The notes beneath the pieces were generated by a model, which was not told the DNA's origin, searched no databases, and saw only the letters and a program-made list of their open reading frames with translations. The position numbers were made by a program, and so were the translations under genes. A DNA stretch of 64,000 bases, from positions 1 through 64,000 of the forward strand of contig NZ_ML703287.1 in assembly GCF_008520305.1 (NCBI RefSeq), written 5' to 3'. Source of the stretch: Mesorhizobium sp. SARCC-RB16n (GTDB lineage: Bacteria; Pseudomonadota; Alphaproteobacteria; Rhizobiales; Rhizobiaceae). Positions 1 through 64,000 of the stretch are shown here, one piece after another; the first letter of the stretch is position 1; each line of letters starts with the position of its first letter.

Positions 1-2
1 TC

Positions 3-152
3 CATCCGGAAAGGTTCGAAACTGTCCAAAGCCTCGATACGGCCATCAAGGGTTACATCGATTATTACAACCACCGCCGCATCAAACTGAAACTGAAAGG
101 GCTGGCCCCCGTGCAATACAGGACCCAGCCCTTAAATCCACCAGCTCAATGA
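3..152 (+). CDS. IS3-family transposase OrfB, C-terminal end (cut by window edge)
   Basis: Read in frame from base 3, the end of a protein appears that contains YIDYYNHRRIKLKLKGLAP and stops at TGA 150-152. This is the C-terminal signature of IS3-family OrfB (DDE integrase-like) transposases, closest in style to the IS150 group. Only the last 49 residues lie in the window, so it cannot be said whether the full gene is intact. A terminal inverted repeat follows directly, and the 3' end of gap lies about 40 bp further on, so the insertion sits immediately downstream of the tkt-gap operon. Confidence 0.85.
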   Translation, partial: HPERFETVQSLDTAIKGYIDYYNHRRIKLKLKGLAPVQYRTQPLNPPAQ

Positions 153-155
153 ACC

Positions 156-179
156 GTCCAACTTTACGGGGTCAGTTCA
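156..179 (+). repeat. Right terminal inverted repeat of the IS3-family element
   Basis: The segment ends in CGGGGTCAGTTCA; its complement begins TGAACTGACCCC, the usual end of IS150-group IS3 elements (TG...CA termini). It begins 4 bp after the transposase stop. The partner repeat is outside the window. Confidence 0.6.
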
Positions 180-219
180 GAAGCCGGGCGTTTCAAGTGT
201 CGAGAAGGCGGATCTTCGA

Positions 220-1230
220 TCAGGCGATGGTCTTGCCGAAAGCGACAGCGGTGTCGCCCATACGGTTGGAGAAGCCCCATTCATTGTCGTACCACGACAG
301 CACCGAAACGAAGTTGCCGTCCATCACCTTGGTCTGGTCGAGCGCCATGATCGAGGAGCGCGGATCGTGGTTGAAGTCGATCGACACGTTCGGGTGATGG
401 GTGACGCCGAGGATACCCTTCAGCTTGCCGTTGGAGGCGGCGATGACCGCCTCGTTGATTTCCTGCACTGTGGTCGAACGCTTGGCGATGAACTTGAAGT
501 CGACGACCGAGACATTCGGCGTCGGCACGCGGATCGAGATGCCGTCGAGCTTGCCCTTGAGGTCGGGCAGGACGAGGCCGATCGCCTTGGCGGCGCCGGT
601 CGAGGTCGGGATCTGCGACAGGGCGGCGGCGCGGGCGCGGTAGAGATCCTTGTGCATGGTGTCCAGCGTCGGCTGGTCGCCAGTGTAGGAATGGATCGTC
701 GTCATCATGCCCTTTTCGATGCCGACCGTCTCATGCAGGACGGCCGCAAGCGGCGCCAGGCAGTTGGTGGTACAGGACGCATTCGAGATGACGATATGAT
801 CCTTGGTCAGCTTGTCGTGGTTGATGCCGTAGACGACGGTCAAGTCAGCGCCGTCGGCGGGTGCCGAGACCAGCACGCGCTTGGCGCCGGCGGTCAGGTG
901 CGCGGCGGCCTTGTCGCGGGCGGTGAAGATGCCGGTGCATTCGAGCGCGATGTCGACGCCGAGTTCCTTCCACGGCAACTGTGTCGGGTCCTTGATCGCG
1001 GTGACCTTGAACTTCTCCTTGCCGACGGTGATCTGGTCGCCGTCGACCGACACTTCATGCGGGAAGCGGCCGTGCACACTGTCGTATCGCAGCAGGTGGG
1101 CGTTGGTCTCGACCGGGCCGAGATCGTTGACGGCGACGACATCGATGTCCCTGCGGCCGGACTCATGGATGGCACGCAGGATGTTGCGGCCGATGCGGCC
1201 AAATCCGTTGATGGCAACTCTGACAGTCAT
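220..1230 (-). CDS. gap: Type I glyceraldehyde-3-phosphate dehydrogenase
   Basis: Converts glyceraldehyde 3-phosphate, NAD(P)+ and phosphate to 1,3-bisphosphoglycerate in the cytosol. The 336 residues match the family length. The N-terminal Rossmann motif [10 protein letters not shown] (7-16), the active-site stretch [12 protein letters not shown] with Cys153, and the general base His180 in TIHSYTGDQ are all present, as is the C-terminal [13 protein letters not shown]. The ATG at 1230 is preceded by a GGGAG-type ribosome site. It lies 212 bp downstream of tkt on the same strand, an arrangement common in rhizobia where tkt, gap and pgk cluster; pgk is not in the window. An IS3-type insertion follows its 3' end. 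Function is certain; cofactor preference is not. Confidence 0.97.
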
Positions 1231-1344
1231 TTTTCTCTCCCGGGGAGCTGGAGGGCAGACGATTGGTCCGCAGCTTCATAGCGGCGGACGGGCAAAGAAT
1301 CCAGCCGCAGCGGGCTGCATTTAAATCGATTAGGTTGGGCCAGT

Positions 1345-1377
1345 CCGGCGAAACCGCTTTTAAAGCCACTTCGCCGG
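1345..1377 (-). other. Hairpin in the tkt-gap spacer
   Basis: CCGGCGAA (1345-1352) pairs with TTCGCCGG (1370-1377), and GCTTT/AAAGC pair inside. It lies in the 212-bp spacer between tkt and gap. No T-tract follows on the minus strand, so it is not a classical terminator for tkt; mRNA processing or differential stability is a reasonable guess. The rest of the spacer (1231-1442) shows no gene. Confidence 0.45.
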
Positions 1378-1442
1378 GGATTTTGTTTCGTGCATGTCGT
1401 TATCCCGAAACCGCGATACACTTTTGGGCGACATACCCGGGC

Positions 1443-3434
1443 TCACTTGCCGTGCAGACGGGCTTCCGCTGCCTTGGCGGCTGCATCGGCGGTGATGCCG
1501 AAATGCGGATAGAGCTGCTCGATGGTGCCCGAGGCGCCGAAGCCGGTCATGCCGATGAAGATGCCGTCGGAGCCGATGAACTGATCCCAGCCCTGGCGGA
1601 TGCCGGCTTCGATCGCCATCTTGATCGGCGCGTTGCCAATCGTCTTCTTGCGGTAATCGTCGCTCTGCTTGTCGAACAGTTCGAAGCAAGGCACCGAGAC
1701 AACGCGGGTTGGGTGACCATGCTTCTCCAGGAGGTCGCGGGCGCCGAGCGCAATCTCGACCTCGGAGCCGGTGGCGAAGATCGTCACCGCCGCCTCACCG
1801 CTGGCTGCGGCGAGCTCATAGGCGCCCTGGCTGCTCAAGTTCTTTTCGGTGAACTCGGTGCGAACGGTCGGCAGGTTCTGACGGGTCAGCGCCAGGGTCG
1901 ACGGCGTTTTTTCGGATTCGAGCGCGATCTGCCAGCATTCGGCGGTTTCCACGGCATCGGCCGGACGGAACACATTGTGGTTGGGAATGGCGCGCAGGGC
2001 CGCCATGTGCTCGACCGGCTGGTGGGTCGGGCCGTCTTCGCCCAGACCAATGGAATCATGGGTCATGACGAAGATCGAGCGGATGCCCATCAGCGAGGCA
2101 AGCCGCATCGAGGGGCGGGCGTAATCGGAGAAGCACAGGAAGGTGCCGCCATAGGCGATGAGGCCGCCATGCAGCGTCAGGCCGTTGATGGCCGCGGCCA
2201 TGCCATGCTCGCGGATGCCGTAATGGACATAGCGCTGGCCGTAATCGTCCGGCGTGATGTTCTTGGTCTGGCTGGTCTTGGTGTTGTTGGAGCCGGTCAG
2301 ATCGGCTGAGCCGCCGATGGTTTCCGGCACCGCGCCGTTGATGACTTCCAGCGCCATTTCCGACGATTTGCGGGTGGCGACCTTCGGCTTGTCAGCCGTA
2401 AGCTTTTTCTTGTAGTCGGCGATGACGGCGTCGAAGTTCGCCGGCAGCTTGCCCGCGGTACGGCGCTCGAACTCGGCCTTCAGCTTCGGATCGGCCTTGG
2501 CGAGGCGGCCTTCCCAGTCGGTACGCGGCTTGGCGCCGGCCTTGCCGGCGGTGCGCCATGCGTCGAGGATGTCGGCCGGGATTTCGAAGGGCGGCGAGTC
2601 CCAGTTGAAGAACTTGCGCGCGCCGGCGATCTCGTCGGCGCCGAGCGGCGAGCCGTGCGCCTTGTTGGTGCCGGCCTTGGTCGGGGCGCCGAAGCCAATG
2701 GTCGTCTTGCAGGCGATCATCGTCGGCTTGTCGGAATGGCGGGCGGCTTCGATGGCATAGGCGATCGCTTCCGGATCGGTGCCGTCGATATGGCTGGCAT
2801 TCCAGCCGGAGGCCTGGAAGCGGGCGACCTGATCGGTGTTGTCGGCGAGCGAGACCGGACCGTCGATCGAGATGTTGTTGTTGTCCCAGAAGACGATCAG
2901 CTTGTTGAGCTTGAGATGCCCGGCAAGCGCGATGGCTTCCTGGGAAACGCCTTCCATCAGACAGCCGTCACCGGCCAGCACGTATGTATAGTGGTCGACG
3001 AGGTCGTTGCCGAAGGCGGCGTTCATGATGCGCTCGCCCAGCGCGAAGCCGACCGAATTGGCGAGGCCCTGGCCGAGCGGGCCGGTCGTCGTCTCGATGC
3101 CGGTGGCATGGCCGTATTCGGGATGGCCCGCCGTTTTCGAACCCAGCTGGCGGAAGTGCTTGATCTGGTCGATGGTCATGTCTTCGTAGCCGGTCAGATG
3201 CAGCAACGAGTAGAGCAGCATCGAGCCATGGCCGGCCGACAGGATGAAGCGGTCGCGGTCGGCCCAGTGCGGGGCCTTGGGGTCGTATTTCAGAAAGCGG
3301 GTGAACAGCACCGTGGCGATGTCGGCGCAGCCCATGGGCAGGCCGGGATGGCCGGAATTCGCCTTTTCGACGGCGTCCATGGAGAGAAAGCGGATCGCAT
3401 TGGCCATCCGGTCATGTTGTTCACGCGACGTCAT
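1443..3434 (-). CDS. tkt: Transketolase
   Basis: Thiamine-diphosphate enzyme that moves two-carbon units between sugar phosphates in the pentose phosphate pathway. With the ATG at 3434 the protein has 663 residues, the normal length. This start is preferred over an in-frame one 60 bases upstream because GGAGG lies 5 bases before it and the protein then opens [20 protein letters not shown], as in relatives. Visible motifs are GHPGLPMG, the ThDP motif GDGCLMEG followed by NNN, the pyrimidine-domain [13 protein letters not shown] with the catalytic Glu, and [14 protein letters not shown]. It is the upstream member of a tkt-gap unit. Confidence 0.97.
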
Positions 3435-3694
3435 GGTACCTCCAGGGTGGGGGTTTGGGGGCTTGGGAGAGCCCTTGAAAAGGGTGCGCGACACATAGCA
3501 GGCGCGGGCTTTTAGTCAACAAATCGGGTGCACATTTGCCGGTCTTGTGATGCCGGAGGCAGGTCTACTTTAGCGTTAGCGGGGGACAGTCGCGAGAGCT
3601 TTGTTGACGTTGCCTTCACCCGGTGCCTAATGTTTCCGGGATAACGCGTTCTGAACGCGAACGATTCGGTGATGGGCAGGGCAGGACGAAGGCC

Positions 3695-3967
3695 ATGACC
3701 GGGGAAAGCACGCTCAAGGAAGTAATCGCCAGGCTGGGCAGGGCCATCGAAGGGCTGGAAAACGCCGTCGCGGCCAAGCTCGAGCATGAACGGGACTATT
3801 CGGAAGCCGAGGCCGAAGTGCAACGGATGAATGCCGATCGCTCCCGGCTGGCGCAGGAGCTCGACAATTCCGAAGCGCGCGCCGAACGGCTGGAAGATGC
3901 CAACAAGGAAGTATCGCGACGGCTGGTGACCGCGATGGAAACCATCCGCGCCGTGTTGGACAGATAG
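3695..3967 (+). CDS. Small coiled-coil protein, DUF4164-like
   Basis: A 90-residue protein whose central part is almost wholly charged heptad-like sequence (residues about 25-75 rich in E, R, A and L), predicting one long coiled coil. Proteins of this kind are regularly found directly upstream of zapA in Rhizobiales and are labelled DUF4164; that family assignment rests on context and style. The ATG at 3695 follows a GAAGG ribosome site; an upstream extension to 3623 is open but has no convincing ribosome site. The gene ends 11 bp before zapA, so the two are probably co-transcribed and may both act at the division site, which is inference. Confidence 0.7.
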   Translation: MTGESTLKEVIARLGRAIEGLENAVAAKLEHERDYSEAEAEVQRMNADRSRLAQELDNSEARAERLEDANKEVSRRLVTAMETIRAVLDR

Positions 3968-3978
3968 GAGCTGGCCCG

Positions 3979-4344
3979 ATGGCACAGGTCACGGTTTCAA
4001 TCGACGGCAAGCAGTACCGCATGGCCTGCGACGAGGGCCAGGAAGAGCATCTGATCGATCTCGCCGAACGCTTCGACCGTTATGTCTCGCATCTGAAGGA
4101 TTCTTTTGGCGAGATCGGCGACCAGCGGCTGACCGTCATGGCTGGCATCATGGTCATGGACGAGCTTTCCGAGCTGCAGAAGCGCGTCAAGGGCATGGAG
4201 AGCGAAGTGCTGACCTTGCGCAAGACGCGCGACGAGGCGCTGACCAAGGCCGACAAGAGCGACAGCGTGCTGACCAACGCGCTCGGCGCCTTGGCGCAGC
4301 GCATGGAAGATCTGGCGACGTCACTGGCGATCAACAAGGCCTGA
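3979..4344 (+). CDS. zapA: Cell division protein ZapA
   Basis: A 121-residue FtsZ-ring-associated protein that bundles FtsZ filaments. The N-terminal half matches the ZapA globular domain (VTVSIDGKQYRMACDEGQEE, then HLIDLAERFD and DQRLTVMAGIMVMDEL), and the C-terminal half is a coiled coil from about residue 65, as expected. A ribosome site (AGGAG) precedes the ATG. It lies 11 bp behind the small coiled-coil gene. In Proteobacteria 6S RNA often follows zapA; see the next entry. Confidence 0.92.
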   Translation: MAQVTVSIDGKQYRMACDEGQEEHLIDLAERFDRYVSHLKDSFGEIGDQRLTVMAGIMVMDELSELQKRVKGMESEVLTLRKTRDEALTKADKSDSVLTNALGALAQRMEDLATSLAINKA

Positions 4345-4554
4345 GGGGCCTCGCCGATCCTGGCGTTTGTCTCATGCCCGATGTCACGCTTAATTTTTCG
4401 CCCCGATCCGGGGGCGCGGAAAAATTTTTGCGCGTCGGGTGACTAGCCGTCATCTCCAGCGTTTAATCAGTCACGTAGCGGTGCTACGACTAGGTGCCTG
4501 CGCCGGCCGCCGAAAAGAATGCCGGCTGCATTTCACAAGGGGTAGGGATAGGTC
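4345..4554. other. Intergenic region between zapA and peroxiredoxin with two hairpins
   Basis: No protein gene. An imperfect inverted repeat (AATTTTTCGCCCC near 4391-4403 against GGGGCGCGGAAAAATT near 4412-4428) and a perfect short hairpin (CGTAGC-GGT-GCTACG, near 4474-4488) are visible. The first could end zapA transcription, though a T-tract is poorly placed. The zapA-downstream position is where 6S RNA often lies, but I could not recognise its conserved bubble here. The promoter of the peroxiredoxin gene must also lie here. Confidence 0.4.
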
Positions 4555-5214
4555 ATGAGTCTTCGTATCAACGATATCGCGCCGGACTTCACCGCCGAGA
4601 CCACGCAAGGGACCATCAAATTCCATGACTGGATCGGCGACGGTTGGGCGATCCTGTTCAGCCATCCGAAGAACTTCACGCCGGTCTGCACGACCGAGCT
4701 TGGCACGATGGCGGGGCTCGAGGGCGAGTTCAAGAAGCGCAACGTCAAGATCATCGGCATTTCGGTCGACCCGGTCGAAAGCCACGGCAAATGGCAGGAC
4801 GACATCAAGACCGCGACCGGCCATTCGGTGCATTACCCGCTGATCGGCGACAAGGACCTCAAGGTTGCCAAACTCTATGACATGCTGCCAGGCGGCGCCG
4901 GCGAAACCTCGGAAGGCCGCACACCCGCCGACAATGCCACCGTGCGCTCGGTCTACGTCATTGGACCGGACAAGAAGATCAAGCTGGTGCTGACCTACCC
5001 GATGACGACGGGGCGCAACTTCGACGAGATCCTGCGCGCGGTCGATTCCATGCAGCTTACCGCCAAGCACCAGGTGGCGACGCCGGCGAACTGGAAGCAG
5101 GGCGAGGACGTCATCATCACGGCTGCCGTTTCCAACGAGGATGCGATCAAGCGCTTCGGCGCCTACGAGACCATCCTGCCCTATCTCAGGAAGACCAAGC
5201 AGCCTTCCGCCTGA
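4555..5214 (+). CDS. 1-Cys peroxiredoxin (Prx6 type)
   Basis: Cytosolic thiol peroxidase reducing hydrogen peroxide and organic peroxides. The peroxidatic cysteine is Cys45 in HPKNFTPVCTTELG, and the protein contains no other cysteine, so it must be a 1-Cys enzyme relying on an external thiol. The 219 residues, the long C-terminal extension and the later GRNFDEILRAVDSMQ and TPANWKQGEDV segments are characteristic of the Prx6 subfamily rather than AhpC. A GGGG-type ribosome site lies upstream of the ATG. The following metallo-beta-lactamase gene is also linked to sulfur/redox chemistry, so co-expression is plausible but unproven. Confidence 0.93.
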   Translation: MSLRINDIAPDFTAETTQGTIKFHDWIGDGWAILFSHPKNFTPVCTTELGTMAGLEGEFKKRNVKIIGISVDPVESHGKWQDDIKTATGHSVHYPLIGDKDLKVAKLYDMLPGGAGETSEGRTPADNATVRSVYVIGPDKKIKLVLTYPMTTGRNFDEILRAVDSMQLTAKHQVATPANWKQGEDVIITAAVSNEDAIKRFGAYETILPYLRKTKQPSA

Positions 5215-5359
5215 AGCCAGCGCGTCAGAACCGTTTTTGGCTTTTCCGCTTCCGCGAGCCAAGTCATGCTTGACTGGTCCGCGGGAGCGGACAACCATGC
5301 TCGCAATGAGTTCCGGTGGAGAAAATCCTTCCTGCCGGTCGTGGGTGAGGGAGCCGGAA

Positions 5360-6232
5360 GTGGATGTAGCTTTGGCAAGGCCTTCGGTCCGCGGCTTCTA
5401 TGACAAGCCGACCGGGGCCATCCAGTATGTCGTCGCGGACCCGGCGACGAAGCGATGCGCCATCATCGATCCAATCCTGGATTTCGACGAGAAATCCGGC
5501 GCGACCGGCACGAGGAGCGCGGATGCCCTGCTCGATTTCGTCAGAGAAAACGGGCTGGAACTGGAGTGGATCCTCGACACCCACCCGCACGCCGACCATT
5601 TCTCGGCGGCGCATTACCTGAAACAGAAGATCGGAGCGCTGACGGCGATCGGCGACAGGGTCGTCGACGTCCAGGCACTTTGGAAGGTCATCTACAACTG
5701 GCCGGATTTTTCCGCCGACGGCACGCAGTGGGACAGGCTGTTCGCCGAGGGGGAGACGTTCCGGGTCGGAACCCTTCCGGTCAGGGTGCTGTTCTCACCC
5801 GGACATACGCTGGCGTCGATCACCTATGTGGTGGGGGATGCGGCCTTCGTGCATGATACGGTGTTCATGCCCGACAGCGGCACGGCGAGGACGGATTTCC
5901 CCGGCGGCAGCGCCGCGCGGCTCTGGCGCTCGATCCAGGACATCCTGGCGTTGCCCAACGAGACGCGCGTCTTCGTCGGCCATGATTATCAGGCCGGTGG
6001 CCGCGAGCCCCGGTGGGAAAGCACAGTGGCGATACAGAAATCCACCAACATCCATCTTGTCGCCGCACGCACAGAGGCTGAGTTCGTTGCTTTGCGCGAG
6101 GCGCGTGACAAGACATTGCCGATGCCACGGCTGATCCTGCATGCGCTGCAGGTCAACATGAATGGCGGGCGGCTGCCGGAACCGGAAGCCAATGGCCGGC
6201 GGTACCTCAAATTCCCGCTGGACGGGCTTTGA
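5360..6232 (+). CDS. Metallo-beta-lactamase fold hydrolase, persulfide dioxygenase (ETHE1/Blh)-like
   Basis: A 290-residue protein with a complete metal site: HPHADH in LDTHPHADHFSAAH, the next histidine in FSPGHTLAS, the bridging aspartate in MPDSGTARTDFPGG, and the last histidine in VFVGHDY. The DSGTARTDFPGG stretch is typical of ETHE1/Blh-type persulfide dioxygenases, which oxidise glutathione persulfide, and separates it from glyoxalase II. The GTG at 5360 is chosen because GGGAG lies 7 bases upstream and relatives begin near the ARPSVRGFYD segment; an ATG at 5297 with its own GGGAG is a real alternative. It lies 145 bp downstream of the peroxiredoxin. No ArsR/BigR-type regulator is adjacent. 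Exact substrate is inferred. Confidence 0.85.
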   Translation: MDVALARPSVRGFYDKPTGAIQYVVADPATKRCAIIDPILDFDEKSGATGTRSADALLDFVRENGLELEWILDTHPHADHFSAAHYLKQKIGALTAIGDRVVDVQALWKVIYNWPDFSADGTQWDRLFAEGETFRVGTLPVRVLFSPGHTLASITYVVGDAAFVHDTVFMPDSGTARTDFPGGSAARLWRSIQDILALPNETRVFVGHDYQAGGREPRWESTVAIQKSTNIHLVAARTEAEFVALREARDKTLPMPRLILHALQVNMNGGRLPEPEANGRRYLKFPLDGL

Positions 6233-6261
6233 GGCAACCATGGCTCCGGCTGCTTGTGTAC

Positions 6262-6291
6262 AAAAAAGCGGCGCCAGTTTCCCGGCGCCGC
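6262..6291 (-). terminator. Intrinsic terminator of rpoH
   Basis: On the minus strand GCGGCGCC and GGCGCCGC form a perfect 8-bp stem around an 8-base loop, followed by six T residues. It starts about 26 bp after the rpoH stop codon. It may also stop transcription of the plus-strand hydrolase gene, but the T-tract on that side is poor. Confidence 0.9.
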
Positions 6292-6316
6292 TTGTATCTC
6301 CTGACCGATCCCGGCT

Positions 6317-7228
6317 TTAAGCCGCCGGCTGTGCCTCGATGGTGCGCAGCGCCTGCATCTGGCGCTTGGCGGCGGCCTTGACGGCATCCTGCACCTTCTC
6401 GAAGGCGCGCACCTCGATCTGGCGAACACGCTCGCGGCTGATATCGAACTCGGCCGACAGCTCTTCCAGGGTGAGCGGCTCTTCCGCGAGGCGACGCGCC
6501 TCGAAGATGCGCCGCTCGCGATCGTTGAGCACGGCCAGAGCGCCCGACAGCATGCCGCGCCGATTTTCCAGCTCGTCCTGCTCGATCAGCATCTCTTCCT
6601 GGCTTTCGTGGTCATCGACCAGCCAGTCCTGCCATTCGCCGGACTCGCCTTCCGTCGCCCGGATCGGCGCGTTGAGCGACGCGTCGCCGGACAGGCGGCG
6701 ATTCATCGACACCACCTCGGCCTCGGAAACGTTCAGCCGCGTGGCGATTTCGGCGATCTGGTCGGGCTTGAGGTCGCCGTCGTCCAGCGCCTGGATCTTG
6801 CCCTTCACCTTGCGGAGATTGAAGAACAGGCGCTTCTGGTTGGCGGTCGTGCCCATCTTGACCAGGCTCCACGAGCGCAGGATGTATTCCTGGATCGAGG
6901 CCTTGATCCACCACATGGCGTAGGTGGCGAGGCGGAAGCCCCGCTCGGGTTCGAATTTCTTGACGGCCTGCATCAGGCCGACATTGCCTTCCGAGATCAC
7001 TTCGCCGATCGGCAGGCCGTAGCCGCGATAGCCCATGGCGATCTTGGCGACGAGCCTCAAGTGACTGGTGACGAGCTTGTGCGCGGCCGTGGTGTCTTCA
7101 TGCTCGGCATAACGCTTGGCGAGCATGTACTCTTCCTGCGGCTGAAGCATGGGAAAGCGGCGGATTTCTTCCAGGTAGCGGCTGAGGCCGCCTTCGCCGG
7201 AAACGATACTGGGTAATGACTGGGCCAT
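6317..7228 (-). CDS. rpoH: RNA polymerase heat-shock sigma factor RpoH (sigma-32)
   Basis: Directs RNA polymerase to heat-shock promoters. The 303 residues show region 2 (KLVTSHLRLVAKIAMGYRGY, then GNVGLMQAVKKFEPERG and FATYAMWWIKASIQEYI-like sequence), the RpoH-specific box QKRLFFNLRKVK between regions 2 and 3, and region 4 with EPLTLEELSAEFDISRERVR. Rhizobia often carry two rpoH genes; which paralogue this is cannot be told. A strong terminator follows. It lies downstream of rluD on the same strand with a 190-bp AT-rich spacer (7229-7418) that must hold its promoter or promoters; I could not fix a -35/-10 pair there with confidence. Confidence 0.95.
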   Translation of the reverse strand: MAQSLPSIVSGEGGLSRYLEEIRRFPMLQPQEEYMLAKRYAEHEDTTAAHKLVTSHLRLVAKIAMGYRGYGLPIGEVISEGNVGLMQAVKKFEPERGFRLATYAMWWIKASIQEYILRSWSLVKMGTTANQKRLFFNLRKVKGKIQALDDGDLKPDQIAEIATRLNVSEAEVVSMNRRLSGDASLNAPIRATEGESGEWQDWLVDDHESQEEMLIEQDELENRRGMLSGALAVLNDRERRIFEARRLAEEPLTLEELSAEFDISRERVRQIEVRAFEKVQDAVKAAAKRQMQALRTIEAQPAA

Positions 7229-7418
7229 GATAGCGCCCCCTCTCTATTGGAGTGATGCCCCCGAAACGCGGCGGGCATGTGACGCGAGCACCAAAAGGCT
7301 CGCCCGCGACAACAGATCTTATACAGGAACAAAACCAGAAAAGACAGGCATTTGTTCAACACGAAACAGTGTGTCACGTTGAAGTGAACAATGCCACTCA
7401 GGTTTTTTGATGGCAGGT

Positions 7419-8489
7419 TCAGAGTTTGCGAAAGCCACCGACGAGTTCCTCCACGTCCCTTGGTATCGGCGCCTCGAACCTCATCGTTAGATGGGTAGTG
7501 GGATGCCGAAATGCAAGGAGCCAGGCATGCAAGGCTTGCCGGGAAAATGCCTTGACCTGACTTTTCAGGGGCTCCGGCAGTCGATTGGCCTTGGTGCGGA
7601 AGGCCTGGCCGTAGTCCGGGTCGCCAATGACGGGATGGCCGATATGGGCCATGTGGACGCGGATCTGGTGGGTGCGGCCGGTCTCCAGCCGGCATTCGAC
7701 GAGGCTTGCGGTGGCGAATTCCCGCTGGTCCTCGCCGAAACGCTCCTGAACGGCAAAGCGGGTGACGGCGTGGCGTGCGTCGTCGCGGCCTTCCGGCACG
7801 ACAGCGCGGCGCACCCGGTCGGCGGCGCGGCCAAGCGGCGCATCGACCGTTCCAGTCGGCCTCTGCGGTATGCCCCAGACCAGCGCCAGGTAGGCGCGTT
7901 CGAGGTCGCCCGTCAGGCCGTGGTCGGCGAAGGCCTCCGACAGCGCCTTGTGGGCGCGATCGGTCTTGGCGACCACCATGACGCCGCTGGTCTCCTTGTC
8001 GAGGCGGTGGACGATGCCCGGCCGGCGCACCCCGCCAATGCCAGACAGGCTGTCGCCGCAATGATGAATCAGCGCATTGACCAGCGTGCCGGTCCAGTTG
8101 CCGGCGCCGGGGTGCACGACAAGCCCCGCCGGCTTGTTGACGACGATCAACTCATCGTCTTCGTAGAGCACGTCGAGCGCTATGTCCTCGCCCAGCGGCT
8201 GCGCCGGTTCCGGTTCCGGCATGGTGACGGATACACTCTCGCCGGCAGCCATCTTGCGCTTGGTTTCTTCGATGACCTTGTCGCCGATGCGCACAGCGCC
8301 CTGTCTGATCAGCATCTGCACGCGGCTGCGCGACATGTCTGGACCAAGACTGGCGGCCAGCCACTGGTCAAGGCGCTGGCCGGCAGCATCCGCGCTCACG
8401 ACCAGCACCGTCGGCTCGGCCCCTGTGAATCGGTCCTCCATCAATTGGTCCTCTATTAATTCAGGAGCCTCTTCGTTATGAGCGCTCAT
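7419..8489 (-). CDS. rluD: Ribosomal large-subunit pseudouridine synthase, RluD type
   Basis: Isomerises specific uridines of 23S rRNA helix 69 to pseudouridine. An N-terminal S4 RNA-binding domain (GQRLDQWLAASLGPDMSRSR) is followed by the RluA-family catalytic domain with GIVHRLDKETSGVMVVAKTD; the catalytic aspartate is about residue 164. LETGRTHQIRVHMAHIGHP is also present. Three in-frame ATGs (8489, 8516, 8609) are possible; 8489 is preferred because the upper ones run into the divergent gene starting at 8515, but 8516 cannot be excluded. Its position before rpoH is conserved in several Rhizobiales. Confidence 0.9.
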   Translation of the reverse strand: MSAHNEEAPELIEDQLMEDRFTGAEPTVLVVSADAAGQRLDQWLAASLGPDMSRSRVQMLIRQGAVRIGDKVIEETKRKMAAGESVSVTMPEPEPAQPLGEDIALDVLYEDDELIVVNKPAGLVVHPGAGNWTGTLVNALIHHCGDSLSGIGGVRRPGIVHRLDKETSGVMVVAKTDRAHKALSEAFADHGLTGDLERAYLALVWGIPQRPTGTVDAPLGRAADRVRRAVVPEGRDDARHAVTRFAVQERFGEDQREFATASLVECRLETGRTHQIRVHMAHIGHPVIGDPDYGQAFRTKANRLPEPLKSQVKAFSRQALHAWLLAFRHPTTHLTMRFEAPIPRDVEELVGGFRKL

Positions 8490-8514
8490 CGAAAACCGTT
8501 CCGGAATATCTGCC

Positions 8515-8898
8515 ATGGCCCGGCCCGATGCCGACGAAGACCAGGAAAAGCCACTCGACCCAGAAATTGCCAAGGTGCGGGGCAAGCTTATCCGCTTCAT
8601 GGCCATCAATCTGGGCCTGCTTTTGCTGGCCCTTATGGTTGTGATCGCAGCGATTGTCTACAAATCACGCAAGGCAACACCGGATAGCCCGCCGCTGGCC
8701 GGTGACATCCAGGTGCCCGCCGGCGAACCGCTCAGCGGCGACATCGTGCTGCCGGTCGGTTCCAGTGTGGTCAGCCAGTCGATATCCGGCAATCGCGTCT
8801 CGATCGATGCCGAGCTTTCCGACGGCAGCCGTGCGATCTTCGTATATGATATAGCAGAGCGCCGCTTGATCGGCCGTTTTGCAATCCGCAACAAATAG
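8515..8898 (+). CDS. Small single-pass membrane protein, unknown function
   Basis: A 127-residue protein with an acidic cytosolic N-terminus, one strong transmembrane segment (about residues 29-49, FMAINLGLLLLALMVVIAAI) and a soluble C-terminal part of beta-rich sequence that probably faces the periplasm. No known catalytic motif. It is transcribed divergently from rluD, and the two start codons are only about 26 bp apart, so their promoters must overlap each other's genes. Similar short proteins beside rluD occur in other Rhizobiales; I cannot name the family with certainty. Confidence 0.75.
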   Translation: MARPDADEDQEKPLDPEIAKVRGKLIRFMAINLGLLLLALMVVIAAIVYKSRKATPDSPPLAGDIQVPAGEPLSGDIVLPVGSSVVSQSISGNRVSIDAELSDGSRAIFVYDIAERRLIGRFAIRNK

Positions 8899-8934
8899 GC
8901 AGGCAACAATGCAGCAAACGAGCTTGCCGCGGAC

Positions 8935-9342
8935 ATGACGGAATTCGCCGAACATCGCCGTGTCGCGACCGTGACGCTGGTCGTCGCCGACTATGACGAA
9001 GCGATCGCCTGGTATGTCGGGCGGCTGGGCTTCCTGTTGCTCGAGGATGTCGATCTCGGCGGCGGCAAGCGCTGGGTGATCGTCGCGCCGGCAAACGGGC
9101 AGGGCGCCAGGCTGCTGCTTGCCGGGGCGTCCGACGAGGCGCAGAGGAAAAGCATCGGCAACCAGACCGGGGGCCGCGTCTTCCTGTTCCTCGAAACCGA
9201 CGACTTTGCCCGCGACCATGCCGCAATGCTGGACAATGGCGTCGAATTCCGCGAGGCGCCGCGTTTCGAACCCTACGGCATCGTGGCCGTTTTCGCCGAT
9301 CTCCATGGCAATCTGTGGGACCTGATCCAGCCAAAACGCTAG
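8935..9342 (+). CDS. VOC-superfamily protein (glyoxalase/bleomycin-resistance/dioxygenase fold)
   Basis: A 135-residue protein with the two beta-alpha-beta-beta-beta modules of the VOC fold: RVATVTLVVADYDEAIAWYV near the N-terminus and VFLFLETDDFARDHAAML followed by GIVAVFADLHGNLWDLIQP in the second half. VOC proteins bind a divalent metal and act as lyases, isomerases, dioxygenases or drug-binding proteins; the substrate here cannot be predicted. It starts 36 bp after the membrane protein gene and probably shares its transcript. It is the last core gene before tRNA-Glu. Confidence 0.85.
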   Translation: MTEFAEHRRVATVTLVVADYDEAIAWYVGRLGFLLLEDVDLGGGKRWVIVAPANGQGARLLLAGASDEAQRKSIGNQTGGRVFLFLETDDFARDHAAMLDNGVEFREAPRFEPYGIVAVFADLHGNLWDLIQPKR

Positions 9343-9432
9343 CTTGCGGGCTGTTTTTCGGTCGGTGCCGCAAAGCCAACGAACCCCAGTTGCTTTTTTC
9401 CGGCCGCCAGCCTATATCGCCGGTTCTTGAAC

Positions 9433-9507
9433 GCGCCCATCGTCTAGCGGTCAGGACACCGCCCTCTCACGGCGGGAACAGGGGTTCGATTCCCCTTGGG
9501 CGTACCA
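9433..9507 (+). tRNA. tRNA-Glu (anticodon CTC)
   Basis: The 75 bases fold into a cloverleaf: acceptor GCGCCCA pairing with TGGGCGT (a G-U first pair), D arm with TCTAGCGGTCAGGA, anticodon stem CCGCC/GGCGG around CTCTCAC with anticodon CTC, T arm GGGG-TTCGATT-CCCC, discriminator A and an encoded CCA. Its 3' 49 bases are the attachment core of the element that begins here; integration restores an intact gene on this side. Confidence 0.97.
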
Positions 9508-9508
9508 A
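9460..9508 (+). repeat. attL core: 3' end of tRNA-Glu
   Basis: These 49 bases, from the last base of the anticodon stem's 5' arm to one base past CCA, are repeated without mismatch at 51839-51887. Flanking bases differ on both sides. Site-specific integration into a tRNA 3' end by a tyrosine recombinase produces exactly this pattern, and such an integrase gene lies at the other end. Confidence 0.95.
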
Positions 9509-9539
9509 CGATTTCAAGCACTTAGCAATATCCGGCCAG

Positions 9540-9559
9540 TTTCGTTGCAGGTTTCGTTG
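9540..9559 (+). promoter_or_regulatory. Candidate integrase arm-type sites, left end
   Basis: Two direct copies of TTTCGTTG start 12 bp apart (9540 and 9552). The same pair with the same spacing and orientation occurs just inside the right end (51710-51729). Paired short repeats flanking the core on both sides are what lambda-type integrases bind with their N-terminal arm domain; the binding itself is inferred. Confidence 0.6.
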
Positions 9560-9790
9560 AATCGGACCGGCAGTCTTGCTTCGCTCTGCAGGCTGTGGAC
9601 CCGCCAGGCGCACTGCTCGACCGGCCCCCAGCCGGAATGCTGAGGGGAAGCGAAAAATATTTTCGTCAACCGCGCGTCAAACGGATTACACGGCCAGTTC
9701 ATTGATAAATAACGCAAATTTGCTCTTGTGCATTTTTCTGTATGTCGATGTAAGTATATCTATTTTCTCCGACATACAAAATCGGGTGTG

Positions 9791-9818
9791 TTGAAAGTAA
9801 AAACTGTTGTTGTATAGT
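9791..9818 (+). promoter_or_regulatory. Sigma-70-type promoter for the left phage operon
   Basis: TTGAAA (9791-9796) and TATAGT (9813-9818) are separated by 16 bases. The GTG of the first element gene lies about 35 bp past the expected start of transcription. The rest of 9509-9859 shows the arm-type boxes and a short GC hairpin near 9620-9640 but no supportable gene. Confidence 0.65.
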
Positions 9819-9859
9819 GACGGCCATCTAATGTTATTGACGGATTGGAGGCATCACCA

Positions 9860-10063
9860 GTGCACAAGAGGAAGCCGAGCGCATCTACCGCACAGTCTGC
9901 GGCCCTTACAGTCGACGAGACGGCGGATTACCTGCGGGTCTGCCGCTCCACGGTTTATAAGCTTTTCAAGGATGGCGACATCGTGCCCGCGAAGGTTCGC
10001 GGACGGACCTTGGTGCGTCGTGTCGACGCCGACGCCTTTCTCGACCGCTGCGTGGGCGCCTGA
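9860..10063 (+). CDS. Excisionase-like helix-turn-helix protein
   Basis: A 67-residue protein with a MerR/excisionase-type winged HTH: ALTVDETADYLRVCRSTVYK followed by LFKDGDIVPAKVRGRTLVRR and a C-terminal aspartate-rich helix. Proteins of this type bind attachment DNA as recombination directionality factors, or act as small repressors. The GTG at 9860 is chosen because GGAGG stands 8 bases upstream; an in-frame TTG at 9845 lacks a ribosome site. It is the first gene after attL and overlaps the next start. A role in excision is inferred from its position; no recombination data are available. Confidence 0.8.
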   Translation: MHKRKPSASTAQSAALTVDETADYLRVCRSTVYKLFKDGDIVPAKVRGRTLVRRVDADAFLDRCVGA

Positions 10064-10506
10064 TGCGTTCTGGGCGGGAGAAGCATCAGCCCAATCACAG
10101 GCGTTCAGCAAACGCTGGCGCTGCTATGAGCGCGCCTCTGATGGCGCAGATGCGTCCGATGACGATTGCCGAGATGCAGCCGGGTCAGATTTACGAGCCG
10201 GGGTGGTTCGTTATCACGCTGGAGACGTTGCCGGTCTTCGCGAACGGAACCGCGTCGCAGGCCTTCCAAACAGAACTGTGGCTACCGCCAGCATATCGCG
10301 AGAGCACGCCTGATAATCTCAAAATTGCAATTGGGCTGCTGAAAGAGCTCTGCCCGCGGTCAAGGCGCATGATCGACGATATGGCTGCATTAGCTCGAGA
10401 TCCCAGATCACGGGCCGAAGCCGACAGAATCGGCATCGAGGAGCGAGAGTACTCGGCTGCAGAAGCCGGCGAAATCCTCAAACGCCCAGGCACCGCGCCA
10501 CGTTAG
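10063..10506 (+). CDS. Hypothetical phage-type protein
   Basis: A 147-residue soluble protein, not recognised. The ATG overlaps the stop of the HTH gene (TGATG), suggesting translational coupling; an internal ATG at 10126 would give 126 residues. The middle (MTIAEMQPGQIYEPGWFVIT) reads as a beta-rich segment, and the C-terminal half is helical and charged. No cysteine pairs, membrane segments or catalytic motifs are visible. Operon position between an excisionase-like gene and a replication protein suggests an early phage function. Confidence 0.6.
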   Translation: MRSGREKHQPNHRRSANAGAAMSAPLMAQMRPMTIAEMQPGQIYEPGWFVITLETLPVFANGTASQAFQTELWLPPAYRESTPDNLKIAIGLLKELCPRSRRMIDDMAALARDPRSRAEADRIGIEEREYSAAEAGEILKRPGTAPR

Positions 10507-10570
10507 CGAAAGCTGAAGGCCCGCACCGGACACAGACGACCAATCGACCTTGGGGAATCAAAAACAGAAG

Positions 10571-10603
10571 CGCCGGCCGCGTGCTGAAACACGCGAGCCG
10601 GCG
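10571..10603 (+). promoter_or_regulatory. Strong hairpin directly before the primase ribosome site
   Basis: CGCCGGC-CGCGTG (10571-10583) pairs with CACGCG-GCCGGCG (10590-10603), 13 pairs with one bulged A and the loop CTGAAA. The ribosome site GAGAAGG begins one base after the stem and the ATG lies at 10617. There is no T-tract, so this is not a terminator. Translation control, mRNA protection or a protein-binding site for the replication protein are all possible. Confidence 0.65.
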
Positions 10604-10616
10604 AGAAGGTCGACTA

Positions 10617-13600
10617 ATGGATACTGGTAATATAATACCACAAGTCTGCGCTGGCAAGCCTGAATGGACCGTCGTGCGCGACGGGGCGCGGGCCTCCAGC
10701 GATTTAGATCAGCTTGTCAGGGCAGGATATTCGTCGATGCTGCGGCCCGCCGCACCACCCGGCGTAACTTGTTCGCTTTGGGACCGGAGCAAAGGAGCAC
10801 TGGTTGACCGTGTGAGCGACGGAAAAGTCCCGTCGAAGCTCAAGAGCGGGCAATGGGTCGGCTTCAAGGGCTGGCGCAAGGCCGAAGTCACACCGGCCGA
10901 CATAAACGAGTGGAGTCGATGGCCAGCGCCTGTCAACTGGTGCGTCGTCACCGGGGTTGTGGCTGCCCTCGACGTCGACATCAAGATCGGGGTCTCGGAG
11001 ACGTCACCGGAGGCCGATCGCGGTCGAGCTCTGGTTGATGCCGTGAAGGCACTCGCGGCAGAGGCTCTGGACCTTCCAGTCGGGCGTCTTCCTCTGCGAT
11101 GGCGCGACAACTCGACCAGTTGTATGATCATGCTGAAGCTGTCGGCGCCGCTTGGCAAACGGCGCCTGCACTTGGTCGACGACGTGACCGGCCGAGAACA
11201 CGCGGTTGAGTTCTTGGCCCAAGGCCAGCAGATCGTCGTTGCCGGCACCCACGCATCCGGTGCGCGCGTTCAGTCATCGCTATCAAATATTGCGCTCGAG
11301 GCGTTGCCCGTGCTGGAGAGCGCCAAGCTCGACGCGCTCATCCCGGCCATCGTCGAGACGGCGAAGTCGTTGGGCTTTCATCTCGCATCGTCGAAGACCA
11401 GCGGGGGCAAAGACACTAAGCCTCCGTACTCGCCAGCCGCAGCGGTGTTGCGTGCCGTGATGGCGCGGCGAGCCGAATGGGTGCCATCCGTCGTTCCATG
11501 CACACCGACCAACGATCGGGAATGGCGCATCACTTCGGCGGATCTCGATCGCGATCTCGATGAAGACCTAGCCATCTTCCCGGATGGCATCCACGACTAT
11601 GGAGCCGAGCGCACGCACACCCCGACGTCATTCATTTGCGAGTTCGGTTCGATCGACGACGCGAGCGAAATCAGTTTCGGGCGCGCACCCGTCTATGGGC
11701 CGGGCGAAGGGCAGTCTTACGCAGTTGTCGGAGAACCTGATTCATCGGTCCGTCGTCCTACTGAAGCCCAAGCGTTGACGTGGCTCTGCCGGACACTGGC
11801 CGGCCCGCAATTTCCGGCCTTCGCGGCCGGCGCGACTTGGTCGTCGTCGCTACCGGAAATCGCGCGCGCCGTCGGGCTTTCTTGGCCAGCGCTGGAAGCG
11901 ACACGGTTTTTTGAATTTGCCGTAGGCGATGAGCCAGCAACGTGGCAGGCCGATAAGCTGGCCGAGAAGGCCGACACATTGGCCGCATTGCAGGCTATCG
12001 ACCCGAACGCCTTCGATCGTCTCGAATTCGCCAACGAGATGCAATCCGCGCCGGTGGATCTGCAAAAGATCGTCGATGAGCGCAGGGCCGCCGTGGCGGC
12101 GTCGCTCCCCGACCCAGCCGCTGCCGCCGATCACGCTGATGAGGCAGAACCTGTTGACATCTTCGCGCAGGACGACCCCGCCGAGCTATCCACGCTACCA
12201 TCAGATTGCCTGCCCCCGATGCTCCACCGGTGGGTCCGAAGCGAGGCCCGGCGCAAAGGCGCGCCGGAGAGCTTCGCCGCATTGGCGGCGGTTGCCGTTG
12301 CGTCGACGGCCGTGGGCGCCTCCTTGCGGATCCAACCCAAGGCGCTCGACACCGATTTTGTCCAGCCGGCGGCTTTGTGGGCTGCAATCGTCGCGGAGCC
12401 AGGGCGGGGCAAGTCTCCAGTGATCAGCGCCGCGGAGAAGCCGTTGAGGGATCTCGACGCCGAATGGTACGCGGCGGGCAAGGGCCGACACGATCGTTGG
12501 TCGGCCGCTTCGCAGGCTCACAAGAAACGGCCCAAGGAAAATCCAGATCCCGGACCGGAACCCATCATCCGCCGCATTGTCGTGGACGACATAACTCTTG
12601 AGCAGCAAGTGCGCCTCCACGCTCAAAATCCACGCGGGCTGATGCGCTCGCCTGACGAGTTGCTTGGCTTCTTCGGATCGCTTGGCCAGTACAAGAAGGG
12701 CGCCGAAGGCGATCGGAGCCAGGCGCTGCGCCTGTTCGAAGGGCGCCCCATTGCGGTGGACAGAGTCGGCAGCGGTTCAGTGCGGGCCGATCAGGCTCTG
12801 ATGGGCGTGATAGCCGGAACGCAGCCGCAGAAGCTGGCGGAGATCGCGCGCAATCTAGGTGCCGACGGCATGCTGCAGCGGTTCCTTTTCGTCGTTGACG
12901 ACGGGGCGGAGCGGCAGGCCGTCGATGAAGAACCGGACGCGAAAGCAGTCGCCTCATACCGCCGAGCAATCCGCCGATTGGCGGGAGCACAGTTCCTGCA
13001 GACTGCCCCCGTGAAGATGGTCCCCGACGCCCAGATTGAGTTTCGCGACGCATTAGCGGCGATCTCTCGCCTTAGGAGCATTCCGGGCGGTTCGGTCGCT
13101 TGGCGGGGCCATCTTGATAAGTGGGGGCTTTTCCTCCCGCGCATCGTCCTCACTTTTCATGCGTTGGAATATGGGTTTGCGCTGGAAGACACCGATTTCT
13201 GGCCAAGCATCGGCGTCGCTACGGTTCGGCGTGCCGTCAACTTTGCAAGGTTCCTGCTACGCCACGCCCTCCGTCTCTATCAGACGTTCTTTGCTCCTGA
13301 CCCGGCGGCGACGGAGGCGAGAGCGGTTGCTGGCTATCTGTTGACCCGGCCAGACCTGGAGTTCGTGACGCCGCGAACTATCTCCGACGCGCGCAAGGAT
13401 TTGCGGACGGATCGCCGAAAGTTGTTGGCGGCGATGGCCGAGCTTGAAGAAGCCGGGTGGTGTCGCGTCGATGAACGTTCAGGTGAGGGGCCGGTGCGAT
13501 GGCACGTCAATCCAAAGGTCCACATTCGGTTTCAGACTCAGGCAGCGAGAGAAACCCAGGAGCGTTCCCGCAAGAGGCAAGCAATCGCGGAAGCCGGAGA

Positions 13601-13658
13601 GGCGCGGAAGTGGGTCAATTCAGACAAATTGTCCGAAGGAGGCGACGGTGAAGGTTGA
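10617..13658 (+). CDS. Phage/plasmid replication protein: prim-pol-like N-terminus with DUF3987-type ATPase
   Basis: A 1013-residue protein. The first 300 residues resemble the bifunctional primase-polymerase domain, with the acidic pair in VVAALDVDIKIG (about 117-121). The region after residue 550 resembles DUF3987 proteins: LWAAIVAEPGRGKSPVIS gives a P-loop near residue 593-600, followed by VVDDITLEQQVRLHAQNPRG and DELLGFFGSLGQYKKG. A helical C-terminus with HTH-like sequence ends the protein. Such fusions prime and unwind DNA for replication of phages and islands. The ATG at 10617 has a GAAGG site and the strong hairpin before it; an upstream GTG at 10581 lies within the hairpin and is less likely. 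Confidence 0.8.
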   Translation: MDTGNIIPQVCAGKPEWTVVRDGARASSDLDQLVRAGYSSMLRPAAPPGVTCSLWDRSKGALVDRVSDGKVPSKLKSGQWVGFKGWRKAEVTPADINEWSRWPAPVNWCVVTGVVAALDVDIKIGVSETSPEADRGRALVDAVKALAAEALDLPVGRLPLRWRDNSTSCMIMLKLSAPLGKRRLHLVDDVTGREHAVEFLAQGQQIVVAGTHASGARVQSSLSNIALEALPVLESAKLDALIPAIVETAKSLGFHLASSKTSGGKDTKPPYSPAAAVLRAVMARRAEWVPSVVPCTPTNDREWRITSADLDRDLDEDLAIFPDGIHDYGAERTHTPTSFICEFGSIDDASEISFGRAPVYGPGEGQSYAVVGEPDSSVRRPTEAQALTWLCRTLAGPQFPAFAAGATWSSSLPEIARAVGLSWPALEATRFFEFAVGDEPATWQADKLAEKADTLAALQAIDPNAFDRLEFANEMQSAPVDLQKIVDERRAAVAASLPDPAAAADHADEAEPVDIFAQDDPAELSTLPSDCLPPMLHRWVRSEARRKGAPESFAALAAVAVASTAVGASLRIQPKALDTDFVQPAALWAAIVAEPGRGKSPVISAAEKPLRDLDAEWYAAGKGRHDRWSAASQAHKKRPKENPDPGPEPIIRRIVVDDITLEQQVRLHAQNPRGLMRSPDELLGFFGSLGQYKKGAEGDRSQALRLFEGRPIAVDRVGSGSVRADQALMGVIAGTQPQKLAEIARNLGADGMLQRFLFVVDDGAERQAVDEEPDAKAVASYRRAIRRLAGAQFLQTAPVKMVPDAQIEFRDALAAISRLRSIPGGSVAWRGHLDKWGLFLPRIVLTFHALEYGFALEDTDFWPSIGVATVRRAVNFARFLLRHALRLYQTFFAPDPAATEARAVAGYLLTRPDLEFVTPRTISDARKDLRTDRRKLLAAMAELEEAGWCRVDERSGEGPVRWHVNPKVHIRFQTQAARETQERSRKRQAIAEAGEARKWVNSDKLSEGGDGEG

Positions 13659-13881
13659 AAGCGCGGCAAACGCGGCTTGCGTACGCGAAGAGATAGTTTG
13701 CGTTACGCTCTATTTTTACCAATCCCATCATCTGGCTTTGGGAATGTATCTCACACGCGCACAAGCCGCGTTTGCCGCAGTCCGGCGGGATGGACAATCT
13801 GTCGGTAGCGCGAGGGTCGACCGCTTTGGTGCGGCCGGTTTTGCGATACCTCAGCAATACGTAACCGGAAACTTGCCGTGA
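13648..13881 (+). CDS. Small hypothetical protein coupled to the replication gene
   Basis: A 77-residue protein starting at GTG 13648, with GGAGG 6 bases upstream and overlapping the last bases of the replication gene. It contains REEIVCVTLYFYQSHHLAL and a C-terminal AARVDRFGAAGF-type segment. The next gene's GTG overlaps its stop, so it sits in a translationally coupled string. Not recognised; too short for a confident fold. Confidence 0.6.
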   Translation: MKVESAANAACVREEIVCVTLYFYQSHHLALGMYLTRAQAAFAAVRRDGQSVGSARVDRFGAAGFAIPQQYVTGNLP

Positions 13882-14447
13882 GCCGCGCCGGGGCGAACAC
13901 GCCGGGCGGCTGGCGCGGCAGTGCGGCGCAGATCGCGGTCGGCCGCGCGTCAATCATCAAATGGAATCGCACCCGTCATCTTCAACCAAAGTGCGGCGCA
14001 GCCCGAAAGCGCGACGGCGAGCCCTGCCAGAATCTCGCGATGGCAAACGGGCGGTGCCCTCGCCACGGCGGGAAGACAGGCAAGGGCAACAATTGGCATA
14101 GGCCGGTCTGGCCTGACGGCAACGCACCTGGGGCTGAAGCGAAGCTGAACCGCAAACTGAACGACCTTCAGCGCGCCGCGGCGAAACGCGCAAAGCGTGC
14201 CGCGGCCATGTCGCCGGAAGAGCGCGCCGCTCACGAGAAGTGGCAGAAGACACACAAGCCCGGCTCGGCCGCTGCTCGAGCTCGGTCACGTCGAGAGCGT
14301 CAGGAGGGAGTTGCTGTCCGCGAGATGATCGAGTCGCGGCCGAAGCCGGTCCCAAATGCAGAGGCGATTGAACTCGACAGGATCATCGCCGATCGGAAAG
14401 CAGAGCTAGAACGCTTGCGCGAAGCTGAAAAAGGAGCCTTTGGGTGA
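13878..14447 (+). CDS. HGG-motif, zinc-knuckle-like phage protein
   Basis: A 189-residue basic protein. Residues about 38-70 hold CGAARKRDGEPCQ, then NGRCPRHGGKTGKGNN: three cysteines and a histidine followed by the HGGxTGxG signature that is common in uncharacterised proteins of phages and genomic islands. The rest is highly charged, with a long helical C-terminus (ELDRIIADRKAELERLREAE). DNA or RNA binding is likely from composition. It starts at GTG overlapping the previous stop and its own stop overlaps the next start. Confidence 0.65.
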   Translation: MSRAGANTPGGWRGSAAQIAVGRASIIKWNRTRHLQPKCGAARKRDGEPCQNLAMANGRCPRHGGKTGKGNNWHRPVWPDGNAPGAEAKLNRKLNDLQRAAAKRAKRAAAMSPEERAAHEKWQKTHKPGSAAARARSRRERQEGVAVREMIESRPKPVPNAEAIELDRIIADRKAELERLREAEKGAFG

Positions 14448-14809
14448 TGGGCACGGAAAAACAATATGAAACGCCGGAAGCGCTCTTTGAACGGGTATCT
14501 CTTCGCCTCCGAACGGTGGGGCTGGAGAGCGCCGTCGAAGCGCTGATCAATGTTTGCGTTGACAAGGGATCGCCGCCGCCCGCCAAGGCAACCGCCGGCG
14601 TCGCGCTTTTGCGGGCGAACGGAATGCTGGTTGATAAGGCAGGCAGTGGAAAGAAGGTGAAAGACCCGAGCGAAATGACCGGCGACGAACTGCAGGACGC
14701 GATCGATCGGTTGAAGCGCGATGCTCGAGCCGCTTCGGCGCTTCCAACACAAGGCAGCGTACAAGCACCCGAGAAGATTGAGCGCGGGGCGCCTTGCGCT
14801 TTCGATTAG
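14444..14809 (+). CDS. Hypothetical phage protein, small-terminase-like only in style
   Basis: A 121-residue helical protein (LFERVSLRLRTVGLESAVEA, then KATAGVALLRANGMLVDKAG). It starts at GTG 14444 or ATG 14447 behind AAGGAG and overlaps the upstream stop. Its size, helical content and position after an HGG-motif gene recall some small terminase subunits, but no terminase large subunit follows, so this is only a weak suggestion. Its 3' end overlaps the convergent gene 14806-15156 by four bases. Confidence 0.55.
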   Translation: MMGTEKQYETPEALFERVSLRLRTVGLESAVEALINVCVDKGSPPPAKATAGVALLRANGMLVDKAGSGKKVKDPSEMTGDELQDAIDRLKRDARAASALPTQGSVQAPEKIERGAPCAFD

Positions 14810-15156
14810 GCGGTATCCGGGTCAATCTCTTCCAGGCCCTGTTTGCGCCGGTACGCATTGAAGGATGCGAGGCCTAGCGAAGAGGGCAACTGCATGTGCA
14901 GCACCTGGAGTTCTGACGAAAAACGGCGGCCTCCCCCGTTGGGGACTGGCACGCTCCAATTTTCTACAAAGTCCGCCCCCGGCTTGCCAGCATGCTCCGC
15001 TTTGAAGTTTCGACACCATGTGTGCCATTCCGCTAACTCGTCCAGAGAGATGACGACCTGCATCAATATCATCGGGACGTCAGCTTCCGGGACCCGATGC
15101 GGAGACGACCATCGTGTGGCGCCAAGCTGGTCAAGCGCATATTTATCGTGGGGCAC
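14806..15156 (-). CDS. Hypothetical protein, partner of the 103-residue HTH gene
   Basis: A 116-residue protein, not recognised. The GTG at 15156 is chosen because it lies 2 bp after the stop of the upstream HTH gene and follows a GAAGGGAA ribosome site; the frame is open further upstream to 15213 but that would overlap the HTH gene. It contains LGATRWSSPHRVPEADVPM and a WHTWCRNFKAEH segment. The gene pair runs against the surrounding phage operon and looks like an independent regulatory unit. Confidence 0.6.
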   Translation of the reverse strand: MPHDKYALDQLGATRWSSPHRVPEADVPMILMQVVISLDELAEWHTWCRNFKAEHAGKPGADFVENWSVPVPNGGGRRFSSELQVLHMQLPSSLGLASFNAYRRKQGLEEIDPDTA

Positions 15157-15158
15157 AG

Positions 15159-15470
15159 CTATTTTCCCTTCGCCTTTCGCTGTTTGTCGAACTGGAAATT
15201 TTGGCGTGCCCAAAAAATGCGCTTTGCGAGTACGGCAGGATCCTCGAGCGCTGGCTTCGCACTCTTTTCCGGCTTCGTGGCGATCGGTTTCGCCTGGCGC
15301 TTTATGCCTTCCAGGTATTTTTCCAGATCGGCTTCCTCGATCAGCACGGGCCGGCCGGGGAGGTAGGCCAGTTGCCCGGTGAACCGCAGCCGCTTCACCT
15401 TCGCTACTGAGCAGCGCAGTCGCTCGGCGACCTCTTCCTGGGTCAGGAGTGTGGAGGCATCAGTCTTCAT
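15159..15470 (-). CDS. HTH DNA-binding protein, MerR/excisionase type
   Basis: A 103-residue protein. The N-terminal half is a MerR/excisionase-like HTH (LLTQEEVAERLRCSVAKVKR, then RFTGQLAYLPGRPVLIEEAD), and the C-terminal half is basic and lysine-rich, ending KQRKAKGK. It could be the element's repressor or a second directionality factor. It is transcribed away from the structured RNA, and an 11-bp tandem repeat lies in the shared 368-bp intergenic region, making autoregulation and control of the opposite transcript plausible. Confidence 0.75.
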   Translation of the reverse strand: MKTDASTLLTQEEVAERLRCSVAKVKRLRFTGQLAYLPGRPVLIEEADLEKYLEGIKRQAKPIATKPEKSAKPALEDPAVLAKRIFWARQNFQFDKQRKAKGK

Positions 15471-15501
15471 TGTTCAGCCTTTCGGCGCCCATGACGAGTA
15501 A

Positions 15502-15530
15502 AGTGTGTTGCGTGGCTCGCGGTTTGTCAA
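15502..15530 (-). promoter_or_regulatory. Candidate promoter of the HTH gene
   Basis: On the minus strand a perfect TTGACA (15530-15525) is followed after 17 bases by CACACT, a weak -10. It lies 32 bp upstream of the ATG at 15470. Confidence 0.4.
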
Positions 15531-15556
15531 GATGTAGTCTAAGTATCAATTTGCCG

Positions 15557-15578
15557 TTGATTGTATGTTGATTGTATG
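15557..15578. repeat. Two tandem copies of TTGATTGTATG (operator or iteron candidate)
   Basis: Perfect 11-bp direct repeats without a spacer, so both lie on the same face of the helix, followed by a partial third copy (TTGAGAAATATACATTGATCA). They lie between the divergent HTH gene and the structured RNA. Confidence 0.65.
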
Positions 15579-15634
15579 TTGAGAAATATACATTGATCAA
15601 CACGAGAATGCGTGAATTATTTTCCTAATTAACC

Positions 15635-15663
15635 TTGATTATAGTTTCGGGTTGCGCTTTATT
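15635..15663 (+). promoter_or_regulatory. Candidate promoter of the structured RNA
   Basis: TTGATT (15635-15640) and TTTATT (15658-15663) are 17 bases apart. The expected start, about 7 bases on, is the GGG at 15670 that opens the first hairpin of the RNA. Confidence 0.5.
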
Positions 15664-15669
15664 GTGTAT

Positions 15670-15830
15670 GGGTTTAGCGACCCACGCACGCGGTTGGGAA
15701 GCATCCGACAGGCTTCAACCCGCTGATAGTTTGGTCCAGGGGCCGCGCGGCATGTCCAAGGCATCGCCTAAAACCGCGCGGAACCGTCGTGCGGTTCGCT
15801 AACCCCTGGATTCAACCCTTTAGCGAGGTA
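15670..15830 (+). ncRNA. Structured leader or small RNA, unknown family
   Basis: Three stacked elements are visible. A short hairpin GGGT/ACCC lies at 15670-15683. A bulged hairpin lies at 15690-15723 (GCGGTTG with CAACCCGC, plus AAGC/GCTT). A compact three-way junction lies at 15735-15810: P1 TCCAGGGG/CCCCTGGA (8 perfect pairs), P2 CCGCGCGG (15743-15750) with CCGCGCGG (15774-15781) capped by AGGC-ATC-GCCT, and P3 AACCG-TCGTG-CGGTT (15782-15796). P1, P2 and P3 abut with no unpaired bases except CGCTAA. GGGTT at 15670 can also pair with AACCC at 15814, which would close the whole domain. It precedes a 69-residue gene by about 20 bp. No known riboswitch or ribozyme core was recognised. Confidence 0.6.
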
Positions 15831-15837
15831 ATGCACC

Positions 15838-16047
15838 GTGACGAACGTAATCTCCTTCACCACCAAACAGCCGATCATCAGCGACGAAGCATCGTTCGAA
15901 ATTCTCGAATGGGATGATCCCGTCATGCGCAATTACACCCGTGAGATAGGCCGCGTGACAGTCGACGGCCTCGTACCGATCGCATTGGCCGAACGGATGA
16001 GAGCGATGTGCGACGAATGGAATGAGGGTCGGCACGCGGCCGGCTAA
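15838..16047 (+). CDS. Small hypothetical protein behind the structured RNA
   Basis: A 69-residue acidic protein starting with GTG at 15838 behind GCGAGG. It contains SFEILEWDDPVMRNYTREIG and ends NEGRHAAG; no known motif. A strong terminator lies 37 bp downstream, so RNA leader, gene and terminator form a self-contained transcription unit inside the element. The leader strongly suggests post-transcriptional control of this gene. Confidence 0.65.
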   Translation: MTNVISFTTKQPIISDEASFEILEWDDPVMRNYTREIGRVTVDGLVPIALAERMRAMCDEWNEGRHAAG

Positions 16048-16083
16048 AAGCGAGCTTCACGAAATCGCACAATCCGAAGAAAA

Positions 16084-16107
16084 GGGCGCCAACGCGGCGC
16101 CCTTTTT
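16084..16107 (+). terminator. Intrinsic terminator
   Basis: GGGCGCC-AACGC-GGCGCCC (7 perfect pairs) followed by TTTTT. It ends the small transcription unit that begins at the structured RNA and separates it from the convergent serine recombinase gene. Confidence 0.9.
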
Positions 16108-16129
16108 CGTTTGTCCTCGCTACGGGCTT

Positions 16130-16705
16130 TCAGGTTTTGCCGGCAGTGGCGGCGGCCAAGATCTTCTGCACGGTGGCCTTGCTAAAGCCCACCTGAGCAG
16201 CAACCTTTCGGATGCTCATCCCGCCAGCGTTCAGCTTTGCGATCTCGGCTTTGACGTCGGACGTCACCATAGCGGGACGTCCGCCCGTCCTGCCTTCAGC
16301 CTTTGCCCTCGCGATGCCTTCCAATTGCCGCTCTTTGCGCAGCGCCGTCTCAAATTCTGCAATGCTGGCGAGGATGCCGAACACTAGCTTTCCCGTTCGC
16401 GTGGTTGTATCAAGCGAAGCGTCGTCCAACACCCTGAACCCGACGCCCTTGGCATTCAGCCCTTCGACGATCTCGTGGAGGTGCCCCGCCGATCTCGCCA
16501 GCCGGTCTAGCTTGGTCACTACCAGCGTATCTCCCTCGCGGACGTAATCCAGGCACTTCGCCAATTCGGGCCGCTCACGATCTAGACCGGACTGCCTCTC
16601 ATTGAACACCTTGGTGGCGCCGGCGGCCTTCAGCCGCTCGACCTGGGTGTCATAATCCTGCCCTGTCGAGCTCACCCGCGCATATCCAATCACCTTGCCG
16701 TCCAC
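16130..16705 (-). CDS. Small serine recombinase (resolvase/invertase family)
   Basis: A 191-residue enzyme that cuts and rejoins DNA through a serine nucleophile. IGYARVSSTGQDYDTQ at the N-terminus carries the catalytic serine (about Ser12), followed by VTKLDRLARS with the active-site arginines and the E helix GKLVFGILASIAEFE. A C-terminal HTH (GMSIRKVAAQVGFSKATVQK) binds DNA. It starts at GTG 16705. In a phage element it could resolve multimers, invert a tail-fibre segment or be a passenger from a transposon. I did not find a convincing pair of crossover sites, but inverted repeats lie in the leader next to it (16706-17177). Confidence 0.9.
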   Translation of the reverse strand: MDGKVIGYARVSSTGQDYDTQVERLKAAGATKVFNERQSGLDRERPELAKCLDYVREGDTLVVTKLDRLARSAGHLHEIVEGLNAKGVGFRVLDDASLDTTTRTGKLVFGILASIAEFETALRKERQLEGIARAKAEGRTGGRPAMVTSDVKAEIAKLNAGGMSIRKVAAQVGFSKATVQKILAAATAGKT

Positions 16706-16746
16706 TTCCGTACCCTTTCGTCTTTAACTATCGTGTCCAAACCATT

Positions 16747-16806
16747 AGTGTACGCGAAGTGTACAGTCAACGGCCCGGTGTCCAGAAAGTGTACGTTAAT
16801 GTACAT
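16747..16806. promoter_or_regulatory. Repeated AGTGTAC boxes upstream of the serine recombinase
   Basis: AGTGTAC occurs at 16747, 16758 and 16788; the third is part of an imperfect palindrome GTGTACGTTAATGTACAT. The boxes cover the likely promoter of the minus-strand recombinase gene and look like binding sites of a dimeric regulator or of the recombinase itself. Confidence 0.5.
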
Positions 16807-17061
16807 GGGACCGACTGTGGCGCATCGATCGCTGCCGATAGCGAGGGTCGACCATCGGGCCGGCCCGCCGGGTGCCACCCCTGGCATCGGTCACTTTGCA
16901 TTGCCCAGAACGCCGGCGACACCCAGAAGAAATTTGCGATTTCGCCAAACTTTTGGACATCCTGTCAGGCCGTCACAACCGTTCCAAAAAATGCCAGGCG
17001 GGCTGGCTATCCTCGCCGAACTCGGGTAAATTAAGCGCCGCCGGAACAACGCGAAAACTCG

Positions 17062-17142
17062 GGCGCTTCGCATCGCCGCAGGCCAGCCTGCAAAACGTCA
17101 ACGGATCCATTCACAGCCATCATCGACTTGATGCGAAGCGCC
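17062..17142. repeat. 13-bp inverted repeat overlapping a second hairpin, before the virion genes
   Basis: GGCGCTTCGCATC (17062-17074) is the exact complement of GATGCGAAGCGCC (17130-17142). The right arm also forms a competing hairpin GCGAAGC-GCC-GCTTCGC (17133-17149). The two structures exclude each other, as in an attenuator. They lie in a 472-bp stretch (16706-17177) without a supportable gene. Confidence 0.55.
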
Positions 17143-17177
17143 GCTTCGCTCGCTGTGAAATGCCCGAGGATAGTGCG

Positions 17178-17657
17178 ATGCCGGAACCCACGCTGCCAAT
17201 CCACTCCACCGATGAAAGCATCAGCGCTCGCTTGGAGCGTTCTGCAAAGTACCTGGCCAATGTTGGTGATGCTGATCTCGCGTTGCTGAACTGCCTTTGT
17301 GGCGTGCAGGAAATCCTGCTGGCGACATGCGAGAGCGACGATCTGGCGGAGCGCTTTCCAGCCCAAATGCCAAGACTATCTCGACTGATCGCAGACGCCT
17401 GCCCGATTATGGCCGCGCGGGGTGTGATGTCGCCAGAGCGCCTGTATTGGGGGATGGGTCGCACCAATGATCTGCTGGCGCCGACTGGGGCCAAGTTGCG
17501 GATCGCGCGTATCAACTATGTCGCGATCTTCGTGGCGGAACTCTCGATCGCGCTGCACCGCCAGCAACTGACGCTCACCGGCTTCGATATCTTCGAAGAT
17601 GTGTTCGCCAGAAGTTTGTCGAATGATCTCGCGGAACCCGCTCCGGCTATTCACTGA
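17178..17657 (+). CDS. Hypothetical protein at the head of the virion module
   Basis: A 159-residue, largely helical protein (ISARLERSAKYLANVGDADL, later RINYVAIFVAELSIALHRQQ). Not recognised. The ATG at 17178 has GAGGA 8 bases upstream; an in-frame ATG at 17160 and a long open extension to 16872 lack ribosome sites. It lies 11 bp upstream of the 465-residue virion-type gene, so it probably belongs to the late operon. Neither transmembrane segments nor enzyme motifs are evident. Confidence 0.6.
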   Translation: MPEPTLPIHSTDESISARLERSAKYLANVGDADLALLNCLCGVQEILLATCESDDLAERFPAQMPRLSRLIADACPIMAARGVMSPERLYWGMGRTNDLLAPTGAKLRIARINYVAIFVAELSIALHRQQLTLTGFDIFEDVFARSLSNDLAEPAPAIH

Positions 17658-17668
17658 AGGAGGCCAAA

Positions 17669-19066
17669 TTGACGTCGATCAAGGCAAGCCCATTTTTTAA
17701 CTCACCTCAGTTCGCACAGGCCGCGGCGAACCTCTCCAGCCTGTTCGAGCCGCCTTCCGGCGCCGACGCGGCAGGATGGGCCGAAGCCAATTCGCGGAAG
17801 GCCGCGGCGTCGCGGTTGGCTGATTTTTACGACTACGCCAAGTCACCCAACTACGATCAGGCGACTGCCGATCGTCTCGGCGTCGGCGCTGGCATCTATC
17901 AGCCAAACCAGAGCTACTATTCGGTCAATCTCGGCGATCAGACCACACGTCGGGGCCAGGACGTGACAGCGGCCACGTCTCGCGCGAACAATGCCGACGA
18001 CAACGCTCGATCCATTCAGACCAACTCAGCGGACAATGCCCGCGCGCTGGAGACGAACCGCGTGAGCGAGCTTGGCAAGTTCTTCCAACCGCTCAGCGAA
18101 GGCCAGGTGCGCCCCGAAGTGCCCTCCGACATCGCTGGTAATTTTGGCGTCGCCCATGATCTCCCGGCGGCTCAGGGCCGCGCGAAGGCGCTGTCGGAGA
18201 CGGAGGTGCAGGGCGATCTTGTGCAAAAAATGCGTGACGCCGGCCTGATCAGCGACGAAATGGTTGTCGACCGCTATGCGGGCGAGAAAGCACCCGTGCA
18301 AGCCGTCGTGGACGGCAGGCCGACGTTCATGTCGCCTGGCGCGGCGGTGCGCGCTGGCGCGCAGCCGGTCGAGACGAAGGGCCAGACGATCAACGTCGGC
18401 GGCAACAACGACATCGGCACCATCCCGGCCGGGATGCAAGTTATTCGCGATGCTCAGGGCAACGTCGCCGGCATGAAGCCGATTCCGGGTGGGCCGGCGG
18501 CGAAAGCTGAAGCGGATGGCGCGGCTCAGGTCGCGGCCAAAGGTCAGACGCGCAACACGTCCGCGAACATCGTCGTCGACGACATTGATCGCGCATTGGC
18601 GAAAATCGACGAAAACCCGATGCTGAATACGGGTGTTGGCGCGGCGATCACAGGTGCCGTGCCTGGAACCCCGGCGTTCAACACGAGCGCCTTGATCGAC
18701 ACCGTCAAGGCTAATGCCGGCTTCGACAAACTGCAGGCGATGCGTGAAGCGTCCCCGACAGGCGGCGCCCTTGGTGCTGTTTCCGACGCAGAAAACCACA
18801 TGCTGCAAGCCGCCATCGGCAACCTGAGCACGTCGCAGGATCGAACGCAGCTGCAGTACAATCTAAAGCGCGTATCGAACATCTATCGCGACATCATCGA
18901 CGGCCTCGGCAACGGTCAGCGCTACGACCTCAAAACGGGCGCGCTAGTCGGCGGTTCCGCACCCGCTCAAGGATCCGGCCCGTCGGGTGTGGTTGACGGC
19001 ACCGTCATTCAGAATTCCGCAGGCGACAAGATGGTGCGTCGCGGCGGCAAATGGGAAGCGATGTGA
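17669..19066 (+). CDS. Phage virion-interior/DNA-ejection-type protein
   Basis: A 465-residue protein starting at TTG 17669 behind GGAGG. The middle is low-complexity, rich in A, N, D and T. The C-terminal third (NIVVDDIDRALAKIDENPML, LQAMREASPTGGALGAVSDA, NHMLQAAIGNLSTSQDRTQL) matches a segment common in structural proteins of podovirus-like and other phages, often in the ejection-protein block before the tail genes. It overlaps the start of the next virion-type gene (TGATG). Assignment to the ejection apparatus comes from gene order and sequence style, not from a search. Confidence 0.65.
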   Translation: MTSIKASPFFNSPQFAQAAANLSSLFEPPSGADAAGWAEANSRKAAASRLADFYDYAKSPNYDQATADRLGVGAGIYQPNQSYYSVNLGDQTTRRGQDVTAATSRANNADDNARSIQTNSADNARALETNRVSELGKFFQPLSEGQVRPEVPSDIAGNFGVAHDLPAAQGRAKALSETEVQGDLVQKMRDAGLISDEMVVDRYAGEKAPVQAVVDGRPTFMSPGAAVRAGAQPVETKGQTINVGGNNDIGTIPAGMQVIRDAQGNVAGMKPIPGGPAAKAEADGAAQVAAKGQTRNTSANIVVDDIDRALAKIDENPMLNTGVGAAITGAVPGTPAFNTSALIDTVKANAGFDKLQAMREASPTGGALGAVSDAENHMLQAAIGNLSTSQDRTQLQYNLKRVSNIYRDIIDGLGNGQRYDLKTGALVGGSAPAQGSGPSGVVDGTVIQNSAGDKMVRRGGKWEAM

Positions 19067-21087
19067 TGGCTGACGATCTCCCGCACGGTTTCCGCATCGT
19101 TCCACAGCCTGGCAACGTGCCACCGGCAAGCCCCATGGGGCCGTTTCCCGGTATGCTGGAACAGGGCAACATCGATCTGAACGCGCGCCCGATCGTCAAG
19201 AACGCCGACGGCTCCTACAGCACCGTGCGATCGATGTCGTTCGGCGACGACGGCGGTCGCGAGATCCTGGTGCCGACGGTATCGCCGGACGGCAAGATCA
19301 TGAGCGACAGTGCTGCTGCGGACCTGTACGGCAACACCGGGCAGAACCTTGGCAAGTTCGACACGCCGGCCCATGCCAACATGTACGCCGAAGCGCTCCA
19401 CAAAGCGCAGGATCAGCATTACGGCGCACAGGCGGCGCAGCCTGCCACTGATGATCTGCCGCCAGGCTTCAGCATCGTTTCGCAGCCGCAAGCGGCACAG
19501 GGCGTCAACCAACCGGAAGGCGTTCCGACGTACGTCCCGCCCGGCGTGGAAGGCTACGACCCGAAAACGGGCGAGGTTCAGCAGTACGGCAAGGCCGGCT
19601 CCGCAGCCATGGGCGCCGCCAACGCGACGACGTTCGGTTTCGGCGACGAACTGGCGTCCTACCTCGCCAGCACGTTTTCGGGCGTTCCGCGCGACCAGGT
19701 GCTTTCGCAAATGCGTGGCAATGCCGACAAGGCGCAGTCCGACAACCCGAAATCGTATCTGGCCGGCGAGGTCGGCGGCGGCTTGGCCCAGGCAGCAGCC
19801 ACCGGCGGCGCGGGCTTCGGTCTGAACGCCGCGCGCACTGGCGGGGCACTCGGCCGTGTGGCTCTCGGTGGCGCTGCCGACGGCGCGATTTACGGCGCCG
19901 CCAATGGCGCCGGCAACGCGGACGGCGAATTCATGGATCGGCTGCGCGGTTTGCTGACTGGCGGTACGATCGGCGCGGCCGTCGGCGGCGCGGCGCCCTA
20001 CGCGACGTCCGCACTCGGCAGCGTAGCTCGCAAGATCGTCAGTCCGTTCGCATCGACGCCCGAACGTGAGGCCGCAGTCGACGTGCTTGCCCGTGAAGGC
20101 GTTCCTGTCACGGCCGGCCAGCGCACGGGCAGCAAGGTGCTCCGTTACGCCGAAAGCGAGCTCGGCGGGGCGAAAGCTGCGAACATGGCGGAGCAGCAGG
20201 GCGAGGCTTTCACCGACGCGGCCCTGCGCAAAGCCGGCGGCGCTGGTCGCGCGACGCCCGACAACATGGCCGCGTTGCGAGATACGCTCGGCCAGGAATT
20301 CGAATCGATCTCGTCGCGAAATACGCTCACGGCGGATCCGAAGCTAGGCAACGATATCGGCACGACGCTCAACCGCTACGACAAGTTGCTTGAGGCGCAG
20401 CAGAAGCCGATCATCAACGGACTGGCCGACGACATCGTCCAACGCCTGCAAGCGAACGGCGGCAAGTTGCCAGGCGCCGAATACCAGACGATCCGTTCCG
20501 ATCTGTCGCGGGCCTCCAGTTCGACGGGCAACCAGACCCTGGCGGCGGCCTTTCGCGGCCTTCGTGACGCGCTCGACGGCGCGATGGACCGGTCGATCAG
20601 CCCCGCCGATGCCGCGCGCTGGGCCGAACTCCGCAGCCAGTACGGCAACATGAAGGTGCTGCAGCGCGCGTCCGTCGGGGGCGGTGCGAATTCTGGCCTC
20701 GGCCTGATTTCGCCCGCACAGTTGCGCAATGCCGCAGCTTCCGGCAATCGCGAAGGCTTCGCGACCGGGGCCAGCGATTTCGCCGACATGGCGAAAGCCG
20801 GCCAGGCTGTGATGACTGAACTGCCGAATTCGGGAACCGCGGCGCGATCGGCCGTTCGTAGCGTCGGAGTGCCGCTATCCGCCGGCGTCGGCGGCATGGT
20901 CGCAGGATTGCCCGGCATGATTGCGGGAATGGCCGTGCCGCGCATCGCCGGCAGTACATTAATGTCGCGACCGGTGCAGGCCTATCTCGGCAACCAGGTG
21001 GCCGCCGGATCGACTGACCCGGTGACGAACGCCATCTTAGGTGTGATAACGAGGCAAGGCGCCACCCCAGCGTTTACAGGGAACTAA
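19066..21087 (+). CDS. Large virion-interior-type phage protein
   Basis: A 673-residue protein starting at ATG 19066, which overlaps the previous stop. The N-terminal segment (GNIDLNARPIVKNADGSYST, REILVPTVSPDGKIMSD, YGNTGQNLGKFDTPAHANMY) is a recurring module of phage structural proteins. Glycine- and alanine-rich hydrophobic stretches near residues 205-310 and 605-635 fit a protein that inserts into membranes during DNA ejection. No lysozyme motif is seen. Where phage gene order would continue with another ejection protein and the tail, a block of glycan genes begins; remains of the next phage gene appear at 37574. Confidence 0.65.
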   Translation: MADDLPHGFRIVPQPGNVPPASPMGPFPGMLEQGNIDLNARPIVKNADGSYSTVRSMSFGDDGGREILVPTVSPDGKIMSDSAAADLYGNTGQNLGKFDTPAHANMYAEALHKAQDQHYGAQAAQPATDDLPPGFSIVSQPQAAQGVNQPEGVPTYVPPGVEGYDPKTGEVQQYGKAGSAAMGAANATTFGFGDELASYLASTFSGVPRDQVLSQMRGNADKAQSDNPKSYLAGEVGGGLAQAAATGGAGFGLNAARTGGALGRVALGGAADGAIYGAANGAGNADGEFMDRLRGLLTGGTIGAAVGGAAPYATSALGSVARKIVSPFASTPEREAAVDVLAREGVPVTAGQRTGSKVLRYAESELGGAKAANMAEQQGEAFTDAALRKAGGAGRATPDNMAALRDTLGQEFESISSRNTLTADPKLGNDIGTTLNRYDKLLEAQQKPIINGLADDIVQRLQANGGKLPGAEYQTIRSDLSRASSSTGNQTLAAAFRGLRDALDGAMDRSISPADAARWAELRSQYGNMKVLQRASVGGGANSGLGLISPAQLRNAAASGNREGFATGASDFADMAKAGQAVMTELPNSGTAARSAVRSVGVPLSAGVGGMVAGLPGMIAGMAVPRIAGSTLMSRPVQAYLGNQVAAGSTDPVTNAILGVITRQGATPAFTGN

Positions 21088-21460
21088 AAAAGCGAAAAGA
21101 CAACCACGCTTGGCCGGGCCTTCTACTTTCACTGGAACGGATTGTCCCTCAGGAGGCCTGCCTGGATTTGCCAGGAAACCGACGATGAAGCCGCCGATAC
21201 CCCTTTTCGATTGCTCTTCTGACGAAGATATCCACCGCTCCAAGCCGGATGTTCGCCGGATATTCGTGAACCTCATTGTCCGCCGCGGCGTCCGAAGCCG
21301 TCGCCTCAAGCCATCGGGAGCACCCCGTGGCCTCGAGCGTTGATTTTTGCCGTCACGCTCCTTATGCCTAACCGCGGGTCCAATAGCACGCGGTGACCCT
21401 CCTACTCACCGCGCCCTAGCGCGAAGGGCCGTGTCGGTTTGCATTTGGCGGGATATCTGG
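21088..21460. other. Junction between virion module and glycan cargo
   Basis: No convincing gene. Short open frames exist on both strands but none has a ribosome site or recognisable sequence. Composition shifts from GC-rich phage-like to more mixed sequence here, so this is the probable left border of the cargo. Confidence 0.4.
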
Positions 21461-23569
21461 GTGACCCTGTATCTGAAGCAATATTCGGCTGTTCCGAATG
21501 CTGGTGATGTCGCAAGCGCATTAATCACATCGCGAATTTCGGGAGAAGACGTCCGGATTGTGGGCGAACCGCCCTGTAATAGGCCAAATCTTGTCGGCCT
21601 TGGCTCAATACTACACTGGGCGGACGAAAATTCCATAATATGGGGATCCGGATTTATTTCAGAAAACGTGATACTACCCGTAAACCCTAAATCAATTGCC
21701 GCCGTCCGGGGACTCCTGACCTATGATCGCCTGCGACGCCAAGGGTTTCCATGTGCCGCTGTATTCGGGGACCCAGGGGTCTTCATTTCGGATATGTACC
21801 CTCGCAGCGAGACTACCTTACCACTTGGCATTGTGCCGCACTATGTTGATGCAGATGAGCCGTTTGTGCAACGAGCTCGTGAGGATGGCGCTGAAATACT
21901 GGATGTTCTGTCGCCATTCGACAAATTTATACGCACGCTGAGCGCCTGCGAAAGAATAATAACCTCAAGCCTACACGGGCTTATATTCGCACACGCCTAT
22001 GGCATACCGGCCGTTTGGGTGAAGCTGTCCGGTCGCGTGGTTGGTGATGGCTTCAAGTTCATGGACTATTATTCTTCCGTTGGCATCAAGGGTTTGGACG
22101 TCCCTCTTTTCGGCCCGGATGCTTCTTTATCTGTTTTGGAACGAAACTGCAGTTTGCCGCCTTCATCCATAGACAAAGTTGCCCTTCGCGAGGCTCTCCT
22201 GGGGGAGCTGCCGAAATTGCGAATGCCTGGCGGTAGACACCGCATCGCGAACCAGCGTCAGGCTGATCCATTTGAGCACCTACGCGAGGCCGCACGCCCG
22301 AGAGTCGCAGAGCGCGTCGCAAAGTCGTTGCTCTTCGATCCCGAGGAATATTTGTCTTTGCACGAAGACCTGCACAATCCGCCTATTGAGCCGTTCCAAC
22401 ACTATGTGTGTTCGGGCCTCTATGAAAAGCGGAGGGTCACCGCAGCGCGCAGCCTGGCCCGGGTGCTTGGGACAGTGCAGGCTGATTACCCTTTGCTCGC
22501 CAAGCGCCATATTGCCAAGTTTGAGGCCGACCAACTCGATGTGCGCAAGCACGCTGAGTTTGTGTCTCAAACGGAAGTCGCGGTATACCTTCATTCTCGC
22601 TCAAATTACGATGCCTACCCCATCGCCCAGGCGCTCGTTTGCGCCCTACGCGCTGCTGGCGTGACATGTCACTTAGCAAACGAGCACACTGAACTGCCAA
22701 GTCGTACGACGGTTTCCATTGTCGTTAGCCCTCACGAATTTTTTGAAGACGACGTTCCGGAAACGTTTCGTCGGCCGGAATTCGTCATGAATTGCGTGAT
22801 GTTGAATACGGCGCAGGCATTCTCCTCGAGGTTTGTTTCGGATCTGCCCTGGCTCTATATGGCGGCAGGAATACTGGATCTGGTCTTTCAGACTAGCATG
22901 CTATGGGAGCGATGCGGGGTACCGGCATCTCATGTGTGGCCGCCGTTGGCGATCGAACAACGCAGCCAGATGATCGACGACTTCGATCCTTCCAATGCCC
23001 TCGTCAACTGGATGTCGCCAGACACGCTCAAGCGAGTTGGGGCGATCGAGCCCATCGCGGATCGGCCGCTGGACATCTTGCTGACTGGCTACGAGACACA
23101 GCCGCGGACGCAATTTCTCCTGCGCAACGCAAGGTATCTGGCATCGAAGGATTGCTTCTTGGGCTATGAAAATGTGCCGGACGCCCCACTTCCTTACAAC
23201 GAATCCACCCGCGCGCGCCAAGCCATCTACCTTGGAATTTCGATGCTATCTAAGAGCGTGATCGATATCAGTCGTTACCAAATCGGGTCTTTAAATTGGA
23301 CGCGAGCGATGGCGCTGGGTTTTTCATGCGAGACGCCCCTGGTCACGACCGCAAGCCTGCAAACTCCTTTCTTTCAACCCGACCTGCACTACTTTGAGGC
23401 GCCGGGCAGACACATGGATGGGGTCGTCCGCTGGGTGATTGACTCTAAAGATGGTCTTTCCCGCGCCCAAACCCACGCGGCCGAGGCCCGCAAGGTTCTG
23501 GACACTCGGCTGACTTCAGCCCGGGTAGGGCGCCAGATCATCTCGTTTTTGGCCAGACTGTCGTCTTGA
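21461..23569 (+). CDS. Polysaccharide pyruvyltransferase-family protein with long C-terminal extension
   Basis: A 702-residue protein. Residues 1-290 match the polysaccharide pyruvyltransferase family (ExoV/CsaB-like), which transfers pyruvate from phosphoenolpyruvate to sugars: YLKQYSAVPNAGDVASALIT, GLGSILHWADENSIIWGSG and SSLHGLIFAHAYGIPAVWVK. Residues about 293-327 hold a small module (FDPEEYLSLHEDL...HYVCSG) also found in two other cargo proteins. The last 370 residues resemble no family I can name but read like a GT-B-type glycosyltransferase half. The start is uncertain: GTG 21461 is preferred because homology begins there; GTG 21431 is an alternative. It overlaps the next gene's upstream region. 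Confidence 0.75.
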   Translation: MTLYLKQYSAVPNAGDVASALITSRISGEDVRIVGEPPCNRPNLVGLGSILHWADENSIIWGSGFISENVILPVNPKSIAAVRGLLTYDRLRRQGFPCAAVFGDPGVFISDMYPRSETTLPLGIVPHYVDADEPFVQRAREDGAEILDVLSPFDKFIRTLSACERIITSSLHGLIFAHAYGIPAVWVKLSGRVVGDGFKFMDYYSSVGIKGLDVPLFGPDASLSVLERNCSLPPSSIDKVALREALLGELPKLRMPGGRHRIANQRQADPFEHLREAARPRVAERVAKSLLFDPEEYLSLHEDLHNPPIEPFQHYVCSGLYEKRRVTAARSLARVLGTVQADYPLLAKRHIAKFEADQLDVRKHAEFVSQTEVAVYLHSRSNYDAYPIAQALVCALRAAGVTCHLANEHTELPSRTTVSIVVSPHEFFEDDVPETFRRPEFVMNCVMLNTAQAFSSRFVSDLPWLYMAAGILDLVFQTSMLWERCGVPASHVWPPLAIEQRSQMIDDFDPSNALVNWMSPDTLKRVGAIEPIADRPLDILLTGYETQPRTQFLLRNARYLASKDCFLGYENVPDAPLPYNESTRARQAIYLGISMLSKSVIDISRYQIGSLNWTRAMALGFSCETPLVTTASLQTPFFQPDLHYFEAPGRHMDGVVRWVIDSKDGLSRAQTHAAEARKVLDTRLTSARVGRQIISFLARLSS

Positions 23570-23580
23570 GCGGGTCCACG

Positions 23581-24348
23581 ATGCCTGACTTACTGCCCTT
23601 TCCTGTAATGAGCGCCACGATTTTCGAGTCCGAAGGCCAAAGGCGGGCCGGCACTTGCGTAACTGTCGTGGTCAGTTCCTACAACTACGATCAATATCTG
23701 TTAGAAACGCTCGCGAGCGTAAGCGCCCAGACCCACGATAACCTAGAGCTCATTATTGTCGATGACCACTCAACCGATCGATCGCTCGAGTTGGCAAAAT
23801 GCTGGATAGCGGACAATCAAGCGCGATTTTGGCGCGCGAAACTGCTGGCTCACGACGAGAACTACGGCCTATTTCAATCGAGAAACACCGGCTTTGAGCA
23901 CGCCCATGCCGAATACATTTTCGCGTTAGATTGCGATAACATTCTTTATCCTCGAGCCATCGGCAAAATGGTAGCCGGTTGTATAAACGCTGCAGCACAA
24001 GTTGCTTACAGCCAGCTAGAATTCTTCGATGAAGTATCTGGGATCGGCTGCGTCGGCGTATGGGATCCGGCGCGCCTGGCGAAAGGAAATTACATCGATG
24101 CGATGGCATTGATCAAAAAGTCTGCGTGGCATTCCGTTGGAGGCTATAGCCGCCTGATCAGCCCTGGGTTCGAAGACTATGACCTCTGGTGCAAGTTTGT
24201 CAGGCAAGGGTTCTACGGAGTGTTCATTCCAGAAGTGCTCTGCCGGTACCGCATACGCGGGAAATCGATGCTAAGGCGAATGAGCGAGCAGGAATTGGAC
24301 GAGTCCTACTGCGAGATGATCATGCGCCATCCCTGGTTGAGGATGTGA
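23581..24348 (+). CDS. Family 2 glycosyltransferase
   Basis: A 255-residue GT-A enzyme that transfers a sugar from a nucleotide donor. VTVVVSSYNYDQYLLETLAS opens the Rossmann-like domain, IIVDDHSTDRS gives the first acidic pair and YIFALDCDNILYPRA the metal-binding DxD-like motif; FEDYDLWCKFVRQGFYGVFI is the acceptor-side ED motif. The ATG at 23581 is preferred; a TTG at 23566 overlapping the previous stop is possible. Composition is more AT-rich than the chromosome. Donor and acceptor cannot be predicted. The 111 bp after it hold no gene. Confidence 0.88.
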   Translation: MPDLLPFPVMSATIFESEGQRRAGTCVTVVVSSYNYDQYLLETLASVSAQTHDNLELIIVDDHSTDRSLELAKCWIADNQARFWRAKLLAHDENYGLFQSRNTGFEHAHAEYIFALDCDNILYPRAIGKMVAGCINAAAQVAYSQLEFFDEVSGIGCVGVWDPARLAKGNYIDAMALIKKSAWHSVGGYSRLISPGFEDYDLWCKFVRQGFYGVFIPEVLCRYRIRGKSMLRRMSEQELDESYCEMIMRHPWLRM

Positions 24349-24459
24349 CTAGCCGTGACCAGAACTTTTGACGTAGGCAACTGCCAGACCGGTCGTTTGA
24401 ATTGCACGCTGTACCGTCTGAATATCACCTCACCAAAAAACAATCCGAGCTGACCACCC

Positions 24460-25644
24460 ATGGCATCGCACAAGCGCAGCTCACTTGATCGGACTGTGGC
24501 AATTGCCAAAAGCAATCTCGCCAGAGGTTGGGAACGGCTTTTCCGACGTAGCTCCATCCATTTGATAGAGGCAGGCGACACTTCAGAGATCGGTACCCCT
24601 CAAAATGGGCTCGATGCCCCACAAAACGAACCAATTGACCATCGGGGGAACCTAGCCAGAACTGTTGCTGAGTACGACACGACCCCTGAAGAGCGGGATT
24701 TTCTTGACTTTGTCGCGGCTCAATTCGATCCAGAAACGTACCTTGAGATCAACTCCGATGTCGCGGCCGCCGGACTGGACCCAGCTAGGCATTGGCTCGA
24801 TCATGGTCTGAAGGAGGGGCGTCGCATTTCTCCGTTTGTCGACGTGTGTTGCGGAGACGTGGCAACCTCATTCTTCTGCAGGAAGTGGACGCACTATAGG
24901 TGGCGCGGGATGGTCGTAGCAGTGCGGACGGCGTCGCCTATTCCGCAAGAAATTGTCAAGCAGATCGTCAATCAAGCGCGATATGACGCGGGCGTTCTGG
25001 CTCCCGGCGAAAATGCAATTCCCAACCTCCGCAAATTTTACGCATTCGACTTCGCCTCAAGAGATAGCCTTGACGTCGACGGTCTGCTTGTTTCGATACC
25101 CCGACCTCCCGACGTGCTCTTGATCGCAGATCGATTGGGGCCGGACCCAGTTGGAGAATTCGTGGCGAATTTAGTCGACGGTCTTAGCGGGGCCGGCCGC
25201 TCAACCCAAGTCATAGCCACCGAACAAATTTCGTCCGAATTAGATGCGATCAACGACCCCCTCCTGTTGGCGCGCCTTCGGAAGGCAAGCATCTTGTGCT
25301 GGCTCGACTTCGTTCGAGACGGTCGCGGCGCAAGTTATCTTTGGGACATTTCCCGCGATGCGACGAGCGGAGCAAACCTTGCGCTGCTTGTGAACGGCTT
25401 GCGGCCAAAGGCCGTCGTTGTTTTAACCGGTCAGATGGGACTTGATATGCTCAGGAGGTTTGGGCGCGGGCTGTCACAAAACAGTCCGCTCTATCGCGTG
25501 CAACTGGGCAGTCCCCACGATCGTTTCGGGGCAACGCGAACAGACGACCGCTCTGGCGAGACGCCTCGTTTTGCGACCTTCGTCACTGACAATGCGCGCG
25601 CCGAGGTAATCCTGCGCGACCACTTGCTTGGGCCTTCGTCATGA
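24460..25644 (+). CDS. Unrecognised glycan-cargo protein with shared FDPxxYL module
   Basis: A 394-residue soluble protein. Residues 89-125 carry the module FDPETYLEINSDVAAAGLDP followed by an HW..HGLKEGR segment, the same unit as in the pyruvyltransferase fusion and the GT4/RgpF-like protein. The C-terminal 200 residues alternate hydrophobic strands and helices (PPDVLLIADRLG, KAVVVLTGQMGLDMLRRFG), suggesting a Rossmann-type domain, but no DxD or sugar-nucleotide motif is obvious. The stop overlaps the next ATG (ATGA). A glycan-related role is inferred from the module and the neighbours only. Confidence 0.6.
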   Translation: MASHKRSSLDRTVAIAKSNLARGWERLFRRSSIHLIEAGDTSEIGTPQNGLDAPQNEPIDHRGNLARTVAEYDTTPEERDFLDFVAAQFDPETYLEINSDVAAAGLDPARHWLDHGLKEGRRISPFVDVCCGDVATSFFCRKWTHYRWRGMVVAVRTASPIPQEIVKQIVNQARYDAGVLAPGENAIPNLRKFYAFDFASRDSLDVDGLLVSIPRPPDVLLIADRLGPDPVGEFVANLVDGLSGAGRSTQVIATEQISSELDAINDPLLLARLRKASILCWLDFVRDGRGASYLWDISRDATSGANLALLVNGLRPKAVVVLTGQMGLDMLRRFGRGLSQNSPLYRVQLGSPHDRFGATRTDDRSGETPRFATFVTDNARAEVILRDHLLGPSS

Positions 25645-26423
25645 CCACCCCTGACATCACCGCAACCATCGTTTTTCACACGGAAGGTGATTTCGCCACT
25701 CCGGCGCTGCAAAGCTTACGCGAAGTGGTGGATGTGGCGCGATCGGCGGGGCTTCTCGTCCAGACGCAGGCGATCCTCGATCGTCCCGACTCTCTAACCA
25801 AACAAATCGTCGCCTCCCGCGGGAGCTTTCTCGATCGGGTGCAAGAGGTGTCATTCGGCAATGCGGCGATGTCTCGCAATGCTGGGGCCGTCCTTGCGCG
25901 GGGAAGATTTCTCGCCTTCTTTGATGGAGACGACTTATGGGGTGAGCAATGGCTGCGTGAGGCCCACGCGGCTGCTACGGACCCCTCGGCCGCAGCTTTG
26001 GCGGTGTGGCATCCAGAGGTCGTCTATTGCTTCAGCAATGGCGATCTCAACCGACAATCGGGGACGAGTACGCCAGGCGCCGGGACTCAGTCTTTTCATT
26101 TGATTCACGAGCCGAGCGATGCCCCTGGGTTCAATCGGTCATCCCTTGCGATGAACTATATCTGGACAGCAAATGTATTCGCGCCGCATGAAGTGCATCG
26201 GCGTCATCCTTATAAATTTGGCAATGAGGCTGATGGCTTCGGAGTCGAGGACTGGTCCTGGCATATTGAGACAACCTGGGACGGAATCCCTCATCGTGTG
26301 GTGCCCGGAACAGTCCATATAGTTCGAATTAAGGACCAAGCCTTGTCCTTGGGGCATCATAACGTGCGCCAGTCAATGTTGCCGATTCTGCCGGCATCCT
26401 TTCGATGGTCCGATCGCGGGTAG
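25641..26423 (+). CDS. Family 2-type glycosyltransferase
   Basis: A 260-residue protein starting in a four-base overlap with the previous gene. It has a GT-A layout: ITATIVFHTEGDFATPALQS at the N-terminus, SRNAGAVLARGRFLAFFDGD with the DGDD metal motif near residue 95, and a late GVEDWSWHIETTWDG segment that fits the acceptor-site motif. The first strand lacks the usual Asp-Asp pair of classical GT2 enzymes (it reads TQAILDRPDS), so activity is probable rather than certain. Followed by about 150 bp without a gene. Confidence 0.78.
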   Translation: MTTPDITATIVFHTEGDFATPALQSLREVVDVARSAGLLVQTQAILDRPDSLTKQIVASRGSFLDRVQEVSFGNAAMSRNAGAVLARGRFLAFFDGDDLWGEQWLREAHAAATDPSAAALAVWHPEVVYCFSNGDLNRQSGTSTPGAGTQSFHLIHEPSDAPGFNRSSLAMNYIWTANVFAPHEVHRRHPYKFGNEADGFGVEDWSWHIETTWDGIPHRVVPGTVHIVRIKDQALSLGHHNVRQSMLPILPASFRWSDRG

Positions 26424-26574
26424 CGGACATTTGCTGACGTGGATTAGACTGTGGCCAAACGATGCCCTACCGTCGAATGGTTCGCGCTCTCTTAGCACGA
26501 AGACATTGACATCAGAGGGCGCCTCCGCTCCGTGATATGGCGCAGACGCACATTCCGAAGGACTACCTACGCTC

Positions 26575-27420
26575 ATGTCGAAAACAGCGTTCAGCCCGGC
26601 GTCCTGGCCATTTTCACTGCCGGTCGAAACTCCTGTCGACTCTATTCAAGCAGAAGCGGATCGCCTCGGCGCAGCCTCTCAATACGGTTGGGGTCACACC
26701 ATCGATTTTGGCCCCTTTCGCAAAGAAGGTTTGCTGGGCGAAGACTATCTGACAATAGCTGGCGCGCTCGATCACTGGGCATTCTGGCCAACACGCCTCG
26801 ATGGGATGCGTGTGGCGGATATCGGTTGCTTCACTGGCGGTTTGAGCTTGCTGATGGCACACCGTGGCGCCGAGGTCGTGTACGCCTTGGACGAAATTCC
26901 TGAACACTTGGCTCAATGTGAATTTCTTGCTTCAACTTTCGACGCAAGGGCCGTGCGGCCGATGTTGGGAACGGTCTACAAAATCCATGAGATGATTCAG
27001 CCTTCAAGCCTCGATCTTATTCTTTTCGCCGGCGTTTTGTACCACCTCAGCGATATGCTGGTCGGCCTCCATGCACTTCGCTCGCTTCTCAAACCCGGCG
27101 GCTCATTGATCATCCAAAGCAATGCAGTCGAGGACTTCGAACACTCTTATGCCAACTTCGGTCGATTTTTCGCTGGAACGTGGTGGCAGCCAACGGGGCT
27201 GTGCATCAAAGACATGTGCGAGCATATGGGCTACGCCGATCCCGAAGTGAAATTTTACGGCACCAATTTGTGCGTAGGCCGCGCTGTACGCTCGACTGAT
27301 GAAATTCCGTTTAGGCGCGGGCTGAATTGGCCATTCGACGATCTGCGGGACCGTCGACCAAGGACACTTGACTGGAGCATTTTGGCTCCTGCGCCTCGAC
27401 AACCCCCTGGCAAGGGTTGA
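26575..27420 (+). CDS. SAM-dependent class I methyltransferase
   Basis: A 281-residue enzyme with a Rossmann SAM site: MRVADIGCFTGGLSLLMAHR (motif I), VVYALDEIPEHL (motif II), LDLILFAGVLYHLSD (motif IV) and LKPGGSLIIQSNAVED (motif V-VI). This pattern is typical of small-molecule methyltransferases in glycan clusters, where sugar residues are O-methylated; the acceptor is unknown. The ribosome site before ATG 26575 is weak. It is the last forward gene of the left cargo block and is followed closely by the truncated end of the IS66 element. Confidence 0.85.
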   Translation: MSKTAFSPASWPFSLPVETPVDSIQAEADRLGAASQYGWGHTIDFGPFRKEGLLGEDYLTIAGALDHWAFWPTRLDGMRVADIGCFTGGLSLLMAHRGAEVVYALDEIPEHLAQCEFLASTFDARAVRPMLGTVYKIHEMIQPSSLDLILFAGVLYHLSDMLVGLHALRSLLKPGGSLIIQSNAVEDFEHSYANFGRFFAGTWWQPTGLCIKDMCEHMGYADPEVKFYGTNLCVGRAVRSTDEIPFRRGLNWPFDDLRDRRPRTLDWSILAPAPRQPPGKG

Positions 27421-27478
27421 ACGTGGAGGCGCTAGTTGTCCTGAGTTCGCACCCGGCGGCCGAAGCAGCGGACTAGCC

Positions 27479-28886
27479 CTAGTCTAGTCTAGGTATGCAA
27501 GTTTCGATCAGAGAAGCGACCACAGCCCAATGCTCGGCTCCGCCGTCAGAGCCAGCGAAGAGGGCGTTCTTCCGGTTGAGCGCGATCGGGCGGATCGAAC
27601 GTTCGACGGTGTTGCTGTCGATCTCGATGCGGCCGTCACCGATGAAGTGCGTGAGCCCTTCCCAGCGTGACAGCGTATAGCGGATCGCCTCGGCGAGCTT
27701 CGTCTTCTGGCTGATCAGGCCGAGCTTCTCGCGCAGCCACGGCTCGAGCTCGGCCAGGATCGGTCGGCTCCTTTCCTGGCGCACGGCAAGACGTGCGTCT
27801 GCCGGCTGGCCGCGGACGTCGTCCTCGACGCGATAGAGCTCTGCGATGCGCCGGAGCGCCTCGCTCGCGATCGGCGCCGGACCGGCTGCGGCGAGTTCGT
27901 AGAAGCGCCGGCGCACGTGCGCCCAGCAGAAGGCGAGCGTTGCGCCGCTCTTGTCGGCGAGCACCCGATAGCCGCCATATCCGCCGACCTGCAGGATTCC
28001 GGCAAAGCCCGCCAGATGAGCGATCGGTCGCTCCGCCTTTCGGTCCGGCGCATAGACATAGGCGACGCCCGGCGGGTCGCTTCCGTTCCATGGTCGGTCA
28101 TCACGAGCGTAGGCCCAGAGTTGCCCGGTCTTGGTCTTGCCGCGGCCGGGATCGAGCACCGGCGCCGTGGTCTCGTCGGCAAAGAGTTTCGGCGAGGCTT
28201 TCAGCTTCTCCAGCAGCCGCTCCTGGACTGGACGCAGATGCCAGGCGGCGCGGCCGACCCAGTCGGCGAGCGTGGAACGGTCGAGGTTGATGCCCTGCCG
28301 GGCATAGATCTGCGCCTGGCGATAGAGCGGCAGGTGATCGGCATATTTGGAGACCAGAACCTGGGCGACCGTTGCCTCGGTCGGCAGACCGCCCTCGATC
28401 AGCCGGCGCCGGAGCCTGCACGACCACGTCCTCGCAAGCACGACAGGCATATTTGGGCCGGCGCACGACGATCACGCGCAGTTGCGCCGGCACGATATCG
28501 AGACGTTCGCTGACGTCTTCGCCGATCCGGTGAAGGCCGTTGCGGCAGCAGGGGCAGGCAGGGTCCCCGATGTCGACGACCATCTCGATGCGCGGCAGAT
28601 GCGCCGGCAGCGCGCCCCGGTTCGCCCGCCGCTTTGCGGTGCGCTCCCTGCGCGCGGCAGGATCGGCACGATCGGCCTCTTCCTCGCCTGCCGCTTCGAT
28701 CTGCTCGGCCTCCTCGAGGCCAAGGAGCAATTGATCTTCGGGCAGGCTCTCGGCGCGGCGGCCGAAGCGGTGCCGCTGCAATTCCTTGATGATCTGGGTC
28801 AGGCGGGCATTCTCGACATCGCGCGCCAGGACCATCGCCTTCAGCACATCTGGATCGTCGGGAAGCTGGTCCGCCGTCATCGCCAT
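27479..28886 (-). pseudogene. IS66 transposase TnpC, frameshifted and C-terminally truncated
   Basis: The N-terminal part reads from ATG 28886 (LPDDPDVLKAMVLARDVENA, RFGRRAESLPEDQL, then the zinc-binding CPCCRNGLHRIGEDVSE) and continues in another frame from about 28410 (IEGGLPTEATVAQVLVSKYA, FADETTAPVLDPGRGKTKTG, FCWAHVRRRF, NTVERSIRPIALNRKNALFA). Loss of a few bases near 28400-28410 explains the frame change. Relatives continue for about 40 residues beyond SLIETC, but this copy ends IPRLD and stops. Catalytic DDE residues are largely retained in the second fragment, but no full-length protein is possible. Confidence 0.9.
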
Positions 28887-28955
28887 GACCGGATGAGACC
28901 ATATCCGCCGGTGCCAAGCGACAGTGGAATTGAGGCTGATTCACTTGGTCGCGGA

Positions 28956-29315
28956 TCAACCCGCCTGCGCCGGAGCGCGAGTCCGGCGGGCTTCATGGAC
29001 GCGCCGCCAATCAAGCCCTTCAAGCAGTGCCGACAATTGAGCGGCCGTCAGCCGCATCACGCCATCGTGCACTTTCGGCCAGCGGAACTCGCCATCCTCC
29101 AGCCGCTTCGCATAAAGGCAGACGCCGCTGCCGTCCCAAAAGATCAGCTTGATCCGATCCGTTCGTTTCGCACGGAACACATAGACTGCACCACTGAACG
29201 GATCGGCGCCCATCGTCTCGCGCACCAACGCAGCCAGCCCCTCCGCGCCCTTGCGGAAGTCCACTGGTTTCGTTGCCACCATGACCTTGACGGCGCCTGT
29301 CGGCCCGATCACCAC
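28956..29315 (-). CDS. tnpB: IS66 accessory protein TnpB
   Basis: A 119-residue protein of the IS66 Orf2 family: MVATKPVDFRKGAEGLAALV, YVFRAKRTDRIKLIFWDGSG and GEFRWPKV are hallmark segments. It starts in overlap with the end of tnpA, the usual coupling in IS66 elements. The gene itself appears intact although the element is broken. Confidence 0.92.
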   Translation of the reverse strand: MVIGPTGAVKVMVATKPVDFRKGAEGLAALVRETMGADPFSGAVYVFRAKRTDRIKLIFWDGSGVCLYAKRLEDGEFRWPKVHDGVMRLTAAQLSALLEGLDWRRVHEARRTRAPAQAG

Positions 29316-29749
29316 GTCGCCTTCAGCGCTCGGATCACCGCCGCAACCGTCTTGGCGTCGGCGCCGCGACCAACCCGCATGGCGATGCCGTCGATCTCAA
29401 GCTCGATCACGCCAGCATCTCGGGCCGTCTTCCGCTTCAGCGGCTGCGCTGGACGCGTCGGCGCGGGTTCCGGAGGCGGCGCCGTCACCACCGCCGGCAC
29501 GAAGGCCGGAGATTCCTGCTGCACCGAAGCGGCCTGTTTGCGCGCTTCGCGCCGCCAGGCGAACACCTGCTGTGGCCTGAGACCATAACGCCGGGCGACT
29601 TCGGAAATGATTGCCTTCGGTTCCAGCGTCTCCGCGACGATCCGCGCCTTGTCATCCAGCGACCAGTGACGCCGGCCGCCAGCACCGTTGATCACCTCGA
29701 AACGCCGAGGCTGCCGCTCCGGGTCAAGCGTAAGGTCAAGTCCAGACAC
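29309..29749 (-). CDS. tnpA: IS66 accessory protein TnpA
   Basis: A 146-residue protein with an IS3/IS911-like HTH (RRHWSLDDKARIVAETLEPK, then ISEVARRYGLRPQQVFAWRR) and the C-terminal IELEIDGIAMRVGRGADAKT segment of IS66 Orf1 proteins. It is the first gene after the intact IS66 end and overlaps tnpB. Confidence 0.9.
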   Translation of the reverse strand: MSGLDLTLDPERQPRRFEVINGAGGRRHWSLDDKARIVAETLEPKAIISEVARRYGLRPQQVFAWRREARKQAASVQQESPAFVPAVVTAPPPEPAPTRPAQPLKRKTARDAGVIELEIDGIAMRVGRGADAKTVAAVIRALKATW

Positions 29750-29810
29750 AAGCCTATCTCCGATCCCAATACAGGATCGGCAACCTCACAGATCGCGATC
29801 ACTCCCGAAG

Positions 29811-29833
29811 GGTGGCCCGGAAACACCGCTTAC
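29811..29833 (-). repeat. IS66 terminal inverted repeat (left end)
   Basis: Minus-strand sequence begins GTAAGCGGTGTTTCCGGGCC, the recognisable IS66 end. The next 226 bp (29834-30059) hold no gene. Confidence 0.7.
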
Positions 29834-30059
29834 GACGCAGCAATGCTTGGACCAGGTGTGAGCCAATGAACCACGCCCACCCAAAACAAGGCATCAGTAG
29901 GGCATATCTGAATGCGTTTCCTCAGGCTGACTCAACTGCGCCCCTGACGCTTTCCAAAGCGCCAATAGCATGCAACCACTCAGTCCATTGGCTCAAAAAA
30001 CGGCCCAGTTGAAGCAGCGATCAGCAAGGCGTCGAGTACGCTACCAGCGGTGCCTTATG

Positions 30060-30860
30060 TCAACCGACCTTCGCCTTCCGAATCACGTAAAGGTCTTGAT
30101 GTCCCCACCAAAACGCCTGTTGAAACCGGACAAGTTCGGCGCGGTGAAGCGGAGCTACTGCCGATTGGACATAGCGAAGGGTCACTGCGCTGGTGCCATA
30201 GTCGTCCGGGCTTAGGTCGCGCTGGTCGCTGTTCGAATTCCAGTAAAAACCACGATCGTCAAACTCCGCCTTGAGGCCGCCACGCTTCATATTCGCCAGA
30301 GAGACGGCGCCGTGTGTCGTGAAGATGAGAAGCCCTCCCGGAGCAACTGCAGAAAATAGGCGCTCCACCCACGCCGCAAAAGTCTTGTCGGGCGTGTGGG
30401 AAAGGAAGGATAGTGCAAAGACGACATCAAAGGAAGTGGAGACGGACCAACGAGCCGGATCGGCAGACGATACCGATCCTGGTATGCCAAGTTCGCTCGC
30501 TAGGAACGCAATGGCTTGCGGATGAATATCGCAGCAAATCCATTCCGTTCTTTGAAGCACCTTTCTGGCGTAGCGCGTCACCCGGCCATATCCCGAAGCG
30601 AATTCGAGCACATTCTTTGGTCCGTCTGGGAAGTATTCATGTACGAGACCAGCAAATCGGTTTGCGCAATCTTCGCCGCCCATGAAATAGGCCTCAATGG
30701 CCTTCTCGTGGTCAGCCGTGAAAACTGCCCGCACGAGGAAGTCAAAAAGCATGTCGTCCTGGCTGATGCGCGGCGACACCCCCTTGGTCGATGCAATGGA
30801 TCGCGCCATCGGCTCAGTTGCCTTTAGCAGCCCTGGGATATCAACATTCATCAGCAGCAT
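30060..30860 (-). CDS. SAM-dependent class I methyltransferase
   Basis: A 266-residue enzyme: VLEFASGYGRVTRYARKVLQ (motif I), EWICCDIHPQAIAFLASEL (motif II), FDVVFALSFLSHTPD (motif IV) and VAPGGLLIFTTHG (motif V). The ATG at 30860 has AGAGG 4 bases upstream. It is the last gene of the leftward block that begins with the sulfotransferase, and may methylate the glycan made there. It is not closely similar to the methyltransferase at 26575, so the two are not a recent duplication. Confidence 0.85.
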   Translation of the reverse strand: MLLMNVDIPGLLKATEPMARSIASTKGVSPRISQDDMLFDFLVRAVFTADHEKAIEAYFMGGEDCANRFAGLVHEYFPDGPKNVLEFASGYGRVTRYARKVLQRTEWICCDIHPQAIAFLASELGIPGSVSSADPARWSVSTSFDVVFALSFLSHTPDKTFAAWVERLFSAVAPGGLLIFTTHGAVSLANMKRGGLKAEFDDRGFYWNSNSDQRDLSPDDYGTSAVTLRYVQSAVAPLHRAELVRFQQAFWWGHQDLYVIRKAKVG

Positions 30861-30997
30861 TACCTCTAGGAAGCATCCCTTATACAGAGCAGATTGCTGT
30901 CGGCAACCGCACGACTCCGTGTACTCGCGTCAATCTGCGCTCGGTACTTGCCCAGAAGTTGTCGCCACGTTTCGGCGAAACGGGCTTTTCTCTGCTT

Positions 30998-33739
30998 TTA
31001 CCACGACGTCCCCGGAGCGCGCATGCCAGCTACCTCCAGTCCCGCATGACGTGCGGCGAAAGGCAGAAGACGCTCCAGTGCGTGCATGATCGTGCCGTCA
31101 TAATCGGCCGGTTCCGTTGGCCAGTCGCTCCAGTCCAGCCCAAGCGTCAGCAACGGATGCAACGCCGCCGGGCGCGCCCAGAACATGTTACCAATTGGAA
31201 AATCGAAAAAATCATCCAGAGGCGTTGATATTCCAATGCGCCCCGCAAAGCCCTGAGCGATGTCCCGATTTGCACCCCAAGCTAAAAGGTGGGGGTCCTC
31301 AGCCATCAGGAGTCCAAGCTCGGAAGTTGCCGCGAAAGCGGCGGCTGCGAGGTCCAACATCGCGTACTCGCCCCCAACGAGATTCTCCCAGAGGAAGTTT
31401 CGCCAAGTGTCTCCAAGCGACGCGCCTGCCGCCAGGCTACGCTTTCCATGCACATGCCCAAACACGTCATAGGCACCGTCAACAATCTCGCGCGCGAAGC
31501 CCGTGAGGAAGGCTCCGATGTCGCGCCCACGGTTTGGGAAGACTGCGACCGAAACGGAGCCGTGGTACTGCCTGAATGTACGACGCAACTGTTCCGCCTT
31601 CTCGTGACTGTCAGTTGAGAGGAATAGGTCAACGAGGGTGCTGTTCCGCAGCAGCCTGGAACAAAGGTTGGCGGCGAGTTCGGGATAGTGGAAGTGCCCG
31701 TGCAGGGCGATCCGTTGTGTGGTGGCCGCTCGTGGCACGTTGTCTGGCGAGAACACTGTCCGTGACCACGGCCCACGTTGCCGGCCATTCCTGACCCAAT
31801 GTGCAAGGGGACTTCTACGCCCTGCGAGGCAGTCTTGCTCATGGGCCTTGGCATATACCTGCGGGTGGAATCCCGCGCAGGGTCGGCGGAACAATGGATT
31901 CGCCGTCGTGCCTTCTAGACCGCCCCATAGGGACCACCGCAGAAGTGCCATGCGTTCCAGTTCGAACTCCGGCAGGACGTCGCTGTCCATCGGTAGCAGC
32001 ATCGCTGGGTCTACTGCTTTGGACGACACCAGAGTTTCAAGGTCCTCCCTGTTCATCGATTCGGCCGCATCAAGTCCAAGCGCATCCAAATAGCCGACAT
32101 AGCCCTTCATATCGTAGGCTTCCCGACCGACCCGCGCCACGGTGGCTCGCAGTCGGCCGATGTCGGTGCCGCCAGCGGCGAGACGACAGATTTCCTCCGC
32201 GGCGGCGTGGGTGTCTAGGTGCGGCACCACGAGATGACGCGTATCCGCGTCGGCAGAAAGAATTTCTGCCGTACCGCAGGCACCTTCAAAGCATATCGTC
32301 GGTATTCCGCGCGTCACCGCGTCGATGCCTACATTCGGTTGCGGATCGAGCCGCGAAGACATCAAGAAGGCATCCGCCCGAGCGTAGAAGGGCTCCAGAT
32401 CCGCCACCGCAGGCGTCATAACGAGGCTATCGCCCAGGTCGGAATGAACCAATTGCTCCGCAAGGTAGGACGAATAGTCTTGATCGTTGACGGGATCGTA
32501 TCCTTCACCGATCCAGATGAAGCGAAATCTTAGGTCGGGTCTGAGGCGGCGTGCTGCCGCGGCAACAGCAATGAACAGGTCCACTCCTTTCCGGATTTGC
32601 ACAAAGCCGGCCCCAATGACCACAAAGCGACCTTCGACTTCGTCCAGCGGTCCCCCGAGAGCCTTGCCCTCGGCCGAATAGGAACCATTGGAGATCTCAC
32701 GCGAGCGCGGCGGATCGTTGCGTCCCTGCGACTTTACATGAACGCCGGCTCTCACCTTCATATCAGAAAAGAATCGAGCGGATGACTCCGCAACTACGCG
32801 TGCAGGGAAAACAACATGCGAAGCAAAGTCATAAACTTGACGCATTGAATCGACCGGCCGTACATATGCGGCAAATTCATGTACTAGAGCCACTGTTGGC
32901 ACACCCATCGCGACAAGGTGAGGGACAATCACACGCGTCTCGACGCTGTTTGCGACAGCGTAGAGCGGGGCGTAGACCTCGGCGATCCTCTCTGCGATCC
33001 GACTAGCGTCCGCTGAGTGACAGTACTCGGCGAGGGGGCCGATCGAGACGGCTGCGGCTGCCTCAAAATCTCGTTCCAGTTCGCCTCCGCGCAGGACTAA
33101 GGAGACGACGCGATAGCGATCCGAAAGATGTCGGATTAGATTCCACCCAAGGACCGGTGCTCCGGTGCGGGACGCCTCGTGTGACAGCACTAATACGACG
33201 GGGGCACCTTCGGTCGCCAACTGCGGATAGATCAAACCATCGGCGAGTGACACAGGCTGGCGACGTTCGTCCCGTCCGTTGTGTTCGTAGTGCCAGAGTG
33301 GGGAGATTCCAGCGGCGGCGATGTCGCCATAGCGCTCCAGGTAGTAGTATGGATCAAAGCCAGCCGACGGCCTCCAGCCCATGCGCTCGCCCGCCACAAC
33401 ATAGTGCAGGACGGGGTCCATGCCGGCGGGCAGGAGACGACCATATCCTGCGCCATCGAAGAGTGCACTGCTTCGCAATGAACCGGCGAGGGCCTCTGCC
33501 TCCGCCCGATTCATGGGAGGTGTCCCGCCCATTGCAGAGAGTTCCAACCAAGCAACAGCGGGTGGACCAGCGAGGCCGGTCGCCTCATAGAATGGGCGCA
33601 AGAAATCTCCGTCAAAGCCGGCGGCGCCGGCCAGCGCCGCGCTGCCGCGATAGAGCGCCCCGTCCAGGCAGCCAGAGGGCGGTAACAAAGTAGCCGCTCC
33701 AGGGAGCGGCGCCGCTAAGGCATCGCGTATGGTCGTCAC
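30998..33739 (-). CDS. Multidomain glycosyltransferase: GT4 domain plus RgpF-like C-terminus
   Basis: A 913-residue protein. Residues about 94-123, 128-160 and 622-655 are copies of a small FDxxYL...HY..G module shared with two other cargo proteins. Residues about 170-580 form a GT-B family 4 transferase (VVLVLSHEASRTGAPVLGWN, VIGAGFVQIRKGVDLFIAVA, DPQPNVGIDAVTRGIPTICF with the donor-binding glutamate region). The C-terminal part from about 670 matches rhamnan-synthesis protein F (ALHGHFHYPELA, FPNRGRDIGAFLTGF, VFGHVHGKRS, GNMFWARPAAL). Together this suggests assembly or capping of a rhamnose-like surface polysaccharide. It overlaps the upstream gene by four bases. Confidence 0.85.
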   Translation of the reverse strand: MTTIRDALAAPLPGAATLLPPSGCLDGALYRGSAALAGAAGFDGDFLRPFYEATGLAGPPAVAWLELSAMGGTPPMNRAEAEALAGSLRSSALFDGAGYGRLLPAGMDPVLHYVVAGERMGWRPSAGFDPYYYLERYGDIAAAGISPLWHYEHNGRDERRQPVSLADGLIYPQLATEGAPVVLVLSHEASRTGAPVLGWNLIRHLSDRYRVVSLVLRGGELERDFEAAAAVSIGPLAEYCHSADASRIAERIAEVYAPLYAVANSVETRVIVPHLVAMGVPTVALVHEFAAYVRPVDSMRQVYDFASHVVFPARVVAESSARFFSDMKVRAGVHVKSQGRNDPPRSREISNGSYSAEGKALGGPLDEVEGRFVVIGAGFVQIRKGVDLFIAVAAAARRLRPDLRFRFIWIGEGYDPVNDQDYSSYLAEQLVHSDLGDSLVMTPAVADLEPFYARADAFLMSSRLDPQPNVGIDAVTRGIPTICFEGACGTAEILSADADTRHLVVPHLDTHAAAEEICRLAAGGTDIGRLRATVARVGREAYDMKGYVGYLDALGLDAAESMNREDLETLVSSKAVDPAMLLPMDSDVLPEFELERMALLRWSLWGGLEGTTANPLFRRPCAGFHPQVYAKAHEQDCLAGRRSPLAHWVRNGRQRGPWSRTVFSPDNVPRAATTQRIALHGHFHYPELAANLCSRLLRNSTLVDLFLSTDSHEKAEQLRRTFRQYHGSVSVAVFPNRGRDIGAFLTGFAREIVDGAYDVFGHVHGKRSLAAGASLGDTWRNFLWENLVGGEYAMLDLAAAAFAATSELGLLMAEDPHLLAWGANRDIAQGFAGRIGISTPLDDFFDFPIGNMFWARPAALHPLLTLGLDWSDWPTEPADYDGTIMHALERLLPFAARHAGLEVAGMRAPGTSW

Positions 33740-34251
33740 GGCTGCCTCTTTGGACCCAGCATGCGATTGCGCACAAAACGTCGAAGGGGCGACGGCATAA
33801 GACGAGCCAGCCTTAGAATCCCAAATCTCTGCAGGATCGCTTCCAATCGATTTCGTAGATTGAAATATCGGTTACGCCATTCAGCTGCCTCCGCCTCAAG
33901 TGCCGCGGCCCGCGCCAGCAGATGGGAGGATGCGATCCGACGTCTGAACGCCACTCGGAGGGCATCACGCTGCCCTTGGGCAAGGATGAGTGCCGCCTCC
34001 GCGTACTCTGCCCGCTGGGTCTGCAATTGCAAAGCCTCAAGTGCCTCGCAAAGCTGTCGATCCAGCGATCTCTTGGCCTCTCGCGATGCAACGACACCGC
34101 GCGGCTCGCCCCGTACCGATTGTCTCTCAAGCGCACTCTCTTTGCTAGGCATCGCCACGACCTCGCTGGCTCGATGAACAAGGAATTCGAGCGCTGTACC
34201 CGGCACTACGCGCTTGAGAATCCCACCCAGTCGGGCTTCCTCGATTCGCAT
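33736..34251 (-). CDS. Coiled-coil protein of the glycan cargo
   Basis: A 171-residue protein with a helical, charged centre (about residues 58-130, including LCEALEALQLQTQRAEYAEA and ALEAEAAEWRNRYF), probably a coiled coil, and a basic C-terminus. Its stop overlaps the start of the GT4/RgpF gene. An internal ATG at 34152 is a possible start. Coiled-coil partners that measure or organise chain synthesis occur in some polysaccharide systems, but nothing here proves such a role. Confidence 0.6.
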   Translation of the reverse strand: MRIEEARLGGILKRVVPGTALEFLVHRASEVVAMPSKESALERQSVRGEPRGVVASREAKRSLDRQLCEALEALQLQTQRAEYAEAALILAQGQRDALRVAFRRRIASSHLLARAAALEAEAAEWRNRYFNLRNRLEAILQRFGILRLARLMPSPLRRFVRNRMLGPKRQP

Positions 34252-34283
34252 TCCGCGTCGGCGCGCCTGGACGCCAAGCAGAC

Positions 34284-35120
34284 CTATTCATAGCCGATTT
34301 CCTTGAGATCACTTTCCCATTTCGAAAATATCGAGAGATCGCTTTCTTTGGCGTCACTTTTCCAGCGCGAAAGATCCTTGCGGGGTGATGAAGTCATGTG
34401 ATCTTTAGCGCTTTGATCATATAAATCAACGACAGAGGTCATTTTCTCAACAACATCATCGGCATCGGGGAGATCGTAAAACGACAGAACACGCCTGCAG
34501 AATAGGTCAGGATGTTCCATCATTTCCTCGTATCGTAGAACGATTGATCTTCCGGCAGTACGTAGGGATAGCCAACGCACATACTGCACAAATTGAACTA
34601 TCCTCTGATATAATACATTGTCTCCGGCCTCTTCACCAAAAGATATGATCCCTCTTTTCTTATTGAACGATTTTACAGAATAATAAATCGAACGCGGATC
34701 CCTAATTAAAAATATTAGTTTAACGTCTTGGCGTACTTCGGCAATCTCACGCGCGAGATCTACCCCAATTCCCTTTTCAACTGAATGTACGGCTTCCGTA
34801 TTATGCTCAACATCGGCAACGTGGTTCAACATAAGCCTGGAGAATGCTATCGGATCGCCGGGCTTGAGCTTATTTAGCTGCCGGCCGAAATCCCAAACTG
34901 CCTCGTCCCCATCCTGTGCGAAGTCATAGGTTGCCTCCTGGTAGGTAACAGGGGAAAGATCGGGCGGTAAGCCAACTTTTGATGCTGCGAACAGATATTG
35001 ACTAGTCCGACTTTCGTAAGGAAAGACCTGCCTGATTAGAAATGCCGGATTCTCGCGAAGCATCCGCATAAAGATTGTTGAGCCAGATCTCCCATAGGAA
35101 ACGACGATCGTGAGATTCAC
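34284..35120 (-). CDS. Sulfotransferase (PAPS-dependent)
   Basis: A 278-residue enzyme. The 5'-phosphosulfate loop is VSYGRSGSTIFMRML at residues 7-21 and the 3'-phosphate-binding motif is LIFLIRDPRSIYYSV at about 135-149; both are diagnostic for sulfotransferases that use PAPS. The GTG at 35120 is preferred because these enzymes begin just before the loop; the frame stays open to 35366 without a convincing ribosome site. The gene is clearly more AT-rich than the chromosome. Sulfation of Nod factors or surface polysaccharides is known in rhizobia; here a surface glycan is the likely substrate from context. Confidence 0.82.
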   Translation of the reverse strand: MNLTIVVSYGRSGSTIFMRMLRENPAFLIRQVFPYESRTSQYLFAASKVGLPPDLSPVTYQEATYDFAQDGDEAVWDFGRQLNKLKPGDPIAFSRLMLNHVADVEHNTEAVHSVEKGIGVDLAREIAEVRQDVKLIFLIRDPRSIYYSVKSFNKKRGIISFGEEAGDNVLYQRIVQFVQYVRWLSLRTAGRSIVLRYEEMMEHPDLFCRRVLSFYDLPDADDVVEKMTSVVDLYDQSAKDHMTSSPRKDLSRWKSDAKESDLSIFSKWESDLKEIGYE

Positions 35121-35456
35121 CAATGCACCCCGTTTTTCTCCCCACCTTTGCTGCCGCCTGACGGAGGACTTAGCCCCATACGCTGACCGCCTGCAAGGTT
35201 CTGTGGGATCATTTCGCATTCTCGACAAATTGAGGTGGGTGGAAACTGCTGGCCCAGGCATTGCCTCGTGCGCGACGGCGCTCGGGAACTTCACAGATGG
35301 ATTGATCGCCGTCGTCTGCCGCAAGTTTTTGTTCGGGCGGCAGAACGCGATGATTTCCAATCTCAAATGCAGCCGAAGCCTTTATGCCGGCCTCGCATTG
35401 TGTCGTGGAAAGGTTTCCAGGGAGATTGAAGCCCAGCGCCTAAAGCGATATCCAGT

Positions 35457-36683
35457 GTGATCGGAGGAATCAAACTGCGGTTACATGCACTTACTGGACT
35501 GCGATTTCTTGCAGCCTTTACGATCGTTCTCCATCATTTGCGGGGAAGTTTCGGGATCCCGACGGATATCTCCTTCGCCTGGAGGGCGGACATTGGTGTC
35601 ACGGTATTTTTTATACTTTCTGGTTTTGTGCTCACCTATTCCTACTCGTCGCTCGGCTCTGGCAGGGTGACTGTGTGGCAGTTTTACGTAGCTAGGTTCG
35701 CCCGCATTTGGCCGGCGCATGCCGTGACCCTGCTCGCTGCGATCGCGCTTGGCGTCCCGTTCCAGCTTCAGTCTTTCATTGCCAACGCCGCGCTCGTGCA
35801 GGCCTGGATACCGACTGGTCATTACTTCTTCAGCTACAACGCCGTGAGCTGGAGCATCTCGACCGAAATGGGTTTTTATCTGCTTTTCCCGCTGCTCGTG
35901 TTGAACATCGCGACAACCTGGCCGTGGAAGTTGGCCGCAGCCCTGGGGATTTCAGTCGCCGTGGTCACCTTGGCCTGTATCATCGATTTGCCTGCCTATT
36001 CTGGCAGACAAGACGTTTTCGTCATGCAGGGGCTGGTGATGACCAATCCGCTTGCGCGACTGTTCGAATTCACACTCGGCACGGCTACCGCGGCCGTCTG
36101 GCTACGGAATCGAGACCGGCTTAGCTTTTCCTTGGTCACGTGGGCCGGCTTCGAGGCTCTATCGATCTTGTTCTTCATTTGGGGAACACGCGTCATTGGC
36201 TCAGAGCTTCAATCCATTTTCCCCACCGGCTTGTCGATGGAGTATTGGATCGGGCAAAGCCTTTCCCCGAACATTCCGATCGCTGTTGCACTGGCCGTTT
36301 TGGCGTCAAGCACCGGCCCATTGGCGCGGCTGCTGGGATCACGGCCAATGATTTTTCTTGGCGAGATTTCGTTTGCTATTTATCTCACTCACCAGCTCGT
36401 TCTTCGGTTTTTCCTAGGCCATCTGCAGATTTTAGAAGGCTGGTCTCCGTCAGTGGCGACTGCTGGGTATCTGACTGCCGTACTTGTCGCGTCGACCTTG
36501 CTGCATTTTCTTGTGGAGCTGCCGGCGCAGAATGCCATTAAAGAGTTAGCTATAAGACTGCGCGGCCACCGCATCCCAAATGCCGGGTCCGCGCTGCCGG
36601 CGCAAGGCTCTTCCTCCTGCATAAATGCTCATCCGACCTCAATCCGATTGGACAGCTCTTCTCAAAGCTCAAGCGCTGGGTGA
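35457..36683 (+). CDS. Acyltransferase 3 family membrane protein (OafA/ExoZ-like)
   Basis: A 408-residue integral membrane O-acyltransferase with about ten hydrophobic segments. The diagnostic N-terminus is LHALTGLRFLAAFTIVLHHL, with the catalytic histidine in the first helix, followed by DIGVTVFFILSGFVLTYSY and FYVARFARIWPAHAVTLL; WSISTEMGFYLLFPLL is also typical. Such enzymes acetylate or succinylate sugars of exopolysaccharide or O-antigen. It is transcribed divergently from the sulfotransferase. The start at GTG 35457 is uncertain because GGAGG lies just after it. Confidence 0.87.
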   Translation: MIGGIKLRLHALTGLRFLAAFTIVLHHLRGSFGIPTDISFAWRADIGVTVFFILSGFVLTYSYSSLGSGRVTVWQFYVARFARIWPAHAVTLLAAIALGVPFQLQSFIANAALVQAWIPTGHYFFSYNAVSWSISTEMGFYLLFPLLVLNIATTWPWKLAAALGISVAVVTLACIIDLPAYSGRQDVFVMQGLVMTNPLARLFEFTLGTATAAVWLRNRDRLSFSLVTWAGFEALSILFFIWGTRVIGSELQSIFPTGLSMEYWIGQSLSPNIPIAVALAVLASSTGPLARLLGSRPMIFLGEISFAIYLTHQLVLRFFLGHLQILEGWSPSVATAGYLTAVLVASTLLHFLVELPAQNAIKELAIRLRGHRIPNAGSALPAQGSSSCINAHPTSIRLDSSSQSSSAG

Positions 36684-36727
36684 GAAAGGCTGCAAGCCGC
36701 ACCATCGAAGCCGTTTTGCGTCGCAGG

Positions 36728-37036
36728 CTAAGCCTTGGCGGCGTCTTTGCGCGTTTTCTTGACCGATGATTTTGCAGCTGCCGCTGTCACAGTCACCGCA
36801 GCAGCCCGAGGCATCCGTTTCGGTTTTTCCACCTTGGCTCCTTCTGGCGCCATCGGCTTGCGCCCCAACCCGATTGCCTTCGCCAGCGCCGAACGGGCGG
36901 CGGCGTAGTTCGGCGCCACCAGCGATTTGAACTTCTTTCCGTCTTCGAGGCAGATATGTAAATCCGGCGTCACCGATTTCCTGATCGATACGGCGGGTTC
37001 CCGATTCACCGCAGGCTCGGCCACAGTTTCTGCCGC
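36728..37036 (-). pseudogene. mucR-like regulator remnant lacking its zinc finger
   Basis: The reading frame gives REPAVSIRKSVTPDLHICLE, DGKKFKSL joined directly to VAPNYAAARSALAKAIGLGR. In MucR/Ros proteins these two blocks are separated by about 27 residues that hold the two zinc-binding histidines and the recognition helix; that piece is missing in frame. The N-terminal 60-70 residues are also gone, because an IS110 remnant begins where they should be. A lysine-rich tail ends the protein. MucR controls exopolysaccharide and motility genes in rhizobia, so its remains beside a glycan cluster are notable. Any product could not bind DNA as MucR does. Confidence 0.8.
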
Positions 37037-37573
37037 GGCGTGTGGGCCACGAGGCCGGCTCGCTGTCGCCTTGGCTGCATCCCGAACTCAAGAAACTCGG
37101 CCTGCCGGCCATCTGCCTGGAGACGCAGCACGTGCGCGCCGGCTATCGGCGCGGCGCAACAAGACCGACAAGGCCGATGCGCTCGGCATCGCTCAAATCA
37201 TGCTGCACCGGCTGGTTCCGATAGGCCTATATCAAGTCGGAAAGCTGCTACCGGACACGGCTTCTGCTAACCCACCGGCGCAATCTAAAGGCCAGTTCCT
37301 CGACTTGGAAAACGCCATACTGCGGTTGCGGAAGATCCGCTGTCGTCCGAGTTGATGGACGACAGACTGTCGGCGCGCGCCCCGCTATGGAGGCAGTATT
37401 GCCGGCTGCACGATCTGGTCGTGAAAATGGTGGCTCGCAGCGAATTGTGCCGACGCTTCATGGCAATCCCTGAGGTCGGCCCGGTCACAGCACCTTCGTT
37501 CATGACGGCCATCGATGATCCGTCACGCTTTCGCCGCTCACGCGACGTCGCGGCCTACTTCGGACTGACCTAG
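37037..37573 (+). pseudogene. IS110-family transposase remnant in three frames
   Basis: Pieces of one IS110 transposase are read in turn from three frames: SLSPWLHPELKKLGLPAICL with ETQHVRAG near 37060-37160, NKTDKADALGIAQIMLHR near 37155-37215, and LCRRFMAIPEVGPVTAPSFM with DPSRFRRSRDVAAYFGLT ending at TAG 37573. The order and motifs fit the DEDD domain and the transposase IS116/IS110/IS902 helix-hairpin region. The N-terminus is absent. It abuts the broken mucR on one side and a broken phage gene on the other. Confidence 0.82.
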
Positions 37574-38206
37574 CGGCGCCGGCAACGCGCTTTTGCCGCA
37601 GAACTCGCTCACCGGCTCGGCGGGCGAGGCTGGTGACGCAACACGACGACTGGCAGCGGAGGATCCCGACCTAACGGCCGGTCTTGTGCGGCAGAATCTG
37701 GCTGATCGCTTCGGCAAGGCTAATACCGAAACCCAGGAAGGCGTTCGTGACTTCGCCGGCGCGAAGTTTCACAAGGACGTCGCGGGCAACAACGTTCGGC
37801 AGGAAGTGCTCGACGCCGTCCTGCGCGAGATACCTGGTGGGCAAGCGGCCGCGGCAATGCCGGAGGTGCTGGACGTTCTTCAGGCCACCGGACGCCGCAA
37901 GCAGATCGGTAGCGCGACGGAGTTCAATCGGTCGATGAACATGGACCTGGGCGGCGCCGCGTCCCCCGTCGGCTGGCTGTCGGCCTCGCACGCTCTTTGG
38001 GCACCTCGCTGGTCAAAGCAGGTGACGTTGCCAAGCGTGCGGCTCTGCGAAGCAATCTATGGGCTCTGGCCGACATGTTCATCGACCCTCAGTCGGTCGA
38101 ACTTATCCGAAACGCGAACAACCGCGGCGCCAGGATCGGGATCGGCGAGGCTTCGGAGCGCACCGGTGCTGAGGCCGGCGGGGCACTTTCCGCCTTCCGG
38201 CCCTAA
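37574..38206 (+). pseudogene. 3' remains of a phage virion-interior gene, frameshifted
   Basis: From about 37580 one frame reads SLTGSAGEAGDATRRLAAED, LVRQNLADRFGKANTET and MPEVLDVLQATGRRKQIGSA, then near 37998 the sense continues in a second frame with SLVKAGDVAKRAALRSNLWA, LADMFIDPQSVELIRNANNR and a stop at 38206. This style matches large ejection-type phage proteins and suggests the third member of the series that starts at 17669. The 5' part was lost when the cargo or IS110 arrived. The 100 bp after it hold a 7-bp hairpin (38259-38279) and no gene. Confidence 0.7.
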
Positions 38207-38309
38207 TTTGGTCCGATATACAGGGGAGGAAAGGCCAAAGGCTAGGATATCGAAGCTTGCGCAAAGGCATTTTTTGCGCCACCAGTGTCAAAAACGGGGG
38301 GGTGCTAGG

Positions 38310-38975
38310 TTGGCTACGAGGCGCACGGCATTGCCGCCATCGTCACTGGAAGAGACGCTTTTTCTGATCGTAGAACTTCCCGACGAGCAGTTCGCCCGAC
38401 TTAAGGAATGCCTTACGTCCGAATTGTCGTTTGCTCTACCGCGTGCCGTCGTGAGCGCCTTGGGTCAAGATTTGGGACTGTCCGAGAGGCAGATCTCATA
38501 TCTGGCAAATTCGCTCGCCTACCTTTACGTAGCGGCACAAGACTCTCCGCTTGCGCATAATGATGCTGCCAAAGCGCTGGTCAGGGACCTCGACCTCTCG
38601 GCATTGCCCCAACCAGAGGCGGCTCTATTTTCCACCCGCTTATTGGAGTTGATTTCAAAGTCATCGGCCCACGACGCATATCGGAAGCGAGAGATGTTGA
38701 AGGGCGGTATACTGCCCGCAGCGGTCGATTTGAAAACCCTGGTCGACCTGCGGCCGGATTTCGGAGATGATAAAGAGACGCCGGTGCCGAAGTCATTCGT
38801 GATATCGATTCAGCTGAGAATAAGCACAGATTCTCGCATTGACCAAAACCGGGACCTGACCTGCCATCTCACCGAAGACGTTCTCGACGATTTTATCGCC
38901 AAGCTGCAGCGCACGAAAAGAAAAATAGACGCACTGAAGGATTTTGCTTCCTCCAGCTCTCTGGCTGTTCGTTAG
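38310..38975 (+). CDS. Unrecognised protein, first gene of a three-gene operon
   Basis: A 221-residue soluble, mostly helical protein; TTG 38310 is the probable start, with a G-rich ribosome site, though the frame is open further upstream into the phage remnant. Segments such as ETLFLIVELPDEQFARLKEC, LGQDLGLSERQISYLANSLA and KREMLKGGILPAAVDLKTLV are visible; none belongs to a family I can name. Its stop TAG is directly followed by the ATG of the next gene, so the two are translationally coupled. Standing in a prophage between virion genes, the operon is placed like a moron or defence gene set. Confidence 0.65.
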   Translation: MATRRTALPPSSLEETLFLIVELPDEQFARLKECLTSELSFALPRAVVSALGQDLGLSERQISYLANSLAYLYVAAQDSPLAHNDAAKALVRDLDLSALPQPEAALFSTRLLELISKSSAHDAYRKREMLKGGILPAAVDLKTLVDLRPDFGDDKETPVPKSFVISIQLRISTDSRIDQNRDLTCHLTEDVLDDFIAKLQRTKRKIDALKDFASSSSLAVR

Positions 38976-39749
38976 ATGTATCATTTTACAGAAGATTCAC
39001 CAATCGCTCGATTTGATCGCGGGAACCCTGATGCGACAGAGAGGATGGTTCGGTGTACGGTCCGCAATCAGGATCTCGCGCCAACAGGGGTGCCGAAGGA
39101 TGCTGACTTTCTTCATCCGATGCTCTCGGCCAGTGGAATCTTACATCGCGGTTTAAGGGATATTCCCTCACTTGGCGTCTGGCGGGAAGCCGCCAGCGCC
39201 TACAATTTCGAGCTTCTTACCTACCATCAATTCAAAGCTGGCGCCCCCGAGACAAAAACCGTCCCCCGCCAAGCGGCAATGACCCTGAGTGGCTCGTATT
39301 CCCCAAGCAAGTCAGTGCTCACTTATTGGTTTGACGGCCTGCGGCAATTTGCTCCGGCGGGAGAGTTCGCAGAGTCCGAACGGCTTATGAGCTGGTCGGA
39401 TGAGGCAGAGTTGGCTGCAGAATTCGGCCGAAGGTTGGTGTCACTCTTTGGCTCTTTCGTTCAGCAGAAGCGAGGGGAGCACCCCGGCACATTTGCGCTG
39501 GTCCAAGATGGTAGAGTTGATGCTCATTTCCAGGTCGCCGTATGCGAACGGTTTTGGATTGTCCCCGACCAATGTTCTGCATTCCTCAACGCGCTCGCAA
39601 CCGACTTGCTGGCGAACCTGAGCGGTGGCGTAGAAGTTTCGGGGGAGTGGGGCCGAATGAGCGCGACCGGCACCAGCGTGCGCGTCCGGCTTGAGCCGCT
39701 TCGTAAGATCGCTGAACAGAGCTTTGTGCGTGCCGTTAGAACCGAATGA
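38976..39749 (+). CDS. Unrecognised protein, second gene of the operon
   Basis: A 257-residue soluble protein beginning at ATG 38976, with no gap after the previous stop, and ending in a four-base overlap with the phosphoesterase gene. The sequence alternates strands and helices (ARFDRGNPDATERMVRCTVR, AAMTLSGSYSPSKSVLTYWF, GRRLVSLFGSFVQQKRGEHP). No membrane segment, signal peptide or nuclease motif was seen. It may be a scaffold or sensor for the phosphoesterase; that is inference from coupling alone. Confidence 0.65.
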   Translation: MYHFTEDSPIARFDRGNPDATERMVRCTVRNQDLAPTGVPKDADFLHPMLSASGILHRGLRDIPSLGVWREAASAYNFELLTYHQFKAGAPETKTVPRQAAMTLSGSYSPSKSVLTYWFDGLRQFAPAGEFAESERLMSWSDEAELAAEFGRRLVSLFGSFVQQKRGEHPGTFALVQDGRVDAHFQVAVCERFWIVPDQCSAFLNALATDLLANLSGGVEVSGEWGRMSATGTSVRVRLEPLRKIAEQSFVRAVRTE

Positions 39750-40750
39750 CACTTTTCCGGTTCATTCAGTTGTCCGATATCCATCTCTGCATCGAGCCTC
39801 GCCGGAGAAATGCTCTAGCGCTATTTAAGAGGCAACCGAGCGGCAGTCTCGATACCGCGCGCCAATGGTGGAATGGAAACTTAGCACTCAAGTTAACGCG
39901 TCCCGAAAGCTACGACCCTGACATCGTTGCTGGTGTAGCGCGGTTCGCATGGCGTTACGGTGACATAACCGACTGCATAATTGTATCAGGAGACCTGGCG
40001 ACCACAGGCAGTCAGCTAGACCTAGCAACGGCGAAGGCGTTCGTCGACGCTACTCCCGTTGACCGCTTTTTTACCCCAGGTGGCTCTGTGACCTTGAAGG
40101 CGTCTCATCCCGATATCCATGTGATGGCTGGGAACCACGATCACTACCGTGATGACTACGGAAGCCCCGGAGGGTCAACCACCTTCAGCCTAAATTTTGG
40201 AAATCGGATGCCGAACCATGACGGAAAGATTTCACACACAGTTTTGAGCAAAGGGGACGAGAAGCTAGCACTGATCTTCGCTGATTTCACGCTGGACGCA
40301 AGCAATGACTGTTCAGCAATTAATGCTGCTGCCTTTTACCTAAGGTATGGTCAAGGACGCGTCTATCCGAACGTCTTAAAATCGTTGCTTCTTAGACATC
40401 ATGATCTGAGGCAGAAATATAGAAACATCCATATAATATGGGTAATTCATTTTGCCCCTTTTGACTGCACGCTGAAATTGCAATTGAACGATTTCGAGGA
40501 GCTAGTTGAGGCGGCTAAATCTGCCGGGGCAAAGCAGATACTGTGCGGGCACACGCATTCCATGAAAAAGCACATAGATGGTCACTTGTCTATTTATTGT
40601 GCCGGCCCCGCTGGTGCGATTGGATCGGATGATTCGAGCTACATTCACCTCAATGAACTTGATATAAACGATGGTGTAGGGCGCTTTACGAGACGCAACT
40701 TTCTATGGTCGACCGACGCCCACGATTTTGAAGAGCGGGCGGCTGATTAG
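39746..40750 (+). CDS. Calcineurin-like metallophosphoesterase
   Basis: A 334-residue enzyme with the full set of metal ligands: LSDIHL (Asp11, His13), SGDLATTG (Asp83), AGNHDHY (Asn130, His131), WVIHFAPF (His235) and CGHTHS (His269, His271 region). Such enzymes hydrolyse phosphomonoesters, phosphodiesters, nucleotides or DNA ends, and several act in phage defence or signalling. The insert between the GNHDH block and the later histidine is long and unlike Mre11/SbcD. It overlaps the second gene by ATGA. The gene is markedly AT-rich compared with the phage genes beside it, a sign of separate acquisition. Substrate unknown. Confidence 0.88.
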   Translation: MTLFRFIQLSDIHLCIEPRRRNALALFKRQPSGSLDTARQWWNGNLALKLTRPESYDPDIVAGVARFAWRYGDITDCIIVSGDLATTGSQLDLATAKAFVDATPVDRFFTPGGSVTLKASHPDIHVMAGNHDHYRDDYGSPGGSTTFSLNFGNRMPNHDGKISHTVLSKGDEKLALIFADFTLDASNDCSAINAAAFYLRYGQGRVYPNVLKSLLLRHHDLRQKYRNIHIIWVIHFAPFDCTLKLQLNDFEELVEAAKSAGAKQILCGHTHSMKKHIDGHLSIYCAGPAGAIGSDDSSYIHLNELDINDGVGRFTRRNFLWSTDAHDFEERAAD

Positions 40751-40945
40751 TCTACTGGCCCTTTCCGGAGAAGCTTGCTAAATTAATGTAGCCGGAACCG
40801 CGCAGAACTCGGGCAACTGCACCAGCCGCTTCGGGATCGCCGGAGCCAACGTCAACCGCTTTCCAACCAGCATCTCAAACGTGTCGCGCGGAGCTTGGCT
40901 CGCGCGCCGCGGTGCTACCTGGAAGCGACGTTCTGGTGCATCAAA

Positions 40946-43576
40946 ATGCCGTCTCCGACGAAGCCGAAGCTAACCTATTCATACGTAGCATTCCAACAGG
41001 AACAGCAGCAGAACCCATTTCCTGGAACTCAATTGCAGGCGGACCTTGCCGAGCTAACGCGGGCCGCCGGCGACACGATCGACGCACTGGCCGACGTGCG
41101 GCGGTCTGACGGCAAGCTGCAGAACCAGAGCGTCACGCCGGACAGTCTCGCGCTCGCAACGCTGGCGCTGATCACCGGCGAGGGCGCTACCGGCCCCACG
41201 GGGCCGACCGGTCCTGCTGGCGCTGGTGCGACCGGCCCGACGGGCCTGACAGGTGCCACGGGGCCGTCTGGCCTCGCTGGAGCGGTCGGAGCGACGGGCG
41301 CTACCGGTCCTGCGGGAGCCAACGGAACGAATGGCAGTAACGGCGCAGTCGGAGCCACCGGACCGACCGGTGTTACCGGATTGACCGGCGCCACGGGACC
41401 GACCGGCGCGACAGGGCCGAGCAGCACGGTTGCAACACGAACCGCCATGAAGGCGCTCACGCCATCGGCCGGTGCGTCGGTGTATCTCACGGAGGGCGCA
41501 CGGGCCGGCGTGTTTTGGGCCGTCAATGCCTCGATCCCGTTCTCCGACCCGTCGGAAGGTGTCTACGTCGCGTCGAACACTTCCGGTTGGTATTGGGAGC
41601 GGCGCGTCTACAAGCTCCATCCGGGCATGTTTGGCGGCAATTTTGATGTCACCGTGGACAGCGGCACGGCGATCAACGCGATGTTCACCTTCGCGAAGCT
41701 CACCTACAGCGCGGCAGCAGGCGGGTTCCTGTTCGCCGCCAGCACGGACGGGCGTTGGTACAAGTCCACAGTGTCAATCGACGCCACCGGCATTCAACAG
41801 CCGGGGTTCAACATCCTGAACTTCCGTGTTGCTGGGTACTGCACGGGCAAGACGCTGCTCGATTGCGCAGGCGGCAACGTGCTGTCTGGCAGCGATATCC
41901 ACCTGACTGGCGACGCTACGAACACGCCGCAATGCCTGCTCTATCTCGGGCGGGACAAAGTTGCTGGCGTTGTGCGCGCCGCGCCGAGCAACACTTTCCA
42001 AAAAGTGACGCTGAACGGCTATGCGTCGAAAGCATCGCTGATCCAATTCGCGTCGGAAGTGTCGGACCTGAGCGGCTTCTATATCGACAACAAGTCGAAG
42101 AACGCGAACAGCTATTGCTACGTCAACGCCGGCCATTGGGGCACGATCGATACCTATCTCGGCGGCATGACCTCCGACTATGCTACGCTGCCGGCCGCCA
42201 CCGACAGTTCGCAGTCGAACATTTTGCACAAGATCGACATGCCGACGCTTATGCGTAACGTCCCGTGGACGCTCGCCGTGACCGGTGTCACGAAGGCAAA
42301 TCCCGCGGTCGTTTCGGTCAATGCAGCGGGCCTTGTCTCATCTGGTCTTGCGAACGGCGACAAGGTTTTCATTCACGACTTTGCCGGAATGACGGAACTC
42401 AATCCGGGCACCACGAATGCAACCGCCGTCTACACCGTCGCCAATATCAACACGGGCGCGGGAACGTTCGAGCTTTCCGGCATCAACTCCACCGCGTACA
42501 CGACCTTCACATCGGGCAATGTTCGCCCGCAGATGGGGCCGTGCATGTTGCTCAATGGCTGCGCCGCATTCTCGTGGGACAATGGCTACGGCCTTTCCTA
42601 CGGCAACCCGAGCGTTGTCCTTGACATGAACAACGGCATCGCCATGCGCGATGTTTCGCTCGGCTGGCAGCATGAACCGAAGGGCCGGGCTCCGATCCGG
42701 GTAGACCAGCCGGCGACGGCTGTGCAGACTGTGCTTCAAGGCTTGGAACTGGATCTGCTAGGCCAGTTCCAGACGTTCACCACTTGCATCATCGACAGCA
42801 ACACCGCGCTTGGAAACACCCGGATCGACAATCTGAAATTGAACGTTCGCTATATGACCACGGTGCCGTCGAGCAGCATTGTTGGGAGCCCCGCCAAGTT
42901 CGTTCTCAATGCCTTCGACATCAGGGTGCCGCTCACTGCCGCGATGCAGGATTTCACGGCGACTGGCTCGTGGGCTGACGGCTTGGCACAAAAGGGCGTC
43001 TTCGTCGCGGGCGACAGTTCGGTGGTCACTGTCTTTGGTACTGACTACGAGTACCGTAACAACAGCATCCCAGCGCAGGCAGTCTATTCAGATGACGGCA
43101 GCGCCAATGACGGCCCCTATTACGACCTGAAGCGGAACAGCGCCACCCCTGCGAACGGGGACGGTCTTGGCGTCGTTCGGTATCTCGGAAACAACGCATC
43201 AGTGTCGGCAGTGGCCTATGCACAGACCAGGGCGCGTGCCCTTCTGGTGGCAGCGGGCGGCGAAGCGGGCCGGCTTGAGTTCCTGACTATTAGCGGCGGC
43301 GTGACGGGGATCTCAGGTTATGCCCAAGGCACCCTCATAAACGCCGCAGGGTCGTTCACCGTGGCGAGCACCCAGGTGGTTGGCCCACGCGCAACCGGGT
43401 GGACGGCAGGCACAGGCACGGCGCTTAAGGGCGCATTCGCCGCCTACGCCGGCCAGACCCACACGGGGTCTTATGTACAGGCCACCGTGCAGGCTCTCGA
43501 CAATGCTGCTAGGGATGCGAGCCAGCGCGTCAAGGCAATCGAAGACGCGCTACGCACGCACGGGCTGATCAATTGA
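40946..43576 (+). CDS. Phage tail fibre/spike protein with collagen-like repeat
   Basis: An 876-residue protein. The N-terminal 45 residues ([33 protein letters not shown]) match the virion-attachment end of tail fibres. Residues about 80-160 are a collagen-like Gly-X-Y tract rich in GPT and GAT, which would form a trimeric triple helix. The long C-terminal part is rich in G, N, S and T and fits a beta-helix receptor-binding spike; the extreme C-terminus ([17 protein letters not shown]) is a short coiled coil. The ATG at 40946 is chosen because homology starts there; the frame is open to 40895. The 195 bp before it hold no clear gene. Confidence 0.8.
41183..41425 (+). repeat. Collagen-like repeat tract (GATGPTGP units) inside the tail fibre gene
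   Basis: About 27 consecutive Gly-X-Y triplets with few exceptions. The DNA repeats (GGCGCGACGGGACCGACC-like units) are a likely site of slippage or recombination, which would change fibre length. Confidence 0.85.
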
Positions 43577-43617
43577 TACCGGTCTTGTAGTTTTATGCTG
43601 ACCAATAGGACGACCAA

Positions 43618-43815
43618 ATGCGCTTCCATATCGTGGCTCTGCCTCACGTCACCGACGCCTTCAGTTCCTGCGCTTTCACTAACAAAATCGCCAGTTTCTG
43701 CCGGATGATGAAGGGCCGCGGCCACACGGTCTTTCTCTACGCCGGCGAGCAGAACACAGCGCCGTGCGACGAACACATCGTCTGCATCGACCAGGCCACG
43801 CGTGAGGCTAGTTCC
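43618..43815 (+). pseudogene. N-terminal fragment of a phage-type glycosyltransferase
   Basis: ATG 43618 begins MRFHIVALPHVTDAFSSCAF, then CRMMKGRGHTVFLYAGEQNT and CDEHIVCID: the start of a glycosyltransferase commonly placed after tail genes in phages of alphaproteobacteria. The resemblance stops near residue 65, where the frame runs into the antisense of the gene at 43808-44176. The rest of the gene has been deleted. A GACC-rich leader rather than a strong ribosome site precedes it. Confidence 0.65.
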
Positions 43816-44176
43816 GTGGCAGCTTGTGAATTTCCAGTCGGACCGGACCGCCACGATTGCAACTCGTGCAGAAAAGCGCTCGTTCAACGGTGCTGAACAG
43901 CGCGTCCTTGCCATATCGGCGAATCAGGGCCGCCGGCTTCACCTCGGCGTGATGGGAGCAATTCTTGCACCACGCCCGTAGCTTGTGCCATTCGCGCAGA
44001 TCCCCGAGCGCGACGTCGAGACCGGCGTGAATGCTCCCATCGATAATCGTCTGTGGTGGGATTTTCACTTCGCCGGGCGTGATGATTTTCTCCATGACGT
44101 GGCGACTGTTGAAGTGGATCAGCAGCATGCCCGGCCGGCGCCGGATCGCTGCCTGCCAAGCCGCTTGGCTGACCAT
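43808..44176 (-). CDS. Small protein with two CxxC motifs, in an SOS-box-controlled pair
   Basis: A 122-residue protein with AWCKNCSHHAEV and LFCTSCNRGG, two CxxC pairs about 35 residues apart, which together would bind one zinc as a ribbon. The N-terminal half includes KIITPGEVKIPPQTIIDGSI. The start may be the ATG at 44176 or the one at 44095; the homologous-looking part begins near the latter. It lies downstream of a 69-residue gene that has a perfect LexA-type box in its promoter region. Function unknown; a nucleic-acid-binding role is plausible for a zinc ribbon. Confidence 0.6.
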   Translation of the reverse strand: MVSQAAWQAAIRRRPGMLLIHFNSRHVMEKIITPGEVKIPPQTIIDGSIHAGLDVALGDLREWHKLRAWCKNCSHHAEVKPAALIRRYGKDALFSTVERALFCTSCNRGGPVRLEIHKLPRN

Positions 44177-44268
44177 CGCATCCGGCGATCGAGATATCGT
44201 TTCGAGGTGGGTCTTTTCCTCGCGGTCCTAAACTTCAATGCGAAAATTGTCCTCGGCCGTATTCGCCA

Positions 44269-44478
44269 TCACGATCGCGCCTTGTGCCAGCCGCGAGAGA
44301 ATCCGTTGGAAACTGCCGCCCGCGATAGAGCGAGCTCGCGTTCGAGTTCAGCGTTCCTGGCCAGAACATTCAGCAGCGCAACCACGGGATCGCCGCGGGC
44401 CGCAGCGATGGCCTGCTGCGCCGCCATTTCCAATTCCGACATAGCTTCGCCACTCGGCGCGTTCTGGCGCGTTCTCAT
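44269..44478 (-). CDS. Small helical protein, first gene behind the SOS box
   Basis: A 69-residue helical protein (EMAAQQAIAAARGDPVVALL, then RNAELERELALSRAAVSNG). The ATG at 44478 lies 76 bp downstream of the box at 44554-44568; an internal ATG at 44442 is possible. No known family. The 92 bp between it and the zinc-ribbon gene hold no other gene, so the two probably share one DNA-damage-inducible transcript. Confidence 0.55.
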   Translation of the reverse strand: MRTRQNAPSGEAMSELEMAAQQAIAAARGDPVVALLNVLARNAELERELALSRAAVSNGFSRGWHKARS

Positions 44479-44553
44479 AGCCCTTTCCTGCTCAGATCGT
44501 CTTCAGGAATAAGGAACATATTCCTCTGCCGTCAAGGCCGCCCTTGACTTTTT

Positions 44554-44568
44554 GTTCTTATTTTGTTC
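44554..44568 (-). promoter_or_regulatory. LexA (SOS) box, GTTC-N7-GTTC
   Basis: GTTC TTATTTT GTTC (GAAC-N7-GAAC on the minus strand) is an exact match to the alphaproteobacterial LexA operator, a direct repeat with 7 bases between halves. It sits 76 bp upstream of the minus-strand ATG at 44478 in an AT-rich stretch suited to a promoter. Confidence 0.75.
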
Positions 44569-44737
44569 ACTGTTAGCCAGATGGCGCCCGCATTGAAATG
44601 GCCCGCAGTAGGTCCGTTCCGTCCGTGGTCCCGGCATCGAAAATTTGGACACTTCCCTAGGTCGTAGTGACGATTTAAGGTTTGGGGTTCCCCTTTTAGG
44701 GCAAATCAGATTCAACGCTGACTTTTGGAGGTCAGCG

Positions 44738-44893
44738 ATGGATTGCGATGCGCTTCGGGATGATCAGTGGGATCGGATCAGAGGGTTGGTTCCCGGAGGA
44801 ACCAAGGGCAAGCGAGGTCCCAGGACGAATAACCGGCTGTTTTTGGATGCGTTACTGTGGATGGCGCGATCGGGCGGCCGCTGGCGCGAGACG
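44738..44893 (+). pseudogene. IS5-family transposase, N-terminal fragment
   Basis: ATG 44738 begins MDCDALRDDQWDRIRGLVPG, then RTNNRLFLDALLWMARSGGR, the N-terminal DUF4096-like domain of IS5-family transposases. GGAGG precedes it. Resemblance ends after WRE at about 44893, so about three quarters of the gene is missing. Sequence just upstream (44660-44700) may be the IS end. Confidence 0.8.
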
Positions 44894-45211
44894 GCGCTCG
44901 CAACACAGCCGATCAAACACCCGCTGGAGCTTGTCCAGATCAGCGGGCCAGTAGACACCACTGTTGCTCGGCCATGGCATTGATCCCGCCCTCGGCGCGG
45001 CTTTGATAAGGCACCGTTTCTCGGGGCGGCAGGGACCCGCTCCAGAACTCTACACGGAGCGGATTCCCTATTCCCATTCCTGACCACAGCGCGGGCTCAG
45101 GCAGCCGCTGCCGCGGGCAATGGAATTGCTGAAAGAATATTGTCTGCCGCGGCGCGAACGCAAGTAAGTCTTCCGAATGATACAACCGCCGAATTGAGCG
45201 CCGTCTTCTCC
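44894..45211. other. Unassigned stretch after the IS5 fragment
   Basis: No gene supported. Short open frames occur on both strands without ribosome sites or recognisable sequence; the stretch is probably debris from IS-mediated rearrangement. Confidence 0.35.
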
Positions 45212-45421
45212 CTACCGGCCGAGCGGTTGCCGGGACAGCAAAACCAACTCGGCTTCGTCGGTCACCCCAGCCATATAGTTCGCGATGACGCGCGATGCGA
45301 GCGCGTCCAGCGCTTCAGGCGACTGGCGGTTGACGGTGACCTGTTCGAACACCCGCCCGAGCAATGCCAGTTCCTCAGGCTCCAAAATTCCCGCTTCAGT
45401 TGCCTTCCGTCGAATCGGCAT
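45212..45421 (-). CDS. Small hypothetical protein overlapping the DNA ligase gene
   Basis: A 69-residue helical protein, EPEELALLGRVFEQVTVNRQ followed by LASRVIANYMAGVTDEAELV. The ATG at 45421 lies inside the last 26 bases of the ligase gene in another frame, so translation is coupled. The composition and helical pattern are protein-like and match small rhizobial proteins of unknown function. It may assist the ligase, but only the overlap suggests it. Confidence 0.65.
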   Translation of the reverse strand: MPIRRKATEAGILEPEELALLGRVFEQVTVNRQSPEALDALASRVIANYMAGVTDEAELVLLSRQPLGR

Positions 45422-46292
45422 GATTCTCCTCGCGAAAATCCTGCAGCGAAGCGTGCCGCAAATCCACCTCGCCGCGCAAGTGCTTCACGCGGCCGATGAT
45501 CCCCGGCTTCACCCATTGCGTCGCCGGTCGCTTCATGCCCTTGGGCGCCGGCCCGGCGTGCTCCTGGACGCGCTTCCATAGCCGCTCGCGGATTGCCCGG
45601 CTGGAGTTGATAAAAGCCGAGCCGACATACTGCCCAGTCTGACGATCGGCCATAAGCGCAAACGCCGGTTTTCCGGGCTCCCGTTCGACGCCGAGCAACT
45701 CGTATTCCTCGACCGTATAGCATTTCGCCTTCAGCCAGTTGGTCGACGGGCCGCTGCGATATTTGCTGTCCTTGCGCTTCGAGACCATGCCTTCCATGCC
45801 GGCCCGGTCGATCAGGTGGAAGATGGCGCTCGCCTCGCCCGGTAGCGCTTGGCTGAATTGGATACGGATGTCCGGCGGAATCATCTCGGAAAGGATCTCG
45901 CGCCGGTCCTCCAGCGGCATGTCGCGCAGATCGTGGCCGTTGACGTGCAGGAGATCGAAGGCGACGAAATAGAGATCATGTTGCCGGCTGGTGATAGCCT
46001 TGCGCAGAGCGCCGAAGTCAGACAGCCCGGCATCGTTCAGCACGATGATCTCGCCGTCTATGATGGCGCTTTCCACCTCGAGGTCAGCGGCCGCATTGGC
46101 GAGGTCGCGGTATTTGGCGGTCCAGTCGAGGCCGCGGCGGGTGAATAGGCGAACGCCGGTTTCATCCTTGATGATCTGCGATCGATAGCCGTCGAACTTG
46201 ACCTCGTGAATCCAGCCTTCGCCCTCGGGCGGCTTCTCAACCAAGGTAGGCATCAGCGGCTCGATGAACTTGAGCCGGCCTTCGTTACGCAT
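45396..46292 (-). CDS. ATP-dependent DNA ligase, LigD/LigC ligase-domain type
   Basis: A 298-residue enzyme that seals DNA nicks through an AMP-lysine intermediate. Motif I is HEVKFDGYR with the nucleotidyl lysine Lys32; IDGEIIVLND (motif III-like), YFVAFDLLHVNG, GMEGMVSKRKDSKYRSG (motif IV) and WLKAKC (motif V) follow, then an OB-fold end. It corresponds to the ligase domain of LigD without polymerase or nuclease domains, and no Ku gene is nearby. The ATG at 46292 has GGAG 8 bases upstream. It may serve the replication or repair of the element or act as a stand-alone LigC. Confidence 0.92.
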   Translation of the reverse strand: MRNEGRLKFIEPLMPTLVEKPPEGEGWIHEVKFDGYRSQIIKDETGVRLFTRRGLDWTAKYRDLANAAADLEVESAIIDGEIIVLNDAGLSDFGALRKAITSRQHDLYFVAFDLLHVNGHDLRDMPLEDRREILSEMIPPDIRIQFSQALPGEASAIFHLIDRAGMEGMVSKRKDSKYRSGPSTNWLKAKCYTVEEYELLGVEREPGKPAFALMADRQTGQYVGSAFINSSRAIRERLWKRVQEHAGPAPKGMKRPATQWVKPGIIGRVKHLRGEVDLRHASLQDFREENHADSTEGN

Positions 46293-46378
46293 GCACTGAA
46301 ACTCCACGCCGCGATTTAAGACGAAATGGCTGCTTTAGTTCCATCGCATTTTAGCGGAATTATATATAAACGTCGTTG

Positions 46379-46582
46379 ATGCAGATCGATGCGGAAGACT
46401 GCCGGGCGGCGCTAACCATCATCAGAAGAACGATTGAGGAGCACTGCCCGCCCGGCGTTCTGCCGAGCGAAGAGATGGTGAACGGGCTCTATGGCCCAAG
46501 GTTGATGGATGAGGCGGCGGCGCTTGCCGCTGCAATCGTCGCTACGGTCGAGAAACTGACGGACAGGGGAAGCAATGAATAG
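46379..46582 (+). CDS. Small hypothetical protein
   Basis: A 67-residue helical protein (DCRAALTIIRRTIEEHCPPG, then MDEAAALAAAIVATVEKLTD). ATG 46379 or the TTG just before it; the ribosome site is poor. The amphipathic pattern and lack of rare codons support a real gene, but no family is recognised. Divergent from the DNA ligase gene with an AT-rich spacer of 86 bp. Confidence 0.5.
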   Translation: MQIDAEDCRAALTIIRRTIEEHCPPGVLPSEEMVNGLYGPRLMDEAAALAAAIVATVEKLTDRGSNE

Positions 46583-46594
46583 CAGTGCCCGCGC

Positions 46595-46669
46595 ATGATC
46601 ACAGACCTGTTCCTCACTGGTGTCGCCGCTTTCTCACTCCTCATTCCGCTCTATTTCATCCTCGAATGA
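46595..46669 (+). CDS. Possible 24-residue membrane peptide
   Basis: ATG 46595 encodes MITDLFLTGVAAFSLLIPLY followed by FILE and a stop: a single hydrophobic helix. It starts 12 bp after the previous stop. Such peptides occur as toxins or small membrane regulators, but no ribosome site or antitoxin RNA is evident. Confidence 0.3.
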   Translation: MITDLFLTGVAAFSLLIPLYFILE

Positions 46670-46762
46670 CAATCCGCTGCCGGGATCTACCCTCTTAGGT
46701 GTATTTGCGCCGATGCTAATATAAGCGCATGATGGAGGCCGCCGGGAGGATCTCCGGCATGG

Positions 46763-46803
46763 CCCGGCTGCCGTGGTCCCCCAACCCCCCTGCGGCAGCC
46801 GGG
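46763..46803. other. 11-bp perfect hairpin with 19-base loop
   Basis: CCCGGCTGCCG (46763-46773) is the exact complement of CGGCAGCCGGG (46793-46803); the loop is a C-rich tract. No T-tract follows on either strand. It lies in the 331-bp region 46583-46913, which otherwise holds only the possible 24-residue peptide. Confidence 0.55.
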
Positions 46804-46913
46804 TCGCCTCTTCAGGCCCGGCCCGCCGCGCGGCTTTTCCCACTGCCGAAAAAGAATTAGCCCTCTAGACTTTTGAGACAGAGTTGCCGCATTATTTGTG
46901 CGGGGGAAATCAA

Positions 46914-47384
46914 ATGAGAAAATCGATAGTTCTTGCGGCCGCCGGGGTGTGCCTCTCCGGCTGCTCAACTACGCCTGTAGCTAGCGAAACCGATCTCACG
47001 GCAATGAACACAGTGACGCTGTGTCATGTGTTAGCATCCAGCACCGACGACCAATATCGAAGCAAAGTGGTTGCCCTTTTGACGCGGCGGGGCGCAACCG
47101 CCGAGAAGTGCACGCGGCTGGTGCAAGCCGACAATGCTGTCGCGACTGGAATAGCTGTTGCGGCAGTGGGAGGCGCAGCCGTGGCCGTTGCTGCTAACAA
47201 CGGTGGCGGAGGCTACTATGTGCCTCGTCCTCAGGTCTACGGTGTCGCCTGGGACCAGTTCTACGGTCAAGGCTACGTGCTGATCTGGCGATGCCGAGAC
47301 ATGGCGACGGGGCAATTCGTATATGATACCTACTGCGCCGGCATGCCCATGATCGACAGCACTTGGCCAGGTTGGTCGGCATAG
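46914..47384 (+). CDS. Putative lipoprotein
   Basis: A 156-residue protein with a lipoprotein signal: MRKSIVLAAAGVCLSGCSTT, cleavage before the cysteine in LSGC. A hydrophobic glycine/alanine-rich segment follows around residues 75-100 (VATGIAVAAVGGAAVAVAAN), then a tyrosine- and tryptophan-rich end with several cysteines. The layout recalls small outer-membrane glycine-zipper lipoproteins. ATG 46914 has GGGGAAA upstream. It would reach the outer membrane and could alter envelope or phage adsorption, but that is speculation. Confidence 0.75.
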   Translation: MRKSIVLAAAGVCLSGCSTTPVASETDLTAMNTVTLCHVLASSTDDQYRSKVVALLTRRGATAEKCTRLVQADNAVATGIAVAAVGGAAVAVAANNGGGGYYVPRPQVYGVAWDQFYGQGYVLIWRCRDMATGQFVYDTYCAGMPMIDSTWPGWSA

Positions 47385-47394
47385 GCGCTAAACA

Positions 47395-47877
47395 ATGAAA
47401 CTCGAACGAGGTCTCCAACTCAAACTGCTGCAAACCCTCTCGGAGGTCTACCCGGACTCAATGCGCAGCTTTCCCGTCATCGAAGGTGCCGACTTGTCCA
47501 CCTTTACCGCGAATCTCTGGTACCTCACCGAGCATGGTTTAGCTGAAGCAAAATGGAGCCGGATGTTGAACGGTCCGCCGGGGCCGATATCAGCGAGAAT
47601 CACCGCCGCAGGCTTAGATTTTCTCGCTGACGACGGGGGCCTATCTGCGATTCTCGGAATCGTGACGGTCCGTCTGCACGAAGACACGATAAAAGCGCTT
47701 TTGGTTGATCAGGTCGAGAAGTCCAACGCGCCAGCCACGGTCAAAACCAAGCTGGTTGACCAGATCAAGTCGCTTCCGGCGGAAGCGACGAAGGCCTTAA
47801 CCCTGGAGGCGATCAAGGCCGGATTGGCTAATGTTCCCCAGTTTATCGATTGGCTACAAACCACTCTAGCGAGCTAA
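47395..47877 (+). CDS. Winged-helix-like hypothetical protein
   Basis: A 160-residue soluble protein. The first 85 residues have a winged-helix pattern (LLQTLSEVYPDSMRSFPVIE, LWYLTEHGLAEAKW, ISARITAAGLDFLADDGGLS), a type common in phage and island proteins of unknown role. The second half is helical. It lies 10 bp after the lipoprotein gene and 3 bp before the nuclease gene, so the three probably form an operon. Confidence 0.65.
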   Translation: MKLERGLQLKLLQTLSEVYPDSMRSFPVIEGADLSTFTANLWYLTEHGLAEAKWSRMLNGPPGPISARITAAGLDFLADDGGLSAILGIVTVRLHEDTIKALLVDQVEKSNAPATVKTKLVDQIKSLPAEATKALTLEAIKAGLANVPQFIDWLQTTLAS

Positions 47878-47880
47878 GGC

Positions 47881-48711
47881 ATGGTGGACAGGTCACGTCA
47901 CGACAACCGATCTGATCAGTGGCGAAGGCGAACTGGCGCCAGGCGCTCTCGTGCACGCAGAAGATGGGCGAAAGTCCCGCTGCGCCTGATCGTTGGCACG
48001 GTCACTGCGGCCGGCGCATTGGCCGCGCAGATGCTCCTGCAGCACAGCGACCGTTTGCCGGAGCTCAACCTGTCGAACTTGCTCGAGCCGCGGCCGGAAC
48101 CGATCGCCGGCGTGGCCTCTGTCATCGACGGCGACACGATCGAGATCCACGGCCAGCGGATCCGGTTCAACGGCATCGACGCGCCGGAGAGCCGGCAGTA
48201 CTGCGACGACGCCAAGGGCTTCGAATACCCATGCGGCCGGCGATCGGCCGAAGCGCTCGACTCTTTCCTGGCGGCCTCGAGGCCGGTGCGGTGCACCTTC
48301 GTCGACTGGGACCGCTATCACCGCTTCGTCGGGGACTGCCGGCGCGCAGACGGCGCCAGCGTCGCCGCCTGGATGGTCGAGCATGGCCAGGCGCTCGATT
48401 TGGCCTCGCTACAGCCATGGCGCCTACACGGCGCAGCAGGCGAACGCCGAGGCGGCAAAGGTCGGTCTGTGGGTCGGAACGTTTCAGGCGCCTTGGAATG
48501 GCGCGCGGAGCACGCCGACGCGCCGTCGCGCCAGCCCCTCGGCATCGTCAGTCGCAAGCTGGTCGCGCAGAGCGGCTATTCCTGCGAACCGCGGCGGACG
48601 TGCAAGCAGATCGGTTCGTGCGACGAAGCCCAATGGTATCTGCAGAACTGCCCATGGGGCGGAAAGCTGGACCGGGATGGCGACGGGGTCGCCTGTGAGA
48701 CGCTTTGTTAG
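47881..48711 (+). CDS. Thermonuclease (SNase-like) with excalibur domain; internal compensated frameshift
   Basis: A 276-residue protein with an N-terminal basic stretch and one membrane or signal helix (about 36-52). The SNase domain shows VIDGDTIEIHGQRIRFNGID with DAPES, and WDRYHRFVGDC with the catalytic arginine; the C-terminal CKQIGSCDEAQWYL and DRDGDGVACETLC form an excalibur calcium-binding domain. Between about 48399 and 48495 the expected SNase helix is read only in another frame (WPRYSHGAYTAQQANAEAAK, VGLWVGTFQAPW), while the gene's own frame gives foreign sequence. An inserted T and a lost G would explain this. Active-site residues precede the altered segment, but folding may suffer. 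Confidence 0.8.
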   Translation: MVDRSRHDNRSDQWRRRTGARRSRARRRWAKVPLRLIVGTVTAAGALAAQMLLQHSDRLPELNLSNLLEPRPEPIAGVASVIDGDTIEIHGQRIRFNGIDAPESRQYCDDAKGFEYPCGRRSAEALDSFLAASRPVRCTFVDWDRYHRFVGDCRRADGASVAAWMVEHGQALDLASLQPWRLHGAAGERRGGKGRSVGRNVSGALEWRAEHADAPSRQPLGIVSRKLVAQSGYSCEPRRTCKQIGSCDEAQWYLQNCPWGGKLDRDGDGVACETLC

Positions 48712-48804
48712 GTTAGGGACGGGCTCACCGAAACTTTACCGCAGGGCAAATCACCGGCGTAAGCAATCATCGTATCAAATCAGAAGTCAAAAAGGGGGAG
48801 ATCC

Positions 48805-50433
48805 ATGAAAATCCTTGCACTGGTTATACCGTTAGCAACCCTGGTCCTTGCTCGAGCCGAAGCGGCGGAAATCAATGTCGCGCACCTGGACCAGCAGCTT
48901 GGCCTCGGCTACGGCTTCAATCCGGTAATTGGAAACTTCCACCCGCCCTGTATAAAAGTCGTCGCCAACCAGGCTGATAAAACAATTGTTTCCGACCCCA
49001 AGGCGGTCGTTGACATAAAGAAGATATCCTCTACGACTGAGTTCAAGAAAGCACTAAACGTTCACGTGTATGCATCGGTATTTGGAGCCGCAGGGCAGGC
49101 AAGCGCGGAACTCTCCAACATTGTCGCTCACGGTGTAAGTTCAAACGATTCATATTTTTCAATACAGGTTAGAGTTGAAGGTACCAGAGAAGTACTGTCG
49201 GGCGACATTGAATTAACCGATTCGGCTATCAAAGCGTTGAAGATATCGCAAGCTTTTTTCAAAAGCGCATGTGGGGATAGTTATGTCGCATCCTTGGTTA
49301 GTGGCGGAGAATTTTTGGCAATCGTTCAGCTGCATAACGCCAGCGAAGAAGAAAGCAATAAATTTCTGGGCCAACTGAAGGCGAGCTATGGCACCGCAAA
49401 GATTGATGCGGGAACTGAATCAGATTTTCAGACACTTTCTAAAACTAATAGAGTAGACATACATATTGCCCAGACAGGGCATACAACCGACCATCCGTCA
49501 TCTCTAACGGATCCGGAAGCGTTGCTCCGATATGCTGCCGAATTTGCTGGAAAATTGGTGGGAGAGAAAGACAGCATTCCAAGCGTTTCTTCTGCGATAT
49601 ATGCTAATTATTCTGATTCGTTGAACTTCAAGCTAGCGTTACACGAAGCAAATATATCTAAACTGTCTTCCCAAAGCAATTCCGCTGATATTATGGAAGA
49701 TCTGATGCAATTGTACGACGCATCGACAGATCGTATTGCGATCGTGGAAAACGCGCTGAATTTCAACGAAAGCTATTTCGATTTCGACCATGATAAGGCT
49801 TCAGAGTATCTTTCAAAAATGAAGAAAGTTCGTAGCGATGTTGAGAAGGCCGCAAAATCTTGTGCCACGGCCGCCGCCGATGGAGGCGATTGTGCCGAGC
49901 AAGACACCGTTGCCATAGCTGAAGTCCCGGCGGACATTAAACGCGTTCCTGATTGCAATGTGTCTGCATTCGCTTCGATGCACGCCGCCGGTAGCGATAG
50001 CGCGTGTACGCAAGTGCAGAGGGTGGATAAAAATTGCTACTGCACGCAGTGCGAGGCATTTCTGAAGTCGAGCTACAAGAGAGCAAGCTCTCAACATCTC
50101 CAGTCGGAGTGCATCGGGTTCGCGGCTAATACCCTCGTGACAGCTAGGGTCCATTCTAAATTGTCGATAGCCGGAACGGGAATATGGCCGGAGGTATTTT
50201 TCAACGGGGGCAAGGAGGCGACAATAATGAACCAACATTTTAGCGGTTCTAGCGACGTGGACCTGGACACGGGGATCGATCGGGCGCTTAAGACCACGTC
50301 GAAAGGAAGCTTTCCGATCGACGTAACCGTTAACGCCTGCATGCAGGATGGCTCTCCTCAGCAGACAACTTGTAAATTTGAAAATATCGACCCTTCTGAA
50401 AAATCACTTGTCACTGTGCAGAGCCAGAACTGA
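48805..50433 (+). CDS. Exported protein with a MACPF-like signature
   Basis: A 542-residue protein with a signal peptide (KILALVIPLATLVLARAEA, cleavage near residue 20). Residues 156-168 read C-G-D-S-Y, six residues, then G-G, which matches the spacing of the MACPF/CDC signature (aromatic-G-T/S-H-aromatic-x6-GG) with two substitutions. Residues about 70-135 and 200-230 alternate strands as expected for such a fold. A helical middle and a cysteine-rich C-terminal part (VDKNCYCTQCEAFLKSS, SECIGF) follow. GGGGGAG lies before the ATG. The gene is strongly AT-rich relative to its neighbours. A pore-forming or host-interaction role is a hypothesis; the element has no immunity gene beside it. Confidence 0.6.
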   Translation: MKILALVIPLATLVLARAEAAEINVAHLDQQLGLGYGFNPVIGNFHPPCIKVVANQADKTIVSDPKAVVDIKKISSTTEFKKALNVHVYASVFGAAGQASAELSNIVAHGVSSNDSYFSIQVRVEGTREVLSGDIELTDSAIKALKISQAFFKSACGDSYVASLVSGGEFLAIVQLHNASEEESNKFLGQLKASYGTAKIDAGTESDFQTLSKTNRVDIHIAQTGHTTDHPSSLTDPEALLRYAAEFAGKLVGEKDSIPSVSSAIYANYSDSLNFKLALHEANISKLSSQSNSADIMEDLMQLYDASTDRIAIVENALNFNESYFDFDHDKASEYLSKMKKVRSDVEKAAKSCATAAADGGDCAEQDTVAIAEVPADIKRVPDCNVSAFASMHAAGSDSACTQVQRVDKNCYCTQCEAFLKSSYKRASSQHLQSECIGFAANTLVTARVHSKLSIAGTGIWPEVFFNGGKEATIMNQHFSGSSDVDLDTGIDRALKTTSKGSFPIDVTVNACMQDGSPQQTTCKFENIDPSEKSLVTVQSQN

Positions 50434-50452
50434 TTACTTGTCGAACGAGTGT

Positions 50453-51694
50453 TCAGATATCGGGCGCCAGCCGCCTAATCGTGTCAGCGACGTAGGAAGG
50501 CGCCAGATGCGCATAGTGCTTCTCAACCATGCGAGTGTCGCTGTGGCCGAGCGCTTCGGCGACGACGATTAATGGGGCGCCGTTGCGAACCATCGTACTG
50601 GCGTAGGTGTGCCTGATCTCGTGCAGCGTAACGTCTGACAGTTTGGCTTGGGCAAGCAACGCCTTCCAGGGGCGATTGTAAGTAGACGGCGCCCAGGCCG
50701 CACCATTCTCCTGCCGAAGCAGCGCCTCGGCTCCGGGTCGATCGCGTGCGAGCCTTTCGAATAGTTCGGCGCCGCCAGTAGGAAGCGGGATGTGCCGCGG
50801 CTTGCCGCTCTTGCTCTCTGCCACGAAAACCGACTTGTTAGCCGCGTCATAATCCGACACCCGGAGCCGAGCGAGTTCACCGAAACGCGCGCCCGTCACA
50901 AGAGCGGCCGACACGAGATCCCGAATGGCGCCGTTGCTGGCGGCGATGAGCGCCTTCTGCTCTGCAGGCGACAGAAACCGGACACGCGCTGCGGTAGTGC
51001 CACGGTAGGGCTTCACCAGACGCCAAGCGGTGTCATCGGTCACGAGCCGATTGTTGAAAGCCCAATTGAGAGCAGCCTTCAGGGTAGTGAGGGTCCTGTT
51101 TGCGGTGTCGCGCCTCCGCCGGATAATTTCAGGGTCCGATAGGTCGACCGTGACCGTGTTCGCTTTGCTAGCCGATTTCTTTGTCCGCAGCCGCTTCTGC
51201 GCCGTCACCATACCGTCCCGCCAGGCGCGGACCTTTTCGATCGTCAAATCGGCGACTTTCGCCGAACCCAGCTTTGGCCGAATATGGAATGCGGCCCTGG
51301 TCTTGGCGTCGCCAATCGACTTCATACCCTCCGCGCTGCGCGCTTCAAAATACCGGTCGAGAGCGTTGTTGACCGTCAACGCCGCCGGCGCGTTGCTGCC
51401 ACCTTTCAGCACCTTCAGCCAGGCTCGAGCCGCCTCTTTGGCTTGCTCATGTGACAAGATGGTTGAGCCGTCGGCCGCTAGGACGTCGTCGGCGCGCCCC
51501 AGCTTTGACTGGATGCGAGCACCGTCGCTCGAGCGTGACGCCGCCAGCCATGCGCCGCCGCGGCCATAGCTTCCCCGGCCGCGTCGATACCCCAGCCGGA
51601 GGCCAGGATTGATGATCTCCCATTCGGGGGCGTCCGAGTAGGGCAGGGCCGTCCGACTGGTCCGACTTGAAAGAACGCTGCGGCGCTGCGCCAT
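50453..51694 (-). CDS. int: Tyrosine-family site-specific integrase of the element
   Basis: A 413-residue recombinase that inserts and excises the element at tRNA-Glu. The catalytic set is present: VTGARFGELARLRV (arginine about 269), LHEIRHTYASTM (HxxR about 357-360), GHSDTRMVEKHYAHL (late histidine and the tyrosine nucleophile about 393). An N-terminal arm-binding domain and a core-binding domain precede them. The ATG at 51694 has GGAGG 5 bases upstream; the frame is open far beyond, across the attachment site, but homology and the ribosome site support 51694. Its promoter region contains the right arm-type boxes, so the integrase may repress itself. Confidence 0.95.
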   Translation of the reverse strand: MAQRRSVLSSRTSRTALPYSDAPEWEIINPGLRLGYRRGRGSYGRGGAWLAASRSSDGARIQSKLGRADDVLAADGSTILSHEQAKEAARAWLKVLKGGSNAPAALTVNNALDRYFEARSAEGMKSIGDAKTRAAFHIRPKLGSAKVADLTIEKVRAWRDGMVTAQKRLRTKKSASKANTVTVDLSDPEIIRRRRDTANRTLTTLKAALNWAFNNRLVTDDTAWRLVKPYRGTTAARVRFLSPAEQKALIAASNGAIRDLVSAALVTGARFGELARLRVSDYDAANKSVFVAESKSGKPRHIPLPTGGAELFERLARDRPGAEALLRQENGAAWAPSTYNRPWKALLAQAKLSDVTLHEIRHTYASTMVRNGAPLIVVAEALGHSDTRMVEKHYAHLAPSYVADTIRRLAPDI

Positions 51695-51709
51695 TCTGCC
51701 TCCGGGAGT

Positions 51710-51729
51710 TTTCGTTGCTAATTTCGTTG
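51710..51729 (+). promoter_or_regulatory. Candidate integrase arm-type sites, right end
   Basis: Two direct TTTCGTTG boxes start 12 bp apart (51710 and 51722), as at 9540-9559. The two 20-bp segments differ at only three positions, all in the spacer between the boxes. They overlap the region just upstream of the integrase ribosome site. Confidence 0.6.
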
Positions 51730-51838
51730 CAACGAACCCGCTAGAACGCAGATGGTCGCAAACACACAATAGCGCACAATACCATTGTGAATCAAACGTG
51801 TAAGAGCGTGCGTCGTTGTGCAGCAAAGTCCAAGTTGA

Positions 51839-51887
51839 CGCCCTCTCACGGCGGGAACAGGGGTTCGATTCCCCTTGGGCGTACCAA
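51839..51887 (+). repeat. attR core: duplicated 3' end of tRNA-Glu
   Basis: Identical over 49 bases to 9460-9508. The 5' half of the tRNA is absent here, so no functional tRNA is encoded. It marks the right end of the element. The following 231 bp (51888-52118) show no supportable gene. Confidence 0.95.
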
Positions 51888-52118
51888 ACAACGGCGCGGT
51901 CGTTGACCTCCAGACAATCCAACAACACCGGACCGATCCGCATGGGCTTTGCATGCCCGAAAGGGCGCGCCATGCCCTGCCAGAGCCTGGACGTCCCATG
52001 CCCGAATCCACCCAATTTAAGTCAGGCCGCGTCGCTTGAAAGCACTGCGATCTCTGATACTTGCGGTGCGGGGGTAGCTTTCGCGGCAACGCGGATTTTG
52101 GGTCGGGTAGAGTTTGGA

Positions 52119-52316
52119 ATGACCGCTGTGAAGACGATGTGCACCCACTGCCACGGCGGCGGCAAGGTATTCGACTGCTCCAGATGGCGTGCGTCAAAAG
52201 GGCATTGCTGCCCGCAAGGGACGCATCGAAGTGGTTGTCCCGGAAAGACCTTGGTGTGCGCGGAGTGTGCCGGCCTTGGGACCATGCCAGAAGCCGAGTT
52301 GAGGGCCGTCGCATAG
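52119..52316 (+). CDS. Small cysteine-rich zinc-binding-type protein
   Basis: A 65-residue protein: MCTHCHGGGKVFDC, later GCPGKTLVCAECAGLGTM. The two CxxC pairs with adjacent GxG resemble the DnaJ-type zinc centre, which binds unfolded protein or redox partners. ATG 52119 is chosen; the open frame continues upstream without a ribosome site. It is the first chromosomal gene right of the element. Confidence 0.65.
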   Translation: MTAVKTMCTHCHGGGKVFDCSRWRASKGHCCPQGTHRSGCPGKTLVCAECAGLGTMPEAELRAVA

Positions 52317-52483
52317 GCCGCCCTGCCGGTAAGTCGACCGCCTTCGCGGCTATCAATGCTGTTTGGTGCGTTGGGACGACAGGCACATTAAGGTTTGGTT
52401 TACCAATAGCCTGTCTACTGGGGACAATTCGCTTTCGGCCCGCGACCACGGATGTACTGGCGCAACTGTCGAGGCGGAAAGGA

Positions 52484-52509
52484 AAGGTCGGCTCAGTGCC
52501 GGCCTTTTT
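52484..52509 (+). terminator. Intrinsic terminator
   Basis: AAGGTCGGC-TCAGT-GCCGGCCTT (9 pairs, one G-T) followed by a T-tract. It lies 168 bp after the small zinc-protein gene. The stretch 52317-52683 has no protein gene; a small hairpin TTGG-TTTA-CCAA lies near 52394-52405, so a short RNA ending at this terminator is possible. Confidence 0.85.
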
Positions 52510-52683
52510 GTTTTGGTGCTATGAGCCCGCACTGGCCACGGTCAGGCGCCCAGGCGGTTCGCAACCGGATTTCCCGCAACAACTTTTTGGCAAGGGATAT
52601 TGCCATTATCGATGTTGGCCCTACCATCGATTCCAGCGATCCGGCACGGATTGCCGGCTGGTCGTGACGCTGAGGGCTTTGCA

Positions 52684-53052
52684 ATGAAAGGTGTTGCCGA
52701 ACTGATGATTGCGGGTGTGATATCGGCAGGGTTCGTCTTTCCGTCGAATGCCGCAACGCTCAACACCATGGACGATGTCGGAGCCGCGATCCAATCATGC
52801 TGGACACCGCCCGCCGACGCCGGGAATTCGATTGTAACCCTGAGCTTCAGTTTCAAGCGCGACGGTACTCTGATCGGCCCGCCTCGACCAACCGCCGTCA
52901 AGGTGGCCGGCGACGACAAGGCGCGTAAGTCGTTCGTCGATGCGGCCATCGCTGCCGTTAAGAATTGCACGCCGCTGAGTTTATCGCCGGAGCTGTCGCA
53001 AGGAATTGCCGGCAACGTGTTCACGTTGCAATTCGCTTCACCCAAGAAATAG
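52684..53052 (+). CDS. Exported TonB/TolA C-terminal-like protein
   Basis: A 122-residue protein with a signal peptide (about residues 1-24, ELMIAGVISAGFVFPSNAA). The mature part reads MDDVGAAIQSCWTPPADAGN, IVTLSFSFKRDGTLIGPPRP, FVDAAIAAVKNCTPLSLSPE, the pattern of the TolA/TonB C-terminal fold with two conserved cysteines. It lacks a transmembrane anchor and proline-rich rod, so it would be a free periplasmic domain. The ATG at 52684 is chosen because the signal peptide begins there. Confidence 0.72.
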   Translation: MKGVAELMIAGVISAGFVFPSNAATLNTMDDVGAAIQSCWTPPADAGNSIVTLSFSFKRDGTLIGPPRPTAVKVAGDDKARKSFVDAAIAAVKNCTPLSLSPELSQGIAGNVFTLQFASPKK

Positions 53053-53132
53053 CTTTTCTTGCCGGTTTTACGGATTCGGGGGCGCAGACGCGACCGCAGA
53101 AGTTTGCTACCTGGCTTTTCCCGGTTGGCGGA

Positions 53133-53348
53133 TCAATGGCTCAGGCGCCGTACTTCGGCATGCCGTGCCAGCTCCGGTGTCTCAAAGACATAGTCGCTCC
53201 AGGCCGATTCCGGAATCTGCCCGGCCAGATAGCACTCGAGCAACAGATTTTGCTCGGGACTGAGCGGCCGCGGGGCACGTTCGTGATCCAGCCCGAGAGA
53301 GTGAAAAAGATTTCTTGTCAGTTCCGATACCGTGAAGTGGATCGACAT
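53133..53348 (-). CDS. Small hypothetical protein
   Basis: A 71-residue protein: MSIHFTVSELTRNLFHSLGL, then LSPEQNLLLECYLAGQIPES and a DYVFETPELARH end. The LLECYLAGQI segment recurs in short rhizobial proteins of unknown function. GAAGGAGAA precedes the ATG at 53348 on the minus strand. It has no close neighbour on the same strand. Confidence 0.6.
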   Translation of the reverse strand: MSIHFTVSELTRNLFHSLGLDHERAPRPLSPEQNLLLECYLAGQIPESAWSDYVFETPELARHAEVRRLSH

Positions 53349-53500
53349 CCGCGTTCTCCTTCTCCCTTTAACGCAGCGGCGCGGGCAAAGGTTTCAAGGC
53401 CGGACACCGGTAACGCTTGATTGATCACATGGCTCGACGCATCGAGCATTCTCGCGGGAATGGCCGTCTTCGATGAGCCTGTCGTCTGTCCACTGGACCA

Positions 53501-53535
53501 GGGTCCGGCTGGAACAGGGTCCGGCTGGAACAGGG
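53501..53535. repeat. Tandem duplication of a 16-bp unit
   Basis: GGGTCCGGCTGGAACA occurs twice in direct succession (53501-53516, 53517-53532), followed by GGG of a third copy. Noncoding; probably a replication slip. Confidence 0.85.
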
Positions 53536-53579
53536 ACCTGCTCCAAGCGTTGTGGTCGGTATCAGGCAGGAGAAACGCC

Positions 53580-53816
53580 ATGGCCACGTTCAGGGAAATG
53601 AGGATACTGGAGATCGTCGAGGACGGCACCCTGACTTCAGACCAGAAGATCGCCGAATTGCGCAAGATCGAATCCGAGGCGCGCGGGCTGCAGCGGGCGG
53701 CGTCGGAGAGCCCAATGGGCGACGATGATGGCTGGCAGGACGATCTGCGCCAGGTTCGGCTAGCACTCGACAAACTCGGGGCCAAGGAACCGAGGAAGGG
53801 CGCGGCATCGCTGTAG
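53580..53816 (+). CDS. Small hypothetical helical protein
   Basis: A 78-residue charged helical protein (MRILEIVEDGTLTSDQKIAE, then LRKIESEARGLQRAASESPM, DDLRQVRLALDKLG). ATG 53580 has GGAGAA 7 bases upstream. Not recognised. It is separate from the flanking genes. Confidence 0.6.
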   Translation: MATFREMRILEIVEDGTLTSDQKIAELRKIESEARGLQRAASESPMGDDDGWQDDLRQVRLALDKLGAKEPRKGAASL

Positions 53817-53833
53817 GGGCCCCGTCCGTGGTC

Positions 53834-54184
53834 CTAGTCGCAGACCATGCGAATTCTTTGGCCGGGCGCGCTCACGTTCCTGCATGTCAATTGTTTTTCG
53901 GAGTCTGATGCTGGGGGAGACGGCGGTGATGCCCTCGTCTGCCGCCTGTGCGGCGCAGGCTTCACGACCCTGCGCTCGAAAACCCGTCCGGGAGGCTGTG
54001 GCGGCCCCGGAAAGGTGCCGTTGTCCGCTTGAGGCTGGTAGTCGACATTGGGCGGTGGCCGGTCCCAGATCCGCCTGGCGTCGAGCGGCCGCGGGATGAT
54101 GACCGTGCCGTCATAGCTGCGGGAGCAGCCGCCGCCGAAAAGCAGCACCACGCCCAGCAAGAAAGGCCCTATCCGTCCATACAT
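53834..54184 (-). CDS. Putative proline-rich lipoprotein
   Basis: A 116-residue protein with a lipoprotein signal (GPFLLGVVLLFGGGCSRSYD; acylated Cys about residue 20). The remainder is rich in proline and arginine (PPPNVDYQPQ, PGPPQPPGRVFERR), extended and probably periplasm- or wall-spanning, ending with a cysteine pair. ATG 54184 or 54193 are both possible. Convergent with the 78-residue gene. Confidence 0.7.
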   Translation of the reverse strand: MYGRIGPFLLGVVLLFGGGCSRSYDGTVIIPRPLDARRIWDRPPPNVDYQPQADNGTFPGPPQPPGRVFERRVVKPAPHRRQTRASPPSPPASDSEKQLTCRNVSAPGQRIRMVCD

Positions 54185-54366
54185 TAGCAACACCCCTGCG
54201 CATGCTTATAGCGCGGCCTTGCTCCGCGCCACAACCGGACGGAATAACGCAGTAGGAACAGGCCGGTTGCGCCGTTAAGGTTAGCGGATCGTTAATGCTT
54301 CTGCGGCACATTCCGCCGACGAACCGCGGAGGGAGGTTCGGCCTTGATTTTCGGGGTGGGGACAGC

Positions 54367-57300
54367 ATGGCGGAAGTGGACGAAGCAATCGGCGCGCGCG
54401 GCAAGCGCGAGCCCGGCAAGGCAGCCGCGCATGGAGGCGATGGATCATCCGGCGTCGGCATGGATTGCGCAGACGCGCTGCGCCGGCTCGTTGAAGCGGG
54501 TTCGGACTGGATCTGGGAAACCGACGCGGAACTTCGCTTTTCCTGGCTTTCACAAGACTACCAGGCGGCGACGGGCATCGATCCGGCTGATGTGCTCGGC
54601 CGTTTCCGCTTCGATTTTCTCAACCAGGTCCTGAAGGGCAACCGCAGCACGGCAGCCCATCTGGAGGATTTGCAGGCGCACCGGCCGTTCCGCGACTTCG
54701 TCTACGAACTGAAGGGTGGCCGCTCCGATTGCCGCTGGGTGCTGACGTCAGGCTTCCCGCGTTTCGACAGCGAAGGAAACTTTGCCGGCTATCGCGGCAT
54801 AGGCCGCAACGTCACCGCGCTGGCCAGCGCCTTCGAAGCCATGGAGCCGTCGGCTGGCGGCGAGCCTGTCCAGCATCTTGCCGATCTCGAGCGGACGATG
54901 GACGCCATGCATATGGGCGTCGTGCTTCTGGACGCCAGGCTCGACGCACTGATCGTCAACAAGGCCTATCGAAATCTCTCCGGGATTCCGGATGGGGCCG
55001 TAACCGTCGGCGCTCCGTTCAGCCTGTTGATGGAACTCAACCGCCGCAATGGTATCTACGGCGACATAGACGAAGCGCAATGGCAGCACTACCTCGCCAC
55101 TCGCATCGAGGAGATCAGGGCCGGTACAGTCGCACCCCGAGAGTTTGTCCGCGCCGACGGGCGGACCATGATGTTCTCCGTCACGGCCCTGTCGAGCGGC
55201 AAGCGCCTGCTGACCTACTATGAGGTCACCGAGGTCAAGCGCCGTGACGCCGAGATCGAGGATGCCAACGCCAAGATCGCCGAGACTTTCGCCAATCTCC
55301 GCACCATGGTCGACCAGATGCCGATCGGGGTTCTCGTCGTCGATGCCGACATGCGTGTCGAGGTCATCAACCGCGCCTTTTACGATTTCTGGCAGATCGA
55401 AGCTCGGGGCGCCGAGACCGGCTGCAGCTTCCGCGATCTGATGGACGCGAGCCGCGACACCGACCCCAATGGTTCGGACGACGCGACATGGGAGCGGCAT
55501 GTCGCCGAGCGCGAGGCCGAAATCAGAGCCGGCACAGCAGGATCGCGGCAGTTCCCGCGCAAAGACGGCGGGACGCTGATCGCGTCGATGGCGCCGCTGG
55601 CCGGCGGCAAGCGGTTCATTTCCTATGTCGATGTCACCGAAATGAAGGACCGCGAGGCCGAACTTGCCGAAGCGCTGGAAAAGGCGCGATTGGCGGAGGC
55701 CGTGATCAACGCCGTCAAGGATCCGATCTTCGTCAAGGACGACAATCTGCGCTTCGTCTTCGTCAACGAGGCCTTCGCGGCGCTGTTCAAGCAGACGCCG
55801 CAAGCCATGCTTGGCAAACCGGGAGGCGATTTCCTCGGGCCGGCCGATGTCGCGCTGTTCGAAAGCAGCGAACGTGAGGTATTGGCCGGCGGGCGGCAGT
55901 ACGAAGTGGAGGAAAGCTTCAAGGCCGACGGCGCCAGCCGTTCGCGAATCGTCAGGAAGAACCGCGTCCGCATGGCAAGCGGCCGCGACTATGTAGCCGG
56001 CTTTCTCTTCGACATCTCCGACATGAAGCGGCGCGAGACCGAAGCGCAGGAAGCGCGCAAGCATCTCGCCAACGTGCTGGAATCGCTGCCGGCAGGCGTC
56101 ATCATCTACGACCGTGACGACAAGTTCGTCTTCGCCAACCACAGACTGCAGAATACGCTGCCGGCGCTGAAGCCCTTCTGGCATCCCGGCCGCACTATCC
56201 GCGAAGCGCTGGAGTTCGGTCATTCGGTCGGCTATTTCCGTTCGAGCGGCGATCTCGGGATCGACGGCCTGTACGAAGCCGATTCCGAGCGTTGGCTCGA
56301 TGGTATGCTGGCGCGTTACCATCTCCCAAATTCCTCCTATGAGCGCCTCGATGCCGATGGACGCTGGTACCAAGTCTATGACATGCGCACCGATGACGGC
56401 ACGTTTATCGGCGTCCGCGTCGACATCACCGACCTGAAAAGCCGCGAGGCGGCGCTTCGTGACTCGATGCGCCAGATCGATCTCTTCCGGCATGTCATGG
56501 ACGAGTTGCCGGTGGCCGCCTTCATCAAGGCGCAGGACCTGAGCATCGAGTTCGTCAACAAGGCCTGGTGCGCGCTGACCGGTCTCGCCAAGGACGATGT
56601 AATCGGCCGGACCGACCGTCAGCTGTTCAGCGGCGAGGAAGCGGAGAGCTTCAGCCAGGACGACACCGATGTCGTGGCCAGCGGCAATGTGCGCGAGGTC
56701 GAGGAGCCCGTCACCCATCGTGACGGAACGGTGCGGCAGTTGATGACGCGCAAGAGCCGCCTGGTGGCCACGGACGGATCGGTGCATCTGGTCGGCTCCA
56801 GCACCGACATCACCGACGTCAAGGCACGCGAGCAAGCTCTGGAAGAGAGCATGCGCGAGAACGAGGTGTTCCGCAGCCTGATCGACAATGTCCCGGTGTC
56901 GATCTACGCCAAGCGCTCCGATCTCAGGCAGTTCTATGTCAACAAGGGCTGGTGCGACCTCACCGGCTTCAGCAAGCAGGACGCGATCGGCAAGACCGAC
57001 GTCGAGATATTCGGGCCGGATGGCAAGGCCTTCGTGGCCGGCGATCTCGCCGTGCTGCGTACCGGCGAGACGCAGGAGATCGAGGAGACGGTGCGCCTTC
57101 CCGACGGCAGCGTCAGGCATCAGTTCGCCCGCAAGGGCGCAATGATCGCTTCCGACGGTTCGCTTTACCTGATCGGTTCGACCACGGACATTACGGAGCT
57201 CAAGCAGCGCGAGGCGGAGCTCGGCGAGGCGCGCCAGCGCGCCGTGCTCGCCGACCGCGCCAAGTCGGAATTCCTCGCCAATATGAGCCATGAGATCCGC

Positions 57301-58917
57301 ACGCCGATGAATGGGGTGCTGGGCATGGCTGAACTCCTGGCCAAATCCAATCTCGACCCGAAGCAGAAGACATTCACCGACATCATCGTCAAATCGGGCA
57401 ATGCGCTTTTGACCATCATCAACGACATCCTGGATTTCTCCAAGATCGATGCCGGCCAGTTGGTGCTCGACCCGGCACCCTTCAATCTCGCCGAGGCGAT
57501 CGAGGACGTGGCGACGCTGGTGTCGACACGGGCCAAGGAAAAGGACCTCGAACTCATCGTGCGCATCGAGCCGCGGCTCGAAAGCCTGTTCATCGGCGAT
57601 GTCGGCCGCATCCGGCAAATCGTCACCAACCTGGTCGGCAATGCGGTGAAGTTCACCGAAGAAGGCCACGTGCTGGTCGATGTGACCGGCGAACCGGTTC
57701 CGACGGGAACCAGGCTGACGATATCGGTCACCGATACCGGCATCGGCATCCCCGAGGAAAAACTGAAACTGGTGTTCGAGAAATTCAGCCAGGTCGACAC
57801 GTCGTCGACAAGGCGCCACGAGGGCACCGGGCTTGGCCTTGCCATCACCTCGCGGCTGGTCGACCTGATGGGTGGCGACATCGGCGTCGAGAGCGCCGAA
57901 GGCAAGGGGTCGACTTTCTGGTTCACCGTGACACTGCCTGGGGCCGAGCGGCAGACCGGGCAGCGCATCACGCCGATGGACGTGACGGGCGCACGCGTGC
58001 TGATCGTCGACGACAATGCCGTCAACCGGGCCATCCTGACGGAACAGATGACCTCGTGGACGTTCGATTCTTGTGCGGCTGAAAGCGGCGCCGAAGGTCT
58101 CAAGGTGCTGATCGCAGCGGCAGCCTATGGCGTGGCGGTCGACTGCGTCGTGCTCGACTACCAGATGCCCGGGATGAGTGGCGCCGAAATGGCGCGCATC
58201 GTGCGCAACACCGAGGGCCTCGCGGACACGCCGATCATCATGCTGACCTCGGTCGACCAGTCGTTTGCCAACACCAGCTACCGCGATCTTGGCATCGACG
58301 CGCAGCTGATCAAGCCGGCACGCTCCTCGGCGCTCCTGGAAACGCTGGTCGCGACCATCCAGCGCCATCGCCACGCGACCGGCGGCCAGACCGTTCAGCC
58401 GCCAGCGGGCGAGGCGATCGAGACTACCCGCCGGTCGCCTCTGACGATAGCCGAGCAGCGTGCGCAGTTGCAGCCGCCAGCGGTTCGTCCCAGGCTGCCT
58501 GCCACGGGCGACGGGCACAGGTTGGATATCCTCGTGGCCGAGGACAATGAGGTGAACCAGATGGTCTTCACCCAGATCCTCGGCGAGACCGGCTACGGTT
58601 TCGAGATCGTCGGCAATGGGCGCAAGGCGCTCGAGGCCTTCGGCACGCTCAATCCGTGCATGATCCTGATGGATGTCTCGATGCCGGAGATGAGCGGTCT
58701 CGAAGCGACGGCCGCGATCCGGCGGCTTGAGCAGGAAACCGGCACGCATGTGCCGATCGTCGGTGTCACCGCGCATGCGCTCAAGGGCGACCGTGAACGC
58801 TGCCTGGAGGCGGGCATGGACGACTATCTGCCCAAGCCGATCAGCCCCAGGGCGCTGCTCGAGAAAGTCGAGCGCTGGATCGGTGCTGGACGTCAGGTCC
58901 ATCGCAACGCGGGATAG
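54367..58917 (+). CDS. Hybrid histidine kinase with seven PAS-like units and two receiver domains
   Basis: A 1516-residue cytosolic sensor kinase without membrane segments. Seven PAS/PAC-like units occupy residues about 35-955 (for example SDWIWETDAELRFSWLSQDY, QMPIGVLVVDADMRVEVINR, NVPVSIYAKRSDLRQFYVNK). The HisKA box is LANMSHEIRTPMNGVLGMAE with the phospho-histidine near 974; the ATPase domain shows NLVGNAVKFTEEGH and GTGLGLAITSRLVDLMGG. Two receivers follow: VLIVDDNAVNRAIL with Asp near 1263 in VVLDYQMPGMSG, and ILVAEDNEVNQMVF with Asp near 1435 in MILMDVSMPEMSG. ATG 54367 is preferred to 54295. No partner regulator is adjacent; phosphate genes follow after 530 bp. It is not a PhoR by domain layout. 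Confidence 0.93.
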   Translation: MAEVDEAIGARGKREPGKAAAHGGDGSSGVGMDCADALRRLVEAGSDWIWETDAELRFSWLSQDYQAATGIDPADVLGRFRFDFLNQVLKGNRSTAAHLEDLQAHRPFRDFVYELKGGRSDCRWVLTSGFPRFDSEGNFAGYRGIGRNVTALASAFEAMEPSAGGEPVQHLADLERTMDAMHMGVVLLDARLDALIVNKAYRNLSGIPDGAVTVGAPFSLLMELNRRNGIYGDIDEAQWQHYLATRIEEIRAGTVAPREFVRADGRTMMFSVTALSSGKRLLTYYEVTEVKRRDAEIEDANAKIAETFANLRTMVDQMPIGVLVVDADMRVEVINRAFYDFWQIEARGAETGCSFRDLMDASRDTDPNGSDDATWERHVAEREAEIRAGTAGSRQFPRKDGGTLIASMAPLAGGKRFISYVDVTEMKDREAELAEALEKARLAEAVINAVKDPIFVKDDNLRFVFVNEAFAALFKQTPQAMLGKPGGDFLGPADVALFESSEREVLAGGRQYEVEESFKADGASRSRIVRKNRVRMASGRDYVAGFLFDISDMKRRETEAQEARKHLANVLESLPAGVIIYDRDDKFVFANHRLQNTLPALKPFWHPGRTIREALEFGHSVGYFRSSGDLGIDGLYEADSERWLDGMLARYHLPNSSYERLDADGRWYQVYDMRTDDGTFIGVRVDITDLKSREAALRDSMRQIDLFRHVMDELPVAAFIKAQDLSIEFVNKAWCALTGLAKDDVIGRTDRQLFSGEEAESFSQDDTDVVASGNVREVEEPVTHRDGTVRQLMTRKSRLVATDGSVHLVGSSTDITDVKAREQALEESMRENEVFRSLIDNVPVSIYAKRSDLRQFYVNKGWCDLTGFSKQDAIGKTDVEIFGPDGKAFVAGDLAVLRTGETQEIEETVRLPDGSVRHQFARKGAMIASDGSLYLIGSTTDITELKQREAELGEARQRAVLADRAKSEFLANMSHEIRTPMNGVLGMAELLAKSNLDPKQKTFTDIIVKSGNALLTIINDILDFSKIDAGQLVLDPAPFNLAEAIEDVATLVSTRAKEKDLELIVRIEPRLESLFIGDVGRIRQIVTNLVGNAVKFTEEGHVLVDVTGEPVPTGTRLTISVTDTGIGIPEEKLKLVFEKFSQVDTSSTRRHEGTGLGLAITSRLVDLMGGDIGVESAEGKGSTFWFTVTLPGAERQTGQRITPMDVTGARVLIVDDNAVNRAILTEQMTSWTFDSCAAESGAEGLKVLIAAAAYGVAVDCVVLDYQMPGMSGAEMARIVRNTEGLADTPIIMLTSVDQSFANTSYRDLGIDAQLIKPARSSALLETLVATIQRHRHATGGQTVQPPAGEAIETTRRSPLTIAEQRAQLQPPAVRPRLPATGDGHRLDILVAEDNEVNQMVFTQILGETGYGFEIVGNGRKALEAFGTLNPCMILMDVSMPEMSGLEATAAIRRLEQETGTHVPIVGVTAHALKGDRERCLEAGMDDYLPKPISPRALLEKVERWIGAGRQVHRNAG

Positions 58918-59449
58918 CACTCGCGTCGCCCGGATTGCAGGATCCGGCGGGGCAAATCGAGGGAATCAGCAGGGGATTTGCCGCTACCTCTGCGTGCAGT
59001 GACTATGGTGCGATCGCGCCATATCAAAGGCGGTGTCCAGCCGGAACAATAGCAAAATCGAATTCCGCCCTTCTCAGTTACGGGCGGGAGTAGCGACCGC
59101 CTGCAAGAAACAGTGTCACTCTACCCCAACGGACCTGTTTTTGGCGATGGCCCGGCCATGATACGCTCTGGCCGCGAGCAACGCGCTCCCGTCCGGATTT
59201 TCTTCACTTGGGAAAGCCCGGTCGAATCCCGGGCGATTCCAGCCGCCGGACGGCTCAAGCCCCTGATTCAGGCGGTAAACTCGGACCACGCCACGAGCGC
59301 CCGACATCAGCGCCTTTCGCGGTGCTGGCGACGCGTTACCGGGCTGACATGAAACTGTCATGCGACTGTAATAATCGAAGGCTATTGGCCTCAGCGGGCG
59401 CCGGAGGAAATGGCGCCGAGAGACCATCTTCCGAACAGGAGCAGGCCAC
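58918..59449. other. Upstream region of the pst operon
   Basis: 532 bp without a supportable gene. It contains the Pho box at 59355-59372 close to the pstS start; the remainder shows no clear structure. The phoR gene often found before pst genes in this order is not here. Confidence 0.6.
59355..59372 (+). promoter_or_regulatory. Pho box (PhoB-binding site) of pstS
   Basis: CTGTCAT GCGA CTGTAAT: two 7-bp half sites with 4 bases between, close to the consensus CTGTCAT-N4-CTGTCAT. It lies 78 bp before the pstS ATG, so phosphate starvation should induce the operon. Confidence 0.88.
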
Positions 59450-60505
59450 ATGAGACATTTCATCCGCTCGGCGGCCGTTGCGATTGCAATGGCTGCGGCG
59501 TCCACCCTCACCCTTTCCGCAGCAATGGCAGCTGACCTTTCCGGCGCCGGTTCCACCTTCATCTATCCGGTGTTCGCCAAATGGGCCGACACCTACAAGA
59601 AGAATACCGGTATCGGCCTCAACTATCAGTCGATCGGTTCCGGCGGCGGCATCAAGCAGGTTATCGCCAAGACCGTAACCTTCGGCGCCACCGACAAGCC
59701 GATGTCCGACGCCGATCTGGAAAAGAACGGCCTCGTGCAGTTCCCGATGGTGATGGGCGGCATCGTGCCGATCGTCAACCTCACGGGCATCAAGCCGGGC
59801 GAACTCGTCCTCGACGGCAAGACGCTGGCCCAGATCTATCTCGGCGCCATCACCACTTGGGACGACGCCGCGATCAAGGCGCTGAACCCCTCGCTCACCC
59901 TGCCGTCGACCGCGATCGCCGTCGTGCATCGTTCGGACGGCTCGGGCACAACCTTCAACTTCACCGACTACCTCGTGAAGCTCTCGCCTGACTGGAAGTC
60001 GAAGGTTGGTTCGGATACGGCCGTCGAATGGCCCACCGGCGTCGGCGCCAAGGGCAGCGAAGGCGTTGCCAACACCGTCAAGCAGACCGACGGCGGCATC
60101 GGCTACGTCGAGTACGCCTATGCCAAGCAGAACAACCTCTCCTACTCCAAGATGCTGAATGCAGCCGGCAAGGTCGTCGAGCCCTCGCTCGAATCCTTCG
60201 GCGCTGCCGCTTCGAATGCCGACTTCAAGGGCGCGAAGAACTTCAACGTCATCATCACCAACGAGCCCGGCGACGCCACCTGGCCGATCGCCGCCTCGAC
60301 CTGGGTGCTGATCCACAAGGCTCCGGACGATGCCGCCGCCACCGGCGAAGCGCTGAAGTTCTTTGCCTGGGCCTACAAGGACGGCAAGGAAACCGCCAAG
60401 GCGCTCGACTACGTGTCGATCCCCGACAGCGTCGTCGACCTGATCAAGGCTTCGTGGAAGGCCGACATCCAGGCCGGCGGCAAGCCGGTCTACGCTGGCG
60501 AGTAA
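59450..60505 (+). CDS. pstS: Phosphate ABC transporter, substrate-binding protein PstS
   Basis: A 351-residue periplasmic protein that binds inorganic phosphate. The signal peptide covers residues 1-27 ([19 protein letters not shown]). The mature start [20 protein letters not shown] and the phosphate-contacting [21 protein letters not shown] and [17 protein letters not shown] segments are characteristic. GGAG precedes ATG 59450. It heads the Pho-regulated operon, and a strong hairpin follows it, which would raise its mRNA level over that of the membrane components. Confidence 0.97.
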
Positions 60506-60515
60506 CATCACCCGA

Positions 60516-60546
60516 AGGAGCGCCGCTTCGCGCGGCGCTCCTTTTT
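60516..60546 (+). terminator. Attenuator-like hairpin between pstS and pstC
   Basis: AGGAGCGCCGC-TTCGC-GCGGCGCTCCT (11 perfect pairs) followed by TTTT. It fits an intrinsic terminator placed 11 bp after pstS. Because pstC follows in the same orientation after 25 bp, partial read-through is likely, giving more PstS than PstCAB. Confidence 0.85.
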
Positions 60547-60571
60547 CTCAACACAAAGAGCCGAGCTTGAC

Positions 60572-61555
60572 ATGAGTGCTGTCCAGGAAGCCTTGCCAGC
60601 CATCAAGGGCTCGCGCGACGCCACCGTCAGACGTTTCGCACTGACGGACACGATCTTTCATGCGGCGACCCGTGCCGCTGCGATCCTGGTGCTGGTCCTG
60701 CTTGGCGGTGTCGCCATCTCGTTGTTTGCCGGCTCCTGGCAAGCGCTCTCGACCTTTGGCTTCTCCTTTCTGACCACCGAGAGCTGGAACCCGGTGACCG
60801 AGAAATTCGGTGCGCTTGCGCCGATCTATGGCACCATCATCACATCCGCGGTCGCCATCCTGATCGCCGTGCCGCTCGGCATCGGCATCGCGATCTTTCT
60901 CACCGAGCTTTGCCCGCGCCCATTGCGGCGCCCGATAGGCATGGCGGTCGAATTGCTCGCCGGTATCCCGTCGATCATCTACGGTATCTGGGGCCTGTTC
61001 GTGCTGGCGCCGTTCCTGCAGACGACTGTGCAACCCTATATAATCTGGCTGTTCCACGGCGTTCCCGGGCTGAACAATCTGTTTGCCGGCCCGCCCTATG
61101 GCATCGGCCTGCTCACCTCGGCGATGATCCTCGCCATCATGATCCTGCCTTTCATCACCTCGATCACCAAGGACGTGTTCGACACGGTGCCGTCGGTGCT
61201 GAAGGAGTCGGCCTACGGCATCGGTTGCACGACCTGGGAAGTGACACGGCGCGTGGTCATTCCCTATACCCGCATCGGTATCATGGGCGGGGTCATGCTT
61301 GCCCTTGGCCGTGCGCTCGGCGAGACGATGGCCGTCACCTTCGTCATCGGCAACGCGCACCGCATCTCGACCTCGCTGTTCGCGCCCGCCACGACGATTT
61401 CGGCGACCATCGCCAATGAATTCACCGAGGCCGTTGGCGATCTCTATACGTCTTCGCTGGTGGCGCTCGGCCTGATCCTGTTCGTCATCACCTTCCTCAT
61501 CCTTGCCATCGCACGCTACATGTTGATGCGCATCGACGCCCGCACGGGAGCCTGA
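60572..61555 (+). CDS. pstC: Phosphate ABC transporter permease PstC
   Basis: A 327-residue inner-membrane protein with about six transmembrane helices. The coupling loop that contacts PstB is visible as ESAYGIGCTTWEVTRRVVIP followed by LALGRALGETMAVTFVIGNA, the EAA-type motif. FGALAPIYGTIITSAVAILI is the conserved segment before it. Length and order (S-C-A-B-phoU) are typical. It overlaps nothing but lies 3 bp before pstA. Confidence 0.96.
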   Translation: MSAVQEALPAIKGSRDATVRRFALTDTIFHAATRAAAILVLVLLGGVAISLFAGSWQALSTFGFSFLTTESWNPVTEKFGALAPIYGTIITSAVAILIAVPLGIGIAIFLTELCPRPLRRPIGMAVELLAGIPSIIYGIWGLFVLAPFLQTTVQPYIIWLFHGVPGLNNLFAGPPYGIGLLTSAMILAIMILPFITSITKDVFDTVPSVLKESAYGIGCTTWEVTRRVVIPYTRIGIMGGVMLALGRALGETMAVTFVIGNAHRISTSLFAPATTISATIANEFTEAVGDLYTSSLVALGLILFVITFLILAIARYMLMRIDARTGA

Positions 61556-61558
61556 CCG

Positions 61559-62410
61559 ATGTCGACAGCCGCATCGCTTCACCAAAGCCGCAAGCGCAGG
61601 AATGGCGTGATGATGACGCTGTGCGTCGTCGCCGCCGGCATTGGCCTCGCCTGGCTGGCGCTCATCCTCGGCGCGCTGGTCTACAAGGGTCTGTCCGGCG
61701 TATCGCTGGCCGTGTTCACCGAAATGACGCCTCCGCCGGGTGATGCCGGCGGTCTGCTCAATGCCATCTACGGCAGCGTGGTGATGACGATCATCGCCGT
61801 GATCGTCGGCACGCCGATCGGTGTGCTCGCCGGCACCTACATGGCCGAGTACGGCCGCTTCTCCAAGCTCACGACCATCGTGCGCTTCATCAACGATATC
61901 CTGTTGTCGGCGCCATCGATCATCATCGGCCTGTTCGTCTACGAGTTGATGGTGCGGCCGATGGGACATTTCTCGGCCATCGCCGGCGCCGTTGCGCTCG
62001 CCATCCTGGTCATTCCGGTCGTGGTGCGTACCACCGAAGACATGCTCAATCTGGTGCCCAACGCGCTGCGTGAAGCCGGCACCGCGATCGGCGCGCCGCG
62101 CTGGGTGGTCATCAAATCGGTCGCTTACCGTGCAGCGCTCTCCGGCATCGTCACCGGCATATTGCTTGCCATCGCCCGCATCTCCGGCGAGACGGCGCCG
62201 CTGCTCTTCACCGCGCTCAACAACCAGTTCTGGTCGAGCAATCTCAACGCGCCGATGGCCAGCCTGCCTGTCACCATCTTCCAGTTCGCTCTCAGCCCCT
62301 ATGAGGAATGGCAGCAACTGGCGTGGACCGGCGCACTCATAATCACCCTGACGGTTCTCGGGCTGAGCATTTTCGCCCGCAGCCTTACCGGACGCAGAGA
62401 GGACAGATGA
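61559..62410 (+). CDS. pstA: Phosphate ABC transporter permease PstA
   Basis: A 283-residue inner-membrane permease pairing with Pst[41 protein letters not shown] and the EAA-type loop [20 protein letters not shown] with [20 protein letters not shown] are diagnostic. The ATG at 61559 lies 3 bp after the pstC stop; its own stop overlaps the pstB start (ATGA), so the transporter genes are translationally coupled. Confidence 0.96.
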
Positions 62411-63210
62411 AACCGATGTTGTCCACCGAATTGAACACGCCTGAAGCCGTCGTGGATAAGGCCAAGATCGAGGTCAAGAACCTCAACTTCTACTACGGCC
62501 AGTCGAAGGCGCTGAAGGATATCAGCCTGTCGCTGCCCGAGCGCAGCGTCACCGCCTTCATCGGCCCGTCGGGCTGCGGGAAATCGACGCTGCTGCGCGT
62601 CTTCAACCGCATCTACGAGCTCTACCCGAAGCAGAGCGCCGAGGGCCAGGTGCTGCTCGACGGCCACAACATCCTCGACCGCTCGCAGGATCTCAACCTC
62701 TTGCGCACCAAGATCGGCATGGTGTTCCAGAAGCCGACGCCGTTCCCGATGTCGATCTACGAGAACATCGCTTTCGGCGTCCGGCTCTACGAGAAGATCA
62801 GCAAGTCCGAGATGGACGGCCGTGTCGAACAGGCCCTGAAGCGTGCGGCATTGTGGACCGAGGTCAAGGACAAGCTCAACGCCAGCGGCCTCAGCCTGTC
62901 TGGCGGCCAGCAGCAGCGTCTTTGCATCGCCCGCACCGTGGCGGTGAAGCCGGAGGTCATCCTGCTCGACGAGCCGGCCTCGGCGCTCGATCCGCTGTCG
63001 ACCGCCAAGATCGAGGAACTGATCGACGAGCTGCAGGCCGACTACACGATCGTCATCGTCACCCACAACATGCAGCAGGCGGCGCGCGTGTCGCGTCAGA
63101 CGGCTTTCATGTATCTGGGCGAACTGGTCGAGTTCGACCGCACCGAGAAGATCTTCACGTCGCCTCGCGAGAAGCGCACGCAGGATTATATCACCGGCCG
63201 CTTCGGCTGA
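62407..63210 (+). CDS. pstB: Phosphate ABC transporter ATP-binding protein PstB
   Basis: A 267-residue ATPase that powers phosphate import. Walker A is [17 protein letters not shown], the Q-loop [20 protein letters not shown], the signature [19 protein letters not shown], Walker [15 protein letters not shown] and the H-loop [23 protein letters not shown] and the C-terminal [10 protein letters not shown] are PstB-specific. ATG 62407 overlaps the pstA stop. Confidence 0.97.
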
Positions 63211-63235
63211 TCTCACGCATACGAGGACCAGGCTC

Positions 63236-63943
63236 ATGGCCGAACATACAGTCGCAGCCTTCGACGAGGATCTCGGACAGATCAGCAGGCTGATCAGCGA
63301 CATGGGCGATCTCGCCGGCACGATGGTCGGCGGCGCCACCAAGGCGCTGCTGAATTCTGACAACGCGCTGGCACAGCGCGTTGTCTCCGACGACGCCATC
63401 ATGGATGCGCGCCAGCGTGAACTCGACGACCGCGCCATCACCCTGATCGCCAAGCGCCAGCCGATGGCCGACGATCTGCGTCATGTCGTCGGCTCGATCC
63501 GCATGGCGGGCGACCTCGAACGCATCGGCGACCTTGCCAAGAACATCGCCAAGCGCGTCGGCTCCGTCGGCCTCACCGCCACGCCGCGCGACCTGTCGCA
63601 CTCGATCGACTCCATGGCGCAACTGGTGCTGATCCAGGTGCAGGGCGTGGTCGAGGAATATGCGGCCGGCGACGCTGCCGCCCTTGCCAAGCTCAGGAAT
63701 GACGACGAACGCATCGACGTCAAATACACCTCGGTGTTCCGTGAACTCCTGACCTACATGATGGAGGATCCGCGCAACATCACGGCTTGCACCCATCTTT
63801 TGTTCTGCGCCAAGAATCTCGAACGCATCGGCGACCATGTGACCAACATTGCCGAGAATGCATATTATGTGCTGACCGGCACGCAACTGCCCGCCAACCG
63901 TCCGAAGCAGGACGAGACGGCGATGTCGGCGCCGGCGGCTTGA
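63236..63943 (+). CDS. phoU: Phosphate signalling protein PhoU
   Basis: A 235-residue helical protein with the two PhoU repeats: DLGQISRLISDMGDLAGTMV through PMADDLRHVVGSIRMAGDLE and RIGDLAKNIAKR, then a second half with LTYMMEDPRNITACTHLLFC and KNLERIGDHVTNIAENAYY. PhoU binds metal clusters through these E/D-rich motifs and links Pst transport to PhoR/PhoB signalling. It follows pstB after 25 bp and precedes phoB by 18 bp, the standard operon end. Confidence 0.96.
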   Translation: MAEHTVAAFDEDLGQISRLISDMGDLAGTMVGGATKALLNSDNALAQRVVSDDAIMDARQRELDDRAITLIAKRQPMADDLRHVVGSIRMAGDLERIGDLAKNIAKRVGSVGLTATPRDLSHSIDSMAQLVLIQVQGVVEEYAAGDAAALAKLRNDDERIDVKYTSVFRELLTYMMEDPRNITACTHLLFCAKNLERIGDHVTNIAENAYYVLTGTQLPANRPKQDETAMSAPAA

Positions 63944-63961
63944 CGATAGGATGACCTGCCA

Positions 63962-64000
63962 ATGATCGCGCCACGCATCATGGTGGTGGAGGATGAGGAG
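63962..64000 (+). CDS. phoB: Phosphate regulon response regulator PhoB (start only)
   Basis: ATG 63962 encodes MIAPRIMVVEDEE before the window ends, the beta-1 strand and acidic pocket of a receiver domain. Position directly behind phoU in a pst operon makes PhoB nearly certain although only 13 residues are visible. Confidence 0.85.
   Translation, partial: MIAPRIMVVEDEE

Follow-up and report, generated by a model that had tools for sequence, protein, structure and literature searches.

A metallophosphoesterase operon with two partners of no known family in a degraded Mesorhizobium prophage, a possible mobile conflict cassette

In conflict systems, fast divergence of partner proteins with conservation of their gene order is usual. 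The operon described here ends in a gene for a metallophosphoesterase (MPE) that resembles the class III phosphodiesterase-type MPEs Rv0805, which we take to be a cyclic-nucleotide phosphodiesterase, and GpdQ, as it has the DxH, GD, GNHD, H and GHxH residues. It differs from these enzymes in its coupling to two proteins that match no recognized family. The MPE fold is presumably also present in VPS29, a subunit of the eukaryotic Commander complex. For the COMMD proteins of the same complex, one study reports that homologues were not identified by sequence in Archaea or Bacteria (PMC10187114), and another that they resemble a chlamydial protein in structure (PMC6089597). Finally, the validated anti-phage systems DS-8 and DS-9 from DefensePredictor contain a metallophosphatase, the residues of which are reported to be required for defence (PMC13092281). 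DS-9 has a HAD phosphatase partner and DS-8 also a NACHT domain (PMC13092281), and in these components the operon differs from both.

The window, i.e., the whole stretch of 64,000 nucleotides analysed, carries three genes on the forward strand: P1 (38310..38975, 221 aa), P2 (38976..39749, 257 aa) and MPE (39746..40750, 334 aa). The initial annotation had described them as an operon with zero or negative spacing, and the ORFs are indeed found at these positions, with a P1/P2 junction that reads TAGATG (zero gap) and a P2/MPE junction that reads ATGA (4-nt overlap). P1 runs from a TTG at 38310 to a TAG stop at 38975. Its start is a choice, as the surrounding open frame extends back to 37593; TTG 38310 was retained because a G-rich Shine–Dalgarno-like run lies immediately 5′ of it and because the BLASTP alignment with a 210-aa homologue at a second locus, L082, begins at residue 10 of the window P1. 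All three frames are uninterrupted across 2.4 kb, and chance ORFs are ruled out because all three proteins are conserved elsewhere in the same order. Neither promoter-like sites (1 vs a shuffle mean of 2.0) nor terminator-like sites (7 vs a shuffle mean of 3.6, sd 1.7) are clearly above shuffles at the trio.

The trio sits in a degraded Mesorhizobium prophage at tRNA-Glu; the PstS encoded in the window shares 99% identity with that of Mesorhizobium sp. M8A.F.Ca.ET.218.01.1.1. A 49-bp direct repeat derived from the 3′ part of tRNA-Glu is present at both ends of a 42.4-kb element, with the left copy within the 3′ part of the tRNA gene itself (9460..9508, forward strand) and the second copy at 51839..51887 (forward strand). 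Beside the right repeat lies a phage-type integrase on the reverse strand (scanned over 50453..51700, in an ORF that stays open to 52015). DNA of Mesorhizobium sp. B2-3-12 (L003, 1-2433) is 86% identical to window 50591-53046, so that a related integrase region occupies the same place in that strain. The element holds primase/helicase, ejection, tail-fibre and ligase genes as well as IS remnants; terminase, portal and capsid were not seen among the element proteins scanned, which represent part of its ORFs.

Upstream of the trio, the 3′ fragment of an ejection-protein gene (37572..38206, forward strand) is spread over two reading frames. It corresponds to EVC08_011 of Rhizobium phage RHph_N65, a protein of 708 residues: residues 499-703 align in two frames with 37572-38185, and for residues 1-498 the window gave no match at E 1e-3. 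An IS110-like remnant (37045..37584, no strand assigned), recognized by DNA matches to annotated IS110 transposases, lies beside this broken virion gene. Downstream of the trio, a collagen-like tail fibre or tail needle gene follows (40946..43576, forward strand), so that the location between a broken virion gene and the tail fibre, as first proposed, is correct. The initial annotation also called the trio AT-rich compared with its neighbours. The GC content of P1 (0.538), P2 (0.565) and MPE (0.501) is lower than that of the phage genes measured, i.e., the fibre gene (0.622) and two virion genes (0.629 and 0.665). This low GC is not peculiar to the trio within the element, because other cargo is as low or lower, with 0.553 for one glycan gene and 0.483 for the gene at 48805. 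The latter gene (48805-50433) has the lowest GC among the genes measured and encodes a 542-aa protein, for which Pfam, PHROGs and PADLOC returned nothing within the limits applied. Inside the prophage, about 15 kb (21347-36683) are occupied by pyruvyltransferase, glycosyltransferase and acyltransferase genes and by a gene judged transposase-like by eye, and three genes there were measured at a GC of about 0.55.

The window MPE scores above the cut-off of Pfam Metallophos (PF00149; 31.9 vs 21.5 bits); the relatives at loci L082 and L084 reach 38.5 and 45.5 bits. D11, H13, D83, N130, H131, H235, H269 and H271, which we take to be the metal ligands, are invariant in all four MPEs aligned, in agreement with the complete calcineurin-like metal site first attributed to the third gene. 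Compared with the PDB, a profile of these four sequences matched Rv0805 best (4e-5), followed by an Icc protein (1.8e-4) and by phosphohydrolase entries (0.003) that presumably correspond to GpdQ; a two-sequence profile gave no PDB match at 1e-3. Judged by its residues and profile matches, the MPE should be an active phosphodiesterase-type enzyme. A relationship to VPS29 was considered and rejected, as the sequence profile found no VPS29 chain among 6 PDB sequences at E 0.1; in this respect the trio is unlike Commander.

Apart from the window, the clear full trio is present in one genome. When 397 genomes of the order were searched with the MPE at an E limit of 1e-8, a single match was obtained, in genome G247 (E 5.8e-38, 33% identity; 32-33% between the window MPE and that of this locus, L082). 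Both partner genes are located directly upstream of the L082 MPE, in the order P1-P2-MPE as in the window, with a gap of 16 nt between P1 and P2 and an overlap of 4 nt between P2 and MPE. In single-pair BLASTP, L082 P1 is 25% identical to the window P1 over 188 residues (E 2e-9) and L082 P2 is 27% identical to the window P2 over 130 residues (E 2e-10), with residues 106-234 of the window protein aligned. The trio is thus conserved as a unit, with gene order and P2/MPE overlap retained at a different type of site: by eye, the L082 trio is flanked by mechanosensitive-channel-like and ccmC-like chromosomal genes. A comparison with genome G211 illustrates how variable this site is. The ccmC-like protein of G211 is 97% identical to that of G247 and the DNA on both flanks is 90-92% identical to L082, whereas the interval with the trio (L082 6248-9174) is replaced in G211 by 3.8 kb of other genes. 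The trio is therefore accessory, and different genes are taken up at its site. By eye, the G211 counterpart (L099 6466-10237) holds sulfotransferase-like, HExxH-type and methylase-like genes and short proteins, and resembles a RiPP cluster rather than a defence locus. For the remaining genome of the G247 family, G163, there was no alignment across the trio site.

Beyond these two loci, the MPE family is encountered only sporadically. With MPE alignment A1, no relative was found in 385 genomes of the class (E limit 1e-12) or in 394 of the family (E limit 1e-8). There was one in 398 phylum genomes (E limit 1e-10; G962) and one in the 3 genomes of the G247 family, namely G247 itself. Among 48 genomes in the order of G962 (E limit 1e-8), there were two, G962 and G956, the latter, which by its number was already among the 398 phylum genomes, reported only once all its candidates were scored. 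The large searches (385 to 398 genomes each, E limits from 1e-8 to 1e-12) scored at most 5 first-look candidates per genome, and the prevalence figures are therefore lower bounds. The MPE of G962 (L084) matches with an E of 2.4e-26; its partner gene shows no similarity to P2 (E 0.57). In G956 (L088), the MPE (E 7e-18) is part of a three-gene operon encoding proteins of 125, 216 and 313 aa, which by eye has serS/gyrA-like genes on one side and a transporter-like gene on the other. Its middle gene matches the C-terminal half of P2 weakly (E 0.0067; hhalign probability only 5.7%), and its first gene was rejected as a proven P1 relative (E 0.48); an ORF at L085 was rejected as a P1 relative, too (E 0.6). 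The 4-nt overlap between P2 and MPE is kept in all three loci with P2 or a somewhat similar gene in its slot (window, L082 and L088), a count that excludes L084 with its dissimilar partner. P2 was found neither in 25 genomes nor in a further search of 146, and a scan of genome contigs with P2 revealed no relative. Nothing was obtained from plasmids by tblastn with P1, P2, MPE and the L082 MPE, and the MPE had no tblastn match among 50,697 phage records. IMG/VR scans with P2, MPE and alignments A1, A2 and A3 likewise gave no relative. The idea that the trio belongs to the virion cluster was dismissed, since none of the relatives found lies in a phage. Altogether, the trio is a rare, sporadic accessory cassette that probably moves horizontally among soil bacteria.

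The initial annotation could assign neither P1 nor P2 to a family, and at both loci they indeed match no known one, metabolic or other. Library scans with the window proteins gave no match in Pfam, NCBIfam or PADLOC at E 1 or in PHROGs at E 0.01, and L082 P1 and P2 have sub-threshold matches only, for L082 P1 in Pfam Rrn6_HB (0.014) and NPFF (0.15). For P1, profile alignment points to a possible likeness to the COMM domain; P2 was considered as a COMM protein and rejected. By eye, the motif VDLRPDF in the window P1 and FVDLRSDF in L082 P1 places DLRxDF near the position of the COMM DWRxD motif, and from there the P1 pattern resembles COMM through to the C-terminus. L082 P1 was ranked against 6544 six-frame ORFs of at least 80 residues from the window and the loci, a control set in which many are not genes and some are mutual orthologues. 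It came first with a 5-row (E 0.033, next 0.48), a 4-sequence (E 0.004, next 1.1) and a 7-sequence COMM profile (E 0.021, next 0.46). On its own, L082 P1 also outscored all of 900 control proteins and was exceeded by one in a larger set of 1997, while none of its 3933 scored shuffles (5000 made) reached the real score. The window P1 ranks lower: trimmed, it takes place 12 of 6544 with the 7-sequence profile (E 4.7, weak); untrimmed, it takes place 13 with the 5-row profile (E 22) and about 79 with the 4-sequence profile (E 66). Of its 4418 scored shuffles, 105 did better than the real sequence, as did 5 of 900 and 34 of 1997 controls.

With hhalign, the P1 pair aligned to COMM sets over 85 columns (E 0.0016, probability 16%) and over 44 columns (E 4.5e-4, probability 33%). 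To the 7-sequence profile, it aligned collinearly over 144 columns (48-209 vs 31-177; E 9e-4, probability 22%); COMMD9 by itself gave an unconvincing alignment of 23 columns (E 0.11). In the reverse direction, a P1-pair profile searched against the other ORFs and four COMM sequences placed COMMD9 at the top (E 1.9) and COMMD1 in seventh position, with 9za2 far down at about rank 228 and 9za1 at about 499. The corresponding chains, 9za1_A and 9za2_A, had turned up in PDB searches. They belong to two entries of eight chains each that bear the name COMM domain-containing protein; they differ in sequence from the human proteins and are possibly prokaryotic. No paper on them was found, and plasmids and IMG/VR yielded no relatives. 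No COMM chain was retrieved from the PDB by the P1 pair or by its C-terminal part. Neither P1 protein matched PF07258 at E 1 (cut-off 22.4 bits), and the two weak PF07258 matches in G247 lie either on the other strand from P1 or at a distance from it. Among 200 phylum genomes, none had a PF07258 match above the cut-off and there were two weak matches (E 0.003 and 0.025), the stronger of them in a 146-aa open frame of G938 (L095). P1 may be like COMMD proteins in its collinearity with the COMM profile and in the place of DLRxDF, and it is unlike them in lying under the Pfam cut-off, in lacking the motif W and in being bacterial. On balance, the profile comparisons tip slightly towards P1 being a true COMM relative. 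The wider proposition, that P1 is a bacterial COMM-domain protein and that bacteria own mobile operons in which a COMM scaffold is joined by an adaptor and an active MPE, is more doubtful. The open-access matches listed contain no report of a bacterial COMM protein or of COMM together with a metallophosphoesterase, which is not proof of absence.

Direct evidence for a defence role of the trio was not found. With PADLOC, there was no match at E 0.01 for the window trio (best, the MPE at E 0.041) or the L082 trio, and the L088 MPE had weak matches (best 1.2e-5). No known defence gene was recognized beside the trio at the window, L082 or L088, where neighbours were mostly judged by eye. An assignment to DS-9 was rejected, as the window MPE scores 13 bits vs a cut-off of 420 for NF053862 and P1 and P2 match no Pfam family. 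Enrichment in defence islands, which the initial annotation had named as a check, is not supported: L082 and L088 are among chromosomal genes that look housekeeping-like by eye, the G211 site is not defence-like, and the PADLOC matches are weak.

Of the roles considered, conflict with phages or mobile elements is the most likely, and the trio may be a horizontally moving anti-phage cassette with the MPE as effector, to which we assign a probability of roughly 0.42. The sporadic spread, the carriage by a prophage and the exchange of genes at a chromosomal site fit a conflict system, as does the divergence of P1 and P2 to 25-27% identity with the order kept. The joint conservation of all three proteins at L082 and the invariant catalytic ligands of the four MPEs also speak for it. 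Moreover, DS-8 and DS-9 provide a precedent for metallophosphatase residues in defence (PMC13092281). Under this proposal, the three proteins would form one complex, in which P1 would act as an oligomerising, possibly COMM-like scaffold and P2 as an adaptor holding or restraining the MPE. Upon cell invasion, the MPE, as an effector of the class III phosphodiesterase type, would cut a nucleotide or nucleic-acid phosphodiester. A nucleotide-signalling role, which had been suggested as well, is conjecture. Confidence is held at this level because the trio has no recognized defence neighbour, PADLOC match or phenotype. The L084 partner unlike P2, the L088 first gene unlike P1 and the single clear full-trio relative also count against a conflict cassette.

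A rather unlikely alternative is that the trio is an accessory regulatory or metabolic cassette, transferred but not for defence. The MPE would then hydrolyse a cyclic nucleotide or a glycerophosphodiester for the host's own physiology, and P1 and P2 would be its regulatory subunits. Its nearest solved chains by profile (Rv0805, the Icc protein and the phosphohydrolase entries) are what such a role would lead one to expect, as are the housekeeping-like surroundings of L082 and L088. However, no metabolic neighbour recurs at the loci seen, and a free-standing phosphodiesterase would need no two fast-diverging partners. Improbable is a moron that serves the prophage itself, through superinfection exclusion or lysogen fitness, instead of a general mobile system. 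The position between ejection-protein remnant and tail fibre, with a GC below that of both, agrees with a moron, but the prophage is degraded, no phage genes were seen beside L082 or L088, the phage records gave no match to the MPE, and five IMG/VR scans gave no relative. Least probable is a decaying passenger without present function. The IS remnants in a degraded prophage, the TTG start of P1 and the lack of promoter- or terminator-like sites clearly above shuffles speak for it, the three frames open over 2.4 kb and the retained MPE ligands against it.

If the trio is a defence system, as the conflict-cassette reading has it, it would contribute an MPE effector whose two partners are as yet undescribed. 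If the COMM relationship of P1 holds, the root of the eukaryotic COMMD family would lie in or near prokaryotic conflict systems, which would bear on how the last eukaryotic ancestor came by its ten COMMD proteins.
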